DNA from: Yoonia sp. R2331
GTDB taxonomy: Bacteria; Pseudomonadota; Alphaproteobacteria; Rhodobacterales; Rhodobacteraceae
Assembly (NCBI RefSeq): GCF_041103235.1
Contig: NZ_JBGCUN010000001.1
Location: 2,046,001 to 2,110,000, forward strand
Direction: 5' to 3'
Length of the DNA: 64,000 nt
Below, in pieces: positions 1 to 64,000 of this stretch. The notes below the pieces were generated by a model. The model was not told the origin of the DNA. It saw only the letters and a program-made list of their open reading frames with translations, and made no database searches. Both the position numbers and the translations under genes were made by a program. Every line of letters starts with the position of its first letter. Position 1 is the first letter of the stretch.

Positions 1-441
1 TCAGGTATGCGGCCAATCGAAGTCATTAGGCTGACACCAGATGATGTCACAGATGACTGGATACGCATCACTGGCAGCAAGACCGAAAGCTCAACAAGGG
101 TCGTCCCTCTTCATCCAGATATAGGTGATTTCCCACGATGGATAGCATCTGGTGGACTAAAGACTTTTCAGTCGATCAAGACTGACCAGGTCGGCTCTGT
201 GCGCCACAACTTCAGCCGTCTCCTTAGGGATAAGATGCAGACCCCGATTACAGACCCACAGAAAGCCCTGTACTCACTCAGGTCAACATTCGTCAATGCG
301 ATGCGCCGCGCTGGTGCAGACATACAGGTACAACGTGCCATCTTGGGCCACAAAGAGGCTGGTGCGATCCGCCACTATGTTGATGGCCCTGAGTTTGAGG
401 TTAAGCGGAAGTGGGTTGAAGCCACTGATCCGCGACGGTGA
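1..441 (+). CDS. Tyrosine recombinase/integrase, C-terminal part (5' truncated by window)
   Basis: This is the catalytic-domain end of a tyrosine recombinase, the enzyme expected to integrate and excise the island. The frame is already open at base 1, so the N-terminus lies left of the window. Catalytic positions visible are the box I arginine in GMRPIEV, a lysine in GSKTESS, the box II arginine in YSLRSTF (the usual histidine of HxxR is a tyrosine here), the histidine in LGHK and the nucleophile tyrosine in RHYVDG. The gene reads rightward into the island. A 3'-tRNA-like sequence at 17844-17866 makes a good right attachment site for it. The family is clear; its exact subfamily cannot be told from this part. 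Confidence 0.88.
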   Translation, partial: SGMRPIEVIRLTPDDVTDDWIRITGSKTESSTRVVPLHPDIGDFPRWIASGGLKTFQSIKTDQVGSVRHNFSRLLRDKMQTPITDPQKALYSLRSTFVNAMRRAGADIQVQRAILGHKEAGAIRHYVDGPEFEVKRKWVEATDPRR

Positions 442-456
442 CCTATCTTTATGAAA

Positions 457-879
457 TCAATTCCCCAACGCCTTCACCATTCCCTCGAAGCGTTTGATGT
501 TCACTTGGTGATCTGAGAGTTGATCTTCGTCCAACCCTCTCACTTCCAGTCTGTATAACTCCACGGTTAGGTCACCTCGCTGTTCTGGTGTCAGGTTAAC
601 GCCCAGACGAAGCAGCATCTCATCGAGTTGCACGATCACGGCCCGCATCAAATCCAAGTCGATGTCCTCTCGCGACGCTGCATCATTGAACAATGCATGG
701 GGTTCGATCCCGAATAGCTCGGTTAACTGGAGCATCCTGCTTTGGGTAATGGACGACAGCCCACGTTCCAGCCGTGACACCTGTGATTTCGTGATGCCCA
801 ACTTTCCAGCAAGCGTATCCTGGGACATATCCAGTGCCCTGCGATGTTTTGCGATGTTGTTCGGAACGTTTGGTCCCAT
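457..879 (-). CDS. XRE-family helix-turn-helix regulator
   Basis: A 140-residue DNA-binding protein. Residues 7-65 form a classic XRE/Cro helix-turn-helix (SQDTLAGKLGITKSQVSRLE is the recognition region), and the C-terminal half is acidic and leucine-rich with no recognised domain, probably for dimerisation. It converges on the integrase gene with a 15-base gap, and its promoter faces the small-gene cluster starting at 1050. Regulators of this type often control excision or conjugation of islands or act as repressors of defence genes; which applies here is inference. The short dyad at 956-971 in its upstream region is a possible operator. Confidence 0.85.
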   Translation of the reverse strand: MGPNVPNNIAKHRRALDMSQDTLAGKLGITKSQVSRLERGLSSITQSRMLQLTELFGIEPHALFNDAASREDIDLDLMRAVIVQLDEMLLRLGVNLTPEQRGDLTVELYRLEVRGLDEDQLSDHQVNIKRFEGMVKALGN

Positions 880-955
880 TGGTCCCAGCCTTCATGTGTT
901 GCTTGGCAATCATCTTCGCTGAAATTCTCCAGTTTGGGCAGTTACATATTACGCC

Positions 956-974
956 ACTTACGGCTATAAGTAAG
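956..974. promoter_or_regulatory. Short dyad between divergent XRE gene and orphan genes
   Basis: The divergent gap between 879 and 1050 is AT-rich and holds an inverted repeat, ACTTA-N6-TAAGT at 956-971, inside a larger near-symmetric stretch that reads CTTAC-N8-GTAAG at 957-974. Its position fits an operator of the neighbouring XRE regulator. This rests on symmetry and position only. Confidence 0.35.
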
Positions 975-1049
975 CATATTATGCCTATATTGATTCCAAA
1001 ATAGTCATAATACGACGTTCTTACAGATGACTGACACAAGGAGAGTCAC

Positions 1050-1346
1050 TTGACAGCAGAAGCCTTAACCCTGATTGCGTCCTACCTACTTTGCAGCGAA
1101 GCAGCCGAGGTGCGGGTTCTGTCTCATGCCGAAGTTGAGACCTGCACCAGCATTTACACCGAGGTGAAGCTGGGGTTCCTTACTGAGGTCGATATGGTCG
1201 CTTACCAGTCCATGAGTGCTGCTGAGCGGGCTGGAGTGAACCAGCGTGGCTATGCGGCATACGTTGCGTGGCGGGCTGAGAATGTTGATCTGGTTGCAGA
1301 GATGGAAGCCAACGCACGTGATCAGTTATCCAGTACCGATAGCTGA
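1050..1346 (+). CDS. Hypothetical protein, 98 aa, TTG start
   Basis: A small orphan with no family I recognise. The TTG start is supported by a strong ribosome binding site, AAGGAGAG at 1038-1045, placed a few bases upstream. The protein is acidic and alanine/glutamate-rich, soluble, with aromatic residues in the middle (GYAAYVAW). The next gene starts directly after its stop codon, so the two are likely translated from one message. It lies in the left, gene-poor part of the island. Confidence 0.6.
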   Translation: MTAEALTLIASYLLCSEAAEVRVLSHAEVETCTSIYTEVKLGFLTEVDMVAYQSMSAAERAGVNQRGYAAYVAWRAENVDLVAEMEANARDQLSSTDS

Positions 1347-1679
1347 GTGCGGACCATTCGTGACGAACGAAATTGGTTTGATCGGCTAATGGGGCGATGG
1401 TTAAGTCCCGTGCTGCACCCGACACTGTCGATGGATGCTGTACCAGCATTCACGACAGACCAGTGGGTGAACCAGATCAACGCTGTATTGGCCAATCTCC
1501 CCAAACACCATCGCGGATCGTTTTGGCAACGCTGGTACACTTTAGACGATGCAGAACGTCACGCATGGGTGGAGCGCCGTAAAGCCGCGCTAGTGATCAT
1601 CTGGGTACGTGGCGGCAACAATGGCCTCCAGGGCCTCGGAAAACGCCTCTGCGGGGCTTTGGCCGACATTGATAGGTAG
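1347..1679 (+). CDS. Hypothetical protein, 110 aa, GTG start
   Basis: A small orphan starting with GTG immediately after the stop of the preceding gene, which suggests translational coupling. It is rich in tryptophan and basic residues (for example FWQRWYTL and HAWVERRKAA) and has no signal peptide. A copy of the RTTC-N5-GAAY palindrome seen at 2158-2298 lies within its fourth to eighth codons (1356-1368). Function unknown. The 3' end overlaps a third open frame, so the true end or a frameshift relationship between the two should be kept in mind. Confidence 0.55.
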   Translation: MRTIRDERNWFDRLMGRWLSPVLHPTLSMDAVPAFTTDQWVNQINAVLANLPKHHRGSFWQRWYTLDDAERHAWVERRKAALVIIWVRGGNNGLQGLGKRLCGALADIDR

Positions 1680-2085
1680 ATGCAACGGATCGTTATCAGG
1701 TGATCAGCGTCAGCAGGTGTACGAACGTCTCCTCCATCGCAATCACATCCGTTCTCAGATGGGTGTGAAGCCAATCGATATTCCCAGAATGTATCACCGA
1801 AAGGTCCAAGCCATGGAGATCGCAGAATACGAGACCCTGCTGAAGCCATACCTCGTCAAAGCCTTTGCCGACATCGCTTGGCCCACCAGCTTCACTGGAC
1901 GAATACTGATCGCAGTGCGTTTGCACAAAAGATGCGTTGATCAGGTGCACATTGATCATGGTATCGTCGATCCTAGAAACAGACGACCTGACATCGTTGC
2001 CATGATAAATCGCCTGGTACCTTCTACCCCAGTCACATTGCTTAGTGAAAGCGGGTGTTCAGATCGTGATTCGTCACTCACTTAA
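1609..2085 (+). CDS. Hypothetical protein, start uncertain, third gene of orphan cluster
   Basis: An open frame whose central part (roughly residues 32-125) has codon use and amino-acid composition of a real protein, with a charged helical stretch (QRQQVYERLLHRNHI) and many Ile, Leu and Arg residues. Its first 25 codons overlap the preceding gene in another frame and look less protein-like, and no ribosome binding site is visible. The real start may be a GTG inside the frame, or the gene may be the frameshifted remainder of its neighbour. An opposite-strand frame at 1696-1959 also looks plausible but is less convincing. No family recognised. Confidence 0.45.
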   Translation: MAATMASRASENASAGLWPTLIGRCNGSLSGDQRQQVYERLLHRNHIRSQMGVKPIDIPRMYHRKVQAMEIAEYETLLKPYLVKAFADIAWPTSFTGRILIAVRLHKRCVDQVHIDHGIVDPRNRRPDIVAMINRLVPSTPVTLLSESGCSDRDSSLT

Positions 2086-2157
2086 TCTCCTTTGGGTGCC
2101 AGTGCCGTGCGGTGAAACCTCAAATGTTACAGTTTGCAGGATTTATGCCGTGATTTC

Positions 2158-2298
2158 ATTCGTCATGAATGAACGCTGCTGAGATAGGCGGTGCTGCAAA
2201 AGTGCTTTGATTTCTTGGTTCAGCAGGACGCACACCAAACCGTTCGTGACGAACAAACCACTCATTCTTGATGAATAATTTGTTTATTCTTCAAGAAC
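2158..2298. repeat. Array of four 13-bp palindromes (RTTC-N5-GAAY)
   Basis: The non-coding stretch 2086-2502 carries four 13-bp palindromes of the form RTTC-N5-GAAY: 2158-2170, 2242-2254, 2264-2276 and 2286-2298. The last three are centred at 2248, 2270 and 2292, so they sit exactly 22 bp apart, two helical turns, on one face of the helix. The first copy is embedded in a longer dyad (TTCATTC/GAATGAA arms, 2155-2173). A fifth copy lies at 1356-1368 and a relaxed one (GTTT-N5-AAAC) at 8357-8369. This layout is typical of cooperative operators, iterons or partition/recombination sites. Apart from this array I see no gene in the gap. Confidence 0.7.
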
Positions 2299-2502
2299 AT
2301 AATCCAGATCACGATTTCCCCAACGTCCTTATTTTTCATTGATCCAGAACATCCACCTCCCTAGCTTTGAGATGCGCGGTGCAAATTCACCGATGCCTTC
2401 CGTCGGGTCCAATTCCCGATAATTTCTTAACGGGGTTATGCGATGTCAGCACTATTCCACGGTGGCCTTCCACCACCGCAACATCGATGTGAATGTAGAT
2501 CG

Positions 2503-2691
2503 TCACACCAACGCAGAACGGCCATCACTGGCGTCCTGAGGGTCTTCACGGGTCTCGTGGTCGATAAGCAGTTCAATTGCGTCAGTGACCAACTCACCTA
2601 GTGTACGCCGCCCTGTCTGAAGGACATGCACCTTGGCTTCGGTCACCAGATCGGGGTCCAAGTTACGGATCGTGTTGCGGGTTCCTGACAT
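2503..2691 (-). CDS. Ribbon-helix-helix (CopG/Arc-type) DNA-binding protein
   Basis: A 62-residue protein. Residues 4-46 match the ribbon-helix-helix pattern: a short beta strand (NTIRNLD), helix A (PDLVTEAKVHVLQTG) and helix B (TLGELVTDAIELLID), followed by an acidic tail. Members are antitoxins, partition regulators or autorepressors of mobile elements. The start has a good ribosome binding site (AGGAG about 8 bases upstream). There is no obvious toxin partner beside it. Two inverted copies of a TATTTAGG sequence lie in its upstream region, a likely autoregulatory operator. Confidence 0.78.
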   Translation of the reverse strand: MSGTRNTIRNLDPDLVTEAKVHVLQTGRRTLGELVTDAIELLIDHETREDPQDASDGRSALV

Positions 2692-2718
2692 CGGTTTTCT
2701 CCTAAAGGGTCATATCCT

Positions 2719-2793
2719 TATTTAGGGAAATCCTGTCGTCGGGGTGCACCCAGCAGTCACGGGTGCTGCGGCATCAACCAACTTACCTAAATA
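2719..2793. promoter_or_regulatory. Inverted TATTTAGG/CCTAAATA sites in divergent promoter region
   Basis: The divergent gap between the ribbon-helix-helix gene and the 505-residue gene holds TATTTAGG at 2719-2726 and its exact reverse complement CCTAAATA at 2786-2793, one near each gene. Flanking bases are also largely matched. This fits two operator half-sites of the RHH protein, but binding is inference. Confidence 0.45.
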
Positions 2794-2851
2794 CCTCGTT
2801 AGCCTGGTGCGTCACGGCGTACCAGAACCGCGTTTTGCGGCCTGATGCCCT

Positions 2852-4369
2852 TTGGCTGACGCAGATTTAACAGGAAGCGTTCGGCCCAACATCACCACCA
2901 CGATGTCACGGCTTTCGCCAAGTCAAATGAAACACAAGAAGCAGTCACGTCGGTTCAACCGCGATGATCTCGAAGAGCAACGAAGTAAGTCAGAGAACGG
3001 TCGCCTGCAACGGACGATGAGCAAGACGATCTTCTCGCAGCGTTACAGGGACTATGTGATGAGCAACCCTGAGGGCCTGCTGCGGATGCCATATCTAATC
3101 CGTGAACTCAAAGCGACGAAGCGCATTCTGAAGGCCCTCAAGAAGCGTCTGCACAAACCTGAATGCAAAGCCCTCTACGACAAGATCAATATGCTGGACG
3201 GTGCCGCACACCCATCTTCGCCGTTGTGTGCCATTGCACGTCACCTGATGGCACGATCCATGCATCTCGATCTGGACAGCTTGTTCTTCGATGACTGTAT
3301 CGGAGAATGGACCATGGAAACCGTTGTTCATGGTGTCGTCCAATATATGGATCAGCAGGAAGCCATGATGGCTGATGCACGTGCCAGCTTTAGGACGATC
3401 CAGAAGGCCATGGAAGCTGCTGGTGCTGGCTATGTAGAGGTGGGTGCATTCGAACCTGATCGGCGTTCATTTGAAGATTACCATGACAGAGCAGCGTTAC
3501 AGCGTATGTGTGCGGAACTGCATTGGGATTTTCCAGAAACAGGTGGATTCGTCGTAAGCTCACATCGGCTGGTGCGGGTGCAAAGCAACACGCTTTACCA
3601 ATCCCTTTTGGATGCAGAGTTTCCTGGATATCGCCGCACACATCGCCAAGAGCTTGATCGGAACAAAACCATTCAGGAGAATTTGGACGACATACTGGCA
3701 TACATTTGGAAGCTGGAGGAATTGGTCACTGGTGCTGACGGCGACGTTGACATCAATGAAGGTGATTGTCGTCGGTGCATTCGTGTTGCTGCGCTGGGTA
3801 CGACCACTGAAGGCTTTGCAGGTCGTCAGCGTGAAGACGCCTTATGTGATTTTGCTTTGTACATGGATGATCGAGGACTAGATTTGTTTAAGATCAATCA
3901 TGTGAACACTTACGCCCGTGCATGGTACAATGAAGATGAACGTAAGATGTTCCAGTCTCAGGGTATCGAATTGATGGATGCACCTGGTGTCTCTTCTTGT
4001 GTTTTACACGGGCACTGCAATGACGCACCGCGTCGGTCTCTGTTTCAGGAAACACCCGCCTACAAACGGATGACCACGCATCAGAAAGCCAGACTTGTTT
4101 TCGCCCAACACGAGATGAAAACCCTCAACACCACCCGTGAGATTGGTCCGCTGATCCCAACTGGTGGCAAACTGGAGTTTGAGGACGGCACTGAAGGTTA
4201 TGCGATCCCTAGCATCAAATATGGTGCGCGATCTGATCTGCGAGAACGGAAAAATGAGCAAAATGAACGTGAGCTTCGAAGGCGAAAGGTCGACGCTCGA
4301 CGACGAAGACAGAAGCTATCAGGGGTTTCAAAGAAACCCGCGATTAGGCGTGGAGACTGTGACGCCTGA
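2852..4369 (+). CDS. Orphan 505-aa basic protein, function unknown
   Basis: A long, clearly protein-coding frame with no family I recognise. The first possible start is TTG; ATG codons at 2903 and 2927 are alternatives, and none has a convincing ribosome binding site. The N-terminus is very basic (KHKKQSRRFNRDDLEEQ), the middle is mixed alpha-helical with several Cys and His residues (DCRRCIR, CVLHGHCND), and the C-terminus ends in a strongly basic helix (RELRRRKVDARRRRQKL) suited to nucleic-acid binding. It is soluble, without signal peptide. Codon use is visibly less GC-rich than the core genes of this window. It sits between the palindrome/RHH regulatory region and the ATPase-nuclease gene. 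Confidence 0.7.
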   Translation: MADADLTGSVRPNITTTMSRLSPSQMKHKKQSRRFNRDDLEEQRSKSENGRLQRTMSKTIFSQRYRDYVMSNPEGLLRMPYLIRELKATKRILKALKKRLHKPECKALYDKINMLDGAAHPSSPLCAIARHLMARSMHLDLDSLFFDDCIGEWTMETVVHGVVQYMDQQEAMMADARASFRTIQKAMEAAGAGYVEVGAFEPDRRSFEDYHDRAALQRMCAELHWDFPETGGFVVSSHRLVRVQSNTLYQSLLDAEFPGYRRTHRQELDRNKTIQENLDDILAYIWKLEELVTGADGDVDINEGDCRRCIRVAALGTTTEGFAGRQREDALCDFALYMDDRGLDLFKINHVNTYARAWYNEDERKMFQSQGIELMDAPGVSSCVLHGHCNDAPRRSLFQETPAYKRMTTHQKARLVFAQHEMKTLNTTREIGPLIPTGGKLEFEDGTEGYAIPSIKYGARSDLRERKNEQNERELRRRKVDARRRRQKLSGVSKKPAIRRGDCDA

Positions 4370-4443
4370 ATTGAAGACACCGATCTCAACTTGTTGGCCG
4401 TGTTTCAGCAGGTGCATCGGCTGCTAAAGTCATCTGGTTCTTT

Positions 4444-4689
4444 GTGGATCAGCACTCAAGACTGACGGACGATGACTTGTATTGTGATGGTCGGCATCTC
4501 ATTGAGATACACCGTGATTGCGGTCACTTTTCACCGAACAGAATCCTACCTCATCTCAAAGGTCGAACCCGTTCACTGCGTACCAGACCATTGACCTATG
4601 ATGCTGAGTGGGAAGCTATGACCGACTTTCAAGGCATTGATCCAAACACGCATTATCATGATTTCGAAAGGTGGATGCTCAAGCCATAG
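4444..4689 (+). CDS. Small hypothetical protein, 81 aa, GTG start
   Basis: A short frame after the 505-residue gene, starting with GTG, without a visible ribosome binding site. It is polar and His/Asp/Arg-rich (YCDGRHLIEIHRDCGHF), resembling a small nucleic-acid-associated or metal-binding protein only in composition. No family recognised. It could be a chance frame; the composition and the same-strand position between two long genes favour a real gene only weakly. Confidence 0.35.
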   Translation: MDQHSRLTDDDLYCDGRHLIEIHRDCGHFSPNRILPHLKGRTRSLRTRPLTYDAEWEAMTDFQGIDPNTHYHDFERWMLKP

Positions 4690-4862
4690 CATATGAATAT
4701 TGGGTGCGGTGCATAGGTTGATTGGCTATCGGTCCTTGGCACTGATGCTACTGCGCTTCTCGGTGCTACGCACGGTTACTGCCTGATCCACAATACATTG
4801 AAGACAAGTCACCTTTCAATTGAACTATCCGTTGGCTAGGTTGATCGCATTTAAAGAAGGAA

Positions 4863-6833
4863 ATGATTGTGGTTGAAACTGGCTGGTTGTCCGATCCCAT
4901 CGGACGGATCAATAATCTATCACTGGCCCCGTCGCCGAAAAATACCCTTCAACCGATGTTTGAAGCACTCATGAACTCGATTCATAAGATCCAGGAGCGT
5001 TTCGGTACAGACCGCCTGTCATCGGGTATCATTGATATTGAGATGACAGAAAATGAAGAAGGCTCCTACACAGGCTTCGTCATAACAGACAATGGTATCG
5101 GGCTTGATACCAACAACATGATTTCCTTTCGGAAGTCGGACTCCATGAAGAAGGTGAAGTTCGGCGGCAAAGGCGTGGGGCGGCTGCTGTGGTTGAAGGT
5201 CGCCGATAAGGTATCAATATCCAGCAACTACTTTGATGACGATGGCAGCAAATCGATCTCATTCGATTTTGTTGCTGATCCTGACGAACCGATTTCGAAA
5301 CTCAACCACCACACATCCAGTGGAGAGATCGGCACATCTGTGCGACTGACCCCACTAAAGACCGCGTACGCCCTTCACATCCCTGCCAAGCTAGAAACCG
5401 TTGCTGTCAGAACCGTTGCTCATTTCATCAACTATTTCGTCAATGTTGATTGCCCCAAGATCACGCTGATGGACTCTAAGAAGAGCATCGTATTGTTCGA
5501 CAAATTTACAGATGATGTTGTTCGAGATGGAACGTTTCCTGTCCAAGTCAGTGTGGACAGCGAAGAACGCAAATTGTCACTCAACTGCTTCTTAGTTCCG
5601 AAAAACTATTCGGATGACGAGAAGGGCACCAATGGGCTGTTCTTTGGTGCGCATGGTCGGGCTGTCAACCGCTACGATATGGACGGCGTGATCGGCTTGA
5701 AGGCGATTGACGGCAAATATGCGTTCTTCGGTTACCTGGAAGGCCCGATGCTGGATAGTTCGGTCAACGATACCAGAACCGAGTTCTCCCTAAGCGCCGA
5801 GACTATTGATGAACTCAAGCGTGAATGCATCACCCACATGCATGACTTCTTGAAGGTTGAGATCGACCTCGTGCGTGAGCGCCAGATTCAGACAATCGTC
5901 AATGTGCGCAATGAGCATCTGCGTTTCTACAACATCGCCAAGAACCCTGAAGAAATCGCGGATAAGCTATCCTTGTCTACGCAGAAGGATGAGGAAATTT
6001 TTGTAGAATTGTCCCGTCATTCCCTGCGTCAATACAAGAAGACCAGACGACAGTTTGCTGAGGCGAAAGCAAAGGACCGTCCAGACATCGAGCAGAAGGC
6101 CAAGGCTTATGTGTCGGAGTTGCAAGACGAGTCACTGTCATCTCTGGCTGAGTATATTTACAAGCGCAAACTGATCCTCGACATCTTCGAAGAGAAGACT
6201 GGTTTTGCCGACATTGACGCTGAAAAGGCTCACTACGAACGGGTCGTTCACGAACTCATTTGCCCATTGGGGACCACCAAAAGCGACCTTAGCTATGACG
6301 ACCATAATCTTTGGGTCATCGATGACAGGCTTGCGTTCTATTCTTACTTCAACTCCGACAAGCAAATTCAAGCCCAGTCAGCCAGCACGGACAAGCGGCG
6401 ACCTGATGTGACTCTGTTCGATCTTGGGATGGGCTTTGACAAAGCGTCTTCGCAAGAGCCGATAACAATCGTTGAGTTCAAACGACCGAAACGAAACGAC
6501 TACACGATGGCAGACAACCCTTTCACGCAGGTGCAAGACTATGTTGATGAGCTTCGCAAAGCTGGCGAAGCAACTCGATATGATGGGAGGCTGATTAGGA
6601 CCATTGAAGACCAGACGCCATTCATGTGTCAGATCGTGGCAGATGATACGGAGACGTTACGACAGGTGATGAAGCGTATCGGCGGATTCTACAAAAAAGC
6701 AGGGTCGAAGTCATACTACAGATGGGATGAAGGCTTTAAAATCTTTATGGAAGTAACATCATACACGGACTTAATTTCAGGTGCAAAGGCTCGACATGCA
6801 GCGTTCTTTGAGAAGCTTGGTGTGGCACCCTGA
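4863..6833 (+). CDS. GHKL (HATPase) protein fused to PD-(D/E)XK-like nuclease domain
   Basis: A 656-residue protein. The N-terminus is a Bergerat-fold (GHKL) ATPase: N-box E34-x3-N38 (FEALMN), DNGIG at residues 76-80 and GGKGVG at 101-106 are all intact, so ATP binding is expected. The middle (about 190-480) is a transducer-like and helical region. The C-terminus carries D515 in RRPDVTLFD and E538-F-K540 in IVEFKRPKR, the spacing of a PD-(D/E)XK nuclease core. MutL/MORC-like GHKL ATPases are known beside restriction-modification genes. The ATG at 4863 lies only one base after the AAGGA at 4857-4861; the in-frame GTG at 4869 has ideal spacing and may be the true start. Function as a DNA-cleaving defence effector is inference. 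Confidence 0.8.
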   Translation: MIVVETGWLSDPIGRINNLSLAPSPKNTLQPMFEALMNSIHKIQERFGTDRLSSGIIDIEMTENEEGSYTGFVITDNGIGLDTNNMISFRKSDSMKKVKFGGKGVGRLLWLKVADKVSISSNYFDDDGSKSISFDFVADPDEPISKLNHHTSSGEIGTSVRLTPLKTAYALHIPAKLETVAVRTVAHFINYFVNVDCPKITLMDSKKSIVLFDKFTDDVVRDGTFPVQVSVDSEERKLSLNCFLVPKNYSDDEKGTNGLFFGAHGRAVNRYDMDGVIGLKAIDGKYAFFGYLEGPMLDSSVNDTRTEFSLSAETIDELKRECITHMHDFLKVEIDLVRERQIQTIVNVRNEHLRFYNIAKNPEEIADKLSLSTQKDEEIFVELSRHSLRQYKKTRRQFAEAKAKDRPDIEQKAKAYVSELQDESLSSLAEYIYKRKLILDIFEEKTGFADIDAEKAHYERVVHELICPLGTTKSDLSYDDHNLWVIDDRLAFYSYFNSDKQIQAQSASTDKRRPDVTLFDLGMGFDKASSQEPITIVEFKRPKRNDYTMADNPFTQVQDYVDELRKAGEATRYDGRLIRTIEDQTPFMCQIVADDTETLRQVMKRIGGFYKKAGSKSYYRWDEGFKIFMEVTSYTDLISGAKARHAAFFEKLGVAP

Positions 6834-6868
6834 ACTTGAAGACGCAACATCATCGGACCTCAAGAAAA

Positions 6869-7600
6869 TTATCTGATGACATCAAAGACCCACAGATACG
6901 ACATGGTCTTCCGTGCGTGTTTTTGTGTGGACCAGTGGTTGTTCGGCATCCTACTGGTCGCATCCAATACGAACAGATCACGCCCCCGCAGACCCAATGC
7001 CTCAGCATCCTGTAGCAGGTGTACATGCAGGAACCGTTGTCGTGGCCCCTCCACGGTATCTTTGCACTTCACCCATATCTGTCGCCTGGCGACCCGTGCA
7101 GCCTCCAGAAGCCCGTCTTGGTAAAGTTGACGAACGCCTTTGTAGTCGATGCCCTTTGTCGTCTCCGCATTGCGGTAGCGGTCATCTGACATGTGGTTGC
7201 CAGGCCAGACGAGGTATGGCGGATCAAACACCACTATATCGAATGACTGGTCGGCATATGGCAAGCTGCGAAAATCGTACGGACGGTCTGGTACTGTGAG
7301 CAGGTCCGATCCCGTGATCTTCAGATGAGGCGTTTTCCTCCAGAACGCACCTTTGCCATAGGTCACATCAGCAATGGTGATGTCGGGATCAGCAGCATAT
7401 AGACTGGCCACGTTCTTCATCAGATCAGCGTTGTTACCCCGCACCAGAGCTTCGACGGGTTTCTCTTTGATTTTCCGTCGACGTCGGTAGTCAGCCTGCT
7501 TGCATCGGTCTGAACAGAACTTGCGATCAGATCGATGGCTACTAGGTGCAAGTTCGGCTTTGCAATGCCGACAAGCCGTAACGGAAATGGATACGTTCAT
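6869..7600 (-). CDS. Zinc-finger DNA methyltransferase (DPPY type)
   Basis: A 243-residue SAM-dependent methyltransferase. Cys10, Cys13, Cys29 and Cys33 (CRHC, FCSDRC) form an N-terminal zinc-finger. A motif-I-like region follows (IADVTYGKGAF, about 76-86), and DPPY at residues 126-129 is the catalytic motif IV of N6-adenine or N4-cytosine enzymes. There is no separate target-recognition domain, so specificity may lie in the finger. It converges on the GHKL-nuclease gene with a 35-base gap and follows the resolvase gene on the same strand by 52 bases. A perfect 10-bp hairpin encloses its start codon (7576-7609). A small ribosomal or tRNA methylase is less likely given DPPY and the context. 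Confidence 0.8.
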   Translation of the reverse strand: MNVSISVTACRHCKAELAPSSHRSDRKFCSDRCKQADYRRRRKIKEKPVEALVRGNNADLMKNVASLYAADPDITIADVTYGKGAFWRKTPHLKITGSDLLTVPDRPYDFRSLPYADQSFDIVVFDPPYLVWPGNHMSDDRYRNAETTKGIDYKGVRQLYQDGLLEAARVARRQIWVKCKDTVEGPRQRFLHVHLLQDAEALGLRGRDLFVLDATSRMPNNHWSTQKHARKTMSYLWVFDVIR

Positions 7601-7609
7601 CCGTTACGG
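7576..7609 (-). promoter_or_regulatory. Inverted repeat enclosing the methyltransferase start codon
   Basis: CCGTAACGGA at 7576-7585 is the exact reverse complement of TCCGTTACGG at 7600-7609, giving a 10-bp stem with a 14-base loop; each arm itself contains a palindrome (CCGTAACGG, CCGTTACGG). The start codon occupies 7598-7600, at the edge of the stem, and no separate Shine-Dalgarno sequence is seen. This could be an operator for autoregulation or an mRNA hairpin limiting translation. Confidence 0.5.
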
Positions 7610-7652
7610 ATAGGTCTGGATCGGCGGATGTGCAACTGGGTTCGAGGGGTCT

Positions 7653-8213
7653 TCACCGCACCGACGCTGGTAGCCATCTGTATAGTGTCGGGACTGAGAC
7701 ACCCATGGCCTCTGCCACGTCTCTCACGGCAGTACCATTAGTCAGGAGTTCTTTCGCCGCCATAACCTTCTCTTGGGTCATCTGACGAGGCCGACCTCCA
7801 ACACGCCCCTTTGCTCGTGCCGCCTTTAGACCAGCTTGGGTGCGTTCTCGGATTAGGTCACGTTCAAATTCTCCGATGGCACCGACCACGTGGAACATCA
7901 AACGCCCAGAGCTAGTGTTGGTATCAATGGCCTCAGTTACGCTCTGGAACTCGATGCCATTTGCCTTCAGGTGGTCCATGATTTCAATGAGGTGTGGGAG
8001 GCTTCGTGCAACCCGATCCAACTTATAGACTACCAAAGTGTCACACGAATCAGGACGTAGGTATCCCAAGACCTCGGCAAGCACGGGGCGATCTTTCCTT
8101 GAACCCGACGCCACCTCAGTGAAGATGCGTTCACACCCTGCCGCCTTGAGTGCTGCAACCTGTGCATCATGGGTCTGTGTATCTGTGCTAATCCGCGCAT
8201 AGCCAACCTTCAT
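7653..8213 (-). CDS. Serine recombinase (resolvase/invertase family)
   Basis: A 186-residue small serine recombinase. The catalytic serine is Ser9 in GYARISTD, followed by the family motifs VVYKLDRVARS (about 62-72) and GRLMFHVVGAIGEFERDLI, the RER/K-rich dimer helix, and a C-terminal helix-turn-helix (AVRDVAEAMGVSVPTLYRW). Length matches Tn3-type resolvases and Hin-type invertases. The start has AGGAG upstream. No transposase gene is present beside it, so it may be a lone resolvase of the island or a DNA invertase. The 163-base region upstream (8214-8376) would be the place for a res site, but I could not delimit subsites. Confidence 0.92.
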   Translation of the reverse strand: MKVGYARISTDTQTHDAQVAALKAAGCERIFTEVASGSRKDRPVLAEVLGYLRPDSCDTLVVYKLDRVARSLPHLIEIMDHLKANGIEFQSVTEAIDTNTSSGRLMFHVVGAIGEFERDLIRERTQAGLKAARAKGRVGGRPRQMTQEKVMAAKELLTNGTAVRDVAEAMGVSVPTLYRWLPASVR

Positions 8214-8348
8214 GCATTCTCCTTCTCAAAACTCATCACAAGCATAACAAGATGGGAGATAGGTTTCGATAGGGGGTAACGATGATCCTGTAACCAGTGA
8301 TATATGGGCCAGGATTTCATGCTGTTCTGGTGCTATCGAGAATCTTGG

Positions 8349-8378
8349 AACCGACCGTTTGTGAGAAACGAAGCGGTT
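8349..8378 (-). terminator. Possible hairpin at the end of the periplasmic-protein gene
   Basis: Nested inverted repeats AACCG/CGGTT (8349-8353, 8374-8378) and CGTTT/AAACG (8356-8360, 8366-8370) around a five-base loop overlap the stop codon of the next gene. There is no T-run, so intrinsic termination is doubtful. The inner part resembles the island palindromes (GTTT-N5-AAAC). Confidence 0.3.
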
Positions 8379-8898
8379 AGTGTGGCGACCGCCCAGTCGC
8401 GATCATGAGATGGTGCTGTTGGTGATGCGCACCGATTGTCATCAATCCAAAGAATCCCAATCCCAGCACTTGGTTTAGCTCTTCATCTGACCCGACCTGG
8501 ACCAGCATCGATGCGCCATCATCTATTTCCCCAGCGGTGACGGTCCAATCCGATGATCCCTGCAACATCGGGCTATGTGCCAACACCATGCGTCTGATGG
8601 ACGATGCTACCACATCATCTCCCGTGACTGTGAACGTCACACTCAACTCATCGACCTTTCGCTCAACCGATGCCCTCGTCGTCACGTTGTCCATATCCAC
8701 GAGGTGATCACGCAGTGCTTTGATATCTACCTGCGTCCAGTCCGTGTCTGTGTCGTCACGCAGCAATTTCACGATCTCAGAAATCGCTGCGAACTGGGAC
8801 TGACCCGCTTCGTTTGGTGACCCCGACGTATGCGCATGTTGTGCCATGGCGTTGGATGCGACGAACATCATGGCTGCTGATAAAAGTCCTAGCTTCAT
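8377..8898 (-). CDS. Predicted periplasmic protein with His-rich ends
   Basis: A 173-residue protein with a clear signal peptide (MKLGLLSAAMMFVASNAMAQ, cleavage after AMA). The mature N-terminus starts QHAHTSG and the C-terminus contains GAHHQQHHLM, so metal binding is plausible. The middle is helical with aspartates (LLRDDTDTDWTQVDIKALRDHLVDMDNVT). I recognise no enzyme signature. It is divergent from a Crp/Fnr regulator and forms the left end of the metal-resistance block, which suggests a role in metal (probably copper) handling in the periplasm; that role is inference. Ribosome binding site AGGAG is present. Confidence 0.7.
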   Translation of the reverse strand: MKLGLLSAAMMFVASNAMAQHAHTSGSPNEAGQSQFAAISEIVKLLRDDTDTDWTQVDIKALRDHLVDMDNVTTRASVERKVDELSVTFTVTGDDVVASSIRRMVLAHSPMLQGSSDWTVTAGEIDDGASMLVQVGSDEELNQVLGLGFFGLMTIGAHHQQHHLMIATGRSPH

Positions 8899-8947
8899 TG
8901 AATCCTCCTATTTCTTGATAACCCTATCCAACTTCACTCTGGCCGCT

Positions 8948-8963
8948 TATGATCTCAATCATA
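8948..8963. promoter_or_regulatory. Crp/Fnr-type dyad (TATGAT-N4-ATCATA)
   Basis: A perfect 6-bp-arm dyad, TATGAT-CTCA-ATCATA, ends on the start codon of the Crp/Fnr gene. The TGAT-N4-ATCA core equals that of FNR-type sites. Its position fits negative autoregulation and control of the divergent periplasmic-protein gene. Confidence 0.55.
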
Positions 8964-9529
8964 TGATTTCTGATCCTTTCTCCCATCTACCCAGGACTGC
9001 GTGTCGCGCAATTGACATGCAAAAAGGTGACGTGCTGTTTCGCCAAAACCAGACAACATCAGGACTTTACCGTGTCGTCTCTGGGTGCGTGACGCTGAAA
9101 CGTACTGGGCTGGGTGGCGACACTTTGACCCTTCATAGGGCGGTTTCGGGCGGGCTGTTTGCTGAGGCATCAGTCTTCTCAGAGACCTACCATTGCGATG
9201 CGATTTGCACTGAAGCTGGGAGCGTCACGAAGATCGCAAAGGCAGATGTCAAAGCCACATTGCAATCCAATCCAGAGTTCTTCGAAGGCTTCACAAGGTT
9301 GCTTGCAATTCAGGTCCAACAGTACCGCGCACATATCGAGTTGCTGGCAATCCCGTCGGCCAAAGACCGCATCTTGGCTGCGGTTCAGGCAGGGTACTTC
9401 GATGCTACGGTGACCGAGTTGGCCACCCGCATCAATCTCAGTCAAGAAGCCTGCTATCGCGCACTGCGGGCATTGTGTGATGACGGTCGTGTGGTTCAAA
9501 CAGGACGTGGACAGTACAGCCTAACGTAA
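8963..9529 (+). CDS. Crp/Fnr-family transcriptional regulator
   Basis: A 188-residue regulator: an N-terminal cyclic-nucleotide-binding-type beta barrel (KGDVLFRQNQTTSGLYRVVSG), a dimerisation helix (about 95-125) and a C-terminal winged helix (VTELATRINLSQEACYRALR). The N-terminal cysteine cluster of oxygen-sensing FNR is absent, so an iron-sulfur cluster is unlikely. I chose the ATG at 8963 because the domain begins there; the frame extends 39 codons further upstream through the divergent promoter region. An FNR-like dyad abuts this start. It is divergent from the periplasmic His-rich protein and precedes the mercury-type MerR gene. Confidence 0.85.
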   Translation: MISDPFSHLPRTACRAIDMQKGDVLFRQNQTTSGLYRVVSGCVTLKRTGLGGDTLTLHRAVSGGLFAEASVFSETYHCDAICTEAGSVTKIAKADVKATLQSNPEFFEGFTRLLAIQVQQYRAHIELLAIPSAKDRILAAVQAGYFDATVTELATRINLSQEACYRALRALCDDGRVVQTGRGQYSLT

Positions 9530-9557
9530 TCATTCAGATCAGTTGGCTGATAGTCAG

Positions 9558-9965
9558 CTAAAGTGGCACCGTTGGAGCCTCGCTCATCAAGCTATCCAGC
9601 ATCGGGCATGAAGATGTCCCCTCATCACAACTCGCAGACAGGCGCTGTAAGGCCGCACGAAGTCGTTCAAGACTATCAATCTTGGCATTGATCGCGACTA
9701 GTTGGTCCTCGGCCATGCTCTTCACTTCCTTACAAGAACGACCTTGCTGGTCGTTCAATGAAAGCAATGTTTGGATGATCGACATCGGAAACCCAAGATC
9801 ACGGCAACGCTTTACGAAACGCAACTTTGCAATTTCATCAGCGGTATACAGGCGTCGCCCTGCCGCCGAGCGATCAGGTTTCGGAACAAGCCCCTCACGT
9901 TCGTAATAACGGATCGTCTCAATGTGGACGCCGCTCTTCTGCGAAGCTTTCCCGATGGTAAACAT
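9558..9965 (-). CDS. merR: MerR-family regulator, mercury type
   Basis: A 135-residue MerR protein: N-terminal winged helix (FTIGKASQKSGVHIETIRYYE), long dimerisation helix, and C-terminal metal loop. Three cysteines sit where Hg(II)-sensing MerR has them: one in GRSCKEVK and two in ASCDEGTSSCPM. The start at 9965 is fixed by the family N-terminus and an AGGAG upstream; a longer frame runs to 10094 but crosses the promoter. It is divergent from MerF and faces a textbook MerR promoter with a 19-bp spacer (9971-10001). It probably represses and activates merF and represses itself. Confidence 0.9.
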   Translation of the reverse strand: MFTIGKASQKSGVHIETIRYYEREGLVPKPDRSAAGRRLYTADEIAKLRFVKRCRDLGFPMSIIQTLLSLNDQQGRSCKEVKSMAEDQLVAINAKIDSLERLRAALQRLSASCDEGTSSCPMLDSLMSEAPTVPL

Positions 9966-9970
9966 TTCTC

Positions 9971-10001
9971 TTGCTCCTGTAGTCGCTACAGGAGCTATGA
10001 C
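9971..10001 (+). promoter_or_regulatory. MerR-type promoter/operator for merF
   Basis: -35 TTGCTC (9971-9976) and -10 TATGAC (9996-10001) are separated by 19 bp. A perfect dyad with 10-bp arms (GCTCCTGTAG / CTACAGGAGC, 9973-9995) fills the spacer. The over-long spacer with a dyad is the mark of MerR-activated promoters. Confidence 0.85.
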
Positions 10002-10072
10002 TGGATGGCGGGTGCCAATGCAAATCAAACCTTGGCTATAACCGCACAGTCGGTACGACGAGGGATAGCAAT

Positions 10073-10279
10073 ATGAAAAATAAACTATTGGCATTTGGCA
10101 TTGGGGGAACGCTGCTTGCTGCGCTGTGTTGCTTTACGCCGTTGCTACCAATCGTTTTGACCGCACTCGGTCTTACTAGGTTATTGGGTGTGCTGTATAA
10201 CGACGCAGTTTTGCTGCCAATTCTGGCAGGGTTTCTTATTCTTACGGGGTACGCGATATGGCAACGACGGAAACAGTAG
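10073..10279 (+). CDS. merF: MerF-like mercury transport membrane protein
   Basis: A 68-residue inner-membrane protein with two transmembrane helices (about 5-28 and 37-60). The first helix holds the vicinal cysteine pair in ALCCFTPLL, the Hg(II)-binding motif of MerF, and the end of helix two (GYAIWQRRKQ) also matches the family. A second Cys pair common in MerF tails is absent. It would carry Hg(II) across the inner membrane to a cytoplasmic reductase; no merA is in this window. It is driven by the MerR promoter and overlaps the next gene by 22 bases. Confidence 0.85.
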   Translation: MKNKLLAFGIGGTLLAALCCFTPLLPIVLTALGLTRLLGVLYNDAVLLPILAGFLILTGYAIWQRRKQ

Positions 10280-10482
10280 TTGTTCTTGAGTCCACACTGA
10301 CCTGTCCCGACTGTGGGCATGTCGAAACTGAAATGATGCCAACAGATGCGTGTCAGTGGTTTTATGAATGCAAGTCATGCCAAACTGTACTCAAGCCACT
10401 GAGCGGTGACTGCTGCGTTTACTGTTCGTATGCGACGGTTCCTTGCCCGCCGATACAAGAGGGCAAGTCCTGTTGTGGATGA
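10258..10482 (+). CDS. GDCCVxC-motif cysteine-rich small protein
   Basis: A 74-residue protein with a zinc-ribbon-like N-terminus (LTCPDCGHVET and YECKSCQTVL) followed by the signature GDCCVYCSYATVPCPPIQ and a terminal CC. The GDCCVxC family is small, sometimes contains selenocysteine in other organisms, and is often found beside mer or arsenic genes; its biochemical role is unknown. Here all positions are cysteine codons. It overlaps merF by 22 bases, so the two are co-translated and share MerR control. A metal- or thiol-handling role is inferred. Confidence 0.85.
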   Translation: MATTETVVVLESTLTCPDCGHVETEMMPTDACQWFYECKSCQTVLKPLSGDCCVYCSYATVPCPPIQEGKSCCG

Positions 10483-10500
10483 AGCGACTCCACTGAATTG

Positions 10501-10926
10501 TTAGTGGGGAGGGTTCCTGCTGGCTTGGACTTCGCGTTCCCGCTCAGACCAAGTTGATCTGATGTAGGCGAGGATATCCCATATCTCATCATCTGTGAGT
10601 GTTTCGCCGAAACCTGGCATCCCGCTGTTGAACCCAGTTACACCCCTGATCTCCAATGCAGCAGCGCCACCGAGTTTGGTATACTCGAACAGCAGTTCAT
10701 CATCATGGTGCCACGTGTGACCTGTCCCGTCATGCGGCGGGGCTGGAAGCACACCATCGGCGTTCGGGGATTGCCAGTTCGGCTGTCCCTCAAGGTTGGC
10801 ACCGTGGCAGGATGCGCAGTTGTCTGAATAAAGGCTTTGACCCGCAACGATGTCGCGGTGATCCCAGTTGTGATCAGCGGCAACTGGGGATGCCAAAGAC
10901 AGCAAGATTGGGATCACCCACCTCAT
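10501..10926 (-). CDS. Periplasmic c-type cytochrome of the copper operon
   Basis: A 141-residue class I cytochrome c. The ATG at 10926 overlaps the stop codon of the upstream multicopper oxidase gene (ATGA), which fixes the start; a signal peptide follows (MRWVIPILLSLASPVAA). One heme motif CASCH is near residue 35, the distal methionine is probably in SGMPGFGETL, and the last helix (DDEIWDILAYIRSTW) is typical. It is the last gene of the copper operon. It could pass electrons from the oxidase's reaction; this partnership is inference. Confidence 0.88.
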   Translation of the reverse strand: MRWVIPILLSLASPVAADHNWDHRDIVAGQSLYSDNCASCHGANLEGQPNWQSPNADGVLPAPPHDGTGHTWHHDDELLFEYTKLGGAAALEIRGVTGFNSGMPGFGETLTDDEIWDILAYIRSTWSEREREVQASRNPPH

Positions 10927-12221
10927 GCCACATTCACCCATGTTCGCATCCCGCCAACGGCGTGGCTGAGCATGTGGCAATGGATCAACCAGCGACCAGG
11001 GTTATCGAAGACACAGATGACATCGCGGCTTTCACCAGCGTTTACCAGAGTTGTGTCTCGCAGATCGCCCAAGGCCCCACTCTCATCAACCTCGTAGAAG
11101 TGGTGACCATGCAGGTGGATGCCGTGCGGGAACGAGGTGTCGTTTACAAATGTGATCCGCACAGTCTCGCCATTTTGGAATGATCCGAACGGGTCGCCTT
11201 GTAGGTCCGAAACGTTGTTGAAGGCCCAGATATTGTCGCCATCGTGGCGACCGCCCATTGCACCACCCATCATCGTCAACGTCAGATGTTGCGTGGGATC
11301 AGTAGGTGTTGGCAGATTGGGCGGTGACAGAGCCATGATCGGCCCATCCACCCTATCCGTATTTGTGCCACTCACAGCCAGATCAGCCAACTGATATGGT
11401 CCCTGACGGGTCAGCATATCAAACCCAACGGGGCCAGTGACATCAACGATCAAGTCTGCCCGTTGTGCAGGTGCGAGGGTAAGCTTGGCCATAGGACGTG
11501 GCTCCGATAGAGCCATGCCATCCAAGGCCACAACCAACCCGCTGACGCCGCTTACCGCTACAGGAAAAATGCGATTCGTCGCTGCATTAATCAACCGAAA
11601 CCTAACACGATCTCCAGTCTTCACCTGATCTTGGGACAGGAACGCACGGGCGAAATTCCCCATGTAACCGCCATGGGCGACACTGTGCATATCGGTAAAC
11701 TCTTTGGACAGGCTACCATCTTCCTGCATCTGCCAATCTGCCATCAACACGGTGATGTCGTGATCGATATCTGGGGGCGTTTCGTCCTCAACAATCAACG
11801 GTCCCATCATGCCACGTGCGACCTGTTCATGAGAAATGTAATGGGAATGATACCAATAGGTGCCTTCGTCTGGCGGTATAAAGCTATAGGTTTTGGTGTC
11901 GGAGGGTTCGATCAACTCTTGCGTCAGCATCGGCACACCATCCATCTGGTTTTCCAGCCTGATGCCGTGCCAATGCACTGCGGTGCCTTCTTCAAGACCG
12001 TTCTCAACATCGATGTTCACACGCTCACCACGACGCACCCGCAGTTCGGGACCTGGCATTGATCCGTTGAAGCCCAGCATGGATGTCACACCACTTCCAT
12101 CTGGTAGGATTTGTTGCGTCACCGCTTCTGCCTTCAATCGTAACGTATCTTCGGCTGCGAATATGGGCATAGGTAAGATCGCGGTGGCTGAAACGGAGGC
12201 CAAGAAGTATCGTCTATTCAT
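10923..12221 (-). CDS. Multicopper oxidase, Tat-exported (copper resistance type)
   Basis: A 432-residue three-domain cupredoxin oxidase. A twin-arginine signal (NRRYFLASVSATAIL) is at the start. The four copper-binding segments are present: HWHG, YWYHSH, HGIHLHGHHF and HCHMLSHAVGGM with a final Met as type-1 axial ligand. It probably oxidises Cu(I) or phenolics in the periplasm, like CueO/CopA. I chose the ATG at 12221, which has GAGG upstream and the Tat motif directly after; the ATG at 12233, overlapping the CopD stop (ATGA), is the alternative. It lies between copD and a cytochrome c gene in one operon. Confidence 0.92.
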   Translation of the reverse strand: MNRRYFLASVSATAILPMPIFAAEDTLRLKAEAVTQQILPDGSGVTSMLGFNGSMPGPELRVRRGERVNIDVENGLEEGTAVHWHGIRLENQMDGVPMLTQELIEPSDTKTYSFIPPDEGTYWYHSHYISHEQVARGMMGPLIVEDETPPDIDHDITVLMADWQMQEDGSLSKEFTDMHSVAHGGYMGNFARAFLSQDQVKTGDRVRFRLINAATNRIFPVAVSGVSGLVVALDGMALSEPRPMAKLTLAPAQRADLIVDVTGPVGFDMLTRQGPYQLADLAVSGTNTDRVDGPIMALSPPNLPTPTDPTQHLTLTMMGGAMGGRHDGDNIWAFNNVSDLQGDPFGSFQNGETVRITFVNDTSFPHGIHLHGHHFYEVDESGALGDLRDTTLVNAGESRDVICVFDNPGRWLIHCHMLSHAVGGMRTWVNVA

Positions 12222-12229
12222 GTGGTGCC

Positions 12230-13078
12230 TCATGCTGGCAGAGTCAGGTGTGTTGTCAAAACAGCGGTCGTGCCAAGCACAGCAAGGATGATCAGCCATT
12301 CAACCGATATAGATTTGGAGAGATGGCTTGCAGCGGCTGAATCACCTGCTCGGAGCGCGGGAATGAACCGAAATTTATTGGCCGCAGCCAACCCCAGCAG
12401 AGCAACTATGAGAAGAACCTTGATGATCAATGCTTGCCCGTATCCAGTCCCGATAAGTGCGGTGAACGACCCAACAAGCTGGTAGCCCATGTAACCACCA
12501 ACGATGATCAGCACGGGGACTGTGGCGGTCGCAACAACACCAAATCGATGCCCCACGTTCGCAGCCATGTTAAAGGTGTCGGGTAACGATGCCAGGCGTT
12601 TCAATGGAGTGAGAACACCGATCCACAGGGCGACGGTCAGCAAATGCAACGTCAAAGCGATGTCGAGCAGCGTCGTGTCTCGGCTAGAGACGTGTCCTAC
12701 GTGATCGAATGACCAGATCGCCACGACTCCACCGAGAGCCGAGACCCAAGCTCCAACACGCCCCATGAACAAGCCAGCGATCAACAGGCCGAGACCCACC
12801 AAACGCAATAGCAGTGCCGTACCGACAGGGGTCGTCCATAGCAGGCCCAGCATCTCTGGGTCAGTCATATCGCTGAGATCACCCGTCAGGTTGGCTCCGC
12901 TTAATGAGAAGGCAAGGATGGTCGCCGCCAACCCTAGAACAGCGAATGCTGCGGCCAAACCACGTGTGCGATCTAGCCGAAACATCAGCGTCGCCATGAC
13001 AGTGCCTGTCGCAGTCATCACGCCAAGGTAGAGGGCAAATTTTGTGACGATGGCCGCCAGACCGAACGCATCAGGCAT
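12230..13078 (-). CDS. copD: CopD-family copper resistance membrane protein
   Basis: A 282-residue integral membrane protein with about eight transmembrane helices. The CopD domain with its histidines is in the centre (WSFDHVGHVSSRDTTLLDIALTLHLL), followed by TVALWIGVLTPL, a family hallmark. CopD works with periplasmic CopC in copper uptake or handling. It starts two bases after the CopC stop and its stop overlaps one possible oxidase start, so it is the middle of the operon. Confidence 0.9.
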   Translation of the reverse strand: MPDAFGLAAIVTKFALYLGVMTATGTVMATLMFRLDRTRGLAAAFAVLGLAATILAFSLSGANLTGDLSDMTDPEMLGLLWTTPVGTALLLRLVGLGLLIAGLFMGRVGAWVSALGGVVAIWSFDHVGHVSSRDTTLLDIALTLHLLTVALWIGVLTPLKRLASLPDTFNMAANVGHRFGVVATATVPVLIIVGGYMGYQLVGSFTALIGTGYGQALIIKVLLIVALLGLAAANKFRFIPALRAGDSAAASHLSKSISVEWLIILAVLGTTAVLTTHLTLPA

Positions 13079-13080
13079 CG

Positions 13081-13422
13081 TTATTCGACAGTGAAGCTAA
13101 AGGTGCCGTTCAGGGCATGGCCATCTACACCCAGCCCACGCCATTCGATCACATAGATTCCTGCTCCCATGTCGTGCATTGGCAAGGCAAACTCCTGTGT
13201 GAACGCCGTTTGTTCGCCAAGGTCCATGTCCATACTGTGTGTGTCGGCATGTGTGATCGCGATCCGCGTCAGGCGGATGTCACCTTTGAAGTTCATCAAG
13301 ACTTCGGTCGGCATCTCTGTGACGATGGCCTCGTTAGCTGGTGTCGTTGCGTCGAGGGGCGAGTGTGCCATCGCGCCCGTTGCCCAAATCCCGATCATGC
13401 CTGCAAGTAGAATAGCTTTCAT
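13081..13422 (-). CDS. copC: CopC periplasmic copper-binding protein
   Basis: A 113-residue protein: signal peptide (MKAILLAGMIGIWATGAMA) and a CopC beta-barrel. The mature protein begins with histidine (HSPLDATTPA), the N-terminal copper ligand of CopC, and further histidines occur in ITHADTH, PMHDMG and VDGHALNG. The ATG at 13422 was chosen because the signal peptide starts there. It binds copper in the periplasm and presumably hands it to CopD, encoded two bases downstream. Confidence 0.92.
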   Translation of the reverse strand: MKAILLAGMIGIWATGAMAHSPLDATTPANEAIVTEMPTEVLMNFKGDIRLTRIAITHADTHSMDMDLGEQTAFTQEFALPMHDMGAGIYVIEWRGLGVDGHALNGTFSFTVE

Positions 13423-13456
13423 TGTTGTTTCCAGTCTCTTGTTTTGTCTTTGGAGA

Positions 13457-13894
13457 TCAATTGATCCCGTTGGCACGTTGCAGTTCCCGAATGTAGGCGA
13501 TGATCATCGTGACATCGCCCCGTGTTACCCCCGCAACAGGGGGCATGTCGCCAAACGGCCAATGGTGTCCACGAACGCCCACAGCAGCGGCCCGTTGGAA
13601 CGCCTCATCGCCGTGATGGCTTGGTTCATAGATAACGTGGACGAGCGGCGGTGCGACGCCATCTTGGCCCGCAGCGTTCCCCCCGTGGCAAGCCGCGCAT
13701 TTGGCCTGATAGGCGAGTTGCCCGATCTGGGCATTCTGCGACAGCGTGTCAGGCAGCAGGACATTTGCAAGAACTCCGTCTTCCATGGCGATGGCAGCGT
13801 TTGTCGTTGTGGTGTGCGGTACTGTGGTGGGCCACATCGCGTAGCCCACACCACCTGCAACCAAAATAGCAGCAATAGCGATAGTCGATTTCAT
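13457..13894 (-). CDS. Periplasmic or membrane-anchored c-type cytochrome
   Basis: A 145-residue class I cytochrome c. An N-terminal hydrophobic segment (MKSTIAIAAILVAGGVGYAM) is a signal or anchor. CAACHGG is the heme motif; the distal methionine lies in FGDMPPVAG, and DVTMIIAYIRELQ is the final helix. The ATG at 13894 has AGGAG 11 bases upstream; a GTG at 13903 is too close to it. It lies 34 bases upstream of copC in the same operon, so with the second cytochrome at the operon's end the copper system has two heme proteins. Confidence 0.87.
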   Translation of the reverse strand: MKSTIAIAAILVAGGVGYAMWPTTVPHTTTTNAAIAMEDGVLANVLLPDTLSQNAQIGQLAYQAKCAACHGGNAAGQDGVAPPLVHVIYEPSHHGDEAFQRAAAVGVRGHHWPFGDMPPVAGVTRGDVTMIIAYIRELQRANGIN

Positions 13895-13967
13895 TGAAGG
13901 CACTGCTCCTCACATCTTTCTGCCATCGCTAAGCCTTCCAGTTGGTGGAGGGTCAAACGCTTTTTTA

Positions 13968-14723
13968 TCACAGCTTTGAGAGCATCCAGATTGCCATACC
14001 GATCATCATCAGGTTCTCGGTAAGCGACACGAACCCAAGTGGAACTTTGCTGTCACCGCCGACACAGGCGCACTTGAGTTCGCGTTTGTCGATGTAGACC
14101 GCCTTGAACACACTGATCGCGCCGATGCTTGCCACAAACAAAGCGGCTGGTGCAGACAACCAGGTGAGAACGCCCGCCATCATGAGCAGCCCCGCTCCCG
14201 TCTCAACGAAAGGATAGATATATCCATATCGAACCCACCGCTGAGCCAACAGGTCATAATTCAGGAACATGGTGGCGAACCGTTCAACACCTTGCAGTTT
14301 CTGTAGACCCAACAAGACCATTGAAATCGAAATAAACAACTCAACCGTCCGCCCTGTGAACATGGTGCCAAGGATGAGCCAGGTGACTGCAACAGCCATC
14401 AAAGCAGCAACCGTGAACAAGGCAACCACGGGCTTATAGGTCGTGGCATCTTCAGCCTTGGTGGTTTTCCCAAAGTATGCATTCAGATCATCGAAGCCAC
14501 CAATGCGGGTTTCGCCTATGAATGTCTGTGGCGTCGTCTTTACATCATGCTTGGCTTTGAACGCATCAACCTCGTCACGGCTGGTGAGGTGGCGATCATC
14601 AACTTGAAAGCCCTGACGTTCCAGCAAGTCTTTCGACTTCAATCCGTACGGACACATGTGATCGGTCATCACCATCCGATAGAGGGTCGCAGTTTTGGTG
14701 GCGGTATCTTTGGGCATGGTCAT
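13968..14723 (-). CDS. Glutaredoxin-MauE (DoxX-like) fusion membrane protein
   Basis: A 251-residue fusion. Residues 10-85 are a glutaredoxin fold with active site CPYG (a single cysteine) and the cis-proline region TTPQTFIGETRIGG. Residues 98-251 hold four transmembrane helices of the MauE/DoxX type, with a CxC pair in LKCACVGGDSKV before the last helix. MauE-like proteins pass reducing equivalents across the membrane. It is the first gene of the copper operon and its promoter (14785-14815) is CueR-like, so a role in thiol supply to copper proteins or cytochrome c maturation is inferred. Confidence 0.85.
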   Translation of the reverse strand: MTMPKDTATKTATLYRMVMTDHMCPYGLKSKDLLERQGFQVDDRHLTSRDEVDAFKAKHDVKTTPQTFIGETRIGGFDDLNAYFGKTTKAEDATTYKPVVALFTVAALMAVAVTWLILGTMFTGRTVELFISISMVLLGLQKLQGVERFATMFLNYDLLAQRWVRYGYIYPFVETGAGLLMMAGVLTWLSAPAALFVASIGAISVFKAVYIDKRELKCACVGGDSKVPLGFVSLTENLMMIGMAIWMLSKL

Positions 14724-14784
14724 ACTTTCCTTTCACAGGTGCGGCCATCCTTTCGAACGGCACCCTTGAAATTCATTCATCATC

Positions 14785-14815
14785 AACCTAATCTCTCCAG
14801 TAACTGGAAGGTCAA
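14785..14815 (-). promoter_or_regulatory. CueR-type promoter of the copper operon
   Basis: Read on the minus strand, -35 TTGACC (14815-14810) and -10 TAGGTT (14790-14785) are 19 bp apart. The spacer has a CCAG-TTA-CTGG-centred dyad, and the -35 side continues TTGACCTTCC, as in CueR-controlled copA promoters. It drives the glutaredoxin-MauE gene and the copper operon. Confidence 0.82.
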
Positions 14816-14827
14816 GAGGTGAGTTCG

Positions 14828-15211
14828 GTGAATATTTCGGCTGCATCAAAGGCTGCGGGTCTCCCCGTCAAAACAGTGCGTTACTACGCTGACATTGGCC
14901 TCGTTGAGGCTCCGTCGCGTTCTGAAGCAGGGTATCGCACCTATGACGATGCTTCTGTGCGAAAGCTCTTGTTCATCCGAAGATCACGCGAGTTTGGCTT
15001 CACCATCGAAGAGTGCCGTGAACTACTCGGACTATACCAGGATCAGGACCGCACCAGCGCAGAAGTGAAATGCATCGCATCCAAGCGTTTGGAAGAGATC
15101 GAAGAGAAGCAACGTGAACTTCAATCGCTTCATGATGAGTTAGCTTACCTGGTGACATCTTGCCGTGGTGATCATCGCCCCGATTGTCCGATCATCGATT
15201 ATCTCGGTTAA
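14828..15211 (+). CDS. cueR: CueR-type MerR-family copper regulator
   Basis: A 127-residue MerR protein. N-terminal winged helix (NISAASKAAGLPVKTVRYY), dimer helix, and the metal loop SCRGDHRPDCPIIDYL, close to the CueR loop with two cysteines. The position that is Cys in Hg-sensing MerR is Ser (RTSAEVK), as in Cu(I) sensors. The GTG at 14828 has AGAGG eight bases upstream and is preferred to the GTG at 14819, which overlaps that sequence. It is divergent from the copper operon, whose promoter has the expected 19-bp spacer. Confidence 0.88.
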   Translation: MNISAASKAAGLPVKTVRYYADIGLVEAPSRSEAGYRTYDDASVRKLLFIRRSREFGFTIEECRELLGLYQDQDRTSAEVKCIASKRLEEIEEKQRELQSLHDELAYLVTSCRGDHRPDCPIIDYLG

Positions 15212-15278
15212 CCGTTGATCTAAGGCAAAGCCTTTGGGTCTTGGATGAGCGCACAATGGTCAACGAGTCCCTTACGCA

Positions 15279-15830
15279 TCAAATGAACCTCCTGACCTTG
15301 GCAGCGTAATCGGCATATTGCTCACCGTAGGTCCGTCTCAACCAAGGCTCTTCCGCAAATGGGGCTACGATGAGAACCGATACTGACACCAACCCGATCA
15401 CGAATGCCGAGGGCGATGCTGACATGATTACCCACCCCCAAACGATCATGATATCGGATACATATTGCGGGTTACGGGAATACCGATACAGCCCTCCTGT
15501 TCGTAGCACCCCAGAAGCACCACCAGTTTGATCGACGCCAAACTTCAGCACTTCCGACCACACACCCAGATTGCCAAGGGCGATCAACGCCCCTCCTAAA
15601 CCGTATCTGATCGCAGCGGGAATGGTCCAAGAACCCCACTCCATCACACCAACGCCAATCATGGTGCCGAACAGGGTGAACGTTGGCACCCAAACCAAAA
15701 TCGGTGTCAGTGTTGTATATTGCTTCGGAGGCCACAGTCGGTGTTCGGGATAAGCGATGGACCAGACAATCGCTGCCAAGGTCCCGAACGCAATAACGAT
15801 CCCCATGGTAGTAAACAGAACGACCATCAT
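15279..15830 (-). CDS. ICMT-like membrane methyltransferase (CzcN-like context)
   Basis: A 183-residue membrane protein with five or so helices and the isoprenylcysteine carboxyl methyltransferase/PEMT signature: GLYRYSRNPQYVSDI, then PFAEEPWLRRTYGEQYADYAAKVRRF. The start at 15830 overlaps the stop of the CDF gene (ATGA). Proteins of this family occur in metal-resistance clusters (CzcN is one), but their substrate there is unknown. It is the last gene of the operon under the third MerR regulator. Confidence 0.87.
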   Translation of the reverse strand: MMVVLFTTMGIVIAFGTLAAIVWSIAYPEHRLWPPKQYTTLTPILVWVPTFTLFGTMIGVGVMEWGSWTIPAAIRYGLGGALIALGNLGVWSEVLKFGVDQTGGASGVLRTGGLYRYSRNPQYVSDIMIVWGWVIMSASPSAFVIGLVSVSVLIVAPFAEEPWLRRTYGEQYADYAAKVRRFI

Positions 15831-16462
15831 GTTGCCCCATGGATGTGCTGCATCGCATCTCGACGTTCCTGCAACGCCTGACGCACGATCTGGAACGCCG
15901 ACGACAGGAACAACGTAGCCATGACCCCTGCAACGATCAGGTCGGGCCAACCTGTCGCTGTCCCCCAGACGCCGAAGGCGGCCAAGACAACTGCTACATT
16001 GCCGATGGCGTCGTTGCGTGAACACAGCCAGACTGATCTGACGTTGGCATCTCCGTCCTTGTATCGAACCAGCAGGAGAACGCTGGCCAGGTTTGTTGCC
16101 AGTGCCATAACACCTACGACCCCCATGATGCCCGCTTCAGGCACTCCAACGTAGAATACGCGATAAAGGGTTGATCCGAAGACCCAGAGGCCCATCAAGA
16201 GGAGGCTCAACCCTTTTGCCAATGCAGCATTCGTGCGCACCTGTATTGACGCACCAATGACTGCCAATGAAATGCCGTAGGTCAGGGCATCGCCCAAGAA
16301 GTCCAATGCATCGGCCTGAAGGGCCTGAGACTGGGCATAGTGACCCGCCGACATCTCGACCACAAACATCGCGGCGTTCAAGGCGATGACGATCCATAGG
16401 CGGCGTTTGTAATCAGTAGAGACGCCTTCGAACTTGACCTCATGTCCACAGCAACCCGACAT
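15827..16462 (-). CDS. Cation diffusion facilitator (Zn/Cd/Co efflux)
   Basis: A 211-residue CDF transporter with six transmembrane helices. Metal-site residues are in helix two (ADALDFLGDALTYG) and helix five (CSRNDAIGNVAVVL). The N-terminus carries GCCGHE, a possible metal-capture motif, and the cytoplasmic C-terminal domain common in longer CDFs is missing or reduced to a short His-containing tail. The ATG at 16462 has AAGGAGG upstream and overlaps the preceding stop by one base (TGATG); a GTG directly before is the alternative. It would export divalent metals from the cytoplasm. Confidence 0.9.
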   Translation of the reverse strand: MSGCCGHEVKFEGVSTDYKRRLWIVIALNAAMFVVEMSAGHYAQSQALQADALDFLGDALTYGISLAVIGASIQVRTNAALAKGLSLLLMGLWVFGSTLYRVFYVGVPEAGIMGVVGVMALATNLASVLLLVRYKDGDANVRSVWLCSRNDAIGNVAVVLAAFGVWGTATGWPDLIVAGVMATLFLSSAFQIVRQALQERRDAMQHIHGAT

Positions 16463-17232
16463 CACACAGCCTCCTTCACATTAGCCTGTTGAGGGGGCAA
16501 TGCAGTTGCAGGACCTTTAGGGATGTTCGGCACTAGGCCACGACGCAGGCGTTCCACTCGTGCATTCATCCAGTGGCGGATCACGAGCTTGTACAGCATT
16601 CCTTTGACGCCCCGCAGTTGCCGATGTTCCGCGTAAAAAGCATCTGGTGATGCGAACGTCCCCAACTCGGCGTTGATCCCCGTTCTCTGGATATATGTGT
16701 CACGCCCAGACCAGCCGACATCAGGGGCATGGAGGTTGTCCGTGCCAGCACCATAGCCGCAGATTCTATCCTGATCGGGGAAAGCCCTTTGCAGGGCAGC
16801 CAGCACTGCATCATCGAGGATGAAGCCCTCAAGGGTGACCCACCTCCCGTCCAAAAAGACTTCCACCCATGAGTGCAGGATGTTGGTCGGTGCGAGGGGG
16901 TAGACGATTTCGGGAACGATGCCGCGTTGCAGCGACTTGTGGATCGTGAAGCCATGGAAGCGGCACGGCAAATCCATGGCCCGCAGCAATGCCATCAGTA
17001 GGGTGGTCTTTGTATTGCACTGACCGAAGCCATCCCTCAGCACGTCTGAGGCTGGCAAGGTGTCGTCGCTGTTGTAGCCAAATGCGATTTCATTCCTGAC
17101 AAACTCATATGCGGCCTCTGCCCGTTCAGCGGGTTCAAATTTGCACCACCCACGATCCGCAATCAGTGACTGGATCGGGCCTGCTGAGAAATTGAGGAGT
17201 GGGGTCTGTTGGGTCGTTGGATCAGAGGACAT
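16462..17232 (-). CDS. Transglutaminase-like cysteine protease-fold protein
   Basis: A 256-residue cytoplasmic protein (no signal peptide) with a transglutaminase-like core. The catalytic Cys is in DGFGQCNTKTTLLMALLR, the His in NILHSWVEVFLDGRWVTLEGF and an Asp follows in ILDD. Members act as proteases, peptidases or amidases; the substrate is unknown. It is the first gene of the operon with the CDF and ICMT-like genes, driven by a MerR-type promoter with 19-bp spacer. The ATG at 17232 is preferred to one nine codons upstream. Its presence in a metal operon is unusual. Confidence 0.82.
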   Translation of the reverse strand: MSSDPTTQQTPLLNFSAGPIQSLIADRGWCKFEPAERAEAAYEFVRNEIAFGYNSDDTLPASDVLRDGFGQCNTKTTLLMALLRAMDLPCRFHGFTIHKSLQRGIVPEIVYPLAPTNILHSWVEVFLDGRWVTLEGFILDDAVLAALQRAFPDQDRICGYGAGTDNLHAPDVGWSGRDTYIQRTGINAELGTFASPDAFYAEHRQLRGVKGMLYKLVIRHWMNARVERLRRGLVPNIPKGPATALPPQQANVKEAV

Positions 17233-17261
17233 ACGAATCGCCTTTTCTTTGTGTCCCACCC

Positions 17262-17292
17262 TATCTACAACCTCTAGTGACTAGAGCTTCAA
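17262..17292 (-). promoter_or_regulatory. MerR-type promoter of the transglutaminase/CDF operon
   Basis: Read on the minus strand, -35 TTGAAG (17292-17287) and -10 TAGATA (17267-17262) are 19 bp apart. The spacer holds a dyad CTCTAG-TCA-CTAGAG (17272-17286), like operators of Zn/Cd/Pb-sensing MerR proteins. Confidence 0.8.
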
Positions 17293-17304
17293 GAGGTAAA
17301 TCGC

Positions 17305-17721
17305 ATGTTTTCTATCGGGCAATTGTCAAAGCAGACGGGTGTGAAAGTCCCTACCATTCGGTACTATGAACAGGTTGGATTGCTGGTGTCCGCAGGTCGC
17401 ACCGATGGAAATCAACGTCGATATGACAAAGAGGGTCTGGAACGGCTGGGATTCATCAGACATGCCCGTGACCTTGGATTCTCTATCGAAGCCATCACCG
17501 CCTTGATCGATTTACAGCAGCATCCTGACCGCTCCTGCCAAGAGGCCACCGAGATCGCCCAGCATCAACTGACCGACGTGCGTGAGAAGCTGCAAAGGCT
17601 CAAAGCACTGGAAACCGAACTGGTTCGCATTACGGATGGATGCGATGGCGAGGGAAGTTCAGAAGAGTGCTATGTCTTGGCATCGTTGGCCGACCATCAG
17701 CACTGTCGTGGTGACCATTAA
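17305..17721 (+). CDS. MerR-family regulator, Zn/Cd/Pb type
   Basis: A 138-residue MerR protein: FSIGQLSKQTGVKVPTIRYYE is the winged helix. The metal region has Cys in DRSCQEAT, then DGCDGEGSSEECYVLASL and a tail with DHQHCRGDH. The cysteine at the dimer-helix position and the Cys/His-rich end match divalent-metal sensors (CadR, ZntR, PbrR) better than Hg or Cu sensors. It is divergent from the transglutaminase/CDF/ICMT operon and the shared gap has a 19-bp-spacer promoter. Which metal it senses cannot be told from sequence. Confidence 0.87.
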   Translation: MFSIGQLSKQTGVKVPTIRYYEQVGLLVSAGRTDGNQRRYDKEGLERLGFIRHARDLGFSIEAITALIDLQQHPDRSCQEATEIAQHQLTDVREKLQRLKALETELVRITDGCDGEGSSEECYVLASLADHQHCRGDH

Positions 17722-17843
17722 CAATCGTATAATTTCGATACATTAGGGTAAGAATTCGATACAAATTCCCACCCACTCAGTGAAGACTGATATATAAATC
17801 AATGAATTTAAAAACGTTTTTCCCTCACAACTAAGGTACTGAA

Positions 17844-17866
17844 TTTGATTCCAGGGTCGCCCACCA
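17844..17866 (+). other. 3'-tRNA-like sequence, probable right attachment site (attR) of the island
   Basis: TTTGATT followed by CCAGG, GTCGCCC and ACCA has the shape of a tRNA T-loop, 3' T-stem, 3' acceptor strand and CCA end. The upstream bases (CTGAA instead of a pairing T-stem arm) do not complete a tRNA, so only the 3' end is present. That is what a tRNA-integrating element leaves at its far end. An acceptor of GTCGCCC would pair with GGGCGAC, as found for example in tRNA-Lys. Islandlike genes end here and core-like genes begin. Confidence 0.65.
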
Positions 17867-17944
17867 TTTTCACCCTTGAAGGCCCACCAGACGGAGCGGC
17901 GATTTCCCGCAACGAAAACAATGCATTATGCGCGCATGAGCGCA

Positions 17945-18451
17945 CTAAGGCATCTGGATCGCCGGACGATCGTAGCTGTTGATCAACACTGACCCATCGT
18001 CGAGCGTTAACTGAACCGTAAGATTTTCGACAGTGTTTTCTGGCAAGACGACATAGGGCAGGAAATTTTCGATATCCGTTAGCGCATTCGGGCTGTTGGT
18101 GCCTTCGTGGCAGGGTTCCATCGGCAAGACCTGATCCGGGTCGGCACCGTTAATGCCATAGCTGATGTCCCAGATGCCGCAGCGCCAGGCGAGCAATTGG
18201 GTGAAATAGACCAGATCCTGACCTTCCCAATTCCGCACTGCGACCCAACTTCCCATGGTGGCGTTAAGAATTGGTTTGATTTCCGTGGCGGTGGTGAATT
18301 GCCCGGTCGGCGTCTGATCTTCGGGCGTGCGGTCCAACGCAATATCGCCTGAAGCCTCACCGACGCTTGCCATCTCGTTGTTTTTCGGGGCACTTTGCGG
18401 CGAAATGCCCAGTGCGGTTCCAATCAGGTAGGGCAGAAATATCTCAAACAT
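17945..18451 (-). CDS. Hypothetical protein with N-terminal hydrophobic segment
   Basis: A 168-residue protein, first gene right of the island. The ATG at 18451 has GAGG upstream; the frame continues further but overlaps the divergent gene. The N-terminus (MFEIFLPYLIGTALGI) is a short signal or anchor, followed by a Ser/Asp-rich linker and a globular domain with a Cys pair (LAWRCGIWDISYGING, MEPCHEGTN). No family is recognised with certainty. It is divergent from the glycosyltransferase-like gene. Confidence 0.6.
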   Translation of the reverse strand: MFEIFLPYLIGTALGISPQSAPKNNEMASVGEASGDIALDRTPEDQTPTGQFTTATEIKPILNATMGSWVAVRNWEGQDLVYFTQLLAWRCGIWDISYGINGADPDQVLPMEPCHEGTNSPNALTDIENFLPYVVLPENTVENLTVQLTLDDGSVLINSYDRPAIQMP

Positions 18452-18530
18452 CTGTGGCCTCATTTTCAAAACTAGTGCCTCTGGGGATTGCACTCTATAG
18501 TGCCTGAAAAAGCAAGGCAGGCAGTGTGTG

Positions 18531-19532
18531 ATGGCGACGAAAAACAAGCCACGCCAAAGGTTTAACATCATGATCGTCGGTCAGGCGGGCCGGCTTCAGT
18601 ATGAGGCAGTGCTGTTTGTGGCCAGCCTGCGGGCGATGTCGCCACTGTTTGACGGGCGCGTCATTGTGGCCGAGCCGCAGGCCAATGCCCGCTGGACCAA
18701 AGACCCGACAATGTCGAGCGAAATCAAGGCCGTGTTGACCGAGCTTGGGGCAGAAGTGATCCCCTTTGAAAACCAGCACTTTGGCGAGGCCTACCCTTAT
18801 GGCAACAAGATCGAAGGGCTTGCCACCTTGCCTGCTGGTGAGCCGTTCATCTTTTTTGACACCGATACGCTGGTGACAGGCGAGCTGATGGGGCTGGATA
18901 TTAACTTTGATTATCCCAGTGCGTCGATGAAGCGCGAGGGGACATGGCCGGTCGAAGAGCTGTACTGGCCGGGCTATACGGCGATCTGGAAATCGCTTTA
19001 CGACAAGTTCGGGCTGGAGTTTGAAAGCACCCTGGATGTGTCACAGCCGGATGAATATTGGCAACGATATCTGTACTTTAACGCCGGTTGGTTCATCGGG
19101 CACGACCCGGAGGCCTTTGGCGCGCGGTTCCTGGAATACGCGCTGGCGGTGCGCGATGACCGGCCCGAAGAGCTGGTTATTCAACCGCTGGATCCTTGGT
19201 TGGATCAGGTGGTTCTGCCGCTTGTGATCCATTCTTTTGGCGGTGGTCGTCCGGGGGAAAACCTGAACGGGCTGGATGGGGCGTTAACTTGTCACTACAG
19301 GATGCTGCCGCTTTTTTATGCGCGCGAAAGTGATCATGCGGTGCAGGTGATGGAAACCGTCGCTGCACCCAATAAGATCAAGAAATGGTTGAAGAATTAC
19401 GAGCCGTTCAAGCGGATGATCTTTCAGGGACGTGGCCAGAAGGTACGCGCGATGTTCGACCAAAACGACCTGCCTCGCCCCGAAAAGAAGCTACGCAACA
19501 AGATCAAATCGGCCGGGTTCTGGATGCGCTGA
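18531..19532 (+). CDS. Glycosyltransferase-like protein
   Basis: A 333-residue cytoplasmic protein. The N-terminal half looks like a nucleotide-sugar-binding fold (FNIMIVGQAGRLQYEAVLFVASL) and EPFIFFDTDTLVTGELMG contains a DTD sequence in the place of the DxD metal/sugar-nucleotide motif. The basic C-terminus (KKLRNKIKSAG) may touch the membrane. The ATG at 18531 is preferred to the GTG directly before it. Family assignment rests on the DxD-like motif and fold pattern, so the acceptor and sugar are unknown. A four-unit 11-bp repeat starts five bases after its stop. Confidence 0.65.
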   Translation: MATKNKPRQRFNIMIVGQAGRLQYEAVLFVASLRAMSPLFDGRVIVAEPQANARWTKDPTMSSEIKAVLTELGAEVIPFENQHFGEAYPYGNKIEGLATLPAGEPFIFFDTDTLVTGELMGLDINFDYPSASMKREGTWPVEELYWPGYTAIWKSLYDKFGLEFESTLDVSQPDEYWQRYLYFNAGWFIGHDPEAFGARFLEYALAVRDDRPEELVIQPLDPWLDQVVLPLVIHSFGGGRPGENLNGLDGALTCHYRMLPLFYARESDHAVQVMETVAAPNKIKKWLKNYEPFKRMIFQGRGQKVRAMFDQNDLPRPEKKLRNKIKSAGFWMR

Positions 19533-19536
19533 GGTG

Positions 19537-19580
19537 CCATGCACAAACCATGCACATGCCATACACATCCCATGCTGACG
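19537..19580. repeat. Four 11-bp tandem repeats (CCATGCACA-type)
   Basis: Units at 19537-19547, 19548-19558, 19559-19569 and 19570-19580 begin CCATGCACA, CCATGCACA, CCATACACA and CCATGCTGA. The period of 11 bp is about one helical turn. The array starts just after the stop codon of the glycosyltransferase-like gene. Function unknown. Confidence 0.6.
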
Positions 19581-19746
19581 CAAGTCCGTCGCCACACCTC
19601 ACCGTGCGGTGGTTAAGATCAAGGGCGCGGTGACAACGCCTTGATGCCACTGCATTCGCCAATCGGAAGTGATGCAGAGGCGACCCAACCACGGTAGGAT
19701 TGCGTTAACGCGAAATGGGCGATTTTAACGCTTTGTTCAGACGAAG

Positions 19747-19843
19747 CGGCGGGGTGAACCCCGCCCTACCCCTTTGAGGCGGATGATGGCGCGAAAGATG
19801 CAGTTGCGCCCTGCCGGGCGCGGATATTTTTGGCCAGAAGAAG
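19747..19843. repeat. Dispersed hairpin repeat, copy 1
   Basis: About 97 bp made of a hairpin (GGCGGGG-TGAA-CCCCGCC) followed by CTACC, a variable part, a second short hairpin (GCCC-TGCC-GGGC) and the conserved tail GATATTTTTGGCCAGAAGAA. It lies between the converging glycosyltransferase-like and VOC genes. Further copies are at 21701-21857 and 31239-31335, and the first hairpin alone at 25668-25690. The remainder of the gap 19533-19860 holds nothing else recognisable besides the 11-bp repeats. Confidence 0.8.
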
Positions 19844-19860
19844 ACCCCCGGAGCGCGGTG

Positions 19861-20274
19861 CTAAGCGGCAAAGATGCCGGCGGTTTCTGCAAAACCTTTG
19901 ACCTCAATCGGGTTGCCGGAGGGGTCGCGGAAGAACATGGTCCATTGCTCACCCGGTTCACCCTTGAACCGGACCGAGGGGGCGATGATGAAATCGGTTT
20001 GCCGCGCTTCAAGCCGTCCGGCCAGCGTGGTCCAATCGTCCAGCGGCAGCACGATCCCGAAATGCGGCATTGGCACCATGTGATCGCCGACCTTGCCGGT
20101 GGGTGCATTTGCAAATGGCTCGCCGCGGTGCAGGGACAGCTGATGACCGAAGAAATCGAAATCCACCCAGCTGTCCGTTGAGCGGCCTTCTGTTGCGCCA
20201 AGCGCTGCGGAATAGAATTCGCGCGCTTCGTCCAGATCGCGAACGTGGAAGGCCAGATGGAAGGGATGCGGCAT
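19861..20274 (-). CDS. VOC (glyoxalase/dioxygenase superfamily) protein
   Basis: A 137-residue protein made of two beta-alpha-beta-beta-beta modules (HLAFHVRDLDEAREFYSAAL and MPHFGIVLPLDDWTTLAGRL), the vicinal-oxygen-chelate fold; RDPSGNPIEVKGF is the classic C-terminal metal-ligand region with Glu. Substrate unknown. The ATG at 20274 has AAGGA upstream, and this start excludes a long N-terminal extension that would run antisense through metY. It is divergent from metY with an 87-base gap. Confidence 0.85.
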   Translation of the reverse strand: MPHPFHLAFHVRDLDEAREFYSAALGATEGRSTDSWVDFDFFGHQLSLHRGEPFANAPTGKVGDHMVPMPHFGIVLPLDDWTTLAGRLEARQTDFIIAPSVRFKGEPGEQWTMFFRDPSGNPIEVKGFAETAGIFAA

Positions 20275-20361
20275 ATCATGTCCTTTTGACAGTGCGAGGC
20301 GTTGAGTGCCCTTTGGTTTCCGCCTACACCTTGTCGCGACAGTTTTCAAAGGGAGTGAACA

Positions 20362-21654
20362 ATGACTGACGGACCATCCTACGGCTTTGACACGCTGCAA
20401 ATTCATGCAGGTGCGCGGCCTGACCCGGCGACGGGCGCACGGCAGGTGCCGATCTATCAAAGCACCGCCTATGTGTTTCGGGATGCCGATCACGCGGCAG
20501 CCTTGTTCAATCTGCAAGAGGTTGGATACATCTACAGCCGGTTGACCAACCCCACCATCGCCGCACTGCAAGAGCGGATTGCGACATTGGAAGGTGGCGT
20601 TGGCGCGGTGTGCTGTTCGTCGGGCCATGCCGCCCAGATCATGGCGCTGTTCCCGCTGATGGGACCGGGCAAGAATGTCGTCGCCTCGACCCGGCTTTAT
20701 GGCGGCACGGTCACGCAGTTTTCCCAGACGATCAAACGCTTTGGCTGGTCTGCGAAATTCGTCGACTTTGACGACATCGAGGCGGTGAAGGCGGCAATTG
20801 ATGATGACACCCGCGCGGTGTTCGGAGAGGCGATTGCCAACCCCGGCGGCTATATCATGGATGTGCGCGCGATTGCCGATATCGCTGATGCGGCGGGCAT
20901 TCCGCTGATTATCGACAACACCTCGGCCACGCCCTACCTGTGCCGCCCGATTGAGTTGGGTGCCACGCTGGTGGTGCATTCGACCACCAAGTACCTGACT
21001 GGTAACGGCACTGTCACCGGTGGCTGCGTGGTGGATTCAGGCAAGTTTGACTGGGCGGCCAATGACAAGTTCCCAAGCATGTCGCAGCCGGAGCCGGCCT
21101 ATCACGGCTTGAAGTTCGCAGAGACATTCGGCCCGCTGGCCTTCACCTTTCACGGGATCGCCATTGGTCTGCGCGATCTGGGTATGACGATGAACCCGCA
21201 GGCGGCGCATTACACGCTGATGGGGATCGAGACGCTGTCGCTGCGGATGGAACGCCATGTGGAGAATGCCGAGAAGGTCGCCGCCTGGCTGGAAGCCGAC
21301 GACCGGGTGGCGTTCGTGACCTATGCGGGGTTGAAATCCAGCCCCTATTTCAAACGGGTCAAGAAGGTTTGCCCCAAGGGCGCGGGTGCGCTGTTCACCT
21401 TTGGGGTGAAGGGCGGATATGACGCTTGTATCAAGCTGATCGACAGTCTGGAGATCTTCAGCCATGTCGCCAATCTGGGCGATACGCGGTCGCTGATCAT
21501 TCATTCGGCCAGCACCACCCACCGGCAGTTGACCGAAGACCAGCAGCGCGCGGCGGGTGCCGCACCAGAGGTGGTGCGGGTCAGTATCGGGATTGAAGAT
21601 GCCGATGATCTGATTGCCGATCTGGATCAGGCGTTGAGCAAGGCCACAGCATAA
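20362..21654 (+). CDS. metY: O-acetylhomoserine sulfhydrylase (MetY)
   Basis: A 430-residue PLP-dependent Cys/Met-metabolism enzyme. The PLP lysine is in VVHSTTKYLTGNG, the cofactor-stacking region is SSGHAAQIMAL and YSRLTNPT is the substrate-binding Tyr/Arg loop. The length of about 430 residues and RLTNPT are typical of O-acetylhomoserine aminocarboxypropyltransferase rather than shorter cystathionine enzymes. It makes homocysteine from O-acetylhomoserine and sulfide. The ribosome binding site is GGGAG. I looked for a SAM riboswitch in the short upstream gap and could not support one. Confidence 0.93.
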   Translation: MTDGPSYGFDTLQIHAGARPDPATGARQVPIYQSTAYVFRDADHAAALFNLQEVGYIYSRLTNPTIAALQERIATLEGGVGAVCCSSGHAAQIMALFPLMGPGKNVVASTRLYGGTVTQFSQTIKRFGWSAKFVDFDDIEAVKAAIDDDTRAVFGEAIANPGGYIMDVRAIADIADAAGIPLIIDNTSATPYLCRPIELGATLVVHSTTKYLTGNGTVTGGCVVDSGKFDWAANDKFPSMSQPEPAYHGLKFAETFGPLAFTFHGIAIGLRDLGMTMNPQAAHYTLMGIETLSLRMERHVENAEKVAAWLEADDRVAFVTYAGLKSSPYFKRVKKVCPKGAGALFTFGVKGGYDACIKLIDSLEIFSHVANLGDTRSLIIHSASTTHRQLTEDQQRAAGAAPEVVRVSIGIEDADDLIADLDQALSKATA

Positions 21655-21700
21655 GGCCGCTGGTCTGAAGCCGGGCCTACGGGCGCACGCGAATCGGTGT

Positions 21701-21857
21701 GGCGGGGTGAACCCCGCCCTACCGAAAGGCTGCAGCGGTGTACGTTGCAGTTGAGGTGGAGCGGCGGGGTGAACCCCGCCCTACCCCATGATGTAGACAC
21801 CTGCGCGGAAGATGCGGTTTCGCCCTGCCGGGCGAGGATATTTTTGGCCAGAAGAAG
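21701..21857. repeat. Dispersed hairpin repeat, copy 2 (double first hairpin)
   Basis: The first hairpin module occurs twice, at 21701-21723 and 21763-21785, followed by the second hairpin (GCCC-TGCC-GGGC) and the GATATTTTTGGCCAGAAGAA tail ending near 21857. It lies between the converging metY and SIMPL genes. Confidence 0.8.
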
Positions 21858-21869
21858 CGTGGGACAGAG

Positions 21870-22550
21870 TCAGGGCATAAGGGCGTAGGTGATAGCGACA
21901 TCGGCGCTGATGGTGATCTGGCCCTCGGCCACGGGCACCGGACCGCTGTCGGCGGCCATGCGCATTTCCATCATCGGCATTGGTGGCCCGGAGGTGGCGC
22001 CTTCGCGAATGTTTTGGACCGCACCCAGGGTCAGATCAGCCGCAGCGGCGAAGGTTTCGGCCTTGGTGCGGGCATCCGTGACGGCGGCCGCGCGGGCAGC
22101 GGCCAGATGCGGGGCGCGGTCGGCCACATCAAATTGCAAACCGTTCATCTGGTTGGCACCGCCTTCGATCAGATTGTCCAGCACCGCCCCCAGCGCATCG
22201 AGATCGCGGATCGTGACGGCGATGTCGCTGCGCGCGATATAGCCGGTGATGCGCGGCGTGTTGCGGGTGTTGTTGTAGTCGCGGATCACCTCGAGATTGA
22301 GGCCAGAGGTTTGCATATCCGCAGGTGCGATGCCTGCGGCGGTCAGCCCATCAAGCACACGGGCCAGATCTGCGCCCATCAGGTCCATCGCCTCTGTTGC
22401 GGCTTGCGCCTCTTGCGCGACGCCCAGCGTGATCCGGGCGATGTCGGGGGCCACGGCCACCTCGCCCCGGCCGGTGACAGAAATCTGCGGGTCCTGCGCC
22501 AGGGCGGGTGTGGCAAGGGCCAGAAAGGTCAGGGTGAGAAAGATGCGCAT
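21870..22550 (-). CDS. SIMPL (DUF541) domain periplasmic protein
   Basis: A 226-residue exported protein: signal peptide (MRIFLTLTFLALATPALA) then a SIMPL/DUF541 domain starting ISVTGRGEVAVAPDIARITLGV, with the conserved ITGYIARSDIAVTIRDLD and LAAARAAAVTDARTKAETFA. Members form ring-like periplasmic or outer-membrane-associated oligomers of uncertain role. The ATG at 22550 has GGAGG upstream. It is divergent from the PilM-like proline-rich gene. Confidence 0.9.
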   Translation of the reverse strand: MRIFLTLTFLALATPALAQDPQISVTGRGEVAVAPDIARITLGVAQEAQAATEAMDLMGADLARVLDGLTAAGIAPADMQTSGLNLEVIRDYNNTRNTPRITGYIARSDIAVTIRDLDALGAVLDNLIEGGANQMNGLQFDVADRAPHLAAARAAAVTDARTKAETFAAAADLTLGAVQNIREGATSGPPMPMMEMRMAADSGPVPVAEGQITISADVAITYALMP

Positions 22551-22723
22551 CGAAGCCTCCGTCATCGGTTTGGGGATATGGTCTGCTGATGAGACGCGCG
22601 CTGCAAGCCTTTCCTTGGCGGGGCCCCGTGCAAGACCTTGGATTTGGCGAGAAATTGCTTTAGGATTCACAAGAGGTGCAAAGCCTGTTTTGCACAACGC
22701 CAAGGGATGCTAAGGCCACCCGT

Positions 22724-25660
22724 ATGACGCCGAACTTTGCGCTTTCTCTGTCCTTTGATGGCATCCGCCTGTTGCACCGCGTGCAGGGCGGTTGGCATCT
22801 GGTCGGAGAGGTCGCGCTGGATGATGCGGACCTGAAGGGTGCATTGGCGGTGCTGCGCAAGTCGGCGCTGATGCTGGAACCCGGCGGGTTGCGCACCAAG
22901 CTGCTGATCCCGCCCGAGCAGATCAAGTTTGCAACCATTGAGACGGCGCAGACCTCGCTTGAGGATGTGCATGGCGCGCTGGACGGGGCAACGCCCTATG
23001 CGATTGACGATCTGGTCATTGATTTTGACCGCACTGGCGGGCGCACGCATATCGCCGCTGTCGCGCGCGAGACGTTGGACGAGGCGCAAGCGTTTGCACG
23101 TGAGCACGGGTTTAACCCGGTGGCTTTTGTTGCGATTGCAGAGCCGTTTACGTTTCAGAGCGAGGTGTTCTTTGGCCCTGTCAAAGGGCTGGACCCTGCA
23201 GAGATGCCGGAGCGCGACACAGAGCCGGTCAAGGTGATTGGTGCGGCGACCTTGCCAGACCCTGAACCTGTTGAAGAAGCAGCGCCAGTTGTGGCGGTGG
23301 CCGCGCCGGGACCGGCGGAAGCCGCGCAGGTGGATGTCGCACCCGATGTCGCCCCAGAGCCTGAACCCGCGCCAGAGGTGGTCTTTGCCTCGCGCAGTCG
23401 GGGCGGCAAGAGCCTGCCACCGCAGGACCGGCCCAAGGCGGAGACGGTCCCGCCTGTGACTGCGCCCGCGTCCGAAGAAGACGTGGCAGCAACACCGGAG
23501 ATCGAGCCGCTGTTTACCCGCCGCAAGGAAGCGCCGCCACCGGTGGTGCCGGTTGCGGAAACAGCAGGCCCGGCGGTCGCCTCGCCGGTGTTGGATCTGC
23601 CGGGCAAGCCGCCCAAACCGGTGGTCGTGGACACGCCCGAGCCGGTTGACGCACCGGCGCTGACCGGTAAGCCCGAAGATGCGGCGAAGACGGATACTTC
23701 TTTTGCGACAGTGCGCGCGGTGCCCGAGGCCCCCGCCGACAAAGTCGTGACCGCACCGCCGAAACCCACCCCGGCCAAGACCCGGACAACCGCGTTGGAC
23801 AAGGCCGCAGAGGACCGTGGCAAGCCACGTTTTCTGGCGCTGAAGCTGACCGCGGGGCTATTGGTCTTTTTGTTCCTGATCGCCTTATGGGCCAACACAT
23901 GGTCCGAAGAGGGGTTGGCCTGGCTCTGGGGCGGTGATGACCCCGAAACCGCGATCACCGAGGCCCCGGCAGAGGTGGTGCCCGCACCAGAGACGCTGCC
24001 TGTCATTGCGCAAGATGTGCCAGAGGCGACACCGGCGCCGTCCGCGCTTGCGCCGGTGGATGACACGCCGGTTGAGGCGGCAGAGGCCCCGCCCCTGCCC
24101 GTAGTGCGCGCGCCTGCGGGGCGTGTTCTGAGCCCCGCCGAAGCGGACCGCATTTATGCGGCAACGGGGGTCTACCAACGCGCGCCGCGGTTCCCGCTCG
24201 AGCCGCAAATTGCCACGTTGGACGGGCTGCGCGAGAGCGCGATTGTGACCGCCGCGGAACGGCCTGAGCAGCTGACCTTGCCCGCCACGGATGCGCTGTT
24301 CCGCGATCTGCCGCTGGATGCCCCGCGCAACCCGCCGCCACCGGGCACGGTGTATCAGCGCGATCTGCGCGGGTTCATCCTTGCCACGGCAGATGGGGTG
24401 ATGACGCCGGATGGTGCGCTGGTCATTGCAGGCGCACCGGCGTTGCAGCCGCCTCTGCGCCCCGGCACCGAAATTATCGCCGCCCCCGACCCCAGCCCCG
24501 TGGCCGCCAATGGCGAGGGATTGATCCTTGTGGCCGGTCGCCCGCCTGTGGTTCCGCCGTTGCGGCCAGAGGGGCTGATCCCGCAGGAGGCCGAAGCGCC
24601 TGAGGTGCCCGGGGTGCCTGACACCTTGGAAACTGAGGTTGCGGACGCACCGGCAGAGGTGACGGAGGCCGAAGCCGAGGCCGAGACTGAGGTGGCAGAA
24701 GTCGCACCTGAACCAACCACAGAGACCGGACCCGAAGATACCCCCGAGGAGGGTCTGGTGTTGATCGCTGGCCGCCCGGATATTGTGCCGCCGTTGCGCC
24801 CTGAAGGTCTGGCCCCTGCGACGGCCGCCCCTGCGGACGACGCCACAGCACCAGTGTCCGAGGCGTCCCCGGTCGAGGAAGGCCTGATCGTGATCACGGG
24901 CGCGCCGGATTTGCGACCACCGCTGCGGCCTGAATCATTCGCTGATCTGGCGCCTGCGGATGAAGCGGCCATTGAAGCCACAATTACCGAAGTGGTCAGC
25001 ACCGCCGGTGGCGTGAGCCTTGCCGGTTTGCGCCCCAGCCTGCGCCCCGAAGATGCGGTTGCCGCAGTGATCCCCGCGCCGGTCTTTGCCGACCCTGCAT
25101 TGGCGGGGTTCCGCCCCAGCCTGCGGCCCGCAGGTCTGGCCCCGGCGGCTGAACCCGAACCCGAACCCGAGACGCCGGACATTTCCGATGTTGTCGCCGC
25201 TATCGCAGAGGCCGCCCCACCCAGCGCCTTTGTCACGGTCACGCCGCGCGCGGTGCGCGTCTCGGCCCGGCCTGACACGCGGCCACGCAACTTTGCCCGC
25301 GTCGTGGCAGCAGCCGAACAGCGCAGCGCGCGCCAGCAATCGGCGGCAGCGGCCACGGTGGCAGCGGCCCCGACCCAGCAGGTGCGCACAGCCCCCGCCA
25401 CCCCGTCTGGCCCCACCGCCACAACCGTGGCGCGGGCGGCCACCGCCGACAATGCGATCCGCCTGCGCGACATCAACCTGATTGGTGTCTATGGTCGCCC
25501 CGGCGACCGCCGCGCGCTGGTGCGCATGGGCAATGGCCGGTTTGTGAAGGTCGAAGTCGGGAGTTCACTTGACGGTGGGCGCGTGACGGCGATTGGCGAC
25601 AGTGCGCTGAACTACGTCAAACGTGGCCGGACCTACGCGCTGCAGTTGCCACAGGGGTGA
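22724..25660 (+). CDS. Large Ala/Pro-rich bitopic protein with PilM-like N-terminus
   Basis: A 978-residue protein. The N-terminus (about 1-155) resembles an actin-like PilM/GspL domain (NFALSLSFDGIRLLHRV, DDLVIDFDR). A long acidic Ala/Pro-rich linker follows, then one transmembrane helix (LKLTAGLLVFLFLIALWANT, about 385-405). The periplasmic part has five degenerate repeats centred on PPLRPE or PSLRPE. The C-terminus (INLIGVYGRPGDRRALVRMGNGRFVKVEVG) resembles PilP/GspC-type domains. The layout suggests a scaffold joining cytoplasm and cell wall; secretion or pilus function is inference. The start at 22724 has AAGG upstream. Confidence 0.75.
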   Translation: MTPNFALSLSFDGIRLLHRVQGGWHLVGEVALDDADLKGALAVLRKSALMLEPGGLRTKLLIPPEQIKFATIETAQTSLEDVHGALDGATPYAIDDLVIDFDRTGGRTHIAAVARETLDEAQAFAREHGFNPVAFVAIAEPFTFQSEVFFGPVKGLDPAEMPERDTEPVKVIGAATLPDPEPVEEAAPVVAVAAPGPAEAAQVDVAPDVAPEPEPAPEVVFASRSRGGKSLPPQDRPKAETVPPVTAPASEEDVAATPEIEPLFTRRKEAPPPVVPVAETAGPAVASPVLDLPGKPPKPVVVDTPEPVDAPALTGKPEDAAKTDTSFATVRAVPEAPADKVVTAPPKPTPAKTRTTALDKAAEDRGKPRFLALKLTAGLLVFLFLIALWANTWSEEGLAWLWGGDDPETAITEAPAEVVPAPETLPVIAQDVPEATPAPSALAPVDDTPVEAAEAPPLPVVRAPAGRVLSPAEADRIYAATGVYQRAPRFPLEPQIATLDGLRESAIVTAAERPEQLTLPATDALFRDLPLDAPRNPPPPGTVYQRDLRGFILATADGVMTPDGALVIAGAPALQPPLRPGTEIIAAPDPSPVAANGEGLILVAGRPPVVPPLRPEGLIPQEAEAPEVPGVPDTLETEVADAPAEVTEAEAEAETEVAEVAPEPTTETGPEDTPEEGLVLIAGRPDIVPPLRPEGLAPATAAPADDATAPVSEASPVEEGLIVITGAPDLRPPLRPESFADLAPADEAAIEATITEVVSTAGGVSLAGLRPSLRPEDAVAAVIPAPVFADPALAGFRPSLRPAGLAPAAEPEPEPETPDISDVVAAIAEAAPPSAFVTVTPRAVRVSARPDTRPRNFARVVAAAEQRSARQQSAAAATVAAAPTQQVRTAPATPSGPTATTVARAATADNAIRLRDINLIGVYGRPGDRRALVRMGNGRFVKVEVGSSLDGGRVTAIGDSALNYVKRGRTYALQLPQG

Positions 25661-25667
25661 CGTTGCG

Positions 25668-25690
25668 CCGGGGTAAACCCCGGCCTACCC
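25668..25690. terminator. GC-rich hairpin between convergent genes (repeat module)
   Basis: CCGGGGT-AA-ACCCCGG followed by CCTACCC is the first module of the dispersed repeat, without the second half. It lies between the converging large Pro-rich gene and hpd and may act as a bidirectional terminator, though no long T-run follows. Confidence 0.5.
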
Positions 25691-25695
25691 AATGT

Positions 25696-26781
25696 TCACA
25701 GGACGCCGCGGGCGATCTGGTCGGCTTCGATGCTTTCAAAGAGCGCTTTGAAGTTGCCTTCGCCAAAGCCGTCGTCGCCTTTGCGCTGGATAAACTCAAA
25801 GAAGATCGGACCGATGCAGGTCTTGGAGAAGATTTGCAGCAGGATGCGGGTCTCTCCGCCGTCCACCACGCCTTCGCCGTCGATCAGGATGCCGTGTTTT
25901 GCCATGCGGTCGATGGGTTCATCATGGCCCTGCACCCGGTCAAAGCTGAGGTCATAATAGCTTTGCGGTGGTTTGGGCATGAACTTGATCCCGCTGCCTG
26001 CAATCGTGTCAGTGGCGTCATAGAGATCACGCGCGCCCACGGCGATGTGCTGGATGCCTTCGCCGTTGTAACGCTTGAGATATTCGACGATCTGCCCCGT
26101 CTCGCCCCGGTCTTCGTTGATCGGGATGCGGATGCGGCCACAGGGTGAGGTCAGCGCGCGCGACAAAAGGCCGGTGAACTTGCCTTCGATGTCAAAGAAG
26201 CGGATTTCCTTGAAGCCGAAGAGGTCGCCGTAGAACTTGAACCAGACGTCCATATTGCCTTTGTGGACGTTATGGGTGAGGTGATCGAGGTAGTAGAACC
26301 CCACCCCCGCCGGATGCGCGTCATGCACCCAGTCAAATTCGGCGTTATAGGGGTTGGTGTCATAATATTGGTCGATGAAGTAAATCAGGCTGCCGCCGAT
26401 CCCGACGATAGCAGGCACATCCATTGTCTTGCCCGGTCCATCATAAGAGGTGGCACCTTTTGAGACCGCATGGTCATGGGCATGCTGGGCATCAACCACC
26501 CGCCAGGCCATCGACGGGGCGCAGGGCCCATGTTCATCCACAAAGGTACGGGCGTGGCTGCCGGGTTCATCGTTGATCACATAGGTGATGTCGCCCTGCT
26601 GCCAAAGCTCGATCGCTTTGGATTTATGCGTGGCCGTGTGGGTATAGCCCATCTTGGCGAAAAGGTCGCGCAGGGCCTGGGGATCAGGCGAGGCAAATTC
26701 CACAAACTCGAACCCGTCGGTACCGGCGGGATTGTCGGCGGTGATCGTGGCCTTGGGGGCGTCGTGCGGAAAGGGACCCAT
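25696..26781 (-). CDS. hpd: 4-hydroxyphenylpyruvate dioxygenase
   Basis: A 361-residue Fe(II) dioxygenase that converts 4-hydroxyphenylpyruvate to homogentisate in tyrosine catabolism. Iron ligands are the histidines in YLDHLTHNV and GIQHIAVG and the glutamate in IFFEFIQRKG. Full length for the family, AGGAG upstream of the start. It is divergent from an Lrp-family regulator, the usual arrangement for amino-acid-responsive control, and the shared gap holds repeated ATTTTGCGCG sites. Confidence 0.95.
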   Translation of the reverse strand: MGPFPHDAPKATITADNPAGTDGFEFVEFASPDPQALRDLFAKMGYTHTATHKSKAIELWQQGDITYVINDEPGSHARTFVDEHGPCAPSMAWRVVDAQHAHDHAVSKGATSYDGPGKTMDVPAIVGIGGSLIYFIDQYYDTNPYNAEFDWVHDAHPAGVGFYYLDHLTHNVHKGNMDVWFKFYGDLFGFKEIRFFDIEGKFTGLLSRALTSPCGRIRIPINEDRGETGQIVEYLKRYNGEGIQHIAVGARDLYDATDTIAGSGIKFMPKPPQSYYDLSFDRVQGHDEPIDRMAKHGILIDGEGVVDGGETRILLQIFSKTCIGPIFFEFIQRKGDDGFGEGNFKALFESIEADQIARGVL

Positions 26782-26833
26782 GGAAAGCTCCTGTGTGTTG
26801 CGTTATGATGATTATGGCGCAGAAAGGATGCAC

Positions 26834-26873
26834 ATTTTGCGCGTTGTTTGTTGCGTAGGTTTGATTTTGCGCG
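26834..26873. promoter_or_regulatory. Direct ATTTTGCGCG repeats, probable Lrp-type operator
   Basis: Identical 10-mers ATTTTGCGCG at 26834-26843 and 26864-26873 are 30 bp apart in the hpd/Lrp divergent gap, with an ATGCGCAT-like sequence just downstream. Spacing near three helical turns fits cooperative binding by the adjacent Lrp protein. Confidence 0.45.
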
Positions 26874-26914
26874 GAATATGCGCATGTTGATCGTATCTGA
26901 AGCGAGTTTTACGC

Positions 26915-27373
26915 ATGTCACTTGACGCCACCGATCTGGCCCTTTTGGCCGCACTGCAGGACAACGCGATGATGACCGCGCAAGAGCTGTCGGACCGGTT
27001 GCATCTGTCGGCCAGTCAGGCCGGGCGGCGCAAGCAGCGGTTGGAGGCCGAGGGGTATATCCGCGGCTACCGGGCCGATGTGGTGCCCGAGCGTGTCGGT
27101 CTGGGGGTCGAGGCGTTCATCCAGATCGTGATGGCGACCCATACCGAAAAGAATGCACGCGATTTTCTGCGCGTCACCAAGACCCAGCCCGGGATTGTCG
27201 GCGCATGGACCCTGACCGGAGAGGCGGATTACCTATTACGGGTGTTTTGCAGCGATCTGGCGGCGTTGAACCGGATGGTGCAACAGGTGTTGCTGCCGCA
27301 TCCCGCCGTCAGCCGGGTGCAAAGCCAGATCGTGATGGAGCGGGTCAAGGCGGACGCGCCGCTGCCTGTTTAG
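26915..27373 (+). CDS. Lrp/AsnC-family regulator (likely of hpd)
   Basis: A 152-residue Lrp/AsnC protein: N-terminal helix-turn-helix (TAQELSDRLHLSASQAGRRKQRLEAEGYI) and a C-terminal RAM ligand-binding domain (EAFIQIVMATHTEKNARDF to VQSQIVMERVKADA). Its divergence from hpd suggests that it controls tyrosine/phenylalanine breakdown in response to an aromatic amino acid or its keto acid. Confidence 0.9.
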   Translation: MSLDATDLALLAALQDNAMMTAQELSDRLHLSASQAGRRKQRLEAEGYIRGYRADVVPERVGLGVEAFIQIVMATHTEKNARDFLRVTKTQPGIVGAWTLTGEADYLLRVFCSDLAALNRMVQQVLLPHPAVSRVQSQIVMERVKADAPLPV

Positions 27374-27470
27374 GCAATAAAGCGAGCATTGCCTGTCAGG
27401 GGGCGTGTTTTTGTGCCGCGATGACGTTTCGGTCATTGCGCCTTAACCAAGGGCGGGCAATAGCTGAGAC

Positions 27471-29399
27471 ATGGAAACGTTTCTGTTTCAGGCCACGATC
27501 TATCTGGGTGCTGCGGTGATCGCAGTGCCGCTGGCCGCGCGGCTGGGGCTGGGATCTGTGTTGGGGTATCTGGGGGCGGGCATCGTGATTGGCCCGCTTT
27601 TTGGGTTGGTCGGCAGCGAGGCGCAAGACATCCAGCACTTTGCCGAGTTTGGCGTTGTGGTGATGCTGTTCCTGATCGGGCTGGAGCTGGAACCCCGCGC
27701 GCTGTGGGACATGCGCCGCAAGCTGTTGGGCTTGGGCGGAATGCAGGTGCTTTTGACCACCGCAGCGATTGCCTTTGCCGCCGTCCTGCTGGGATTTGCG
27801 CCCACGGTCGCGATTGCCATCGGGATGATCTTTGCGCTGTCGTCAACGGCCATCGTGTTGCAGACCCTGTCGGAAAAGAACCTGATGCGCACCGGCGGCG
27901 GGCGTGCGACGTTCTCTGTCCTGTTGGCGCAGGACATCGCGGTGATCCCGATGCTGGCGCTGTTGCCGCTGCTGACGGTGGCGGGCATCGGCATGACCAT
28001 CGCACCGGATGGATCGCTGAAACGCCTGACCGAAGACGACCACCACCACGCGATTTCTCTGGTTGACGGGCTGCCTGCATGGGGGGTCACGCTGGTCACC
28101 ATAGGTGCTGTGGCGGCGATCATTTTGACCGGCATCTACCTGACCCGTCCGGTGTTCCGCTATATCCACCACGCGCGCCTGCCTGAGATGTATACCGCCC
28201 TTGCCCTGCTGATGGTGGTCAGCATCGCGGTGCTGATGGAATTGGTCGGCCTGTCGCCCGCGCTTGGGACGTTTCTGGCCGGGGTTGTGCTGGCCAACAG
28301 TGAATTCCGGCATGAGTTGGAGAGCGACCTTGAACCCTTCAAGGGGCTGCTGCTGGGGCTGTTTTTCATCACCGTCGGCGCGGGCATCAATTTCGCGCTG
28401 CTGTTTGACCAGCCTGCGCTGATCCTGGGCTACACCGCGGGCATGATGGCGATCAAAGCGGCGATCCTGTTGGCGCTGGCCGTCGTCTTCAAGCTGCGCG
28501 GCAAAAGTCGCTGGCTGTTCACGCTGGGGCTGGCGCAGGCGGGGGAATTTGGTTTTGTGCTGGTGTCCTTTTCGCTTGCCCAAGGTGTGCTGACACCGGG
28601 TCAGGGGCAGACCCTGCTTCTGGTGGTCGCGATGTCGATGCTGGTCACGCCGTTGTTGTTTATCGCCTATGACCTGTTCAGCCACCGGATGGAGGATCAC
28701 AGCGCGCACGAAGAACAAGACGACGATGTGGATGAGACCGGCACGGTGATTATCGCGGGCATTGGCCGCTTTGGTCAGATTGTGAACCGCCTTGTCCGCT
28801 CGAGCGGGTTTGACACCATCGTCATCGACAATGATCTGCCCACCGTGCAGATGATGCGTAAATTTGGGGTGCGTGGCTTTTTCGGTGACCCATCGCGCCC
28901 CGACCTGCTGAATGCCGCAGGTCTGCCGGACGCGAAAGTGCTGGTGGTGGCACTGGATGGCAAGAAACAGGCCAATGCGCTGGTGGCCTATGCCCGCAAA
29001 GCGCGGCCCGATATCCACATTGTCGCCCGCGCCCGCGACCGGGTTCATGCCTATGAGTTGAATGCAGCGGGGGCTGACGATGTGGTGCGCGAGATGTTCG
29101 ACAGCTCATTGCGCGCGGGCCGATATGTGCTGGAAAACCTTGGCCTCAGCGAGTTTGAAGCGCACGAAGCCGAGATGACCTTCTATCACAAGGACCGCGA
29201 GATGCTGGCGGACCTCGCCGCGTTGTGGAAGCCAGGTGTGCCGGTGTCCGAAAACCCCGACTATGTCGCCCGTGCCAAGGCGTTTGACGCAGAGCTGGAA
29301 ACGGCGCTGGCCGAAAAGGTGCAAAGCCGCGATGCGGCGGGCAATGGTGCAGAGGTTGGGCGCGGCCCCGGTGGCCGCACCCGGCAAAGCAACGGTTAG
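27471..29399 (+). CDS. Kef-type K+/H+ antiporter (CPA2) with RCK domain
   Basis: A 642-residue inner-membrane transporter. Residues 1-400 form about 12 helices of the CPA2 family ([40 protein letters not shown]); the cytoplasmic end has an RCK/TrkA-N domain with the nucleotide loop in [14 protein letters not shown]. It resembles KefB/KefC/YbaL, which export potassium in exchange for protons under electrophile or pH stress. Its stop overlaps that of the converging cobT gene by four bases. Confidence 0.92.
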
Positions 29400-30406
29400 C
29401 CGTCGGCGACGCCGGCTTCGGCAAAGGTGGCCATGCCGGAATGGCAGGCCAGCGCACCCTTGAGCACGCCAATCGCCAGTGCCGCACCGGACCCTTCCCC
29501 CAGTCGCAGGCCAAGGTTCAAAAGCGGTTGCTTGCCCAGTGCATCCAGCAGGCGCTGATGCGCGCCTTCGGCAGACAAATGTCCGGCCACGGTGTGATCG
29601 AGCGCCCCGGACTGCGCCTGTGCCAGCGTGGCGGCCGCAGCGGTGCAGATGAAGCCGTCAAGGATCACAGGAATGCTGTGCTGGCGCGCGGCAGCAATGG
29701 CCCCGGCCATCGCGGCCAGTTCGCGGCCACCCAGGCAGCGCAACACCTCAAGCGGGTCGGTGGTATCGTGCAGCGCCACACCCCGGGCGATGACTTCGGT
29801 CTTGCGTGCAAGGCCCGCGTCATCAACGCCAGTGCCGCGTCCGGCCCAATCAGCAGCGTCACCCCCAAAGAGCGCCAGACCAATGGCCGCCGCTGCGGTG
29901 GTGTTGCCGATCCCCATCTCGCCCACCACCAGAAGATCAGAGGCGGGATCAACGGCGGACCAGCCGGTAGAGAGGGCCGCCACAACCTCTGCCTCTGTCA
30001 TGGCGGGGCTTTGGGTGAAATCAGCCGTGGGGGTGTCGAGGTCGAGCGCATGGACATCAATGCGTGCGCCGAAGGCCTTGGACAATTGGTTGATGGCCGC
30101 CCCGCCGTGTTCGAAATTGGCGACCATTTGTGCCGTCACCTCTGACGGGAAGGCCGAGACGCCTTGCGCGCAGACACCGTGGTTACCCGCGAAGATGATG
30201 ACCTGCGGGGCCGTCATGGCGGGCCGGTCCGTGCCCCGCCAGCCAGCGTACCAGATGGCGAGGTCTTCCAGCCGCCCCAGCGCGCCGGGGGGTTTGGTCA
30301 ATTGGCCGTTGCGGGCCGCAGCCCCTGCTGTCGCGGCGGCATCGGGACCCGGAGCGTCGGCAAGCGTGTCACGGAAAGCGGCAAGTGTGGAAAAAGGCGC
30401 GGTCAT
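29396..30406 (-). CDS. cobT: Nicotinate-nucleotide-dimethylbenzimidazole phosphoribosyltransferase
   Basis: A 336-residue enzyme that activates dimethylbenzimidazole for the lower loop of cobalamin. Recognised from [47 protein letters not shown] and the C-terminal [14 protein letters not shown] with the catalytic Glu. The ATG at 30406 has GAGGA upstream. It is divergent from cobS, the next enzyme of the pathway, with only about 76 bases between them, too short for a cobalamin riboswitch on either side. Confidence 0.94.
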
Positions 30407-30482
30407 CAGGTCCTCGTTGATCATCTGTTGGCACATGTCTAACGATGCAGGGCAGGATGAAAAGCACGGATCAGGCAGGGTT

Positions 30483-31250
30483 ATGGCGAATTCCGACACG
30501 TCACGCATGCAAGGCCATGATGTCGCAGCCGCACTGGGCTTGCTGACCCGGCTGCCGGTGCCGGTGGACGGCGCGCGGGCGGCGGCGCGCGGTGCGGCAT
30601 CGGCCTGGGCCTATCCGCTGGCCGGTGTGGTTGTGGGGCTGATCGCAGGCGGTGTGGCGGTTGTGGGCGGCTGGCTGGGCTTGCCCGGCGGCTTGGTCGC
30701 GGGGCTGGTGTTGCTGGCGACGGTGATGGTCACGGGGGCCATGCATGAAGACGGGCTGGCCGATTGCGCAGACGGGTTCTGGGGCGGCTGGGACCCCGCG
30801 CGCCGGTTGGAGATCATGAAGGACAGTCGGATCGGAGCTTATGGCGTCATCGCGCTGGTGATCGGGATCGGGTTGCGATGGGTGGCTTTGACGGTGCTGT
30901 TGAATGCGGGTGTGGTCTGGGTGGCGGTGCTGGTCCCTGCGGTCGCCAGCCGGGCGGCGATGGTCTGGGTGATGACGGCGCTGCCGTTGGCGCGCCGCAC
31001 TGGGCTAAGCCATGCGGTGGGGCGGCCATCGCCGCAGGCCGCGCGGGTGGCGGTTGGCGTGGCGGCATTGGTGGGCTTTGGCCTGACCGGGTGGAGTTTT
31101 GTGCTGTTGGCTGCCATCGCGGCCTTGGCGGTCTGGGGCAGCATGGCGCTGGCGCGGGCCAAGATCGGCGGGCAAACAGGTGATGTGCTGGGCGCCACGC
31201 AGCAAGTGGTCGAGATTGCGGTGCTGATGGCGCTGGTGGCGGCGGGGTAA
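30483..31250 (+). CDS. cobS: Adenosylcobinamide-GDP ribazoletransferase
   Basis: A 255-residue integral membrane enzyme that joins adenosylcobinamide-GDP and alpha-ribazole. Family motifs: [12 protein letters not shown] near the start, [16 protein letters not shown] (metal/phosphate site) and [15 protein letters not shown], then several membrane helices. The start at 30483 was chosen because the domain begins there; longer frames overlap cobT. The last codons and stop lie inside a dispersed hairpin repeat. Confidence 0.93.
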
Positions 31251-31335
31251 ACCCCGCCCTACCCCTTTGAGGCGGGCGGTGTGCAAAAGACGCGGTTTCG
31301 CGCTGCCGCGCGAGGATATTTTTGGCCAGAAGAAG
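31239..31335. repeat. Dispersed hairpin repeat, copy 3
   Basis: First hairpin GGCGGGGT-AA-ACCCCGCC (its left arm encodes the last residues and contains the stop codon of cobS), CTACC, a variable part, a second hairpin and the GATATTTTTGGCCAGAAGAA tail. It ends directly at the stop codon of the converging FG-GAP gene. Confidence 0.8.
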
Positions 31336-32081
31336 CTAGGGACAGGTCAGGGCGGCAGCGAGGGACGGCGGGCCGGTGAAGGGGGCAATGGGCTGGCTGG
31401 TGATCTGGCTTTTGGTCAGCGTGGTTTCCATGATCTGCGTCCAATTGGCATTGGCGGTGATCAGGCGCGGGCCATCACCACAGTCCCGGAGACCGCCCTG
31501 GATGAAGTCCTGACCGATCTTGTGATTGGTCAGACCCTCGATGTTGGCAATTTCGCGGAAATCTCCATCGGCGTAGCGCCAGATGCGCAGCGTCTTGGCC
31601 AGATGCGGGCGGTCGATATAGGCGATCTCTATATCGCCGTCGCCATCCAGATCAGCGGCAGCAAATGGTGCAAGCCAGCGGTTGGTGCGTCCGATATGCG
31701 GGGTCGCGGCGATTTCGACAGGTCGGTTGTCCGCGTTCAGGCCCATGACCACAAGTGCGGCACCAAGGTCAACATGGCTGAGGATCACCACAACTTCGGG
31801 GGCGCCATCGCCGGTGATGTCCCACAGGCGCGGTTCCAGATCTTCGAACACGCGGTCTTCGGGCAGGTTGATTTCATAGGTCAGGCTGCGCTTGCCGTTA
31901 AAGAGGCTGCCCTCTTGCCCGACGGTGGCGCCCACCTCGATCCGCAGGGTGCCCCATTCGACCGCATCGCCAAGGATGCCGTGGGCATAGCGGGTTGTCG
32001 GCGCGGTAAATTCGGCCGACAGGATGGTGTCAGCGGCGACAGGCGTGGCCAGTGCCAGCAAGGTCGCCGCCAAGCGCCACA

Positions 32082-32082
<1 letters not shown>
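31336..32082 (-). CDS. Exported FG-GAP/VCBS-like repeat protein
   Basis: A 248-residue protein with a signal peptide (MWRLAATLLALATPVAA). Two calcium-loop-like FG-GAP segments are visible: LWDITGDGAPEVVVI and AADLDGDGDIEIAYID. A beta-propeller-like fold is likely; function unknown. Its start codon shares one base with the stop of the ferredoxin gene, so both are probably co-transcribed. Confidence 0.8.
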
Positions 32083-34578
<2,496 letters not shown>

Positions 34579-34665
34579 ATTTCACCGCTCTTCCGCCCCC
34601 GCGCACAAAACTAGGGCAAGGCCCCTAACGATTGGTTTACGCAGGTCCAAATCGGGAAATATGCA

Positions 34666-34693
34666 AAAAGGCGGGCCAATCGGCCCGCCTTTT
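34666..34693 (-). terminator. Rho-independent terminator after degP
   Basis: A perfect 12-bp stem (AAAAGGCGGGCC at 34666-34677, GGCCCGCCTTTT at 34682-34693) with a four-base loop. On the minus strand it follows the degP stop and runs into TTTTT, a standard intrinsic terminator; the symmetric ends could also stop transcription from the other side. Confidence 0.92.
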
Positions 34694-34715
34694 CCAAGTA
34701 CAGCTTTTGCTGCGC

Positions 34716-36221
34716 TTATTCGCTTTCCGCTTCCAGTGACAACGCCACAAAGCGTGGGTCACCGCCGCGACGGACCAGCAATAGCAGCGATTTGCGGCCC
34801 GCGTCGCGCGCCTCTTCGATGCGGGCGTTGAAATCCTCGACCGTGGCGACAGCCTGCTGGCCTGCTTCGGTGATGACGTCACCTTCCAGCAGACCTTTGG
34901 AGGCCGCTTCACTGTCGGGGTTGATGGATGTAATCACCAGCCCTTCGGAGACCGACAAACTGAACTGATCGGTCAGCTCTTCGGTGATCTCGGACAGTGT
35001 CAGGCCCAGAATGTCGGCCTGTTCGGGCGCTTCTGGTGCCTCTTCGGAGGCAGGGAAGGCCACGGCTTCGTCCGTTTCGCGACGGCCAAGCACAACGGTC
35101 AGATCTTCGTTTGCACCGTCACGCAGTACCACCACGGGGACTTCTTTGCCCACGGGGCTGTTGCCAACCATGCGGACCAGATCACGGGTGTCAGGCACAT
35201 CGTTGCCGTCAAAGGTCAGGATCACGTCGCCTGCGAGCATCCCGGCATCTTCTGCCGGACCCGGTGGCACATCGGTGATCAACGCGCCTTTGGCCATGTC
35301 GAGCCCATCAATGGCGTCCACCATGTCCGGGGTCACATCCTGGATGCGCACACCCAGCCAGCCGCGACGGGTTTCGCCAAATTCCTTGAGCTGATCGACC
35401 ACATTGGTCACCACAGCCGAGGACATCGAGAAGCCGATCCCGATCGACCCGCCATTGGGCGACAGGATCGCAGTGTTCACGCCGATCACCTCGCCGTCCA
35501 TGTTGAAGAGCGGCCCGCCAGAGTTGCCTCGGTTAATTGCGGCGTCCGTCTGGATATAATCGTCATAGGTGCCGGAAAGCGCCCTGTTGCGGGCCGAGAC
35601 GATGCCTGCGGAGACAGAGAACCCCTGCCCCAGCGGGTTGCCCATGGCCATGACCCAGTCGCCTACGCGCGCGCCTTCGGCATCGCTGTCGCCAAATTCC
35701 ACGAATTGCAGCGGCGTGTCATATTCGACCTTCAAAAGCGCGATATCGGTATTGGGATCGGTCCCGACCAGTTCCGCTGGCAGCAGCTCTGACGGTTGAC
35801 CGTCGCCGGGGAAGAACTCGATCTCGATCTCGTCGGCGCCTTCGATGACGTGGTTGTTGGTGACGATAAAGCCGTCAGCCGAGATCACAAAGCCGGAGCC
35901 CAGCGCAGATGACCGGCGCGGCGCGCCACGTGGGCCGTTTTCCAGATCGTTGAAGAAATCTTCAAACGGGGACCCTTCGGGCACGATGCCGGACGGCCCG
36001 GTGCGGCCTGCGACTGTGGTTGAAGTGGTGATGTTCACCACCGCTGGGCTGACCTGCTCGGCCAGATCAGCAAATGTTGCGGGACGCTCTTGCGCGTAGG
36101 CGGGCATCGCCTGGCTGAGTGCCAACCCGGTGGCAATCGCAATTCCCGTGAACCACAGACGCAGACGCAGACGGCCTGCGGACTGATATTCAGATTGAAG
36201 TGTCAAAGTTTGAGATGTCAC
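34716..36221 (-). CDS. degP: DegP/HtrA-family periplasmic serine protease
   Basis: A 501-residue protease/chaperone for misfolded envelope proteins. After a signal segment (LWFTGIAIATGLALSQAMPAYA) comes a trypsin-like domain with the catalytic triad in TNNHVIEGAD, NTDIALLKV and NRGNSGGPLF, followed by two PDZ domains (GWLGVRIQDVT and LGLTLSEITEE). I chose the GTG at 36221 because GGGAG lies six bases upstream; frames starting 19 codons earlier lack such a site. Downstream is a strong terminator. Confidence 0.93.
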   Translation of the reverse strand: MTSQTLTLQSEYQSAGRLRLRLWFTGIAIATGLALSQAMPAYAQERPATFADLAEQVSPAVVNITTSTTVAGRTGPSGIVPEGSPFEDFFNDLENGPRGAPRRSSALGSGFVISADGFIVTNNHVIEGADEIEIEFFPGDGQPSELLPAELVGTDPNTDIALLKVEYDTPLQFVEFGDSDAEGARVGDWVMAMGNPLGQGFSVSAGIVSARNRALSGTYDDYIQTDAAINRGNSGGPLFNMDGEVIGVNTAILSPNGGSIGIGFSMSSAVVTNVVDQLKEFGETRRGWLGVRIQDVTPDMVDAIDGLDMAKGALITDVPPGPAEDAGMLAGDVILTFDGNDVPDTRDLVRMVGNSPVGKEVPVVVLRDGANEDLTVVLGRRETDEAVAFPASEEAPEAPEQADILGLTLSEITEELTDQFSLSVSEGLVITSINPDSEAASKGLLEGDVITEAGQQAVATVEDFNARIEEARDAGRKSLLLLVRRGGDPRFVALSLEAESE

Positions 36222-36427
36222 TGCAGTCTCCCTTACTTGCGCTTGGGCGGCGAGGTGCCGCACCTGTCTTTCCATCAACTATGTAGGGCGCAGGCATTGC
36301 AACGCAATTGCCAATCGCGCGCTGTCAAAGCCGCGTGAGCATGAAACCTGAGAAAATGTCGCAAAAGTGTTTGCAAGCGCTTGCAACTTTCGGTCCTCTG
36401 ACGCCAAACGGCGAGGGACGTGTAGCG

Positions 36428-37117
36428 ATGTGGGACTTTTTGACACCGGATGTGTTGGTGATCATTGCCGGGGGGCTTCATGCGCTGGGGTATCTGATCA
36501 TCAATCAGATGATGCTGCGCCTGATGATTTTTGCCGGATCAATGGCCTATCTGGCCTATTACGCCACCGTCGCAGCGGAGCCGCTGTGGGGCGCGATTTA
36601 CACCACGCTGATTATCACGGCGGCTAATGTGACGGGCATGATCGGGCTGATGTTGCGCAATGCCACCTTCGCGGTGCCGCGCGGGTTTGAGGACTTGTAT
36701 CCCGATTTCCAGCCGCTGCTGCCCGGCGATTTCCGCAAGTTGATGCGGCTGGCCCGGCGGCGCGTGCTGGAGGAGGAAACCGTGCTGTCGCGGGAAGGAT
36801 CAGCCCTGAACAGCATCTACTTTGTGGTGCATGGCATTCCGATTGTGACAAAGATGGGCACAAGTTTCCCGATGGCCGAACGCATTTTCGTGGGCGAAGT
36901 GGCGTACTTGACCGGCAAGGGGTCGGCGGCGACCACCACCCTGCCCGCCGGTTCAGAAGTGCTGGAGTGGGACATCGCAACCCTGAACGCCGCGGCAGCC
37001 CGCAAGCCGCACATCCGGCTGGCAATGGATGCCGTGATCAGCCGCGATCTGGCCCGCAAGGTGGCGCTGGCCGTGGCCCCGGCCGCGCAACAGATCGGGC
37101 GCGAACAGGCAGGGTAA
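36428..37117 (+). CDS. Popeye-domain-like membrane protein with cNMP-binding-type domain
   Basis: A 229-residue protein. Three transmembrane helices (about 7-24, 28-46 and 52-74) are followed by LYPDFQPLLPGDFRKLMRLARRR and a beta-barrel resembling a cyclic-nucleotide-binding domain (TVLSREGSALNSIYFVVHG, then AERIFVGEVAYL). This order and the LYxxxFxPL-type segment are those of the Popeye proteins of animals, which bind cAMP. Bacterial relatives exist but are little studied. The start at 36428 has GAGGGA about ten bases upstream. It is divergent from degP. Ligand unknown. Confidence 0.72.
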   Translation: MWDFLTPDVLVIIAGGLHALGYLIINQMMLRLMIFAGSMAYLAYYATVAAEPLWGAIYTTLIITAANVTGMIGLMLRNATFAVPRGFEDLYPDFQPLLPGDFRKLMRLARRRVLEEETVLSREGSALNSIYFVVHGIPIVTKMGTSFPMAERIFVGEVAYLTGKGSAATTTLPAGSEVLEWDIATLNAAAARKPHIRLAMDAVISRDLARKVALAVAPAAQQIGREQAG

Positions 37118-37555
37118 GTGGGTGGTTTGAGGCCGGCGGAATTTTACGAGAACGAAAGGTGAGCCTCCGCCGTTTGAGATGGACAGCCCATATCGTTAAG
37201 GACGTGAAGGGCCTGATGTGGGGGTTGCCGATTGGACGTTGGTCGGCGCACACGCATGTCGCGTGACAGGGTTGCGCTGATAGGTCAGTCGCGTTGTCAC
37301 CCCTTGGTTAAAGACAGCAGCAGTGCAGTTTCCAAAGCCGACAGCGTGCTGCTGTCCAGATGTCGCATTGCACTTGTTTGAAGGATGGCGGTTTCGAGTT
37401 CTCGTGCTCTGACACCGAATTTCCGCAATATGCTCTCGTGACTAGCTTGATTGCACATTCGGATACCGCGGCGAGCAATAGGTATTCACGTTGCTCAAAC
37501 TTGAGCATCAATCTTTATTCTCGTTGGAAAGCTTAAGCGCGCCCTCCAATGTCCA
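37118..37555. other. Gene-free stretch with a large inverted repeat (37313-37356)
   Basis: No convincing gene is seen here. GACAGCAGCA (37313-37322) and TGCTGCTGTC (37347-37356) form a perfect 10-bp stem with a 24-base loop. The region marks the change from core-like genes to the accessory-looking stretch that follows and may contain decayed sequence. Confidence 0.5.
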
Positions 37556-38524
37556 TTAATCCACGAAGCCAGCGGCGAGTTCGCAAACGATCTCTGCGGC
37601 GGGCTTTATGCTGTTGATTTGTCCAACTCCCTGACCTGCATAGAGACTGAGCTTGTCCGCCATGGCGGCATTGTCGATTTGACGAAGTCCACCACCCATG
37701 AAACGGAACAGGTTCCATCCACCACGGCCGACAATTGCCCGATGCGGGGTGCCATATCGCCAACCGTAAGAGTAACCGGACAAAAACTTAGGTGTGTCGG
37801 TGTCGGCATGGACGACTTTTTCCTTGTAGGCGTCGTGTGCGTCACATTCCTGTGAAGCAAGAAATGCAGTTCCACACCAAACCCCTTGGGCACCCAAACA
37901 CCTTGCTGCGCGAACAGCCCGGGCATCGCTTATCGCCCCGGCTGCAATCACCGGTCGGCCTTTGGCAATATCCACAACAGCAGGCAATAGGGCCATCAAG
38001 CCCACCCTTCCCTGTGTGAGATGTCCTCCGCCCTCAATGCCCTGAGCTATTATGATATCCGCGCCGTCTGAAATCGCCTTTTTTGCGTCGGCAACGGTCC
38101 CGACTTGAACGATGGTGACGATACCCGCATCTCTTGCACGAGGAATGACGTCACGGAAATCCCCGTAGTACAATGAAACGACCTTTGGCTTTTCATCGAG
38201 CACCACTTTTAGACCCGCCTCGAAAAACTCAGGCCCGCCGTACTGCGGTACTAAATTCACTCCAAACGGCTTTTCCGTCAGCGCCCTCGTCTGCCTGATC
38301 CAACTCCTCAATGTTTCGGGCAGTACGCGCAGCGCGCCCAGATGTCCCAGGCCACCGGCCTTGCTGACGGCAGCGACAAGAGAAGGTCCACTGAGCCCGG
38401 CCATACCCGCCTGAAAGACCGGCACGGCAATTCCACACATGCCCGCCAGAGAGTTGGCGGGAGTTTCTGGAAAGGTCCCCCGATTGAACGCCGACTGGAT
38501 ATTCTTACTGCTTGGCTTCGGCAT
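37556..38524 (-). CDS. Nitronate monooxygenase (2-nitropropane dioxygenase family)
   Basis: A 322-residue FMN-dependent TIM-barrel enzyme. Recognised from the N-terminal PVFQAGMAGLSGPSLVAAVS, the flavin-binding AQGIEGGGHL, PVIAAGAISDARAVRAARCLGAQGVWCGTAF near the phosphate site. It oxidises alkyl nitronates or related electrophiles. It is divergent from a LysR regulator, 89 bases away, which probably controls it. Confidence 0.9.
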   Translation of the reverse strand: MPKPSSKNIQSAFNRGTFPETPANSLAGMCGIAVPVFQAGMAGLSGPSLVAAVSKAGGLGHLGALRVLPETLRSWIRQTRALTEKPFGVNLVPQYGGPEFFEAGLKVVLDEKPKVVSLYYGDFRDVIPRARDAGIVTIVQVGTVADAKKAISDGADIIIAQGIEGGGHLTQGRVGLMALLPAVVDIAKGRPVIAAGAISDARAVRAARCLGAQGVWCGTAFLASQECDAHDAYKEKVVHADTDTPKFLSGYSYGWRYGTPHRAIVGRGGWNLFRFMGGGLRQIDNAAMADKLSLYAGQGVGQINSIKPAAEIVCELAAGFVD

Positions 38525-38625
38525 CTCTCACCTGAGTGTAACTTGGGTGAGCCGAGTAGACGGGCAACAGACAATCTAATAAAGTGAATTGATAAGAATA
38601 TATCGTTTCGTAAATGAGAATACAC

Positions 38626-39504
38626 ATGGAACTAAAGAATCTCCGCACCTTCGCCGCAGTCGCAGATACTGGATCAGTTGCTGGCGCCTCAAGGGAACTT
38701 CATTGCGTCCAATCGAACGTGACCACGAGGATCAAATCCCTCGAAGGAGAGTTGGGGGTGGAACTGTTCAATCGCAGTCGATCAGGCATGGCGCTGACGG
38801 CCGCAGGAACGGCCTTCTTGCCCTATGCCCTTGATGTTTTGCGCGCCGAATTGCGCGCTCGGGCATCGGTGGCGGATTTTGGCAATTCAGTTAAATTCCT
38901 CCGGATAGGCAGCATGGAGAGCACCCTTGCAGTTCGCTTGCCGAAGATCATTGCAGCGTTTCGCGGGAAGCACCCCGACATGCGCCTTCAGATCTTTTCG
39001 GGCCCGACGGAAGACCTTCTTCACAAACTGGTGCAGGATCAGATTGATGTGGCCTTTGTCGGGGGGAAGTTCGCCCGGCCTGGATTGATGGGGCAGGCAT
39101 TATTCGCTGAGGAAATGGTCATGATTTCCTCAGCCGAATTGAAAGAGCCGGACGGGCTTCGTTCGCTCCCCATTATCGTGTTCAAACAAGGGTGCTCGTA
39201 TCGCGACTTTACCAGAAGGTGGATGCGCAAGTCAGGCCTGGCCCCGAACGACATCTTTGAGCTTGGGACGCTGGATGGGATACTTGGGTGTGTTGCATCC
39301 GGTGTGGGCATCAGTTGCCTACCGCGTTCGGTTATTGAAGGAAGCCAGTATAGAGAGCTTCTTACGATCCACACCTTGGAGGACTCGGAACGTTTCATCG
39401 ACACCTACGCGATGCAGAACGCTGGCCAGATCCGGAACGGAGCTGTCGGGGAGTTCCTCAAATTCATCCTGCTGCCTGATGATCCAGCTGCAAACATGGC
39501 CTGA
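38626..39504 (+). CDS. LysR-family regulator
   Basis: A 292-residue LysR protein: winged helix (MELKNLRTFAAVADTGSVAG to RIKSLEGELGVELF) and a periplasmic-binding-like effector domain. The ATG at 38626 begins the domain; another ATG four codons upstream is possible. It is divergent from the nitronate monooxygenase gene, suggesting effector-dependent activation of that gene. Sequence ILGCVASGVGISCLPRSVI in the effector domain is typical. Confidence 0.9.
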   Translation: MELKNLRTFAAVADTGSVAGASRELHCVQSNVTTRIKSLEGELGVELFNRSRSGMALTAAGTAFLPYALDVLRAELRARASVADFGNSVKFLRIGSMESTLAVRLPKIIAAFRGKHPDMRLQIFSGPTEDLLHKLVQDQIDVAFVGGKFARPGLMGQALFAEEMVMISSAELKEPDGLRSLPIIVFKQGCSYRDFTRRWMRKSGLAPNDIFELGTLDGILGCVASGVGISCLPRSVIEGSQYRELLTIHTLEDSERFIDTYAMQNAGQIRNGAVGEFLKFILLPDDPAANMA

Positions 39505-39610
39505 TCAGTTGGCTTTACCTTCTCATTGTCAGAACGATGTGTGCGGATACTTCCGTCTATAGAAAATGAACTGACCTCGCTAACGTTTCTGAATGAGCGA
39601 GGTATGAACG

Positions 39611-40102
39611 ATGAAGCTAAGAGACAGTGGGCTGCATTTCGGGTTTGTTTCCGTAGTTGGACACTGGGGAGGCGCGGCTATGCTCGCGGCTTTTCTCATA
39701 AGCGCCAGCGCCTCAGAACTCTCGGACGCAGAGCCTAGTTTCACGCAAAATGTGACGTTCTGGATATCCCTTCTTACGGCTCTGGTTTTTGCGTTCCGCC
39801 TGTATTGGAGAATTGTGAATTTCCACCCTGCGCCTCTTGGTGGCGCAAGCCCGGCTCAGGTGCTCGCCGGTCGCGGTGTCGCGCTGGGAATGTTGCTGGC
39901 AGGCGTCATTCTTCCGACCCTTTTTCTGGCCAAGGCGTTTGTGACACCAGGGAGTAGCTGGTGGCTTACGCCGCTGTTCTGGTTCGGAGTTGCCTGCTTT
40001 CTTTGCGGGCTTGCTCTCCACCTCTATGGCGCATTCACACACCACTTCGTTTTGAAAGATGACAGCCTAAAGAGGGTGATGGGGCACAAGGTCGATCTTT
40101 GA
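39611..40102 (+). CDS. Cytochrome b561-like membrane protein
   Basis: A 163-residue protein with four transmembrane helices. The pattern fits the bacterial cytochrome b561 family: an early GLHFGFVSVVGHWGGA with a helix-one histidine, FAFRLYWRIVNFHPAP after helix two, and the closing LHLYGAFTHHFVLKDDSLKRVMG, with the His pair expected for heme and the terminal LKRM-like motif. The match is divergent but ordered. It might oxidise quinol in response to oxidants. Start at 39611 has GAGG upstream. Confidence 0.7.
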   Translation: MKLRDSGLHFGFVSVVGHWGGAAMLAAFLISASASELSDAEPSFTQNVTFWISLLTALVFAFRLYWRIVNFHPAPLGGASPAQVLAGRGVALGMLLAGVILPTLFLAKAFVTPGSSWWLTPLFWFGVACFLCGLALHLYGAFTHHFVLKDDSLKRVMGHKVDL

Positions 40103-40467
40103 GAAAGAAACCGCTTTAGGCGGTGCAGATGTGACTTTTGGTGGGACCGGTGCCGTGGTTGGCCCCGCACCGATGCCTTCGTCGTTTGGAACCATCAGCA
40201 CTGTCTTATTGCCTTCGGGCCGTTGGTAACGATCAATACTGGCACGGTACTTGTGACATGCGTCCTGTTGCTTCGTCGGCAACCTTCAAGCCGAGGTTCG
40301 CGTGCGTGGGCGGTAGCCTTTTCGGTCAAGCGATCTACGCAAAACGATTGACCCGACCAATTTGCGACTCTCTCATCGGTCAACTGCGTCCCAACAAATC
40401 GCCAGATTGGGAAAAGCCCATAGCGTTCGTCGCGCCCCTTGCCACAAGGGCGCGACGTCGTGTTCAC
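40103..40467. other. No gene recognised
   Basis: The gap between the b561-like gene and the tandem YdhR-like gene contains only short frames on both strands without protein-like character or ribosome binding sites. I see no repeat or RNA gene. Confidence 0.5.
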
Positions 40468-41211
40468 CTACCGGTAGTATGGTGATTGCATCTGACGGCT
40501 CGCCGTTGCCGTTGTTGCGGCATCAAACACCCGTGTGTAAGGGGCGGCTCCCATGCTTGCCGCGACGCTCGGGAACTGGTTGATCGCGAAGTCGAGCGCT
40601 TGATCCATTGTATCGAATGCATCAAAGCCACCAAGCGTATGGGTAGACGCGCCGCTGAGCCAAACCTTGTTTTGGAGGCCTGGCACCTGTTTCAGCCTTT
40701 CATTGCGCGTGCGCCAGTCAAAGCTTTCAAAGGGCTGCGAGAGTTGCAATTCAGTGTAGACAAATGCACCCGGCGTGCGTTCTGGGGTTGCGCCATAGTG
40801 TACAGCCCCAAGATCCTCGCTGGCCTCTTTCACAACTTGTGCATCAAACACGCGGGTGTTGTGGGCTACGCCAAAGGTGCGCGGCTCTGTTGGGAAGTAT
40901 TCGGTCACGAACTTGGTGGCATTCTCTTGGCTATCGAAACCATAAAAACCACCGAGCGAGCCGGTTCCGTGACCGTGAAGCCAGGTTTTGTTCAAGAATC
41001 CAGGCTGTTTCTTGATGTCTTCATTGATGCTTGGCCATGGGGCGTCGTCGAAGGGCACTGAAATGGCGACTTCTGTGTAAACGAAGGCTTGTGGTGTCAC
41101 TGGGTTTTCCTTTGCGTGAATGAGTTTCGGTGCGAGCGCCGCACCGGTGGTTGCGATCAGCATCTCACGACGTGTGAGCCGTGATGTGCCGTTTGGATTG
41201 TGTGTTGTCAT
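40468..41211 (-). CDS. Tat-exported protein with two YdhR-like monooxygenase-fold domains
   Basis: A 247-residue protein. The N-terminus has a twin-arginine signal (LTRREMLIATTGAALA). Two homologous units of about 95 residues follow: FVYTEVAISVPFDDAPW to NTRVFDAQVV and FVYTELQLSQPFESFDW to YTRVFDAATT. Each has PGFLNKTW/PGLQNKVW and SLGGFYGFD/TLGGFDAFD, as in YdhR-type dimeric alpha-beta barrel proteins, so the protein may be a fused dimer. Substrate unknown; electrophile or quinone handling is inferred from its divergent HxlR regulator. Confidence 0.8.
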   Translation of the reverse strand: MTTHNPNGTSRLTRREMLIATTGAALAPKLIHAKENPVTPQAFVYTEVAISVPFDDAPWPSINEDIKKQPGFLNKTWLHGHGTGSLGGFYGFDSQENATKFVTEYFPTEPRTFGVAHNTRVFDAQVVKEASEDLGAVHYGATPERTPGAFVYTELQLSQPFESFDWRTRNERLKQVPGLQNKVWLSGASTHTLGGFDAFDTMDQALDFAINQFPSVAASMGAAPYTRVFDAATTATASRQMQSPYYR

Positions 41212-41220
41212 TTGCGACTC

Positions 41221-41284
41221 CTATCAACTTGCATTTTGCAAGTTGATAGCTTTGTCCGATATGTAATTGCAAAACGCAAGTTGA
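41221..41284. promoter_or_regulatory. Two HxlR-type operators in divergent gap
   Basis: A perfect 12-bp inverted repeat, CTATCAACTTGC (41221-41232) and GCAAGTTGATAG (41238-41249), with a five-base spacer, and a second partial copy, TTGC-AAAAC-GCAAGTTGA at 41267-41284, centred 38 bp away. They lie between the YdhR-like gene and the HxlR gene and are almost certainly the regulator's binding sites. Confidence 0.8.
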
Positions 41285-41301
41285 AAAGTTAAACGAACGA
41301 C

Positions 41302-41724
41302 ATGAGTACCAAACCAAAGCGCCCCCTGTCCGGATGTCCGATCGACTACGCCCTCAGCGTGTTCGGGGATCGATGGTCATTGCTCATTATCCGTGACATC
41401 GCGATCAAAGGTGCAAAGACCTACGCTGAGTTACTTGAGGGGTGGGAGGGCATTTCCACGAACATTCTTGCGCAGAGAATGAAGCATCTCGAGGAAAAGG
41501 GGATCGTTGAAAAGCACAAGAACCCCGCCAATTGGCGAAGCTCTATCTATGAGCTTACGCCAAAAGGCCGGGCACTTGCACCGCTACTCGCGGAGTTGGT
41601 TCTTTGGGGGGGCACATATAACGACGCGGGTGAACCAATGCGGGACACCTATGACGCAGTCCAATCTGACCGCGCCGAATTCGAGCGCGCGATACGTGAA
41701 ACGCAACGACCCGCAGGCAGATAG
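41302..41724 (+). CDS. HxlR-family regulator
   Basis: A 140-residue winged-helix regulator of the HxlR family: CPIDYALSVFGDRWSLLIIRDI with the conserved N-terminal cysteine, LAQRMKHLEEKGIVEKH, then YELTPKGRALAPLLAELVLWGG. Some family members sense quinones, diamide or aldehydes through that cysteine. It is divergent from the tandem YdhR-like gene and faces two strong palindromic operators. Confidence 0.92.
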   Translation: MSTKPKRPLSGCPIDYALSVFGDRWSLLIIRDIAIKGAKTYAELLEGWEGISTNILAQRMKHLEEKGIVEKHKNPANWRSSIYELTPKGRALAPLLAELVLWGGTYNDAGEPMRDTYDAVQSDRAEFERAIRETQRPAGR

Positions 41725-41818
41725 CAACCAGCGATTTGGCGGCGCGCGAAACGCGCCGCCAGCTGCAACGGCCTGAGTGACCGGACGGGCGATACCCAAC
41801 CTTTCAGTCAGCCGGTCT

Positions 41819-42040
41819 TCAAAGCGCCTGTTTCCTGTATTCTGTAACCGGCAGACCGCCGATCCCCCAGCTTTCCAGCTTGACCTCGTCAATGACCACG
41901 ACCGTGGTTGCCGGGTTCTTTCCCAGAACATCAGACAAAAGCTTGGTCACGCCGGAAATCAGCTGCGCCTTTTCACCGTCGCTTGGACCATTTCCGTTCG
42001 GCCCGCCCTCTTGAGTCACCTTGATGTTGACATAAGGCAT
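41819..42040 (-). CDS. 4-oxalocrotonate tautomerase-like protein
   Basis: A 73-residue tautomerase-superfamily protein beginning MPYVNIKVTQEGGPNG, so Pro1 is the expected catalytic base after Met removal; TTVVVIDEVKLESWGIGG is the family core. AAAGGA lies upstream. It follows the NTF2-like gene by three bases, last in the GST operon. Confidence 0.9.
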   Translation of the reverse strand: MPYVNIKVTQEGGPNGNGPSDGEKAQLISGVTKLLSDVLGKNPATTVVVIDEVKLESWGIGGLPVTEYRKQAL

Positions 42041-42043
42041 CGG

Positions 42044-42424
42044 TCATTCCTTTCGTGGGATGTAGGTGAAGACTTTCGTCACAATTCGCCATTCGCTGCC
42101 CTCGCGGACAAGAGTAAGAAAGTCGAGGTAGTCACGACCCATCATACTCATTCGGGCCGTGACGCGTGCGATGCGCTCTGACCCAAATGCAATTTCAAGA
42201 ATGGCCTCATCACGGGGATCACCACGCTCAGAGGGTGGCGTACGCCCATCAACACGGGACATATAAGTCTCTAGATCGAGGCAGAGCTCATCCCCGTCGG
42301 TCGCGCAAAAATAGGCGAGCTTCGAGTGGAAAACCTTGCGCAACATATCGCTGTTCGCGTGATGCAGGCCATCGAAGTAGAGTTCGACCAACGACACAAC
42401 CTGTTTGTGATCTTGAGGTGTCAT
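42044..42424 (-). CDS. NTF2-like/lumazine-binding-type protein
   Basis: A 126-residue protein of the NTF2-like (SnoaL/lumazine-binding) fold: VVSLVELYFDGLHHANSDMLRKVFHSKL is the first helix region and MSMMGRDYLDFLTLVREGSEWRIVTKVF the final sheet. Catalytic role unknown. The ATG at 42424 overlaps the GST stop (ATGA). It lies between a GST and a tautomerase gene, in an operon that may handle electrophilic or aromatic compounds. Confidence 0.82.
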   Translation of the reverse strand: MTPQDHKQVVSLVELYFDGLHHANSDMLRKVFHSKLAYFCATDGDELCLDLETYMSRVDGRTPPSERGDPRDEAILEIAFGSERIARVTARMSMMGRDYLDFLTLVREGSEWRIVTKVFTYIPRKE

Positions 42425-43032
42425 TCGATCAACCCTTCGGCGCGCATAGCCTTCTGAGATGCGGGACGTGCAACGCCGCGCTTGATGTAGGCTGCAATGC
42501 TCGGCCACGGTGTGAGGTCAATTTCCGTGAAGTTGGCCCAGTTGGCGACAACGAAAAGATAGGCGTCCGCCACCGAGAACGTGTCATCAACGAGCCAGGT
42601 GCGCCCGTCCGCGAGTTGTGGTTCCAAAAGATCGAACCGTTTGGCGACAGCCTTACGGGCGTCTTCTTTGCCTTGCTCCGTGGTGCTGGAATTGAAGAGG
42701 GGTGAGAACGCCTTGTGCAGTTCAGCAGCGGTCCAGTTGAGATGTTCCTGTACACGGGTGCGCGACATCGTTCCTGCAGCAGGGGCGAGATTGGCGCTTG
42801 GGTTTGTGTCGGCAATGTACTGAAGGACGGCTGCCCCCTCGGTGAGCAGGTCATCATTATCCAATTTCAACGTTGGCACATAGCCCTTCGGGTTGATGTC
42901 CAGATAGGCATCGCCCGATTCAGTGCGCGCTGCGTCCGTGTCGACGGATTCAATCTCGAAGGTTGCACCGACTTCGATCAAGGCGATGTGGCTGGCAAGC
43001 GAGCAGGCACCGGGTTTGTAGTAGAGTTTCAT
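42421..43032 (-). CDS. Glutathione S-transferase
   Basis: A 203-residue GST: thioredoxin-like N-terminus MKLYYKPGACSLASHIALIEVG (beta-class type, with CSLA active site), the glutathione-binding cis-Pro segment NPKGYVPTLKLDNDDLLTEGAAVLQYI, and a helical C-terminal domain with DDTFSVADAYLF. The ATG at 43032 has GGAG six bases upstream. First gene of a three-gene operon divergent from a LysR gene. Confidence 0.92.
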   Translation of the reverse strand: MKLYYKPGACSLASHIALIEVGATFEIESVDTDAARTESGDAYLDINPKGYVPTLKLDNDDLLTEGAAVLQYIADTNPSANLAPAAGTMSRTRVQEHLNWTAAELHKAFSPLFNSSTTEQGKEDARKAVAKRFDLLEPQLADGRTWLVDDTFSVADAYLFVVANWANFTEIDLTPWPSIAAYIKRGVARPASQKAMRAEGLIE

Positions 43033-43066
43033 CTCAGTCTCCAATGTTTGGTTAGACCTCGAAGAT

Positions 43067-43078
43067 AAGTTGCAACTT
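43067..43078. promoter_or_regulatory. Palindrome AAGTTGCAACTT before the GST operon
   Basis: A perfect 12-bp palindrome in the GST/LysR divergent gap. It is followed by GAT and so shares the motif GCAASTTGAT with the HxlR operators at 41221-41284. It could be the LysR site or a second HxlR target. Confidence 0.45.
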
Positions 43079-43133
43079 GATCGAAAGATAATATCATTAA
43101 ATGTATAAAACGATCTATTAAACGGATTGAGAA

Positions 43134-44033
43134 ATGAAGCTTGAACAACTGGTAGCCCTCGACGCTATCGTCTCTACCGGGACGTTTCGCGGAGCGGCTG
43201 AGCAGTTAAACAAGTCCCAAAGCGCCATCAGCAATGCTATCCGGCTCTTGGAAGAAGAACTTGATATTCAGATGTTTAGCCGCGCCGCATATCGGCCATC
43301 GCTGACACCAGAGGGCGATGTCTATTATCGTCAAGCATTGCGGGTTCTACAGCAGATGCGCGAACTCAAAAGGACGGCAGGTCGGTTGAGTGCCCATGAA
43401 GAAGCAGAGCTGCGCTTGGCGGTCAGTAGTACGCTGCCACTACATCCAATTCTGGCCGCGCTGAAGGACATTGGTCAAGTTTACCCGGCAACTCATATAC
43501 GGCTTGCCACCGAGAGCATGGGGGGCCCGGTTGCCCGACTGATGGAAGGACAAGCAGACATTGCGATCGCCAGCTTGGCGGATGTCGCGCTCGACAAAGT
43601 GGATACGCATCCCGTGGCCGAAGTCACAATTCGACCACTCGCTACGCCTGATTTTGCTGCCGAGCTTGGAACCCAAGCAATGACGCCTGCTTCCTTGCAA
43701 GGCCGGGTGCAGGTCGTGGTTGCCGGTACAGGTGGACAACAATTTGACCAGAGTCGCGACCTGTTGGCAGGTGGCAATAAATGGACCGTCTCGGATTTCG
43801 CATCCAAGAAGGAGGTCATTCTGTCTGGTTTGGGATGGGGCGGCCTGCCTGACCATCTGACGGTTGACGAGAGAAAGACAGGCAGGCTTGTCCCGTTATC
43901 GGTGAACAGCTTCCCACCACGTCATACTGTTCTTCATGCCATTCGGCGCAAAGATGTTGTTTCCGGCATCGTTGCCAATACGCTTTGGGACAAGTTGACT
44001 GGCCTCGATTCCACATCTGATGCACAGGTCTGA
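43134..44033 (+). CDS. LysR-family regulator of the GST operon
   Basis: A 299-residue LysR protein: MKLEQLVALDAIVSTGTFRGAAEQLNKSQSAISNAI winged helix and an effector domain with GLGWGGLPDHLTVDERKTGRLVPL near the end. Divergent from the GST/NTF2-like/tautomerase operon, which it probably activates. Confidence 0.9.
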   Translation: MKLEQLVALDAIVSTGTFRGAAEQLNKSQSAISNAIRLLEEELDIQMFSRAAYRPSLTPEGDVYYRQALRVLQQMRELKRTAGRLSAHEEAELRLAVSSTLPLHPILAALKDIGQVYPATHIRLATESMGGPVARLMEGQADIAIASLADVALDKVDTHPVAEVTIRPLATPDFAAELGTQAMTPASLQGRVQVVVAGTGGQQFDQSRDLLAGGNKWTVSDFASKKEVILSGLGWGGLPDHLTVDERKTGRLVPLSVNSFPPRHTVLHAIRRKDVVSGIVANTLWDKLTGLDSTSDAQV

Positions 44034-44733
44034 CGCCCGCACTTGTCTCTACCCGGACAATGCTCAAGGCGGTGATCTCTACATGCATCAATCAGACGCC
44101 AACCGAGGCAAAAGGTGACAGGTTGCACGTAAGCTTCACGGTAAACGTCAAGCGCGAACAACGTCAGAAAGGCAGCCGGGTTCGGGTATCCGAAAAGTGG
44201 ACAATCATCGTCAGAAAGGACGGCATTACGCCGGTCGGGGTCCGATGTGATCGTAGGCCGCGCAGACGTAAGTGACCACCCAACGAGGTTCTTCATCGCC
44301 CAGATGAGCGATTTACGCTGATATTTTCAGAAGTACAGCGAAGCATTGGAATCGCATGACGAATGGCCGTGGAAGATTTTTCAGCCTCGATTTTCTAGGG
44401 ATAAAATCACCTAAAAGATGTTACTGACGGGCGCGTCGGTGGCAGTCCACAGGCGCAGGTGCTCGCCGGGACGTCGGAGGCGTGACACGCGTCACAAGTG
44501 CGAGCAAACCGGGAAGACTGATTAAGATCGCAATCAAGAGTTTCTTGGCGTTTCTTTAGAAAACGACACGATCATATCTCAAATTCTAAACGATTTTCCG
44601 CATGAGGCTTTGAAACGACCTGTCATGGGCAGGCACGGCACGCAGGCGCGGAGGTGGCACATTGCTGGCGCGGGCAGACCGCCACAAATGTGCGATGCGG
44701 CAAGCATTCGCTTTGCAGCAGAACCTGGCATCA
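44034..44733. other. Gene-free stretch, about 700 bp
   Basis: Between the LysR gene and the end of the serine hydrolase gene I see no convincing coding frame, RNA gene or repeat. Short frames here are low-complexity or basic and lack ribosome binding sites. Possibly decayed DNA of the accessory stretch. Confidence 0.5.
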
Positions 44734-45912
44734 CTATTCACGACCCAAAGAACGCGCGACGACATCTGCGATGTCGACAACCGGAGCGTCAGTTCCGCTT
44801 GCGAGAACGGCAATGGAAAGATCTTGTGTCGGATAGACCCTCACTACGGCCGCAAAACCCGGACCGCCGCCGCGATGTTGCAACCATTGTGCCGCCGCAT
44901 CACGTTCGAACCAACCTAGGGAAAAATCCTGTGGATCCGGTGCAACCATCAGCTGCACAGTGTCGTCACTTTGGAGAACCGGGCCTTTTGCCATTGTGAC
45001 GGCACCCAAACGGGCGGCGTCTCGTGCGGATGCAATCAGACCTGTTGGCGGGGTCGCTTTGATGTAGACGCGGTTCAGCCACCAAATCCGACCGTCCCTT
45101 TTCCTGACCAGATCGTTGAGATCGGCGAAAAAGGGAAGCACCGGTGTGAAGACATGCACCAATGGGTGCGACCCGAGCGCTTCGTTTGCGGGTTGCGGTG
45201 CGCTAAAGACAAAGCTGCTGGACGCCATTCCTGCGGGTTGCAACACGCGCTGCAATACCGGGTCTTCATAGGCCTGCCCGGTCCGGGCCTCGATAATCGC
45301 GCCGAGCAGCATGTATCCAAGGTTGCTGTAGCTGCGGTCGGAACCGGGTTGGAATCCAAGATCGCGATAGGCAGGCAAATTTTGGCGCAGAAACTCCGTT
45401 TGGCTTGGCAGATACTCGTCATACTGCAGCCACCCAAACACCGCCGGCACTGTGTCTTGAAGACCCGAAGTGTGGCGCAAAAGATCACGGGTTGTTATGC
45501 GGTTTTCCGCGGCTTCGTCCAAATCCAGCCAGGGCAGAATTTCCGCAACCGGCTGGTCGAGATCAAGTTCCTGATCCTCGGCCAGCGTCAAGATCGTCAG
45601 CGCTGTCGCGAGTTTGGTAACAGACCAAATGTGATATCGTGTCTGCGGCCTCGCCTTTTGATCCTTGAATGGATCTGCTGTTCCTGACGCCACTTCCCAT
45701 ACAACTTCGCCGTTCTGAATAACTGCGAACGATATCGCAGTGGCGGCTTGCGCTGATACGATGCTGTCGAGCCACGGTTTGAGGTCATCGCGATCAACCG
45801 GTGCTGTGGGTGCCGCAGGATGGGGGACCATCATCATCCACACAGCGAGCATGACAGAGGCGAGCAGACCAATCACCCATTTCACCCATCGCTTATGCGC
45901 CACATGTTTCAT
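44734..45912 (-). CDS. Serine hydrolase (class C beta-lactamase/esterase-like)
   Basis: A 392-residue protein with an N-terminal membrane anchor or signal (WVKWVIGLLASVMLAVWMMMV) and a penicillin-binding-type fold: catalytic SVTK in HIWSVTKLATALTIL, YSN in DRSYSNLGYM, and HRGGGPGF in place of the KTG-type motif. Such proteins act as esterases or peptidases more often than as true beta-lactamases. The start overlaps the S41-like gene stop (ATGA), making it the last gene of the operon. Confidence 0.88.
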   Translation of the reverse strand: MKHVAHKRWVKWVIGLLASVMLAVWMMMVPHPAAPTAPVDRDDLKPWLDSIVSAQAATAISFAVIQNGEVVWEVASGTADPFKDQKARPQTRYHIWSVTKLATALTILTLAEDQELDLDQPVAEILPWLDLDEAAENRITTRDLLRHTSGLQDTVPAVFGWLQYDEYLPSQTEFLRQNLPAYRDLGFQPGSDRSYSNLGYMLLGAIIEARTGQAYEDPVLQRVLQPAGMASSSFVFSAPQPANEALGSHPLVHVFTPVLPFFADLNDLVRKRDGRIWWLNRVYIKATPPTGLIASARDAARLGAVTMAKGPVLQSDDTVQLMVAPDPQDFSLGWFERDAAAQWLQHRGGGPGFAAVVRVYPTQDLSIAVLASGTDAPVVDIADVVARSLGRE

Positions 45913-47036
45913 AACTTCCCCTCAAATTTCCGCATCTCGGAAAGGAAGGACAAGGCTACGGATTGGGCGTCTTGGTCAGTCGCGTTTAGGTCCGGCACTA
46001 AACCCGCGCCTTCAATCCGACCGCTGCCATGGCTTACATAGTCGGCTATGGGCAAGGACAGGGTAAAATGATCTCCGACATCGAAGGGTTGTTGAATCAG
46101 CAGAGCGCCTGCACTGGTCTCACCGATCAGCGCGGCACCGCGCGCGGTTCGCAGAACCTCGGCGACGAGTTCAGAGGCGCTTTGTGTTTGACCATTGATT
46201 AAGAACGCGATTGGACCCTGATACATCGGCCGCATGGGCAAGAAATGGACGCGTGTGACGGCATGGGACGCAAGGTGGTTCCAGAGACCAACGACAGTTG
46301 TTCCGTGCCAGGGCTCTAGCGCATCGATCTCTGGGCGTTCTGGCATCAAGGTACCTTCCCGAGGCCACCCCCGCCCCAATAGAACACCGGCATCGACACC
46401 ATCTGCGATGCAGTGGCCAACGAGGTGGCGCATTGCAAATGCCCCGCCGGGGTTATCACGCAGATCAATGATCAGGCCCCTCGCATCCGCTGCCACAATG
46501 TCCTCGAACGCTGCGGTGATGCGCGGGCCGGTGTCCTGGCCCATGAAGGTTCGGACAGAAAGGCAGGCAATCCCATGGTCCCATGCCAAGGCTACGGCCT
46601 CGGGACCGACTTGCATGGCATCGAAATGTCGGCCCATCTCTGCTGCTTTGCGGCGTTGGACAGACAAAGCGACATGAGACAGGCCAATGCGGCTGAATAT
46701 GCGTGCGAAATCGCGGCAAAGGTCTTCGGGGCCTTGTATGGCTTCGGCTATTTCCATCAGCTCAGCGAACAACGCCTGCGCTTGGCGCGATGTCACCCAT
46801 GCGGGGTCGAAGAAGTTCCGTTCGAAGATGTCGGCAACTATTGTGACGGATCGGCGGTAATCGTTCGGGCTTGCCGCACCGGGGCCGGAGGTCATGGCCA
46901 AGCCTGTCGCGCAGAGCGCCCCAATAAATGACCGGCGGTCCATCGAACAGGGCGGAATGGACGTGAGGGGCACGTTCGGAACACCCGAAGGCGAACCTTT
47001 GAACACATGACCCAGTGCTTCAGCGATGGTATTCAT
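45909..47036 (-). CDS. S41-like protease-fold protein, probably exported
   Basis: A 375-residue protein. A Tat-like segment MDRRSFIGALCATGLAM is at residues 32-48. The tail-specific protease fold is seen in GLIIDLRDNPGGAFA and in NGQTQSASELVAEVL, with the expected catalytic serine. The lysine of the Ctp motif FGKG is missing (GETSAGALL), as in the IRBP/tricorn-like branch. The ATG at 47036 overlaps the DUF4260 stop (ATGA), but the ATG at 46943 would begin directly at the Tat motif. A peptide-processing role in the periplasm is inferred. Confidence 0.78.
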   Translation of the reverse strand: MNTIAEALGHVFKGSPSGVPNVPLTSIPPCSMDRRSFIGALCATGLAMTSGPGAASPNDYRRSVTIVADIFERNFFDPAWVTSRQAQALFAELMEIAEAIQGPEDLCRDFARIFSRIGLSHVALSVQRRKAAEMGRHFDAMQVGPEAVALAWDHGIACLSVRTFMGQDTGPRITAAFEDIVAADARGLIIDLRDNPGGAFAMRHLVGHCIADGVDAGVLLGRGWPREGTLMPERPEIDALEPWHGTTVVGLWNHLASHAVTRVHFLPMRPMYQGPIAFLINGQTQSASELVAEVLRTARGAALIGETSAGALLIQQPFDVGDHFTLSLPIADYVSHGSGRIEGAGLVPDLNATDQDAQSVALSFLSEMRKFEGKL

Positions 47037-47431
47037 TGCAGCACCGGCAACGCGAGGTGCGTTGTCCTGAAGCCCGATCTGTGTTTGAGGCCATATCCGA
47101 ACGCACGGTCAAGGCCGATATGGGCGATCCAGATCGTTACCAGCGCGATCACCTCTGACCAGCCAACGAGCCCGCTGATCGTCCCGACCGCGGCGGGGCC
47201 GATGTAACTGTGCATCGCATTATAGGTAATCGCGCCGACGCGATTGCCGAAAGCGTAACCGACCATCGCCAGGTCAGGCGCAAGGAAAAAGATCGCGAAT
47301 AGCGTCCAGCTTTGTCCCAAACTGGCATAGGCAACGATGGAAGCAAGCCCAATCGCGAGGCCCTCCGATCGCAGCAGGGGAATCAATTGATAAGTCGTGG
47401 GTCGTTTCGGGTTAGTCGTTTCGGAATCCAT
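47033..47431 (-). CDS. DUF4260 membrane protein
   Basis: A 132-residue protein with about four transmembrane helices, matching DUF4260: LLRSEGLAIGLASIVAYASLG, FFLAPDLAMVGYAFGNRVGAITYNAMHSY and IWIAHIGLDRAFGYGLKHRSGFRTTHL. Role unknown. The ATG at 47431 starts the domain; its stop overlaps the S41-like gene start. Confidence 0.88.
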   Translation of the reverse strand: MDSETTNPKRPTTYQLIPLLRSEGLAIGLASIVAYASLGQSWTLFAIFFLAPDLAMVGYAFGNRVGAITYNAMHSYIGPAAVGTISGLVGWSEVIALVTIWIAHIGLDRAFGYGLKHRSGFRTTHLALPVLQ

Positions 47432-47540
47432 TGGATCAGTCCATTTTTTTGATTGGTGCCGAGATACGGGCAAGGTGAAACACCAGAACCGAACAGGTCG
47501 TATTCCGCCCTGCGCATCAGCTGCACACGAATTTCTCGGC

Positions 47541-48080
47541 CTAAGGAAGCGTTGTTGGCAGGCTGTCGCATTCCACGTCTGTTTTGTGCGCACCAAGGAC
47601 ATCGGCAAACAGGCTGCGGCCCGGGTTGATGACAAAGCTTGTGTCTGGCGATAGGCCCTGCGCCAGGTACAAGTCTGCCGCGTGATCTGTGGCATCGGAT
47701 GAAACGCGCACCATGTCGCTGACCAAATCCTGCCCTGCGAGCAGGTCGCCCATCACTTCCGGGTTTGTGACAACAATTCGGATCGGTCCTGCGCGCCCCA
47801 CATCGACATCTTCGCCAGCGAAGTCGCCAGCGACAATGCGGACAGGCATCGTGTGACAGGCGCCGTTGATGCGAAACGCTGCGGTGCCTTGACCGGCAAA
47901 CCCGCGCAACATCAGAAGGTTCCCTTTCTTGGGGTTCGGGATACTGATGACGGCGATGTCCCGTCCCGCAACGATGGCCGTTTCAGCCTTTGCAACATCG
48001 GTTACTGCGACGGTGGCCAATACCACGCTGGCCGCCAACCCAATGGTCGTCAGATGATCTTTGAGCATTTTTGGTTTCAT
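47541..48080 (-). CDS. Secreted hypothetical protein
   Basis: A 179-residue exported protein: signal peptide (LTTIGLAASVVLATVAVTDVAKA) then a beta-rich domain (GRDIAVISIPNPKKGNLLMLRGFAGQG) with two cysteines (NGACHTM, DVECDSL). AAAGGA lies upstream of the ATG at 48080. No family recognised. It sits between an AraC-type regulator and the DUF4260/S41/hydrolase genes on the same strand, so it is probably part of their operon. Confidence 0.68.
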   Translation of the reverse strand: MKPKMLKDHLTTIGLAASVVLATVAVTDVAKAETAIVAGRDIAVISIPNPKKGNLLMLRGFAGQGTAAFRINGACHTMPVRIVAGDFAGEDVDVGRAGPIRIVVTNPEVMGDLLAGQDLVSDMVRVSSDATDHAADLYLAQGLSPDTSFVINPGRSLFADVLGAHKTDVECDSLPTTLP

Positions 48081-48163
48081 GACATTTCCTTTCACGGTTG
48101 CTGTCCCACGCATGTGGGCTCTGGAACCTAGAAAGGTGAAAAGCAGAATATCTGCGCCCGAAT

Positions 48164-49231
48164 TTACGTTTCCGAACGTTTGAAATCGCGATTGCGAACG
48201 TGGTAGTTGCCACTTTCCTGGCGTTTATAGTCAGACGGAGTTTGGCCGGTCAGGCGTCGAAACTCTGTGTTGAAACTGGATTTGCTCTGGAAGCCGGCTT
48301 CTAACATAATGTCGGTCACAGGCAGATCAGTGGTTGTTAACAGCATCGCGGCATGGCGCACGCGAAAGCCATTGATATAACGCGATATATTCTCTCCGTG
48401 AATGCGATTAACCGCTTTTGAAACGCTCCGGGCTGGGCAGTGAATCCGCCGCCCCAGCCGCGCGAGCGTCAGGTCAGGGTCCGTAAACATTTGCTGTTCT
48501 GCCATCAGTTGATCAAGCTTGCGCAACAGGTCCTGATCCTCTTCCAGAGGTGTGTCGGCCGCAGGATCGCATGAAGCCTGCCGTGTCTGGCCCCCGAGGA
48601 CCAGTGGCACACCAATAAGGGCGCTTAGCAGGATGACCGTAACAACGACGCCAGATACGCCCGTCAGGAGCTGGATAATCCCTGTATTGCCTGCAGAAAG
48701 CACCGCAACAAAGATCAAATCGGCCGCAACGATCAGGGCGATGAAGAGGAGCGCAAAGAGCAGCGCAACTCTGGTCATGCGATATTTGTTTGGTGCAACC
48801 TGAACAAACACTTCCGGCGATTGGAACAGCATCCTTGCCAGCAAAATGGCACAGATGGCGTTGGTGCCGATCACGACCAAATCAGCGGACCATGCCGTTT
48901 GTAACAAGAGCGCAAGCTGCCCTGCGATCAGACCAAAGGCTGTTATCACAAGGTTCTGTCCAGTCGGAGACCCGGTTGTAGATGCAAGTGATTGAAAGCC
49001 AAGCCATAGCGTTGGGGCGATCAGTATCGCAATATGAGGCTGTATTGGGCTCAGCGCTTCGATCCCATATACGGATCGTAAACCCACAAAGACGGTGACC
49101 ACTGCAACGAGGCTAAGTGCTAGGCCAAACAGAAGGCGCGCTGCAACGGGTAGTCGCGGTCGGCTCACAACCGCTGCTGCGATGAAGACCGCAAGAATTG
49201 AAATGAGCCAAGACGTGGGAACCGTGCTCAC
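48164..49231 (-). CDS. AraC-family regulator with N-terminal membrane domain
   Basis: A 355-residue protein. The first 225 residues contain about seven transmembrane helices, and the C-terminus is an AraC double helix-turn-helix (DPDLTLARLGRRIHCPARSVSKAVN and VTDIMLEAGFQSKSSFNTEFRRLTGQTPSDYK). Membrane-bound AraC regulators sense envelope or small-molecule signals. The GTG at 49231 has GAGGAG seven bases upstream. It lies at the head of the same-strand cluster of secreted protein, DUF4260, S41-like and hydrolase genes. Confidence 0.88.
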   Translation of the reverse strand: MSTVPTSWLISILAVFIAAAVVSRPRLPVAARLLFGLALSLVAVVTVFVGLRSVYGIEALSPIQPHIAILIAPTLWLGFQSLASTTGSPTGQNLVITAFGLIAGQLALLLQTAWSADLVVIGTNAICAILLARMLFQSPEVFVQVAPNKYRMTRVALLFALLFIALIVAADLIFVAVLSAGNTGIIQLLTGVSGVVVTVILLSALIGVPLVLGGQTRQASCDPAADTPLEEDQDLLRKLDQLMAEQQMFTDPDLTLARLGRRIHCPARSVSKAVNRIHGENISRYINGFRVRHAAMLLTTTDLPVTDIMLEAGFQSKSSFNTEFRRLTGQTPSDYKRQESGNYHVRNRDFKRSET

Positions 49232-49753
49232 CGTGGTACTCCTCAAATCACATTCTCAAGCGCAATGGCTTTGTTGCCCCGCAATGTTTCGGACGCTGTT
49301 CACCAGAGCTGTTTGACAAACAAGATCATAGTACCATCGAATTTAACACCAGCCGCATTTGAGCTTGCTCATGGTCCCCGGTACGAAATCGCGTTTCTGA
49401 ATAAATTTCAAACGTCAGACAGAAGGCACTCTCGCTGTTTCGTAGATGCCATAAACGGCTCACACTCGATAAGAGCCACTGGCCCCTACCGTCTAAACAT
49501 CGCTCTATCGACCACGGAAGACGGCTTTGAAAGGGTCCTCGTAGTTCTGGCCCCGTGCGGGAAAAGTGACGTTTGATTTTTGCGTTTTGGAGCCCTGGCG
49601 AGTGACCGGTTTATCGCTGCGAGCGACGAGGCGGTTCAGTCCTTGGGGCAAGTGCCACAGATGCTGCGCCGGCAATAGCCGCAGCCGCATTGGTCCGGTT
49701 TACCCTGCAATCTCGCCATTCGTAGCGGCATTCACCGCCCGTGCCCCTGCCCG
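49232..49753. other. No gene recognised
   Basis: The gap between the AraC gene and DUF2065 holds no convincing gene, RNA or repeat. It marks the change back to core-like genes. Confidence 0.45.
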
Positions 49754-49948
49754 CTAACCGCCCAACAGGTAAGCAGCCGTCAGCACACAGCTACCAAGGG
49801 CCATGGACAGCAGGCCAAACACCCTGCGTTGTTCCAGCGTCAGGCTGCGCAGGGCGGCAAGAAGGTCTTCGACAAGCGAAGGGGCCAGTGCGTACACCAG
49901 CCCCTCGATCAACAGGACAAGGCCAAGGCCTGTCAGGACGTAGACCAT
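49754..49948 (-). CDS. DUF2065 (YjeT-like) small membrane protein
   Basis: A 64-residue protein with two transmembrane helices (VLTGLGLVLLIEGLVYALAP and VFGLLSMALGSCVLTAAYLLG), the DUF2065 pattern. It is usually encoded after hflC, as here, and shares one base with the hflC stop (TAATG). Function unknown, presumably linked to HflKC. Confidence 0.88.
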   Translation of the reverse strand: MVYVLTGLGLVLLIEGLVYALAPSLVEDLLAALRSLTLEQRRVFGLLSMALGSCVLTAAYLLGG

Positions 49949-50835
49949 TACTCGCCCTCGGCGCTCCGCGCACCTTGGTCAGATTTCAGATAGTTGAAGA
50001 ATTCTGAATCAGGTGACAGCACCATCGAGGAATTGCCCGGTGTCAGCGACCGTTGATAGGCCGTCATGGAGCGATAGAATTCAAAGAATTCCGGGTCCGC
50101 GCCAAAGGCTTCGGCAAAGATCGCGTTGCGTTCGGCGTCGGCTTCACCACGGGTGATTTCGGCCTGACGAAGCGCATCGGAGGTCAGTTCGACAGCGGTC
50201 CTTTCTGCCTGCGCCTCGATCCGCTGCGCGGCCTCGCGGCCCCGTGCGCGTTCGTCTTCGGCTTCGCGTGTCCGTTCGGCTTGCATCCGCTCGTAAGTGG
50301 CGTTGAGGTTTTCCGGCGGCAGGTCTGTCCGCTTCAACCGAACGTCGATCACCTCAAGCCCCAGAGACCGGGCTTCGAAGATCGCGTCATTGCGGATGCG
50401 CAGCATCAGCGCGGCCCGGTCCGTTGACAAGATGTCGTTGGACGAGACCGTACCCAGCACGTTCCGCGTGGTGTCGCGCAGAATACCGTCGAGACGCGAT
50501 GCGGCGCGTTCTTCGCCGCCGTCACCAACGGCCTGACGGAACCGTTCCACATCCGAGATCCGGTAGCGCGCAAAGGCGTCGACCACGAGGCGGCGATCAT
50601 CCGAGGGTGTCACCTCGAGCGGTTCAAGGTCACGGCTGAGGATGCGGTCGTCATAAAAAACGACATTCTGCACCAGCGGGATTTTGAAACCCAGGCCAGG
50701 TTCTTCCTGCACTTTGACGATTTGACCAAACTGCAACACCAGCGCCTTGCGGCGTTCGTCCACGATGAACACAGACGAAATGGCCAGAACGGCGATCACA
50801 ACAAGGGCGGGCAGAAGGAAAACTGATTTCCGCAT
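49948..50835 (-). CDS. hflC: HflC, SPFH-family modulator of FtsH
   Basis: A 295-residue membrane protein: one N-terminal helix (FLLPALVVIAVLAISSVFIV) and an SPFH/prohibitin domain (ERRKALVLQFGQIVKV to FEARSLGLEVIDVRLKRTDLP), then a long charged coiled coil. With HflK it forms a periplasmic cage around the FtsH protease. Its start shares a base with the hflK stop (TAATG). Confidence 0.95.
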   Translation of the reverse strand: MRKSVFLLPALVVIAVLAISSVFIVDERRKALVLQFGQIVKVQEEPGLGFKIPLVQNVVFYDDRILSRDLEPLEVTPSDDRRLVVDAFARYRISDVERFRQAVGDGGEERAASRLDGILRDTTRNVLGTVSSNDILSTDRAALMLRIRNDAIFEARSLGLEVIDVRLKRTDLPPENLNATYERMQAERTREAEDERARGREAAQRIEAQAERTAVELTSDALRQAEITRGEADAERNAIFAEAFGADPEFFEFYRSMTAYQRSLTPGNSSMVLSPDSEFFNYLKSDQGARSAEGE

Positions 50836-51989
50836 TAGTTTGACCCTCCGGTGTTGGTGGTTCGGTTCGAACGCAGCTCATTCAGGGGCAGATAGGGAAC
50901 AACGCCCTGCCCGCCGCCACCGCCGCTGTTTTCATCCAGCAAGATGATGTCGACGCCGCCAAGGACCTGTTCCATCGTTTCGAGGTAGATCCGCTTGCGC
51001 GTGACTTCGGGTGCTTTGGTGTATTCGTCCAGAACAGCGGTAAAGCGTGACGCCTCACCAGCGGCTTCGTTGACGACCTGTGCGCGGTAGGCTTCGGCCT
51101 GTTCCAGCGTTTGCGCGGCCTGACCACGGGCCTCGGCCACCACACGGTTGGCAGTCGCGTCGGCCAGGTTTGTGGCCCGGTCACGTTCCTGTTCCGCATC
51201 CTGCACGTCGCGGAAGGCAGCGATCACCGGCTCTGGCGGGTCGGCCTTGTTGAAGTTCACACGGACGATGTTCACGCCGCTGTCGTAGCTATCCAGCGTT
51301 GTCTGGATTTCGTCGCGCAGACGGTCAGCAATCGCACCACGGTCCCTGTTGAGGATCGGGGCCAGATTTGACTGGGCGATGATTTCGCGCATCACCGATT
51401 CAGCGACCGCTTCGATGGTTTGCGGCGGGTCAGCGAGATTGAACAAGTATTGCTGCAGGTCAACGATGTTCCAGACCACCTGAAAGTCGATGTCGACGAT
51501 GTTTTCGTCGCCCGTCAGCATCAGACCAGCGTCAAGGCCGGACCGGCTGGTGCCGATGTCGATGCTGCGTTCGGTTGTGACGGCCTGAACCTCGCGCGTG
51601 ACAACCGGCCAGGGGGCAAAATTCAGGCCCGGACCATTGGTCGACATGTAAGAGCCAAAGAGCAGTTCAACGGATTGTTCTTCGGGTTTCACGGTATAGA
51701 ACGACTGGAACGCCCAAAGGGCCGCTGCCGCCAAAAGGCCGAGGCCAACGGTGCCGCGCGTCAGGCCCGGACCAGCAGAACCGCCGCCTGTGCCGTTAGA
51801 GCCGCCACCCTGACCGCCGCCGCCCATCAAGACGCGCAGCTGTTCGCGACCCTTGTTCACCAGATCATCAATCTCTGGGATGTTGGGTCCGTCGTTTCGT
51901 GGGGGGCGTGGCGGGCGTGGTGGCTCGCCACCGTTTCCGCCGTTGTTGTTGCCACCGCCGCCCCATGGGCCACCGTTGTTGCCTGCCAT
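50835..51989 (-). CDS. hflK: HflK, SPFH-family modulator of FtsH
   Basis: A 384-residue protein: Gly/Asn/Pro-rich cytoplasmic N-terminus, a transmembrane helix (about 75-95, GTVGLGLLAAAALWAFQSFY) and an SPFH domain (EEQSVELLFGSYM) with coiled coil (ANRVVAEARGQAAQTLEQAEAY). Partner of HflC in the FtsH complex. First gene of hflK-hflC-DUF2065. Confidence 0.95.
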   Translation of the reverse strand: MAGNNGGPWGGGGNNNGGNGGEPPRPPRPPRNDGPNIPEIDDLVNKGREQLRVLMGGGGQGGGSNGTGGGSAGPGLTRGTVGLGLLAAAALWAFQSFYTVKPEEQSVELLFGSYMSTNGPGLNFAPWPVVTREVQAVTTERSIDIGTSRSGLDAGLMLTGDENIVDIDFQVVWNIVDLQQYLFNLADPPQTIEAVAESVMREIIAQSNLAPILNRDRGAIADRLRDEIQTTLDSYDSGVNIVRVNFNKADPPEPVIAAFRDVQDAEQERDRATNLADATANRVVAEARGQAAQTLEQAEAYRAQVVNEAAGEASRFTAVLDEYTKAPEVTRKRIYLETMEQVLGGVDIILLDENSGGGGGQGVVPYLPLNELRSNRTTNTGGSN

Positions 51990-52062
51990 TGTGCGTTGAT
52001 CTTCCTTATTTCATGACCCCGTAAGGCCGTTGGTCTACCAAATGTGCCCGAAAGGGCGAAAT

Positions 52063-53499
52063 TCAAGCCGAACGCATCGGCATCTTCATCGTTACAAGCT
52101 CTTCCGACATGGTTGGATGCACCGCGCAGGTGGCATCAAACTGTTCTTTTGTCAGGCCATTTTTGACAGCAATCCCAACCATCTGGATCAATTCGCCCGC
52201 ATGATCTGCGACGATATGACAGCCCAGAACAACGCGGGTTTCCTGGCTGACGATCAGTTTCATCAGAACCCGTTCGGACCCGCCTGCAAAGGCCTGCTGC
52301 ATCGGTTTGAACGAGGTGCAGTAGACATCAATCGGGCCTGCGTCGCGGGCCTGTTCTTCGGTCAGGCCAACGGTGCCGAGTTCCGGCTGGGTAAAGACCG
52401 CAGAGGGGATCAGGTCATGATCGACCTTGGTGGGCTTGCCGTTAAAGACCGTGTCCACAAAGGCCATGCCTTCGCGGATCGCCACCGGTGTCAGTTCCAC
52501 CCGGCCCGTCACATCACCAATCGCATAGATCGAGGGCACGTTGGTCTGACTGTAGTCGTCAACCTCGATGGCCCCGCGCCGGTTGGTGTTCACGCCCGCG
52601 GCCTCCAGCCCCAGATCCGTGGTATTGGGTGCGCGGCCCGTGGCAAAAACCACGTGGTCAAAGACCTGTTCTGAGCCGTTTGTGGATTTCACCCAGATCG
52701 GTCCGTCGTAGGCCTGCGCATGGTTGTCGGGCACCCCTGCCCCGCCAGCGGCGTCGCTGGCGGTGGGTTGTGGCACACTGTGGTCATCCGAGGCAGGCCC
52801 CATCTCGACGATGTTGGTGCCAAGGTGCAGATCAATGCCGCGCCCCATCATGCTTTCGGCCAAAAGGCCGCGCGCCTCGTCATCAAACCCGCGCAGAATT
52901 TGTGCGCCGCGATAGTATTGTGTCACCTTCACGCCCAGCCCGTGCAGGATGCAGGCGAATTCGCAAGCGATATATCCGCCGCCGATGATCAGTACAGATT
53001 TGGGCAGTTTCTTCATCTTGAAGATGTCATTGGAGGACAGCCCCAGGTGCGCATTGGGCATATCGGGGCGGACCGGATGGCCGCCGGTGGCGATCAGGAT
53101 GTGTTTGGCGGTGACGTCCTTGCCATTGATCGTGACCGTATGCGGGTCTTTGAGCACAGCGCGCCCGTCGTGGATTTCGACATCAGAGCCGCCCAGCAGG
53201 TTGCGGTAGACGCCTTCAAGCCGATCCAATTCGCCGTTGAGCTTGCCACTGAAGGCCGCCCAGTCAAATGCGCCGATCTGGGCGTCCCAGCCGTAGGCCT
53301 GCGCTTCGGCCACCTGGGCGGGATAGGTGCTGGCGAACACCATCAGCTTTTTGGGCACGCAGCCGCGGATCACGCAGGTGCCGCCCATGCGGTATTCTTC
53401 GGCCAATGCGACTTTGGCGCCCGTGGCGGCAGCAACGCGCGCAGCACGTACCCCACCAGAGCCGCCGCCAATCACGTAGAGGTCGTAGTCAAATGCCAT
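52063..53499 (-). CDS. gor: Glutathione-disulfide reductase with in-frame insertion
   Basis: A 478-residue FAD/NADPH oxidoreductase. FAD loop YVIGGGSGGVRAAR, redox pair in GGTCVIRGCVPKKLM, NADP-binding IGGGYIACEFACILHGLG with YRGAQILRGFD, and C-terminal CAVHPTMSEELVTM with the catalytic His-Glu. It regenerates reduced glutathione. It is about 28 residues longer than usual because of a segment near 230-260 (DDHSVPQPTASDAAGG...), whose DNA contains a perfect 9-bp hairpin at 52742-52763. MerA is excluded, as it would need a C-terminal Cys pair. Confidence 0.93.
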   Translation of the reverse strand: MAFDYDLYVIGGGSGGVRAARVAAATGAKVALAEEYRMGGTCVIRGCVPKKLMVFASTYPAQVAEAQAYGWDAQIGAFDWAAFSGKLNGELDRLEGVYRNLLGGSDVEIHDGRAVLKDPHTVTINGKDVTAKHILIATGGHPVRPDMPNAHLGLSSNDIFKMKKLPKSVLIIGGGYIACEFACILHGLGVKVTQYYRGAQILRGFDDEARGLLAESMMGRGIDLHLGTNIVEMGPASDDHSVPQPTASDAAGGAGVPDNHAQAYDGPIWVKSTNGSEQVFDHVVFATGRAPNTTDLGLEAAGVNTNRRGAIEVDDYSQTNVPSIYAIGDVTGRVELTPVAIREGMAFVDTVFNGKPTKVDHDLIPSAVFTQPELGTVGLTEEQARDAGPIDVYCTSFKPMQQAFAGGSERVLMKLIVSQETRVVLGCHIVADHAGELIQMVGIAVKNGLTKEQFDATCAVHPTMSEELVTMKMPMRSA

Positions 53500-53596
53500 T
53501 GTCGTCGTCCCGTCGGTCTGCTGCTTTGGCGCAACCTAAACATCACGACTGCTAAGGACAACGGCCCCTGACGCGATTGTGGGCCAAGGGCGGGGT

Positions 53597-55246
53597 CTAA
53601 AGGATAAAGTCACCGCGGGCCATGTCATCTACATGCTTCATTTCGATCATCGCGTCGATCTGCCCGTCGCCGTCAGCATCAATCATCACCATGCGCCCGA
53701 CAAAGCCAACCTCGCCCCGGCCGGTGCCATTGAAATCAGCGTCGTTCACGAAGCGCAGGTTGTCATAGGCGCTGAGGTCGATCTTATCGATGCCTGATTT
53801 GAAGCCCTCGATCATGTCGCGGCTGGATTTGCTAACGCCGGTGTCGCCGGGTTCAAAGATAAAGACATCCTGCACGTTCTTGCTTTCCCAGGCGTGCATC
53901 ATGTCCGCCCCCTTGCCGCCGATAAAGCGGTCGCGGCCTTCGCCACCATAGACCAGATCGTTGCCATTGCGCCCCAGAAGAACGTCATCACCATCATGAC
54001 CGTGCAGATGATCGAGCGCGTCGCCACCTGAAATCCGGTCATTGCCGTCGCCGCCGTAGAGCTTGTCACGGCCAGCCCCGCCAAAGATCTTGTCGCCGTG
54101 ATTGCCGCCGTGAATCTCATCACCGCCGCTGCCGCCGTCGATCCAGTCAAAGCCATCGCCGCCATAGATCATGTCGCCAGCGTCACCGCCATAAATCTTG
54201 TCGTTGCCGTGATCGCCGCCAATGGTGTCTGCGCCGCCGCCACCCGAAATCTTGTCAGCATTGTCGCCGCCGCCGATCTTGTCGTCGCCTTTGCCGCCAG
54301 AGATATTGTCAAAACCTGATCCGCCATAAAGGGAATCGTTGCCGTCCTGGCCCTTTATGACGTCGTCGCCATCGCCACCGCTCAGCTTATCCCAGCCAGC
54401 ACCGCCTTCGAGCCGGTCATTGCCGGTGTCGCCATAGATTTTGTCGTTGTGCTTGCCGCCATAAAGCTTGTCCGCGCCGTTGCCGCCGCCGATGTCATCT
54501 TCGCCGTCGCCGCCGGTGATTGTGTCCCACCCACCCTCGCCATAAAGGTCATCGTCGCCGCCTGCGCCATCAATGGTGTCGTGCCCCTCGCCCCCGCCGA
54601 CCTTGTCGTTGCCCGACCCGGCCCAGACGATATCATCACCATCGCCAGCCCAAACCTTGTCGGCCCCGCCTCCGGCGGTGAAAATCTCATTCCGGGCGGC
54701 TGCGAAGGCATTGGAGTAGTCGCCGCTGTGCAGGGTTTCGGACTTGGATGAGCCATAGACACGGTTTTGGCCATTGACGAAATAATTCAGCCAACCCGCT
54801 ACATCCACGAGCGTTTCATTGGCGTTACCGTCTTCGTTCAGCAACCGGCCATCGCGGTAACGGAACCCGACATGGTAGATCGCGTCGGCCACGGTATCCA
54901 CGTAGTCGCGGCCCTGAAATTGCAACGTGCCACCGTCACCCTGCACCAGATGAAAACCGGTTTCTTCGTTGCCTTCATCATCGCCGTGACCGATCACAAA
55001 TTCACCATAAAGCGCAGGATTCGCGCGGATGTGGTCGCTGATCTTCATCAGATCGGCGGCGGTGATCCGGCCATCATCATTCACGCCAGTGTCTTCAATG
55101 GCCTGCCCGATGGCGTTGTTCATCATCACGCCACCTGCGATCCCGCCCCGGATATCAGCGTTCGAGACGTTCTTCTGGATCCCCCCATCGCGTTCAACGA
55201 ATCTGAGGATGCGGTCCATTGCAATTGTGGCAGCGGGTGTTGGCAT
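53597..55246 (-). CDS. RTX calcium-binding repeat protein, probable type I secretion substrate
   Basis: A 549-residue acidic protein. Residues about 180-460 are some thirty RTX nonapeptides of the GGxGxDxI type, here often with Lys after Asp (GNDKIYGG). The C-terminus (VFIFEPGDTGVSKSSRDMIEGFKSGIDKIDLSAYD) is the serralysin-type M10 C-terminal domain used for type I secretion. The first 160 residues contain an EF-hand-like NDDGRITAADLMKI and an unnamed domain. No protease motif is visible, so it is probably a structural or adhesive secreted protein. Confidence 0.88.
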   Translation of the reverse strand: MPTPAATIAMDRILRFVERDGGIQKNVSNADIRGGIAGGVMMNNAIGQAIEDTGVNDDGRITAADLMKISDHIRANPALYGEFVIGHGDDEGNEETGFHLVQGDGGTLQFQGRDYVDTVADAIYHVGFRYRDGRLLNEDGNANETLVDVAGWLNYFVNGQNRVYGSSKSETLHSGDYSNAFAAARNEIFTAGGGADKVWAGDGDDIVWAGSGNDKVGGGEGHDTIDGAGGDDDLYGEGGWDTITGGDGEDDIGGGNGADKLYGGKHNDKIYGDTGNDRLEGGAGWDKLSGGDGDDVIKGQDGNDSLYGGSGFDNISGGKGDDKIGGGDNADKISGGGGADTIGGDHGNDKIYGGDAGDMIYGGDGFDWIDGGSGGDEIHGGNHGDKIFGGAGRDKLYGGDGNDRISGGDALDHLHGHDGDDVLLGRNGNDLVYGGEGRDRFIGGKGADMMHAWESKNVQDVFIFEPGDTGVSKSSRDMIEGFKSGIDKIDLSAYDNLRFVNDADFNGTGRGEVGFVGRMVMIDADGDGQIDAMIEMKHVDDMARGDFIL

Positions 55247-55531
55247 GATGTGTCCTTTCGGGTGGCTGGGTGCGGTACCTATGTGCGGGTCTAGCTACCA
55301 AAGCGGACGGCGTTGTGGCGAGAGAACGGCATTGTTCCAACCGGCTTAAGCCGCTCGAAAATAAGCGAAAAATCGCACAACCGCCGGAACAGCGCCGAAC
55401 CGATTGTTGCGGAGCTTTGGTTAATATCTTGAAAACGCTTGCAATGGCGCAGGGCTGCGAACAGGCGGCATCCTGCCACCGCGGAGGGGCGGTGGCTGGG
55501 CGCTTTTCTGCTTAGTCAGACCAAAACCGCG

Positions 55532-56320
55532 CTAGTCAGCCATGTCAGAGAACAGATTGTCGGTTTCAAGAAAATCAAACCGGGTCTCTTCGCTGGTGCC
55601 GGTGTTGATATCCTGCACTTCGACCCGACCATCGCCGTAGCCGATCACCACGGCGTCGCAGATGTCGATGAACAGGCCATTTTCCACCACACCCGGCACC
55701 TGATTGAGCACCAGCGACAATTGCCGCGCATTGCCGATCCGGTTGAGGTGCAGATCAAGAATATGGTTGCCCTCGTCCGTCACAAAGGGGGCGTCGCCGT
55801 TCATACGCAGGCTGGCGGAATTGCCCAGCACATCCATGCCGGTCAGCATCTCTTCGATCAGGGTCTTGGAGGTTTGCCAGCCAAATGGGATCACCTCGAC
55901 CGGCAAGGGGAAGGCCCCCAGCGTATCCACCTTTTTCGAGATATCAGCGATCACGACCATCTGGTCAGAGGCGGTTGCCACGATCTTTTCCTGCAGAAGT
56001 GCGCCGCCACCGCCCTTGATCAGGTTGAGATCACCGTCGTATTCGTCAGCGCCGTCAACGGTGATGTCGAGCCATTTCGCCTCGTCCAGAGAAATCACTT
56101 CGATCCCGACATCGCGGGCAAGCTGCGCGGTGCGGCTGGAAGTCGGCACACCTTTGATGCGCAGCCCTTCGTCCCGGACCAGTTCGCCCAGGCAGCGCAC
56201 AAGCCAGGCGGCTGTCGATCCGGTGCCAAGCCCCACCTTCATCCCGCTTTCCACAAATTCAGTGGCACGTTTGGCGGCCACAAACTTTGCTTTGTCGATG
56301 GGGGACAGTTCCGATGGCAT
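55532..56320 (-). CDS. rpiA: Ribose-5-phosphate isomerase A
   Basis: A 262-residue RpiA. Family motifs: KVGLGTGSTAAWLVRCLGE, the catalytic ITVDGADEYDGDLNLIKGGGGALLQEKIVA region with active-site Asp, Glu and Lys, and GFLFID-like ENGLFIDICDAV near the end. It interconverts ribose-5-phosphate and ribulose-5-phosphate in the pentose phosphate pathway. AGGAG-like sequence (caggag) is upstream. Confidence 0.95.
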   Translation of the reverse strand: MPSELSPIDKAKFVAAKRATEFVESGMKVGLGTGSTAAWLVRCLGELVRDEGLRIKGVPTSSRTAQLARDVGIEVISLDEAKWLDITVDGADEYDGDLNLIKGGGGALLQEKIVATASDQMVVIADISKKVDTLGAFPLPVEVIPFGWQTSKTLIEEMLTGMDVLGNSASLRMNGDAPFVTDEGNHILDLHLNRIGNARQLSLVLNQVPGVVENGLFIDICDAVVIGYGDGRVEVQDINTGTSEETRFDFLETDNLFSDMAD

Positions 56321-56461
56321 GGCAAGCTCCTGTAGCAGACGAGGGCGTTATAGGCCCAAAGAGAAACCGGCGCGAGGGGGCAAATCAGTCCCCCTTCACG
56401 CGGTCGTGTCTGGGGTGTTGCACGGGCTTGGTTAATGTGGCGCAAAGGCGGAGGCAATTTG

Positions 56462-57016
56462 ATGAAGTATATCGTGGCACTATTGTTGGCGTGCATGGCC
56501 TCTGTGGGGGTGGCGCAGGACCGGGACGGCAATGACACGCCGGGCGAATGGGTCGTGACGCATCAGGCGGCCTATGGGTTGTGGGATGTCTTTTGCGATG
56601 AACGCACAACCGGCGATCTGACAGAAGAGCGGTGCTATATCCGCTATGTGGAGGTGTTTTCGGCCCGCCCCAAGTTCGGGGCGATGTTCGTCTTTGTCAC
56701 CGGTGCCGGTGTCGAATTCGGGATGGAGGCAGGCACCGTCTTTCCCGGCGAGGGGCCGCAGATCATCCGCGACGACGCGCAGGTCTGGGTGGATAACCGA
56801 TTGGGCTGTCGCACTGGGTTGACCTGCACGATGGACGGTGAGGCAGCGCAGGATTTCCTGAACGCGGCGCGCGGCGGTGGTGTATTGCAGATGACTTTCA
56901 CGGACCGTCATGGCGCGCCGCAAGACCTGCGCTGGGATCTGACGCGGTTTGACGCAGCCTTTGCCGATTGGCGGGCCCAGTCTGCCGCGCGCGATCTGCC
57001 GCGCCCTTTTGAGTGA
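56462..57016 (+). CDS. Exported IalB-like protein
   Basis: A 184-residue protein with a signal peptide (MKYIVALLLACMASVGVA) and an IalB-like domain: WDVFCDERTTGDLTEERCYIRYVEVF with the Cys pair, GMEAGTVFPGEGPQIIRDDAQ and a second pair in NRLGCRTGLTCTMDG. IalB-family proteins are periplasmic or outer-membrane-associated proteins of unclear role. The start at 56462 has GGAGG upstream. Divergent from rpiA. Confidence 0.7.
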   Translation: MKYIVALLLACMASVGVAQDRDGNDTPGEWVVTHQAAYGLWDVFCDERTTGDLTEERCYIRYVEVFSARPKFGAMFVFVTGAGVEFGMEAGTVFPGEGPQIIRDDAQVWVDNRLGCRTGLTCTMDGEAAQDFLNAARGGGVLQMTFTDRHGAPQDLRWDLTRFDAAFADWRAQSAARDLPRPFE

Positions 57017-57069
57017 CCAAGCGTCGGTTTCGGTCGCCCCCGTGGGCGATTGCGCGGTAGAAACACCAC

Positions 57070-57756
57070 ATGACCACGCCGCTGCGCCTGCATTACGCCC
57101 CTGACAACGCATCCTTGTGCGTCCGACTGGCGCTCGATCATCTGGACCTGCCGTTTGAGACGGTGCTGGTGGATCGCGGCGCGCGCGCCCAGCGCAGTGC
57201 CGCATATCTGGCGCTGAACCCAAATGGGCTGATCCCGGTGCTGGAAACACCCGAGGGGCCGATGTTTGAAACCGGCGCGATTCTGTTGTGGCTGGCGGAC
57301 CAAAACGGCGGGATGATGGCGGGCCCACGTGGCGCGGGTCGTGCCCATGATGTGCAGTGGTTGGTCTGGCTGGCCAATACGCTGCACCCCGCACTGCGCA
57401 TTCTGTTTTATCCCGACAAGCACGTCGATGGCGATGTCCGTGCGCTGCACGAAAGAACCCAAGCGCGGGTCGCAGAGATGTTGCGCGTGATGAATGATGC
57501 CGCGCGCGCGCCGTGGCTTGAGGCTGATGGCCCGACAGCGCAGGGCTGCTATCTCGCACCGATGCTGCGCTGGCTGGCGCTTTATGGTGCGCCAAATGAC
57601 TGGTTCGCCCTGTCCGACTACCCAAGGCTTTTGGCCTTTGCCCGACGCGCCGACCAATGGGCCTGCACCGCCAAGGCGCAGGCGGCCGAAGGGCTTGGCC
57701 CCATGCCGTTTTCTGCCCCCTCACCCCCGAACCCGCCCGAAGGACGTGCGATCTGA
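57070..57756 (+). CDS. Glutathione S-transferase
   Basis: A 228-residue GST: thioredoxin-like N-terminus LRLHYAPDNASLCVRLALDHL, glutathione-binding LNPNGLIPVLETPEGPMFETGAILLWLAD, and a helical C-terminal domain. Substrate unknown. Its stop shares one base with the sdaA start (TGATG), so they are translationally coupled. Confidence 0.88.
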   Translation: MTTPLRLHYAPDNASLCVRLALDHLDLPFETVLVDRGARAQRSAAYLALNPNGLIPVLETPEGPMFETGAILLWLADQNGGMMAGPRGAGRAHDVQWLVWLANTLHPALRILFYPDKHVDGDVRALHERTQARVAEMLRVMNDAARAPWLEADGPTAQGCYLAPMLRWLALYGAPNDWFALSDYPRLLAFARRADQWACTAKAQAAEGLGPMPFSAPSPPNPPEGRAI

Positions 57757-59129
57757 TGTTTCTGAGCGTTTTTGACATGTTCAAAGTGGGCGTTGGCCCG
57801 TCCTCGTCCCATACCATTGGTCCGATGGTCGCAGCGGCACGGTTTCTGGATCATCTGCGCGCGCAGCCGTTCAAGGTCGCCGGTCTGCGGGCCAGTCTGC
57901 ATGGCTCGCTCGCGTTCACCGGTGTCGGACATGCGACGGACCGGGCGGTGATCCTTGGGCTTGCGGGGTTTGTGGCCGAGAACTATGACGCGGACCGGGC
58001 CGAAGCAGAGCTGGCGCGCATTCGCGCAGATCACAACGTGCAGCCAGAGGGGCTGGGCACGCTGGCGTTTCATCCCAAGGATGATGTGGTTTTCGACTTT
58101 GGCGATCCGCTGCCCGGCCATGCCAACGGGATGATCCTGCGCGGCCTTGATCCGCAGGGCGATGTGGTCACGCAGATCACCTATTATTCCATCGGCGGCG
58201 GCTTTGTCCTGACCGAGGCGGAATTGGCCGCGGGCAAGGACACCGACGATGGGCCGCCGGTCCCCTATCCGTTCAAGTCAGCGGTCGAGATGCTGGAGAT
58301 GGCGCAGACCAGTGGCAAGAGCATTGCCGAGATGAAGCGCGCCAATGAGTTGAGCCGCCGCAATGCAGGCGGGCTTGATACGGGGCTGACCCGGATCTGG
58401 GAGGTGATGAACGCCTGTATTGATCGCGGGCTGACCACCGATGGCATCTTGCCCGGCGGGTTGAAGGTGCGCAGGCGCGCCAAGGGCATTCATGATGCGC
58501 TGATCGCGGAACGCGGGCTGAACCAGCCAGCCCCACATACGATCAACGACTGGATGTCGACCTATGCGATGGCGGTGAACGAGGAAAACGCAGCCGGGGG
58601 TCAGGTAGTCACCGCCCCCACCAACGGGGCAGCGGGTGTGGTGCCGGGGGTGATCCGCTATTGGCTGGACCACGTGCCGGGAGCCACGGTGTCAAAGGTG
58701 CCAGAGTTCCTGCTGACCGCAGCCGCCATCGGCGGGTTGATCAAGTTCAACGCCAGCATCAGCGGGGCCGAGTGCGGCTGTCAGGCTGAGGTGGGCAGCG
58801 CCAGTGCGATGGCCGCCGCTGGCCTGTGTGCCGTGATGGGCGGCACCCCGGAACAGATAGAAAATGCCGCCGAGATCGCGCTGGAACATCACTTGGGCAT
58901 GACTTGTGATCCGATCCGGGGGCTGGTGCAGGTGCCGTGTATCGAACGCAATGGGCTGGGCTGCATCAAGGCGGTCAGTGCCGCCAGCCTGTCGCTGCGC
59001 GGCGACGGCACCCATCTGGTACCGTTGGATGCCGCGATTGAAACCATGCGCCAGACCGGCATGGACATGAGCGAGAAGTACAAGGAAACGGCACTTGGTG
59101 GCCTCGCCGTAAACGTGCCGAATTGCTAG
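57756..59129 (+). CDS. sdaA: L-serine dehydratase (single-chain, iron-sulfur)
   Basis: A 457-residue L-serine ammonia-lyase that makes pyruvate and ammonia. N-terminal domain begins MFLSVFDMFKVGVGPSSSHTIGPM; cluster cysteines are in GAECGCQAEVGSASAMAAAG, LGMTCDPIRG and VQVPCIERN. The ATG at 57756 lies on the GST stop codon and AAGGA precedes it. Full length for the single-polypeptide type. Confidence 0.95.
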   Translation: MFLSVFDMFKVGVGPSSSHTIGPMVAAARFLDHLRAQPFKVAGLRASLHGSLAFTGVGHATDRAVILGLAGFVAENYDADRAEAELARIRADHNVQPEGLGTLAFHPKDDVVFDFGDPLPGHANGMILRGLDPQGDVVTQITYYSIGGGFVLTEAELAAGKDTDDGPPVPYPFKSAVEMLEMAQTSGKSIAEMKRANELSRRNAGGLDTGLTRIWEVMNACIDRGLTTDGILPGGLKVRRRAKGIHDALIAERGLNQPAPHTINDWMSTYAMAVNEENAAGGQVVTAPTNGAAGVVPGVIRYWLDHVPGATVSKVPEFLLTAAAIGGLIKFNASISGAECGCQAEVGSASAMAAAGLCAVMGGTPEQIENAAEIALEHHLGMTCDPIRGLVQVPCIERNGLGCIKAVSAASLSLRGDGTHLVPLDAAIETMRQTGMDMSEKYKETALGGLAVNVPNC

Positions 59130-59138
59130 TTTGGCGCA

Positions 59139-59879
59139 ATGCCATCGCTTGATCCGCACTATACCGACCCCGTACTGGTCGCGCTTTATGATGCCGAATG
59201 CGGCTGGAGCGCGGATCGGGCGTTTTACGCCGCCCTGCCCGGCCCGGCGCCGATCCGTGTCTTGGACATTGGTTGCGGCACCGGATTGATTGCAGCGCGG
59301 ATTGCGCAAGGCGGCCATGACGTCACCGGTGTTGACCCCGCGGGTGCGATGCTGGATGTCGCGCGGCAACGCCCCTGCGGTGACACGGTCAGATGGGTCG
59401 AGGGGTTTGCGGATGCAGCCCAAGGGCCGTTTGATCTGATCTACATGACCGGCCATGCGTTTCAGACCTTGCTGCAGGATACCGAAATTGCGGGGCTGTT
59501 TACCACCGTCCGCAGGCTTCTGGCGCCGATGGGCCGCTTTGTGTTTGAGACCCGTAACCCCCGTCAGGATTGGGCCGGGCGTTGGCATCACCGCAAAGAG
59601 ATTGAAGGGCCGGATGGTCCGGTCACCCTGTCCCGCTGGGTGGATGAGGCGCGCGCGGATCAGATCACCTTTACCACTCGCTATCACCTGCCAGAGGGGC
59701 CCAAGGACAGCATCAGCACGTTGCGCTTTCTTGATCTGCCCGCCATTCGCCAGCACGCAGCGCGCGCCGGGCTGGACATGCAGCGGACCTTGGGCGATTG
59801 GTCAGGCGGGGCGTTTGACCCCATCGCGAGTGACGAGATCATTTGCGAGCTACGGTTGGCGCGAAAGGACCCGAGATGA
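59139..59879 (+). CDS. Class I SAM-dependent methyltransferase
   Basis: A 246-residue methyltransferase. Motif I is VLDIGCGTGLIAARIAQ, the acidic motif II GVDPAGAMLDVAR and motif IV-like PFDLIYMTGHAFQTLL. Substrate unknown. It overlaps the next gene by four bases (ATGA) and follows sdaA closely. Confidence 0.9.
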   Translation: MPSLDPHYTDPVLVALYDAECGWSADRAFYAALPGPAPIRVLDIGCGTGLIAARIAQGGHDVTGVDPAGAMLDVARQRPCGDTVRWVEGFADAAQGPFDLIYMTGHAFQTLLQDTEIAGLFTTVRRLLAPMGRFVFETRNPRQDWAGRWHHRKEIEGPDGPVTLSRWVDEARADQITFTTRYHLPEGPKDSISTLRFLDLPAIRQHAARAGLDMQRTLGDWSGGAFDPIASDEIICELRLARKDPR

Positions 59880-60292
59880 CCCTGACAGAAGCGATGAACA
59901 CTTTTGGCCCCGCGTGGCTGCAATATTGGTTGCCGGTTCTCTTTGTTGGGGCTTTTGTCTTGCCGCTGGCCCTCTTCATCTGGCGCGAGACCCGGATGGC
60001 GGCAGTCTTTTGCATCGTCGCGAGCTTTGGCGCGGCCTTTGCCATCGACATGCTGTTTCAGCAAATGGGATATGTGAAGCTGTTGGGATTGCCGCACATC
60101 ATCCTGTGGACTCCGCTTGCGATCTATCTGTGGCGCCTTATCAGCAAGGGCAATGCGCCCCGCGCGGCACGGGTGACTATGGGGATAGTCCTGACGGTGA
60201 TCACGATCTCACTGGCCTTTGACTATGTCGACGTGGCGCGCTTTGCCCTTGGCGAACGCGCACCGGCCACAATCCCCGCGCAAGAGGGCTAG
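59876..60292 (+). CDS. Small integral membrane protein
   Basis: A 138-residue protein with four transmembrane helices (about 17-35, 46-66, 73-92 and 102-122). The start ATG overlaps the methyltransferase stop (ATGA). No family recognised; co-translation suggests a link to the methyltransferase. Confidence 0.75.
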   Translation: MTLTEAMNTFGPAWLQYWLPVLFVGAFVLPLALFIWRETRMAAVFCIVASFGAAFAIDMLFQQMGYVKLLGLPHIILWTPLAIYLWRLISKGNAPRAARVTMGIVLTVITISLAFDYVDVARFALGERAPATIPAQEG

Positions 60293-60576
60293 CTGCGGAA
60301 CGTCGTGCATCTTCTAGTCGGTGCATCGACATTGCCAAATCAGAGCAGCGGACCGTTTCACGCAATAACGGCTCAATCGTGAAGCATTGGCCCAGACCTG
60401 CCTTTCCGCGCATCAGCTCGTATGTCTCAAATGCGGAACTTTGCCGACCTTCGTCGTTCTCCCAGCAATGGCAGGTCTCGAGCAGCGCAGTAAGAAAGAC
60501 TGCTCGTGATTGCCGACGCCACTTTAGCCCAAAAGCGAGAGCGGTCTTTTCCAAGAAAGTCTGATTACTCGCACAC

Positions 60577-61158
60577 TCAGGAAAGCGACTTGACGAGGAG
60601 GACCCAGTTTTCGGTCTCAGTCTCCCACCCGTCTTTGGCGCATGGGGCTTTGTCCAGCTCAGAGTATCCCTTTCGCTCGTATAGACGTCTCGCTCCCACG
60701 TTTTCGTCGGCGACAATTACACTCATTTTGTTGTACCCCGCGTCGCGGGCTATCGCGTCGGCGACATCGAGCAGTTTCGAACCAAGTCCCTGTCCTCGGT
60801 TCTCTGGGTAGCAAGCCAGAACATTAACATACCAGCTGTCTAGGGCTTTGTTTTCCAGCTCCTGCAAGGGGCGGAACAAGGCTGGGAAGTCATCTCCAAT
60901 TTCTTCGGGTTCAGATCCGATGCCATAGCCTGTGAGGCCAGCAACCGCCCCGTTGCCAAAGTCGATGACGACCACTTGCCCCTCTTTTGCCTTTTCGGCC
61001 TGTCGCGCGCGACCGATGGCCCAAGCATCCTCGCCATCTTGCGCCAACCCGGTCCAGACATGGAGCGGCAGGCCTTCGCCTGCGAAGTTCACCAGGTCCG
61101 CAAGTGCATGGGCATCCGTTTCAACGGCCAATCGCAAAGGATTTTCAAGTGGTATCAC
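60577..61158 (-). CDS. GNAT-family N-acetyltransferase
   Basis: A 193-residue GNAT. Acetyl-CoA-binding motif A is VLACYPENRGQGLGSKLLDVADAIA and the C-terminal NVGARRLYERKGY is motif B. The GTG at 61158 has GGAG eight bases upstream; the earlier GTG overlaps that sequence. Substrate unknown. A second GNAT gene lies directly upstream on the same strand. Confidence 0.88.
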   Translation of the reverse strand: MIPLENPLRLAVETDAHALADLVNFAGEGLPLHVWTGLAQDGEDAWAIGRARQAEKAKEGQVVVIDFGNGAVAGLTGYGIGSEPEEIGDDFPALFRPLQELENKALDSWYVNVLACYPENRGQGLGSKLLDVADAIARDAGYNKMSVIVADENVGARRLYERKGYSELDKAPCAKDGWETETENWVLLVKSLS

Positions 61159-61177
61159 TTCTCTCACTCCAGAAAGT

Positions 61178-61663
61178 TCAAAGTTTCATAGACATCTCAT
61201 GCCAAGTCATTCCTCCATGGTCGGAAATCGATGGCTGTAAATAGCTGTATCCAAATCTCTGATAAAGCGGGACGTGATGCTCTTTGCACATGAGATGAAT
61301 TGTCGACTTACCTAGTCTTTTCATGCGCCCCACGAATTCGACCATCAATGCCCGTGACAAGCCCTTGCCCTGATGCGCGGGATCAACAACAACAGACATT
61401 ATGACCACATTTGGAGCGTCCGGGTCATGGCCAACAAGCTCCTTGAACTCCTCGTCGGACATTTCGACTTCATAAGCACATCCGCAATTTATGAAGCCCA
61501 CGATCTCGCCTCTTTTCTCAAGAATGAGGAAACCATCGGGATAGACCTCAATTCTCTTGGATATCTTTTCGAGGGTTGCCGCCTCGTCGCCTTCATAGGC
61601 ATCAGTTTCGATCTCAAAGCATCGCTGGGCGTCGGAAGGTTTCGCGTTTCGGAATTCGTTCAT
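61178..61663 (-). CDS. GNAT-family N-acetyltransferase (arylalkylamine type)
   Basis: A 161-residue GNAT of the arylalkylamine N-acetyltransferase-like group: FEIETDAYEGDEAATLEKI near the start, motif A VDPAHQGKGLSRALMVEFV, and HHVPLYQRFGYSYL. It precedes another GNAT gene by 19 bases, suggesting a two-gene operon. Substrate unknown. Confidence 0.88.
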   Translation of the reverse strand: MNEFRNAKPSDAQRCFEIETDAYEGDEAATLEKISKRIEVYPDGFLILEKRGEIVGFINCGCAYEVEMSDEEFKELVGHDPDAPNVVIMSVVVDPAHQGKGLSRALMVEFVGRMKRLGKSTIHLMCKEHHVPLYQRFGYSYLQPSISDHGGMTWHEMSMKL

Positions 61664-61881
61664 GCGCCTACACTATTCGGGATGCACCAAGTTGCAAAGC
61701 TGCCGTTCGCACTCCTCGCAGAACTCAGGAGGTATGGGCTCTTTTGAGACCTTCGCCACCACCCGCGCGAAGGTCTGCTATGCCGATCTAAAGCATTTTG
61801 GGTCAATGTCGTGAGGGAAATGTCCAAATCAATTGACGTCTCACACTAGCCCTGCCGCGCCCAACGCCCTAGCTTGCGCCT

Positions 61882-62814
61882 ATGCATACCGACCGCCCCT
61901 TTCTTGGCATCCTGCTGATGCTTGGCTTTTGCATGTTGGCTCCATTGGGTGACAGCATCGCCAAGCTGCTGGGCGGGCAATTGCCGCTGACCATGCTGTT
62001 GCTGGCGCGCTTTGCGATTCAGGTCGTGCTACTCTTGCCGCTGGTCTGGTGGGCGGGGTTGAGCCTGCGTCTACCAAAGGGAATCATGGCGCTAACCTGG
62101 ACGCGCAGCGCGCTGCATATCATTGGTATCGGCTTTATGTTCAGCGCCTTGCGCTATCTGCCGCTGGCGGATGCGCTGGCGATTGCCTTTGTGATGCCCT
62201 TCATCATGCTGCTACTGGGCCATCTGGTGCTGGGCGAAGAGGTGGGCCGCCAACGGATGATCGCCTGTGGGATCGGGTTTATCGGCACCTTACTGGTCAT
62301 TCAGCCGAACTTTGCCACCGTCGGCTGGCCCGCACTGCTGCCGGTGGCTGTGGCCATCGACTTTGCCCTGTTCATGCTGGTGACCCGCAAGATCGCCAAG
62401 ACGCTGGACCCCATTGCGCTGCAAACTGTCAGCGGCTTGCAAGCCAGCTTGATGCTGGTGCCTGTGGCCCTGCTGCTGGGCAGCTTTCCCGTGCTGCAAT
62501 TGCCGCTGCCCGGCAGCACGGCGCTGTGGCTGCTGGCGGGGCTTGGGGTGTTGGGCACCATTGCGCATCTGATGATGACATGGAGCTTGCGCTTTGCCCC
62601 TGCTGCCACGCTGGCCCCGATGCAATACCTTGAAATCCCGTTTGGCACGCTGATCGGCTGGCTGATCTTCAAAGACCTGCCCAACGGACTTGCCGCGCTT
62701 GGCATCTGCATCACAGTGGGTGCGGGGCTTTATATTATTGCCCGTGAACGGCGGCTGTCACAACGTCCAGCGCCGACAGAGGCACCGTCAGAAACACCCG
62801 CCCCCGGGGCGTGA
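61882..62814 (+). CDS. EamA/DMT-family transporter
   Basis: A 310-residue inner-membrane transporter with ten helices in two EamA repeats (first GILLMLGFCMLAPLGDSIAK to LGHLVLGEEVGRQRM; second LPVAVAIDFALFMLVTRK to IGWLIFKDLPNGLAAL). It exports metabolites, substrate unknown. A short Pro-rich tail follows, and its last 80 bases overlap the 3' end of the converging thiamine pyrophosphokinase gene. Confidence 0.9.
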   Translation: MHTDRPFLGILLMLGFCMLAPLGDSIAKLLGGQLPLTMLLLARFAIQVVLLLPLVWWAGLSLRLPKGIMALTWTRSALHIIGIGFMFSALRYLPLADALAIAFVMPFIMLLLGHLVLGEEVGRQRMIACGIGFIGTLLVIQPNFATVGWPALLPVAVAIDFALFMLVTRKIAKTLDPIALQTVSGLQASLMLVPVALLLGSFPVLQLPLPGSTALWLLAGLGVLGTIAHLMMTWSLRFAPAATLAPMQYLEIPFGTLIGWLIFKDLPNGLAALGICITVGAGLYIIARERRLSQRPAPTEAPSETPAPGA

Positions 62815-63394
62815 TCGTCACCGGTGTTTCGACCACCGCATTTGAGGGGCTGATTAGCCCGGCAGGTTGCATCGCGGCGGCGCTGAGGTTCCAGCGCAGG
62901 CCGGTGGTCGTGACCTCTGCTGCTTCCATCGGCAGCAGCGAAAGCCGTGTGTTGGGGGGCAGATCAAGCGTCACTGGACGGGTCAGCAGCGTGACCGCGT
63001 CGGCGTCATTCACCAGCACAACCGGTGCCTCGGGATAGCGCGCCAGGGTGTTGAGCACGCTAAAGGTATGGTCGACCCGCCCACCCAGAAACCCCGCCGC
63101 CAGGACCAGCGGCGCGCGCGTCCGTTGCAACACCTTTTCAAAGTCGGTGCTGTTCGTGTCATCGATCCAGTGCAGCCGGTCGGCAAAGGCCGCACGCGCC
63201 GCAGCACCAACACTGTCAAGGTCGCCGATCACCGCCAAGGGTGATAGACCTGCCGCAAGTGCGGTATCCGCGCCGCCGTCGGCGGCAACCACGCACGGCG
63301 CGCGGCTTAGGCATATCTTAAGAACAGTCGGCGAAACATCGGCACCACCCAGCAGCGTGAAAGGCGCCATTTCATGCACAATCAGATCAGCCAT
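62735..63394 (-). CDS. Thiamine pyrophosphokinase
   Basis: A 219-residue thiamine diphosphokinase: CVVAADGGADTALAAGLSPLAVIGDLDSV is the catalytic domain signature, DDTNSTDFEKVL the nucleotide/thiamine site, GGRVDHTFSVLNTL and the C-terminal thiamine-binding sheet (GLRWNLSAAA). It makes thiamine diphosphate from thiamine. The ATG at 63394 begins the domain; a TTG nine codons earlier is possible. Confidence 0.92.
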   Translation of the reverse strand: MADLIVHEMAPFTLLGGADVSPTVLKICLSRAPCVVAADGGADTALAAGLSPLAVIGDLDSVGAAARAAFADRLHWIDDTNSTDFEKVLQRTRAPLVLAAGFLGGRVDHTFSVLNTLARYPEAPVVLVNDADAVTLLTRPVTLDLPPNTRLSLLPMEAAEVTTTGLRWNLSAAAMQPAGLISPSNAVVETPVTITPRGRVFLTVPLSALDVVTAAVHGQ

Positions 63395-63533
63395 CAGGGA
63401 TTGTTCGCGTTTTGGCGACAAATCTTATTCTCGTCACGAAATGATCCCAAAGATATCATGAAGCCGTTCCCGGTTGAGAACCAATTGTTGGTGAACAAGG
63501 TGTCACTGGGCATGAAAGAAAGCGAGCAAAATC

Positions 63534-64000
63534 ATGGTTGAGTCGAGCAAAATCCTCACCGTTTCATACGGCACCTTTTCGTGCACGTTGGAAGGATTTG
63601 ATGATTCCTTTTCCACAATGAAGGCGATCGCAGAGTATTTTCGCGATCTGGCAGCGGATGACCGCTATTTTGGTGCAGAGCCGCCGACGCCGGACGTCGA
63701 AATGCTGGGCCGCATCGCAGAGCGCGAAATTGCGCGCCGGGTTGAGGCGAAGACGACCGAAGACGGGATCCATTTGCGCGCGTCTGCTCCCGCGTTGGCA
63801 GTTGTTGACCCCGCCATGCCGCCAGAGCCGCAGCGCCCTGCCGCAGCCCCTGACATGGCTGATCTGGCCGACATGGGCCAGGACGAGGCTGAGGCTGAGG
63901 CTGTGGTCGAGGTTGCCACGGACGCGGCACCGGCTGAGATCGTGGAACCTGTTGTCGCCGCAGCAGAGCCGATGACCGCAGAGGCGTCCGTCGCAGAGGT
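63534..64000 (+). CDS. Large conserved hypothetical protein, N-terminal part (cut by window)
   Basis: The frame is open from ATG at 63534 to the end of the window, so only about 155 residues are seen. The N-terminus ([20 protein letters not shown] and [19 protein letters not shown]) is a compact conserved-looking domain; it is followed by an acidic Ala/Pro/Glu-rich linker. The pattern is typical of large envelope or scaffold-like proteins of this group, but no function can be named. The ten bases GAGCAAAATC occur before and after the start codon. Confidence 0.75.

Follow-up and report, generated by a model that had tools for sequence, protein, structure and literature searches.

The DNA analysed here (the window) is a 64-kb stretch of the genome of Yoonia sp. 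R2331, probably a marine bacterium. Its forward strand carries, at 4863..6833, a gene for a 656-aa protein that joins a GHKL ATPase to a PD-(D/E)XK nuclease, the architecture of paraMORC3 and VcSduA. The GHKL ATPase and S5/middle (transducer) domain occupies residues 8-337 (4884..5873, forward strand), and a Shedu-like nuclease domain with E459, D515, E538-x-K540 and Q556 occupies residues 421-650 (6123..6812, forward strand). The gene converges, with 35 bp between them, on that of a 243-aa phage-type DPPY DNA methyltransferase with an N-terminal four-cysteine zinc finger (6869..7600, reverse strand), which is followed by a 186-aa serine resolvase/invertase (7653..8213, reverse strand; Pfam Resolvase, E 9e-45) with a 76 % identical relative in a sister island, L008. 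Upstream of the nuclease lie an HTH regulator (457..879, reverse strand), with relatives in L008 (62 %) and in an island of genome G377 that has the methyltransferase without the nuclease, and a 505-aa island protein (2852..4369, forward strand), with a weak relative in L008 (22 % over 295 aa). An 81-aa ORF (4444..4689, forward strand) resembles the C-terminus of a single 483-aa ORF in L008, so the gene upstream of the nuclease may be split.

These genes belong to a 19.1-kb island at a tRNA-Tyr gene. The island has an integrase and a 22-bp repeat, and in relatives the site is found empty. The tRNA-Tyr gene (L107:10642-10725) lies just upstream of the window, and the 540-aa tyrosine integrase (L107:10820-12442, forward strand) starts outside it, its 3' part being window positions 1..441. 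The right end is a 22-bp exact copy of the 3' end of tRNA-Tyr (17847..17868); its left counterpart lies 19,142 bp upstream, before the window begins. Within the 64 kb neither a tRNA nor an Rfam match was found, and a tRNA island could be denied on that ground for the window alone; the contig has both the tRNA-Tyr and the 22-bp copy, and it bears out the original prediction of a tRNA-type island, though this is not visible inside the window. In three of the five other genomes of the genus examined, right-flank DNA follows the tRNA-Tyr, directly in G584 and after approximately 27-34 bp in G001 and G002, while the G004 stretch has neither tRNA nor copy and G003 has the copy without the tRNA. Alongside the nuclease, the resolvase and the methyltransferase are probably further cargo of this integrative island or part of its backbone.

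The ATPase site is intact, with E34, N38, D76-G80 (DNGIG) and G101-G106 (GGKGVG) in register with 13 homologues, and D515, E538 and K540 are present in the C-terminal part, all as originally claimed; E459, H463 and Q556 had been overlooked. In an alignment of 43 sequences including the window protein, from which near-duplicates, partial and very divergent loci were excluded, all 43 keep E34, N38, D76, G78, G80, G101, G104 and G106 as well as E459, H463, D515, E538 and K540, and N77 and Q556 persist in 90 % or more. The proposed fusion of an ATPase to a nuclease with an intact PD-(D/E)XK site in one protein is supported and is not a product of chance.

A structure search with a model of the protein recovered the GHKL+S5 fold. 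Model residues ~8-337 aligned with extended N-terminal stretches in chains of Hsp90, MORC2/3/4 and topoisomerase VI, stretches that presumably include the S5-type domain. The C-terminal domain was modelled alone, and its strand and helix order fits the restriction-endonuclease fold with E-D-ExK, in agreement with the fold originally predicted. SduA/Shedu chains were the top three among 998 re-aligned chains, with EndoMS-like, BspD6I, FokI and McrBC chains among the others; they surfaced only on this re-alignment, the top 50 Foldseek matches of the domain having included no Shedu chain and nothing at E 0.001 or better. By hhalign, the C-terminal domain matched a Shedu profile at 95 % over 177 columns, with E459, D515, ExK and Q556 in register, and a profile of the five firmest Shedu rows at 89 % over 165 columns, while the N-terminal domain, used as a control, gave 0.2 % against the Shedu profile. 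Scores against single sequences were low except for one (Shedu 1.8 %, HsdR N-terminus 0.6 %, a restriction endonuclease from L023 44 %), which indicates that profile depth matters.

Signature databases named the protein less readily. None of 14 family members scanned matched the Shedu signature model in Pfam (PF14082, SduA_C/DUF4263) at E up to 0.1, and a PF14082 search of genome G000 missed the ATPase-nuclease gene and found a separate canonical Shedu. Assignment of the nuclease domain to HSDR_N (type I restriction R subunit) was rejected, this family being sub-threshold in Pfam with a core match of only 47 columns. An identity from PADLOC-DB or PHROGs was likewise set aside: the window protein had no match in either at E up to 1, and PADLOC over the 14 members gave weak matches only, to TmtA (two members), CARF (one) and PtuB (one). 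Sequence searches of the PDB returned one chance match plus GHKL-type matches.

Two described proteins have this build. ParaMORC3, in the accessible part of its description (Iyer, Abhiman and Aravind 2008; PMC2292703), has GHKL and S5 domains with intact motifs and a C-terminal restriction fold with E-D-ExK, is spread sporadically and includes a subset of solitary genes without conserved neighbours. All of these features are common to the window protein, and against that part of the text no difference was found among the domains, active sites, spread and neighbours compared. VcSduA is a GHKL-Shedu nuclease of V. cholerae WASA strains reported in 2025; according to the portion of the paper available, it protects E. 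coli alone, and the variants E27A and K557A fail to do so (PMC12137116). Compared by architecture and residue positions as given there, it is likewise one gene of the same architecture, and Vibrio and Acinetobacter homologues of the window protein have E27 with K556 and K558, against E27 and K557 in VcSduA; it differs in coming from a bacterial class other than that of the window's host. Shedu SduA (E. coli 8ps4, B. cereus 8ti9) is alike in fold and profile in the C-terminal nuclease and its E..D..ExK..Q motif, and the likeness rests on that part, the N-terminal part of the window protein being a GHKL clamp. Measured against GHKL-bearing type I-D Shedu such as VcSduA, the window protein has the nuclease fold but lacks the PF14082 match. 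The architecture is, from the accessible text of both papers, that of an already described one-gene phage defence, and the earlier statement that no such system had been described is not supported.

Homologues are carried on plasmids and viral contigs. The protein matched 55 plasmid records across several phyla, with co-linear alignments over nearly the full length and coverage of at least 80 % of the query in 50; 28 of the 55 are typed conjugative. A profile scan of viral contigs gave 47 homologue loci, against none with the single protein, and relatives of the V. fluvialis Shedu were not found in viral contigs, nor was its gene, as a DNA query, in E. coli genomes. Several plasmid homologues adjoin type I restriction operons, Shedu, CBASS-type, Abi or toxin-antitoxin genes, an association seen without a count or a control, and in L011 a lone copy is flanked by two genes judged by eye to be of core type. 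This plasmid and viral carriage, together with the GHKL fold common to topoisomerase VI and MORC, would suit a MutL- or topoisomerase-VI-like enzyme of element maintenance or DNA processing acting on behalf of the island or plasmid, such as in conjugation, in repair or in killing competing elements. Such a role is nevertheless unlikely, since presence is sporadic (a single-protein search of 41 genomes matched the window's own genome alone), the homologue keeps no constant place with respect to transfer genes across the plasmid neighbourhoods viewed (12 fetched of the 55 records), and the characterised relative VcSduA restricts phages, as reported in the part of PMC12137116 available.

The methyltransferase has the motifs originally claimed, DPPY at 126-129 and a four-cysteine finger (C10-x2-C13 ... 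C29-x3-C33). Its residues 34-240 resemble the phage DNA methyltransferases of phrog_24333 (E 5e-36), from which it differs by its additional N-terminal zinc finger, a finger kept in the copies of L010 and G377 and not seen in those of L072-L074. The original prediction took it for the self-protecting partner of the nuclease and named homologues that rarely occur with it as evidence to the contrary. It adjoins a nuclease homologue in 1 of 78 loci, not all of them independent since some are near-identical (e.g. L001 and L002), and in none of the 46 whose flanks reach 1.5 kb or more in both directions, the other 32 falling short on one side or both. Excluded from the count are the copies of the window itself (L013, L081), L017 (the same gene as L015), the weaker or short matches L091-L105 and unfetched rows, many of which resemble ordinary GHKL proteins. 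As a separate observation, any ORF with PP[YFW] occurs within 3 kb in 14 of the 78 loci, a crude motif count that was not taken as evidence.

A two-gene system resembling restriction-modification, with self DNA marked by the methyltransferase and DNA without the mark cut by the ATPase-nuclease, would account for the convergence of the genes at 35 bp and for the sole paired locus, L010. There the resolvase, the methyltransferase and the greater part of the nuclease gene recur as a 2.95-kb block, 95 % identical to that of the window but in other surroundings, the DNA past the resolvase being different. Such a system is very unlikely in view of the survey, and each gene also occurs without the other: L008 keeps nuclease and resolvase with the methyltransferase absent, and G377 has the methyltransferase at 87 % and gave no match to the profile of the nuclease family. 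The absence is reciprocal, the nuclease family being found in none of five other genomes with a methyltransferase match (two of these matches short) and the methyltransferase in none of nine other genomes of the same family whose nuclease is whole, nearly whole or in two pieces; both queries matched in the window's own genome. VcSduA, moreover, acts alone in the available account (PMC12137116). Nuclease and methyltransferase are thus not conserved together as a restriction-modification pair, an obligate partnership was rejected, and the pairing gives no call for a new system. The methyltransferase is probably independent cargo that arrived separately from the nuclease, and it may guard the element against restriction by the host. 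It is highly improbable that a phage-type zinc-finger methyltransferase has been newly recruited beside a normally solitary GHKL-Shedu nuclease, adding modification-based self-protection to a DNA-structure-sensing defence, with the nuclease-methyltransferase-resolvase block having by now travelled as a unit on one occasion (window and L010).

The ATPase-nuclease gene is under purifying selection. Its dN is 0.12 against three homologues at 81-82 % identity and 0.21 against one at 71 %, with synonymous sites saturated in all four comparisons, and dN/dS between the L008 and L009 homologues is ~0.03. A decaying, non-functional passenger, as the possibly split upstream gene might suggest, can be given almost no credence against these values, the full-length frame and the retained catalytic residues.

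The gene at 4863-6833 most likely encodes a restriction nuclease of the paraMORC3 family that works as a single gene and is carried on plasmids and islands, with the same build as V. cholerae VcSduA. A role in phage defence is probable by analogy with VcSduA, and the protein is probably an active solo phage-restriction nuclease. The analysis showed its sequence and predicted domain folds, the conservation of both active sites, selection of the purifying kind, a mobile setting and no conserved methyltransferase partner. In Hsp90, MORC and topoisomerase VI, ATP binding closes GHKL dimers as a clamp. By the same means, two protomers of the window protein would dimerise via the GHKL/S5 part and be closed as a clamp by ATP binding. 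The clamp would engage invading DNA, such as phage DNA in linear form or the ends of such DNA, and its closure or hydrolysis would free the C-terminal Shedu-like nuclease to cut the engaged DNA, self and non-self being told apart by the clamp and not by methylation.

With this gene, the reach of an anti-phage architecture that was validated recently grows to include an alphaproteobacterial branch that, among the members scanned, is named neither by the Pfam Shedu model nor by PADLOC-DB 2023. Annotation tools for defence systems could detect such genes with a profile made from the branch.

The window (C1:2046001-2110000 of a 4.03-Mb genome) encodes an ATPase-nuclease of 656 aa (4863-6833, forward strand), a DPPY methyltransferase of 243 aa (6869-7600, reverse strand) and a resolvase of 186 aa (7653-8213, reverse strand). 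The original prediction placed all three open reading frames correctly, and every residue it named was confirmed by homologue alignment or, for the methyltransferase, a motif check. Two predicted folds, each with its active site, make up the nuclease: a GHKL ATPase, to which Pfam matches are weak (HATPase_c_3, 6e-5; HATPase_c, 0.016; both under the cut-off), and a C-terminal PD-(D/E)XK domain, for which HSDR_N gives only a hint (0.0018, residues 401-564). Across 43 aligned sequences, made up of the window, four genome loci and 38 loci from viral contigs, residues E34, N38, D76, G78, G80, G101, G104 and G106 are invariant, as are E459, H463, D515, E538 and K540 of the C-terminal domain, and Q556 and N77 are retained in at least 90 %. 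The dN is 0.12 against L007, L008 and L009 (81-82 % identical) and 0.21 against L011 (71 % identical), with synonymous sites saturated in all four comparisons, and the L008 and L009 genes differ by a dN of 0.016 and a dS of 0.55. The ATPase-nuclease is whole and under selection.

Iyer et al. 2008 (PMC2292703) defines paraMORC3 as GHKL, S5 and a C-terminal restriction-fold domain with E-D-ExK, and describes spread by lateral transfer, with some members solitary and lacking conserved neighbours. VcSduA, built in the same way, was classed by its authors as Shedu type I-D and confers resistance to T1-like phages in E. coli and to X29 in V. cholerae, dependent on E27 and K557, with growth curves consistent with direct restriction and host survival (PMC12137116, Nature Microbiology 2025). 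Because these proteins, as presented in the two sources, share this build, the suggestion that no such system had been described is outdated. The Vibrio and Acinetobacter plasmid homologues found here have E27 with K556 and K558 at the equivalent positions. A separate canonical Shedu gene, above the Pfam cut-off, is present elsewhere in the window's own genome (G000:C1:2519439-2519921, L119).

The nuclease gene lies on an integrated mobile island. A tRNA-Tyr gene is immediately upstream of the window, as is the beginning of a 540-aa integrase, and the final 20 bases of the tRNA plus 2 more recur exactly at 17847-17868, 19,142 bp distant; no other copy with fewer than 5 mismatches in 20 was found within the stretch searched. 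The DNA of the right flank directly follows tRNA-Tyr in G584, of the same species, and the homologous flank starts ~34 bp (G001) and ~27 bp (G002) past the tRNA in other genomes of the genus. G+C is 52 % in the island within the window, 49 % in the nuclease and 60 % in the flanking core DNA. The assignment to a tRNA-type island was therefore correct, on evidence partly beyond the window. A further genome, G003 (L125, G003:C4:118000-124126), has a copy of the repeat with no tRNA ahead of it, possibly another insertion at the same hotspot, and neither tRNA nor repeat copy was seen in the G004 stretch. By eye, ~8377-17259 of the island is a metal-handling cluster (multicopper oxidase, CopC/CopD-like proteins, cytochrome c, two MerR regulators and a cation-efflux-like protein), of which 10503-15210 is 94 % identical to DNA beside the L008 nuclease. 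Upstream of the nuclease, orphan ORFs of 505 aa and 81 aa (2852-4689) have relatives that make up a single 483-aa ORF in L008, which may mean that the window carries a split gene.

The methyltransferase had been proposed as the partner of the nuclease, and the sole observation in favour is a 2.95-kb block at 95 % identity in L010 that takes in the greater part of the nuclease gene together with the methyltransferase and resolvase; one recent shared transfer accounts for it. L010, with a 99 % identical nuclease fragment, is the only one of 78 loci in which the methyltransferase adjoins the nuclease family; it does so in none of the 46 loci with flanks of 1.5 kb or more in both directions. No nuclease was found at the nine methyltransferase loci examined (eight distinct, L076 and L106 being the same place; five under 4 kb), the nuclease profile matched none of five other methyltransferase-bearing genomes, and the methyltransferase matched none of nine other same-family genomes with the nuclease; both queries do match in the window's own genome. 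These counts argue against the proposed partnership. Island comparisons show that the methyltransferase moves independently: the sister island L008 keeps nuclease (74 % DNA identity) and resolvase (81 %) and is missing the intervening segment, and in the G377 island the methyltransferase (78 %) and HTH region (67 %) are retained without the nuclease. Residues 34-240 of the methyltransferase match the phage family phrog_24333, its N-terminal four-cysteine finger is shared with the L010 and G377 copies, and relatives occur in 3 plasmid records, 15 phage records and 3 viral contigs. Matches were obtained in 6 of 295 same-family genomes, its own included (two by short matches only). It is a phage-type enzyme, probably unrelated to the nuclease beside it.

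Homologues of the nuclease were detected by tblastn in 55 of 72,556 plasmid records (50 with a query coverage of 80 % or more; hosts include Pseudomonadota, Bacteroidota, Rhodococcus and Fusobacterium), one phage record and six loci in genome contigs, and by profile search at 47 viral-contig loci. The nearest named loci, in genome contigs, are from Ruegeria, Tateyamaria and Tabrizicola (Rhodobacteraceae or kin), so the host would be an alphaproteobacterium, probably a marine one. In some plasmids, the paraMORC3 gene comes after a type I restriction operon or overlaps it (L006, L018), or stands in the same relation to a large restriction endonuclease gene (L023). In a Vibrio fluvialis plasmid (L006:6601-9995), a canonical Shedu gene (SduA_C, 1e-25) directly after the operon shares 4 bp with the paraMORC3 gene, and the Salinivibrio homologue (L018) directly follows the S-subunit gene with no Shedu gene between. 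CBASS-type, Abi or toxin-antitoxin genes are near the homologue in some plasmids, and the neighbours in these individually viewed contexts (uncounted and with no control set) fit a defence role. In phage vB_RanS_PJN03 (ON245412.1; L024), the paraMORC3 homologue adjoins the phage integrase and carries an amidase annotation that is probably wrong. Directly 3' of the L009 nuclease gene is an unassigned 498-aa protein (L009:9966-11462) with an ExK-like motif by eye and no Pfam match at E up to 0.1.

The mode of action is most likely like that of VcSduA. By analogy with GHKL proteins, the nuclease would dimerise and its clamp would close, driven by ATP; the Shedu-type nuclease may then be released upon engaged foreign DNA, judging from relatives, and the outcome, going by VcSduA, would be direct restriction and not cell death. 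According to a 2026 review (PMC12904381), E. coli Shedu binds DNA ends via its N-terminal clamp, and the means by which Shedu spares self DNA is unresolved. The nuclease is a new alphaproteobacterial member of paraMORC3 on a tRNA-Tyr island, and the finding is real, yet largely explained.
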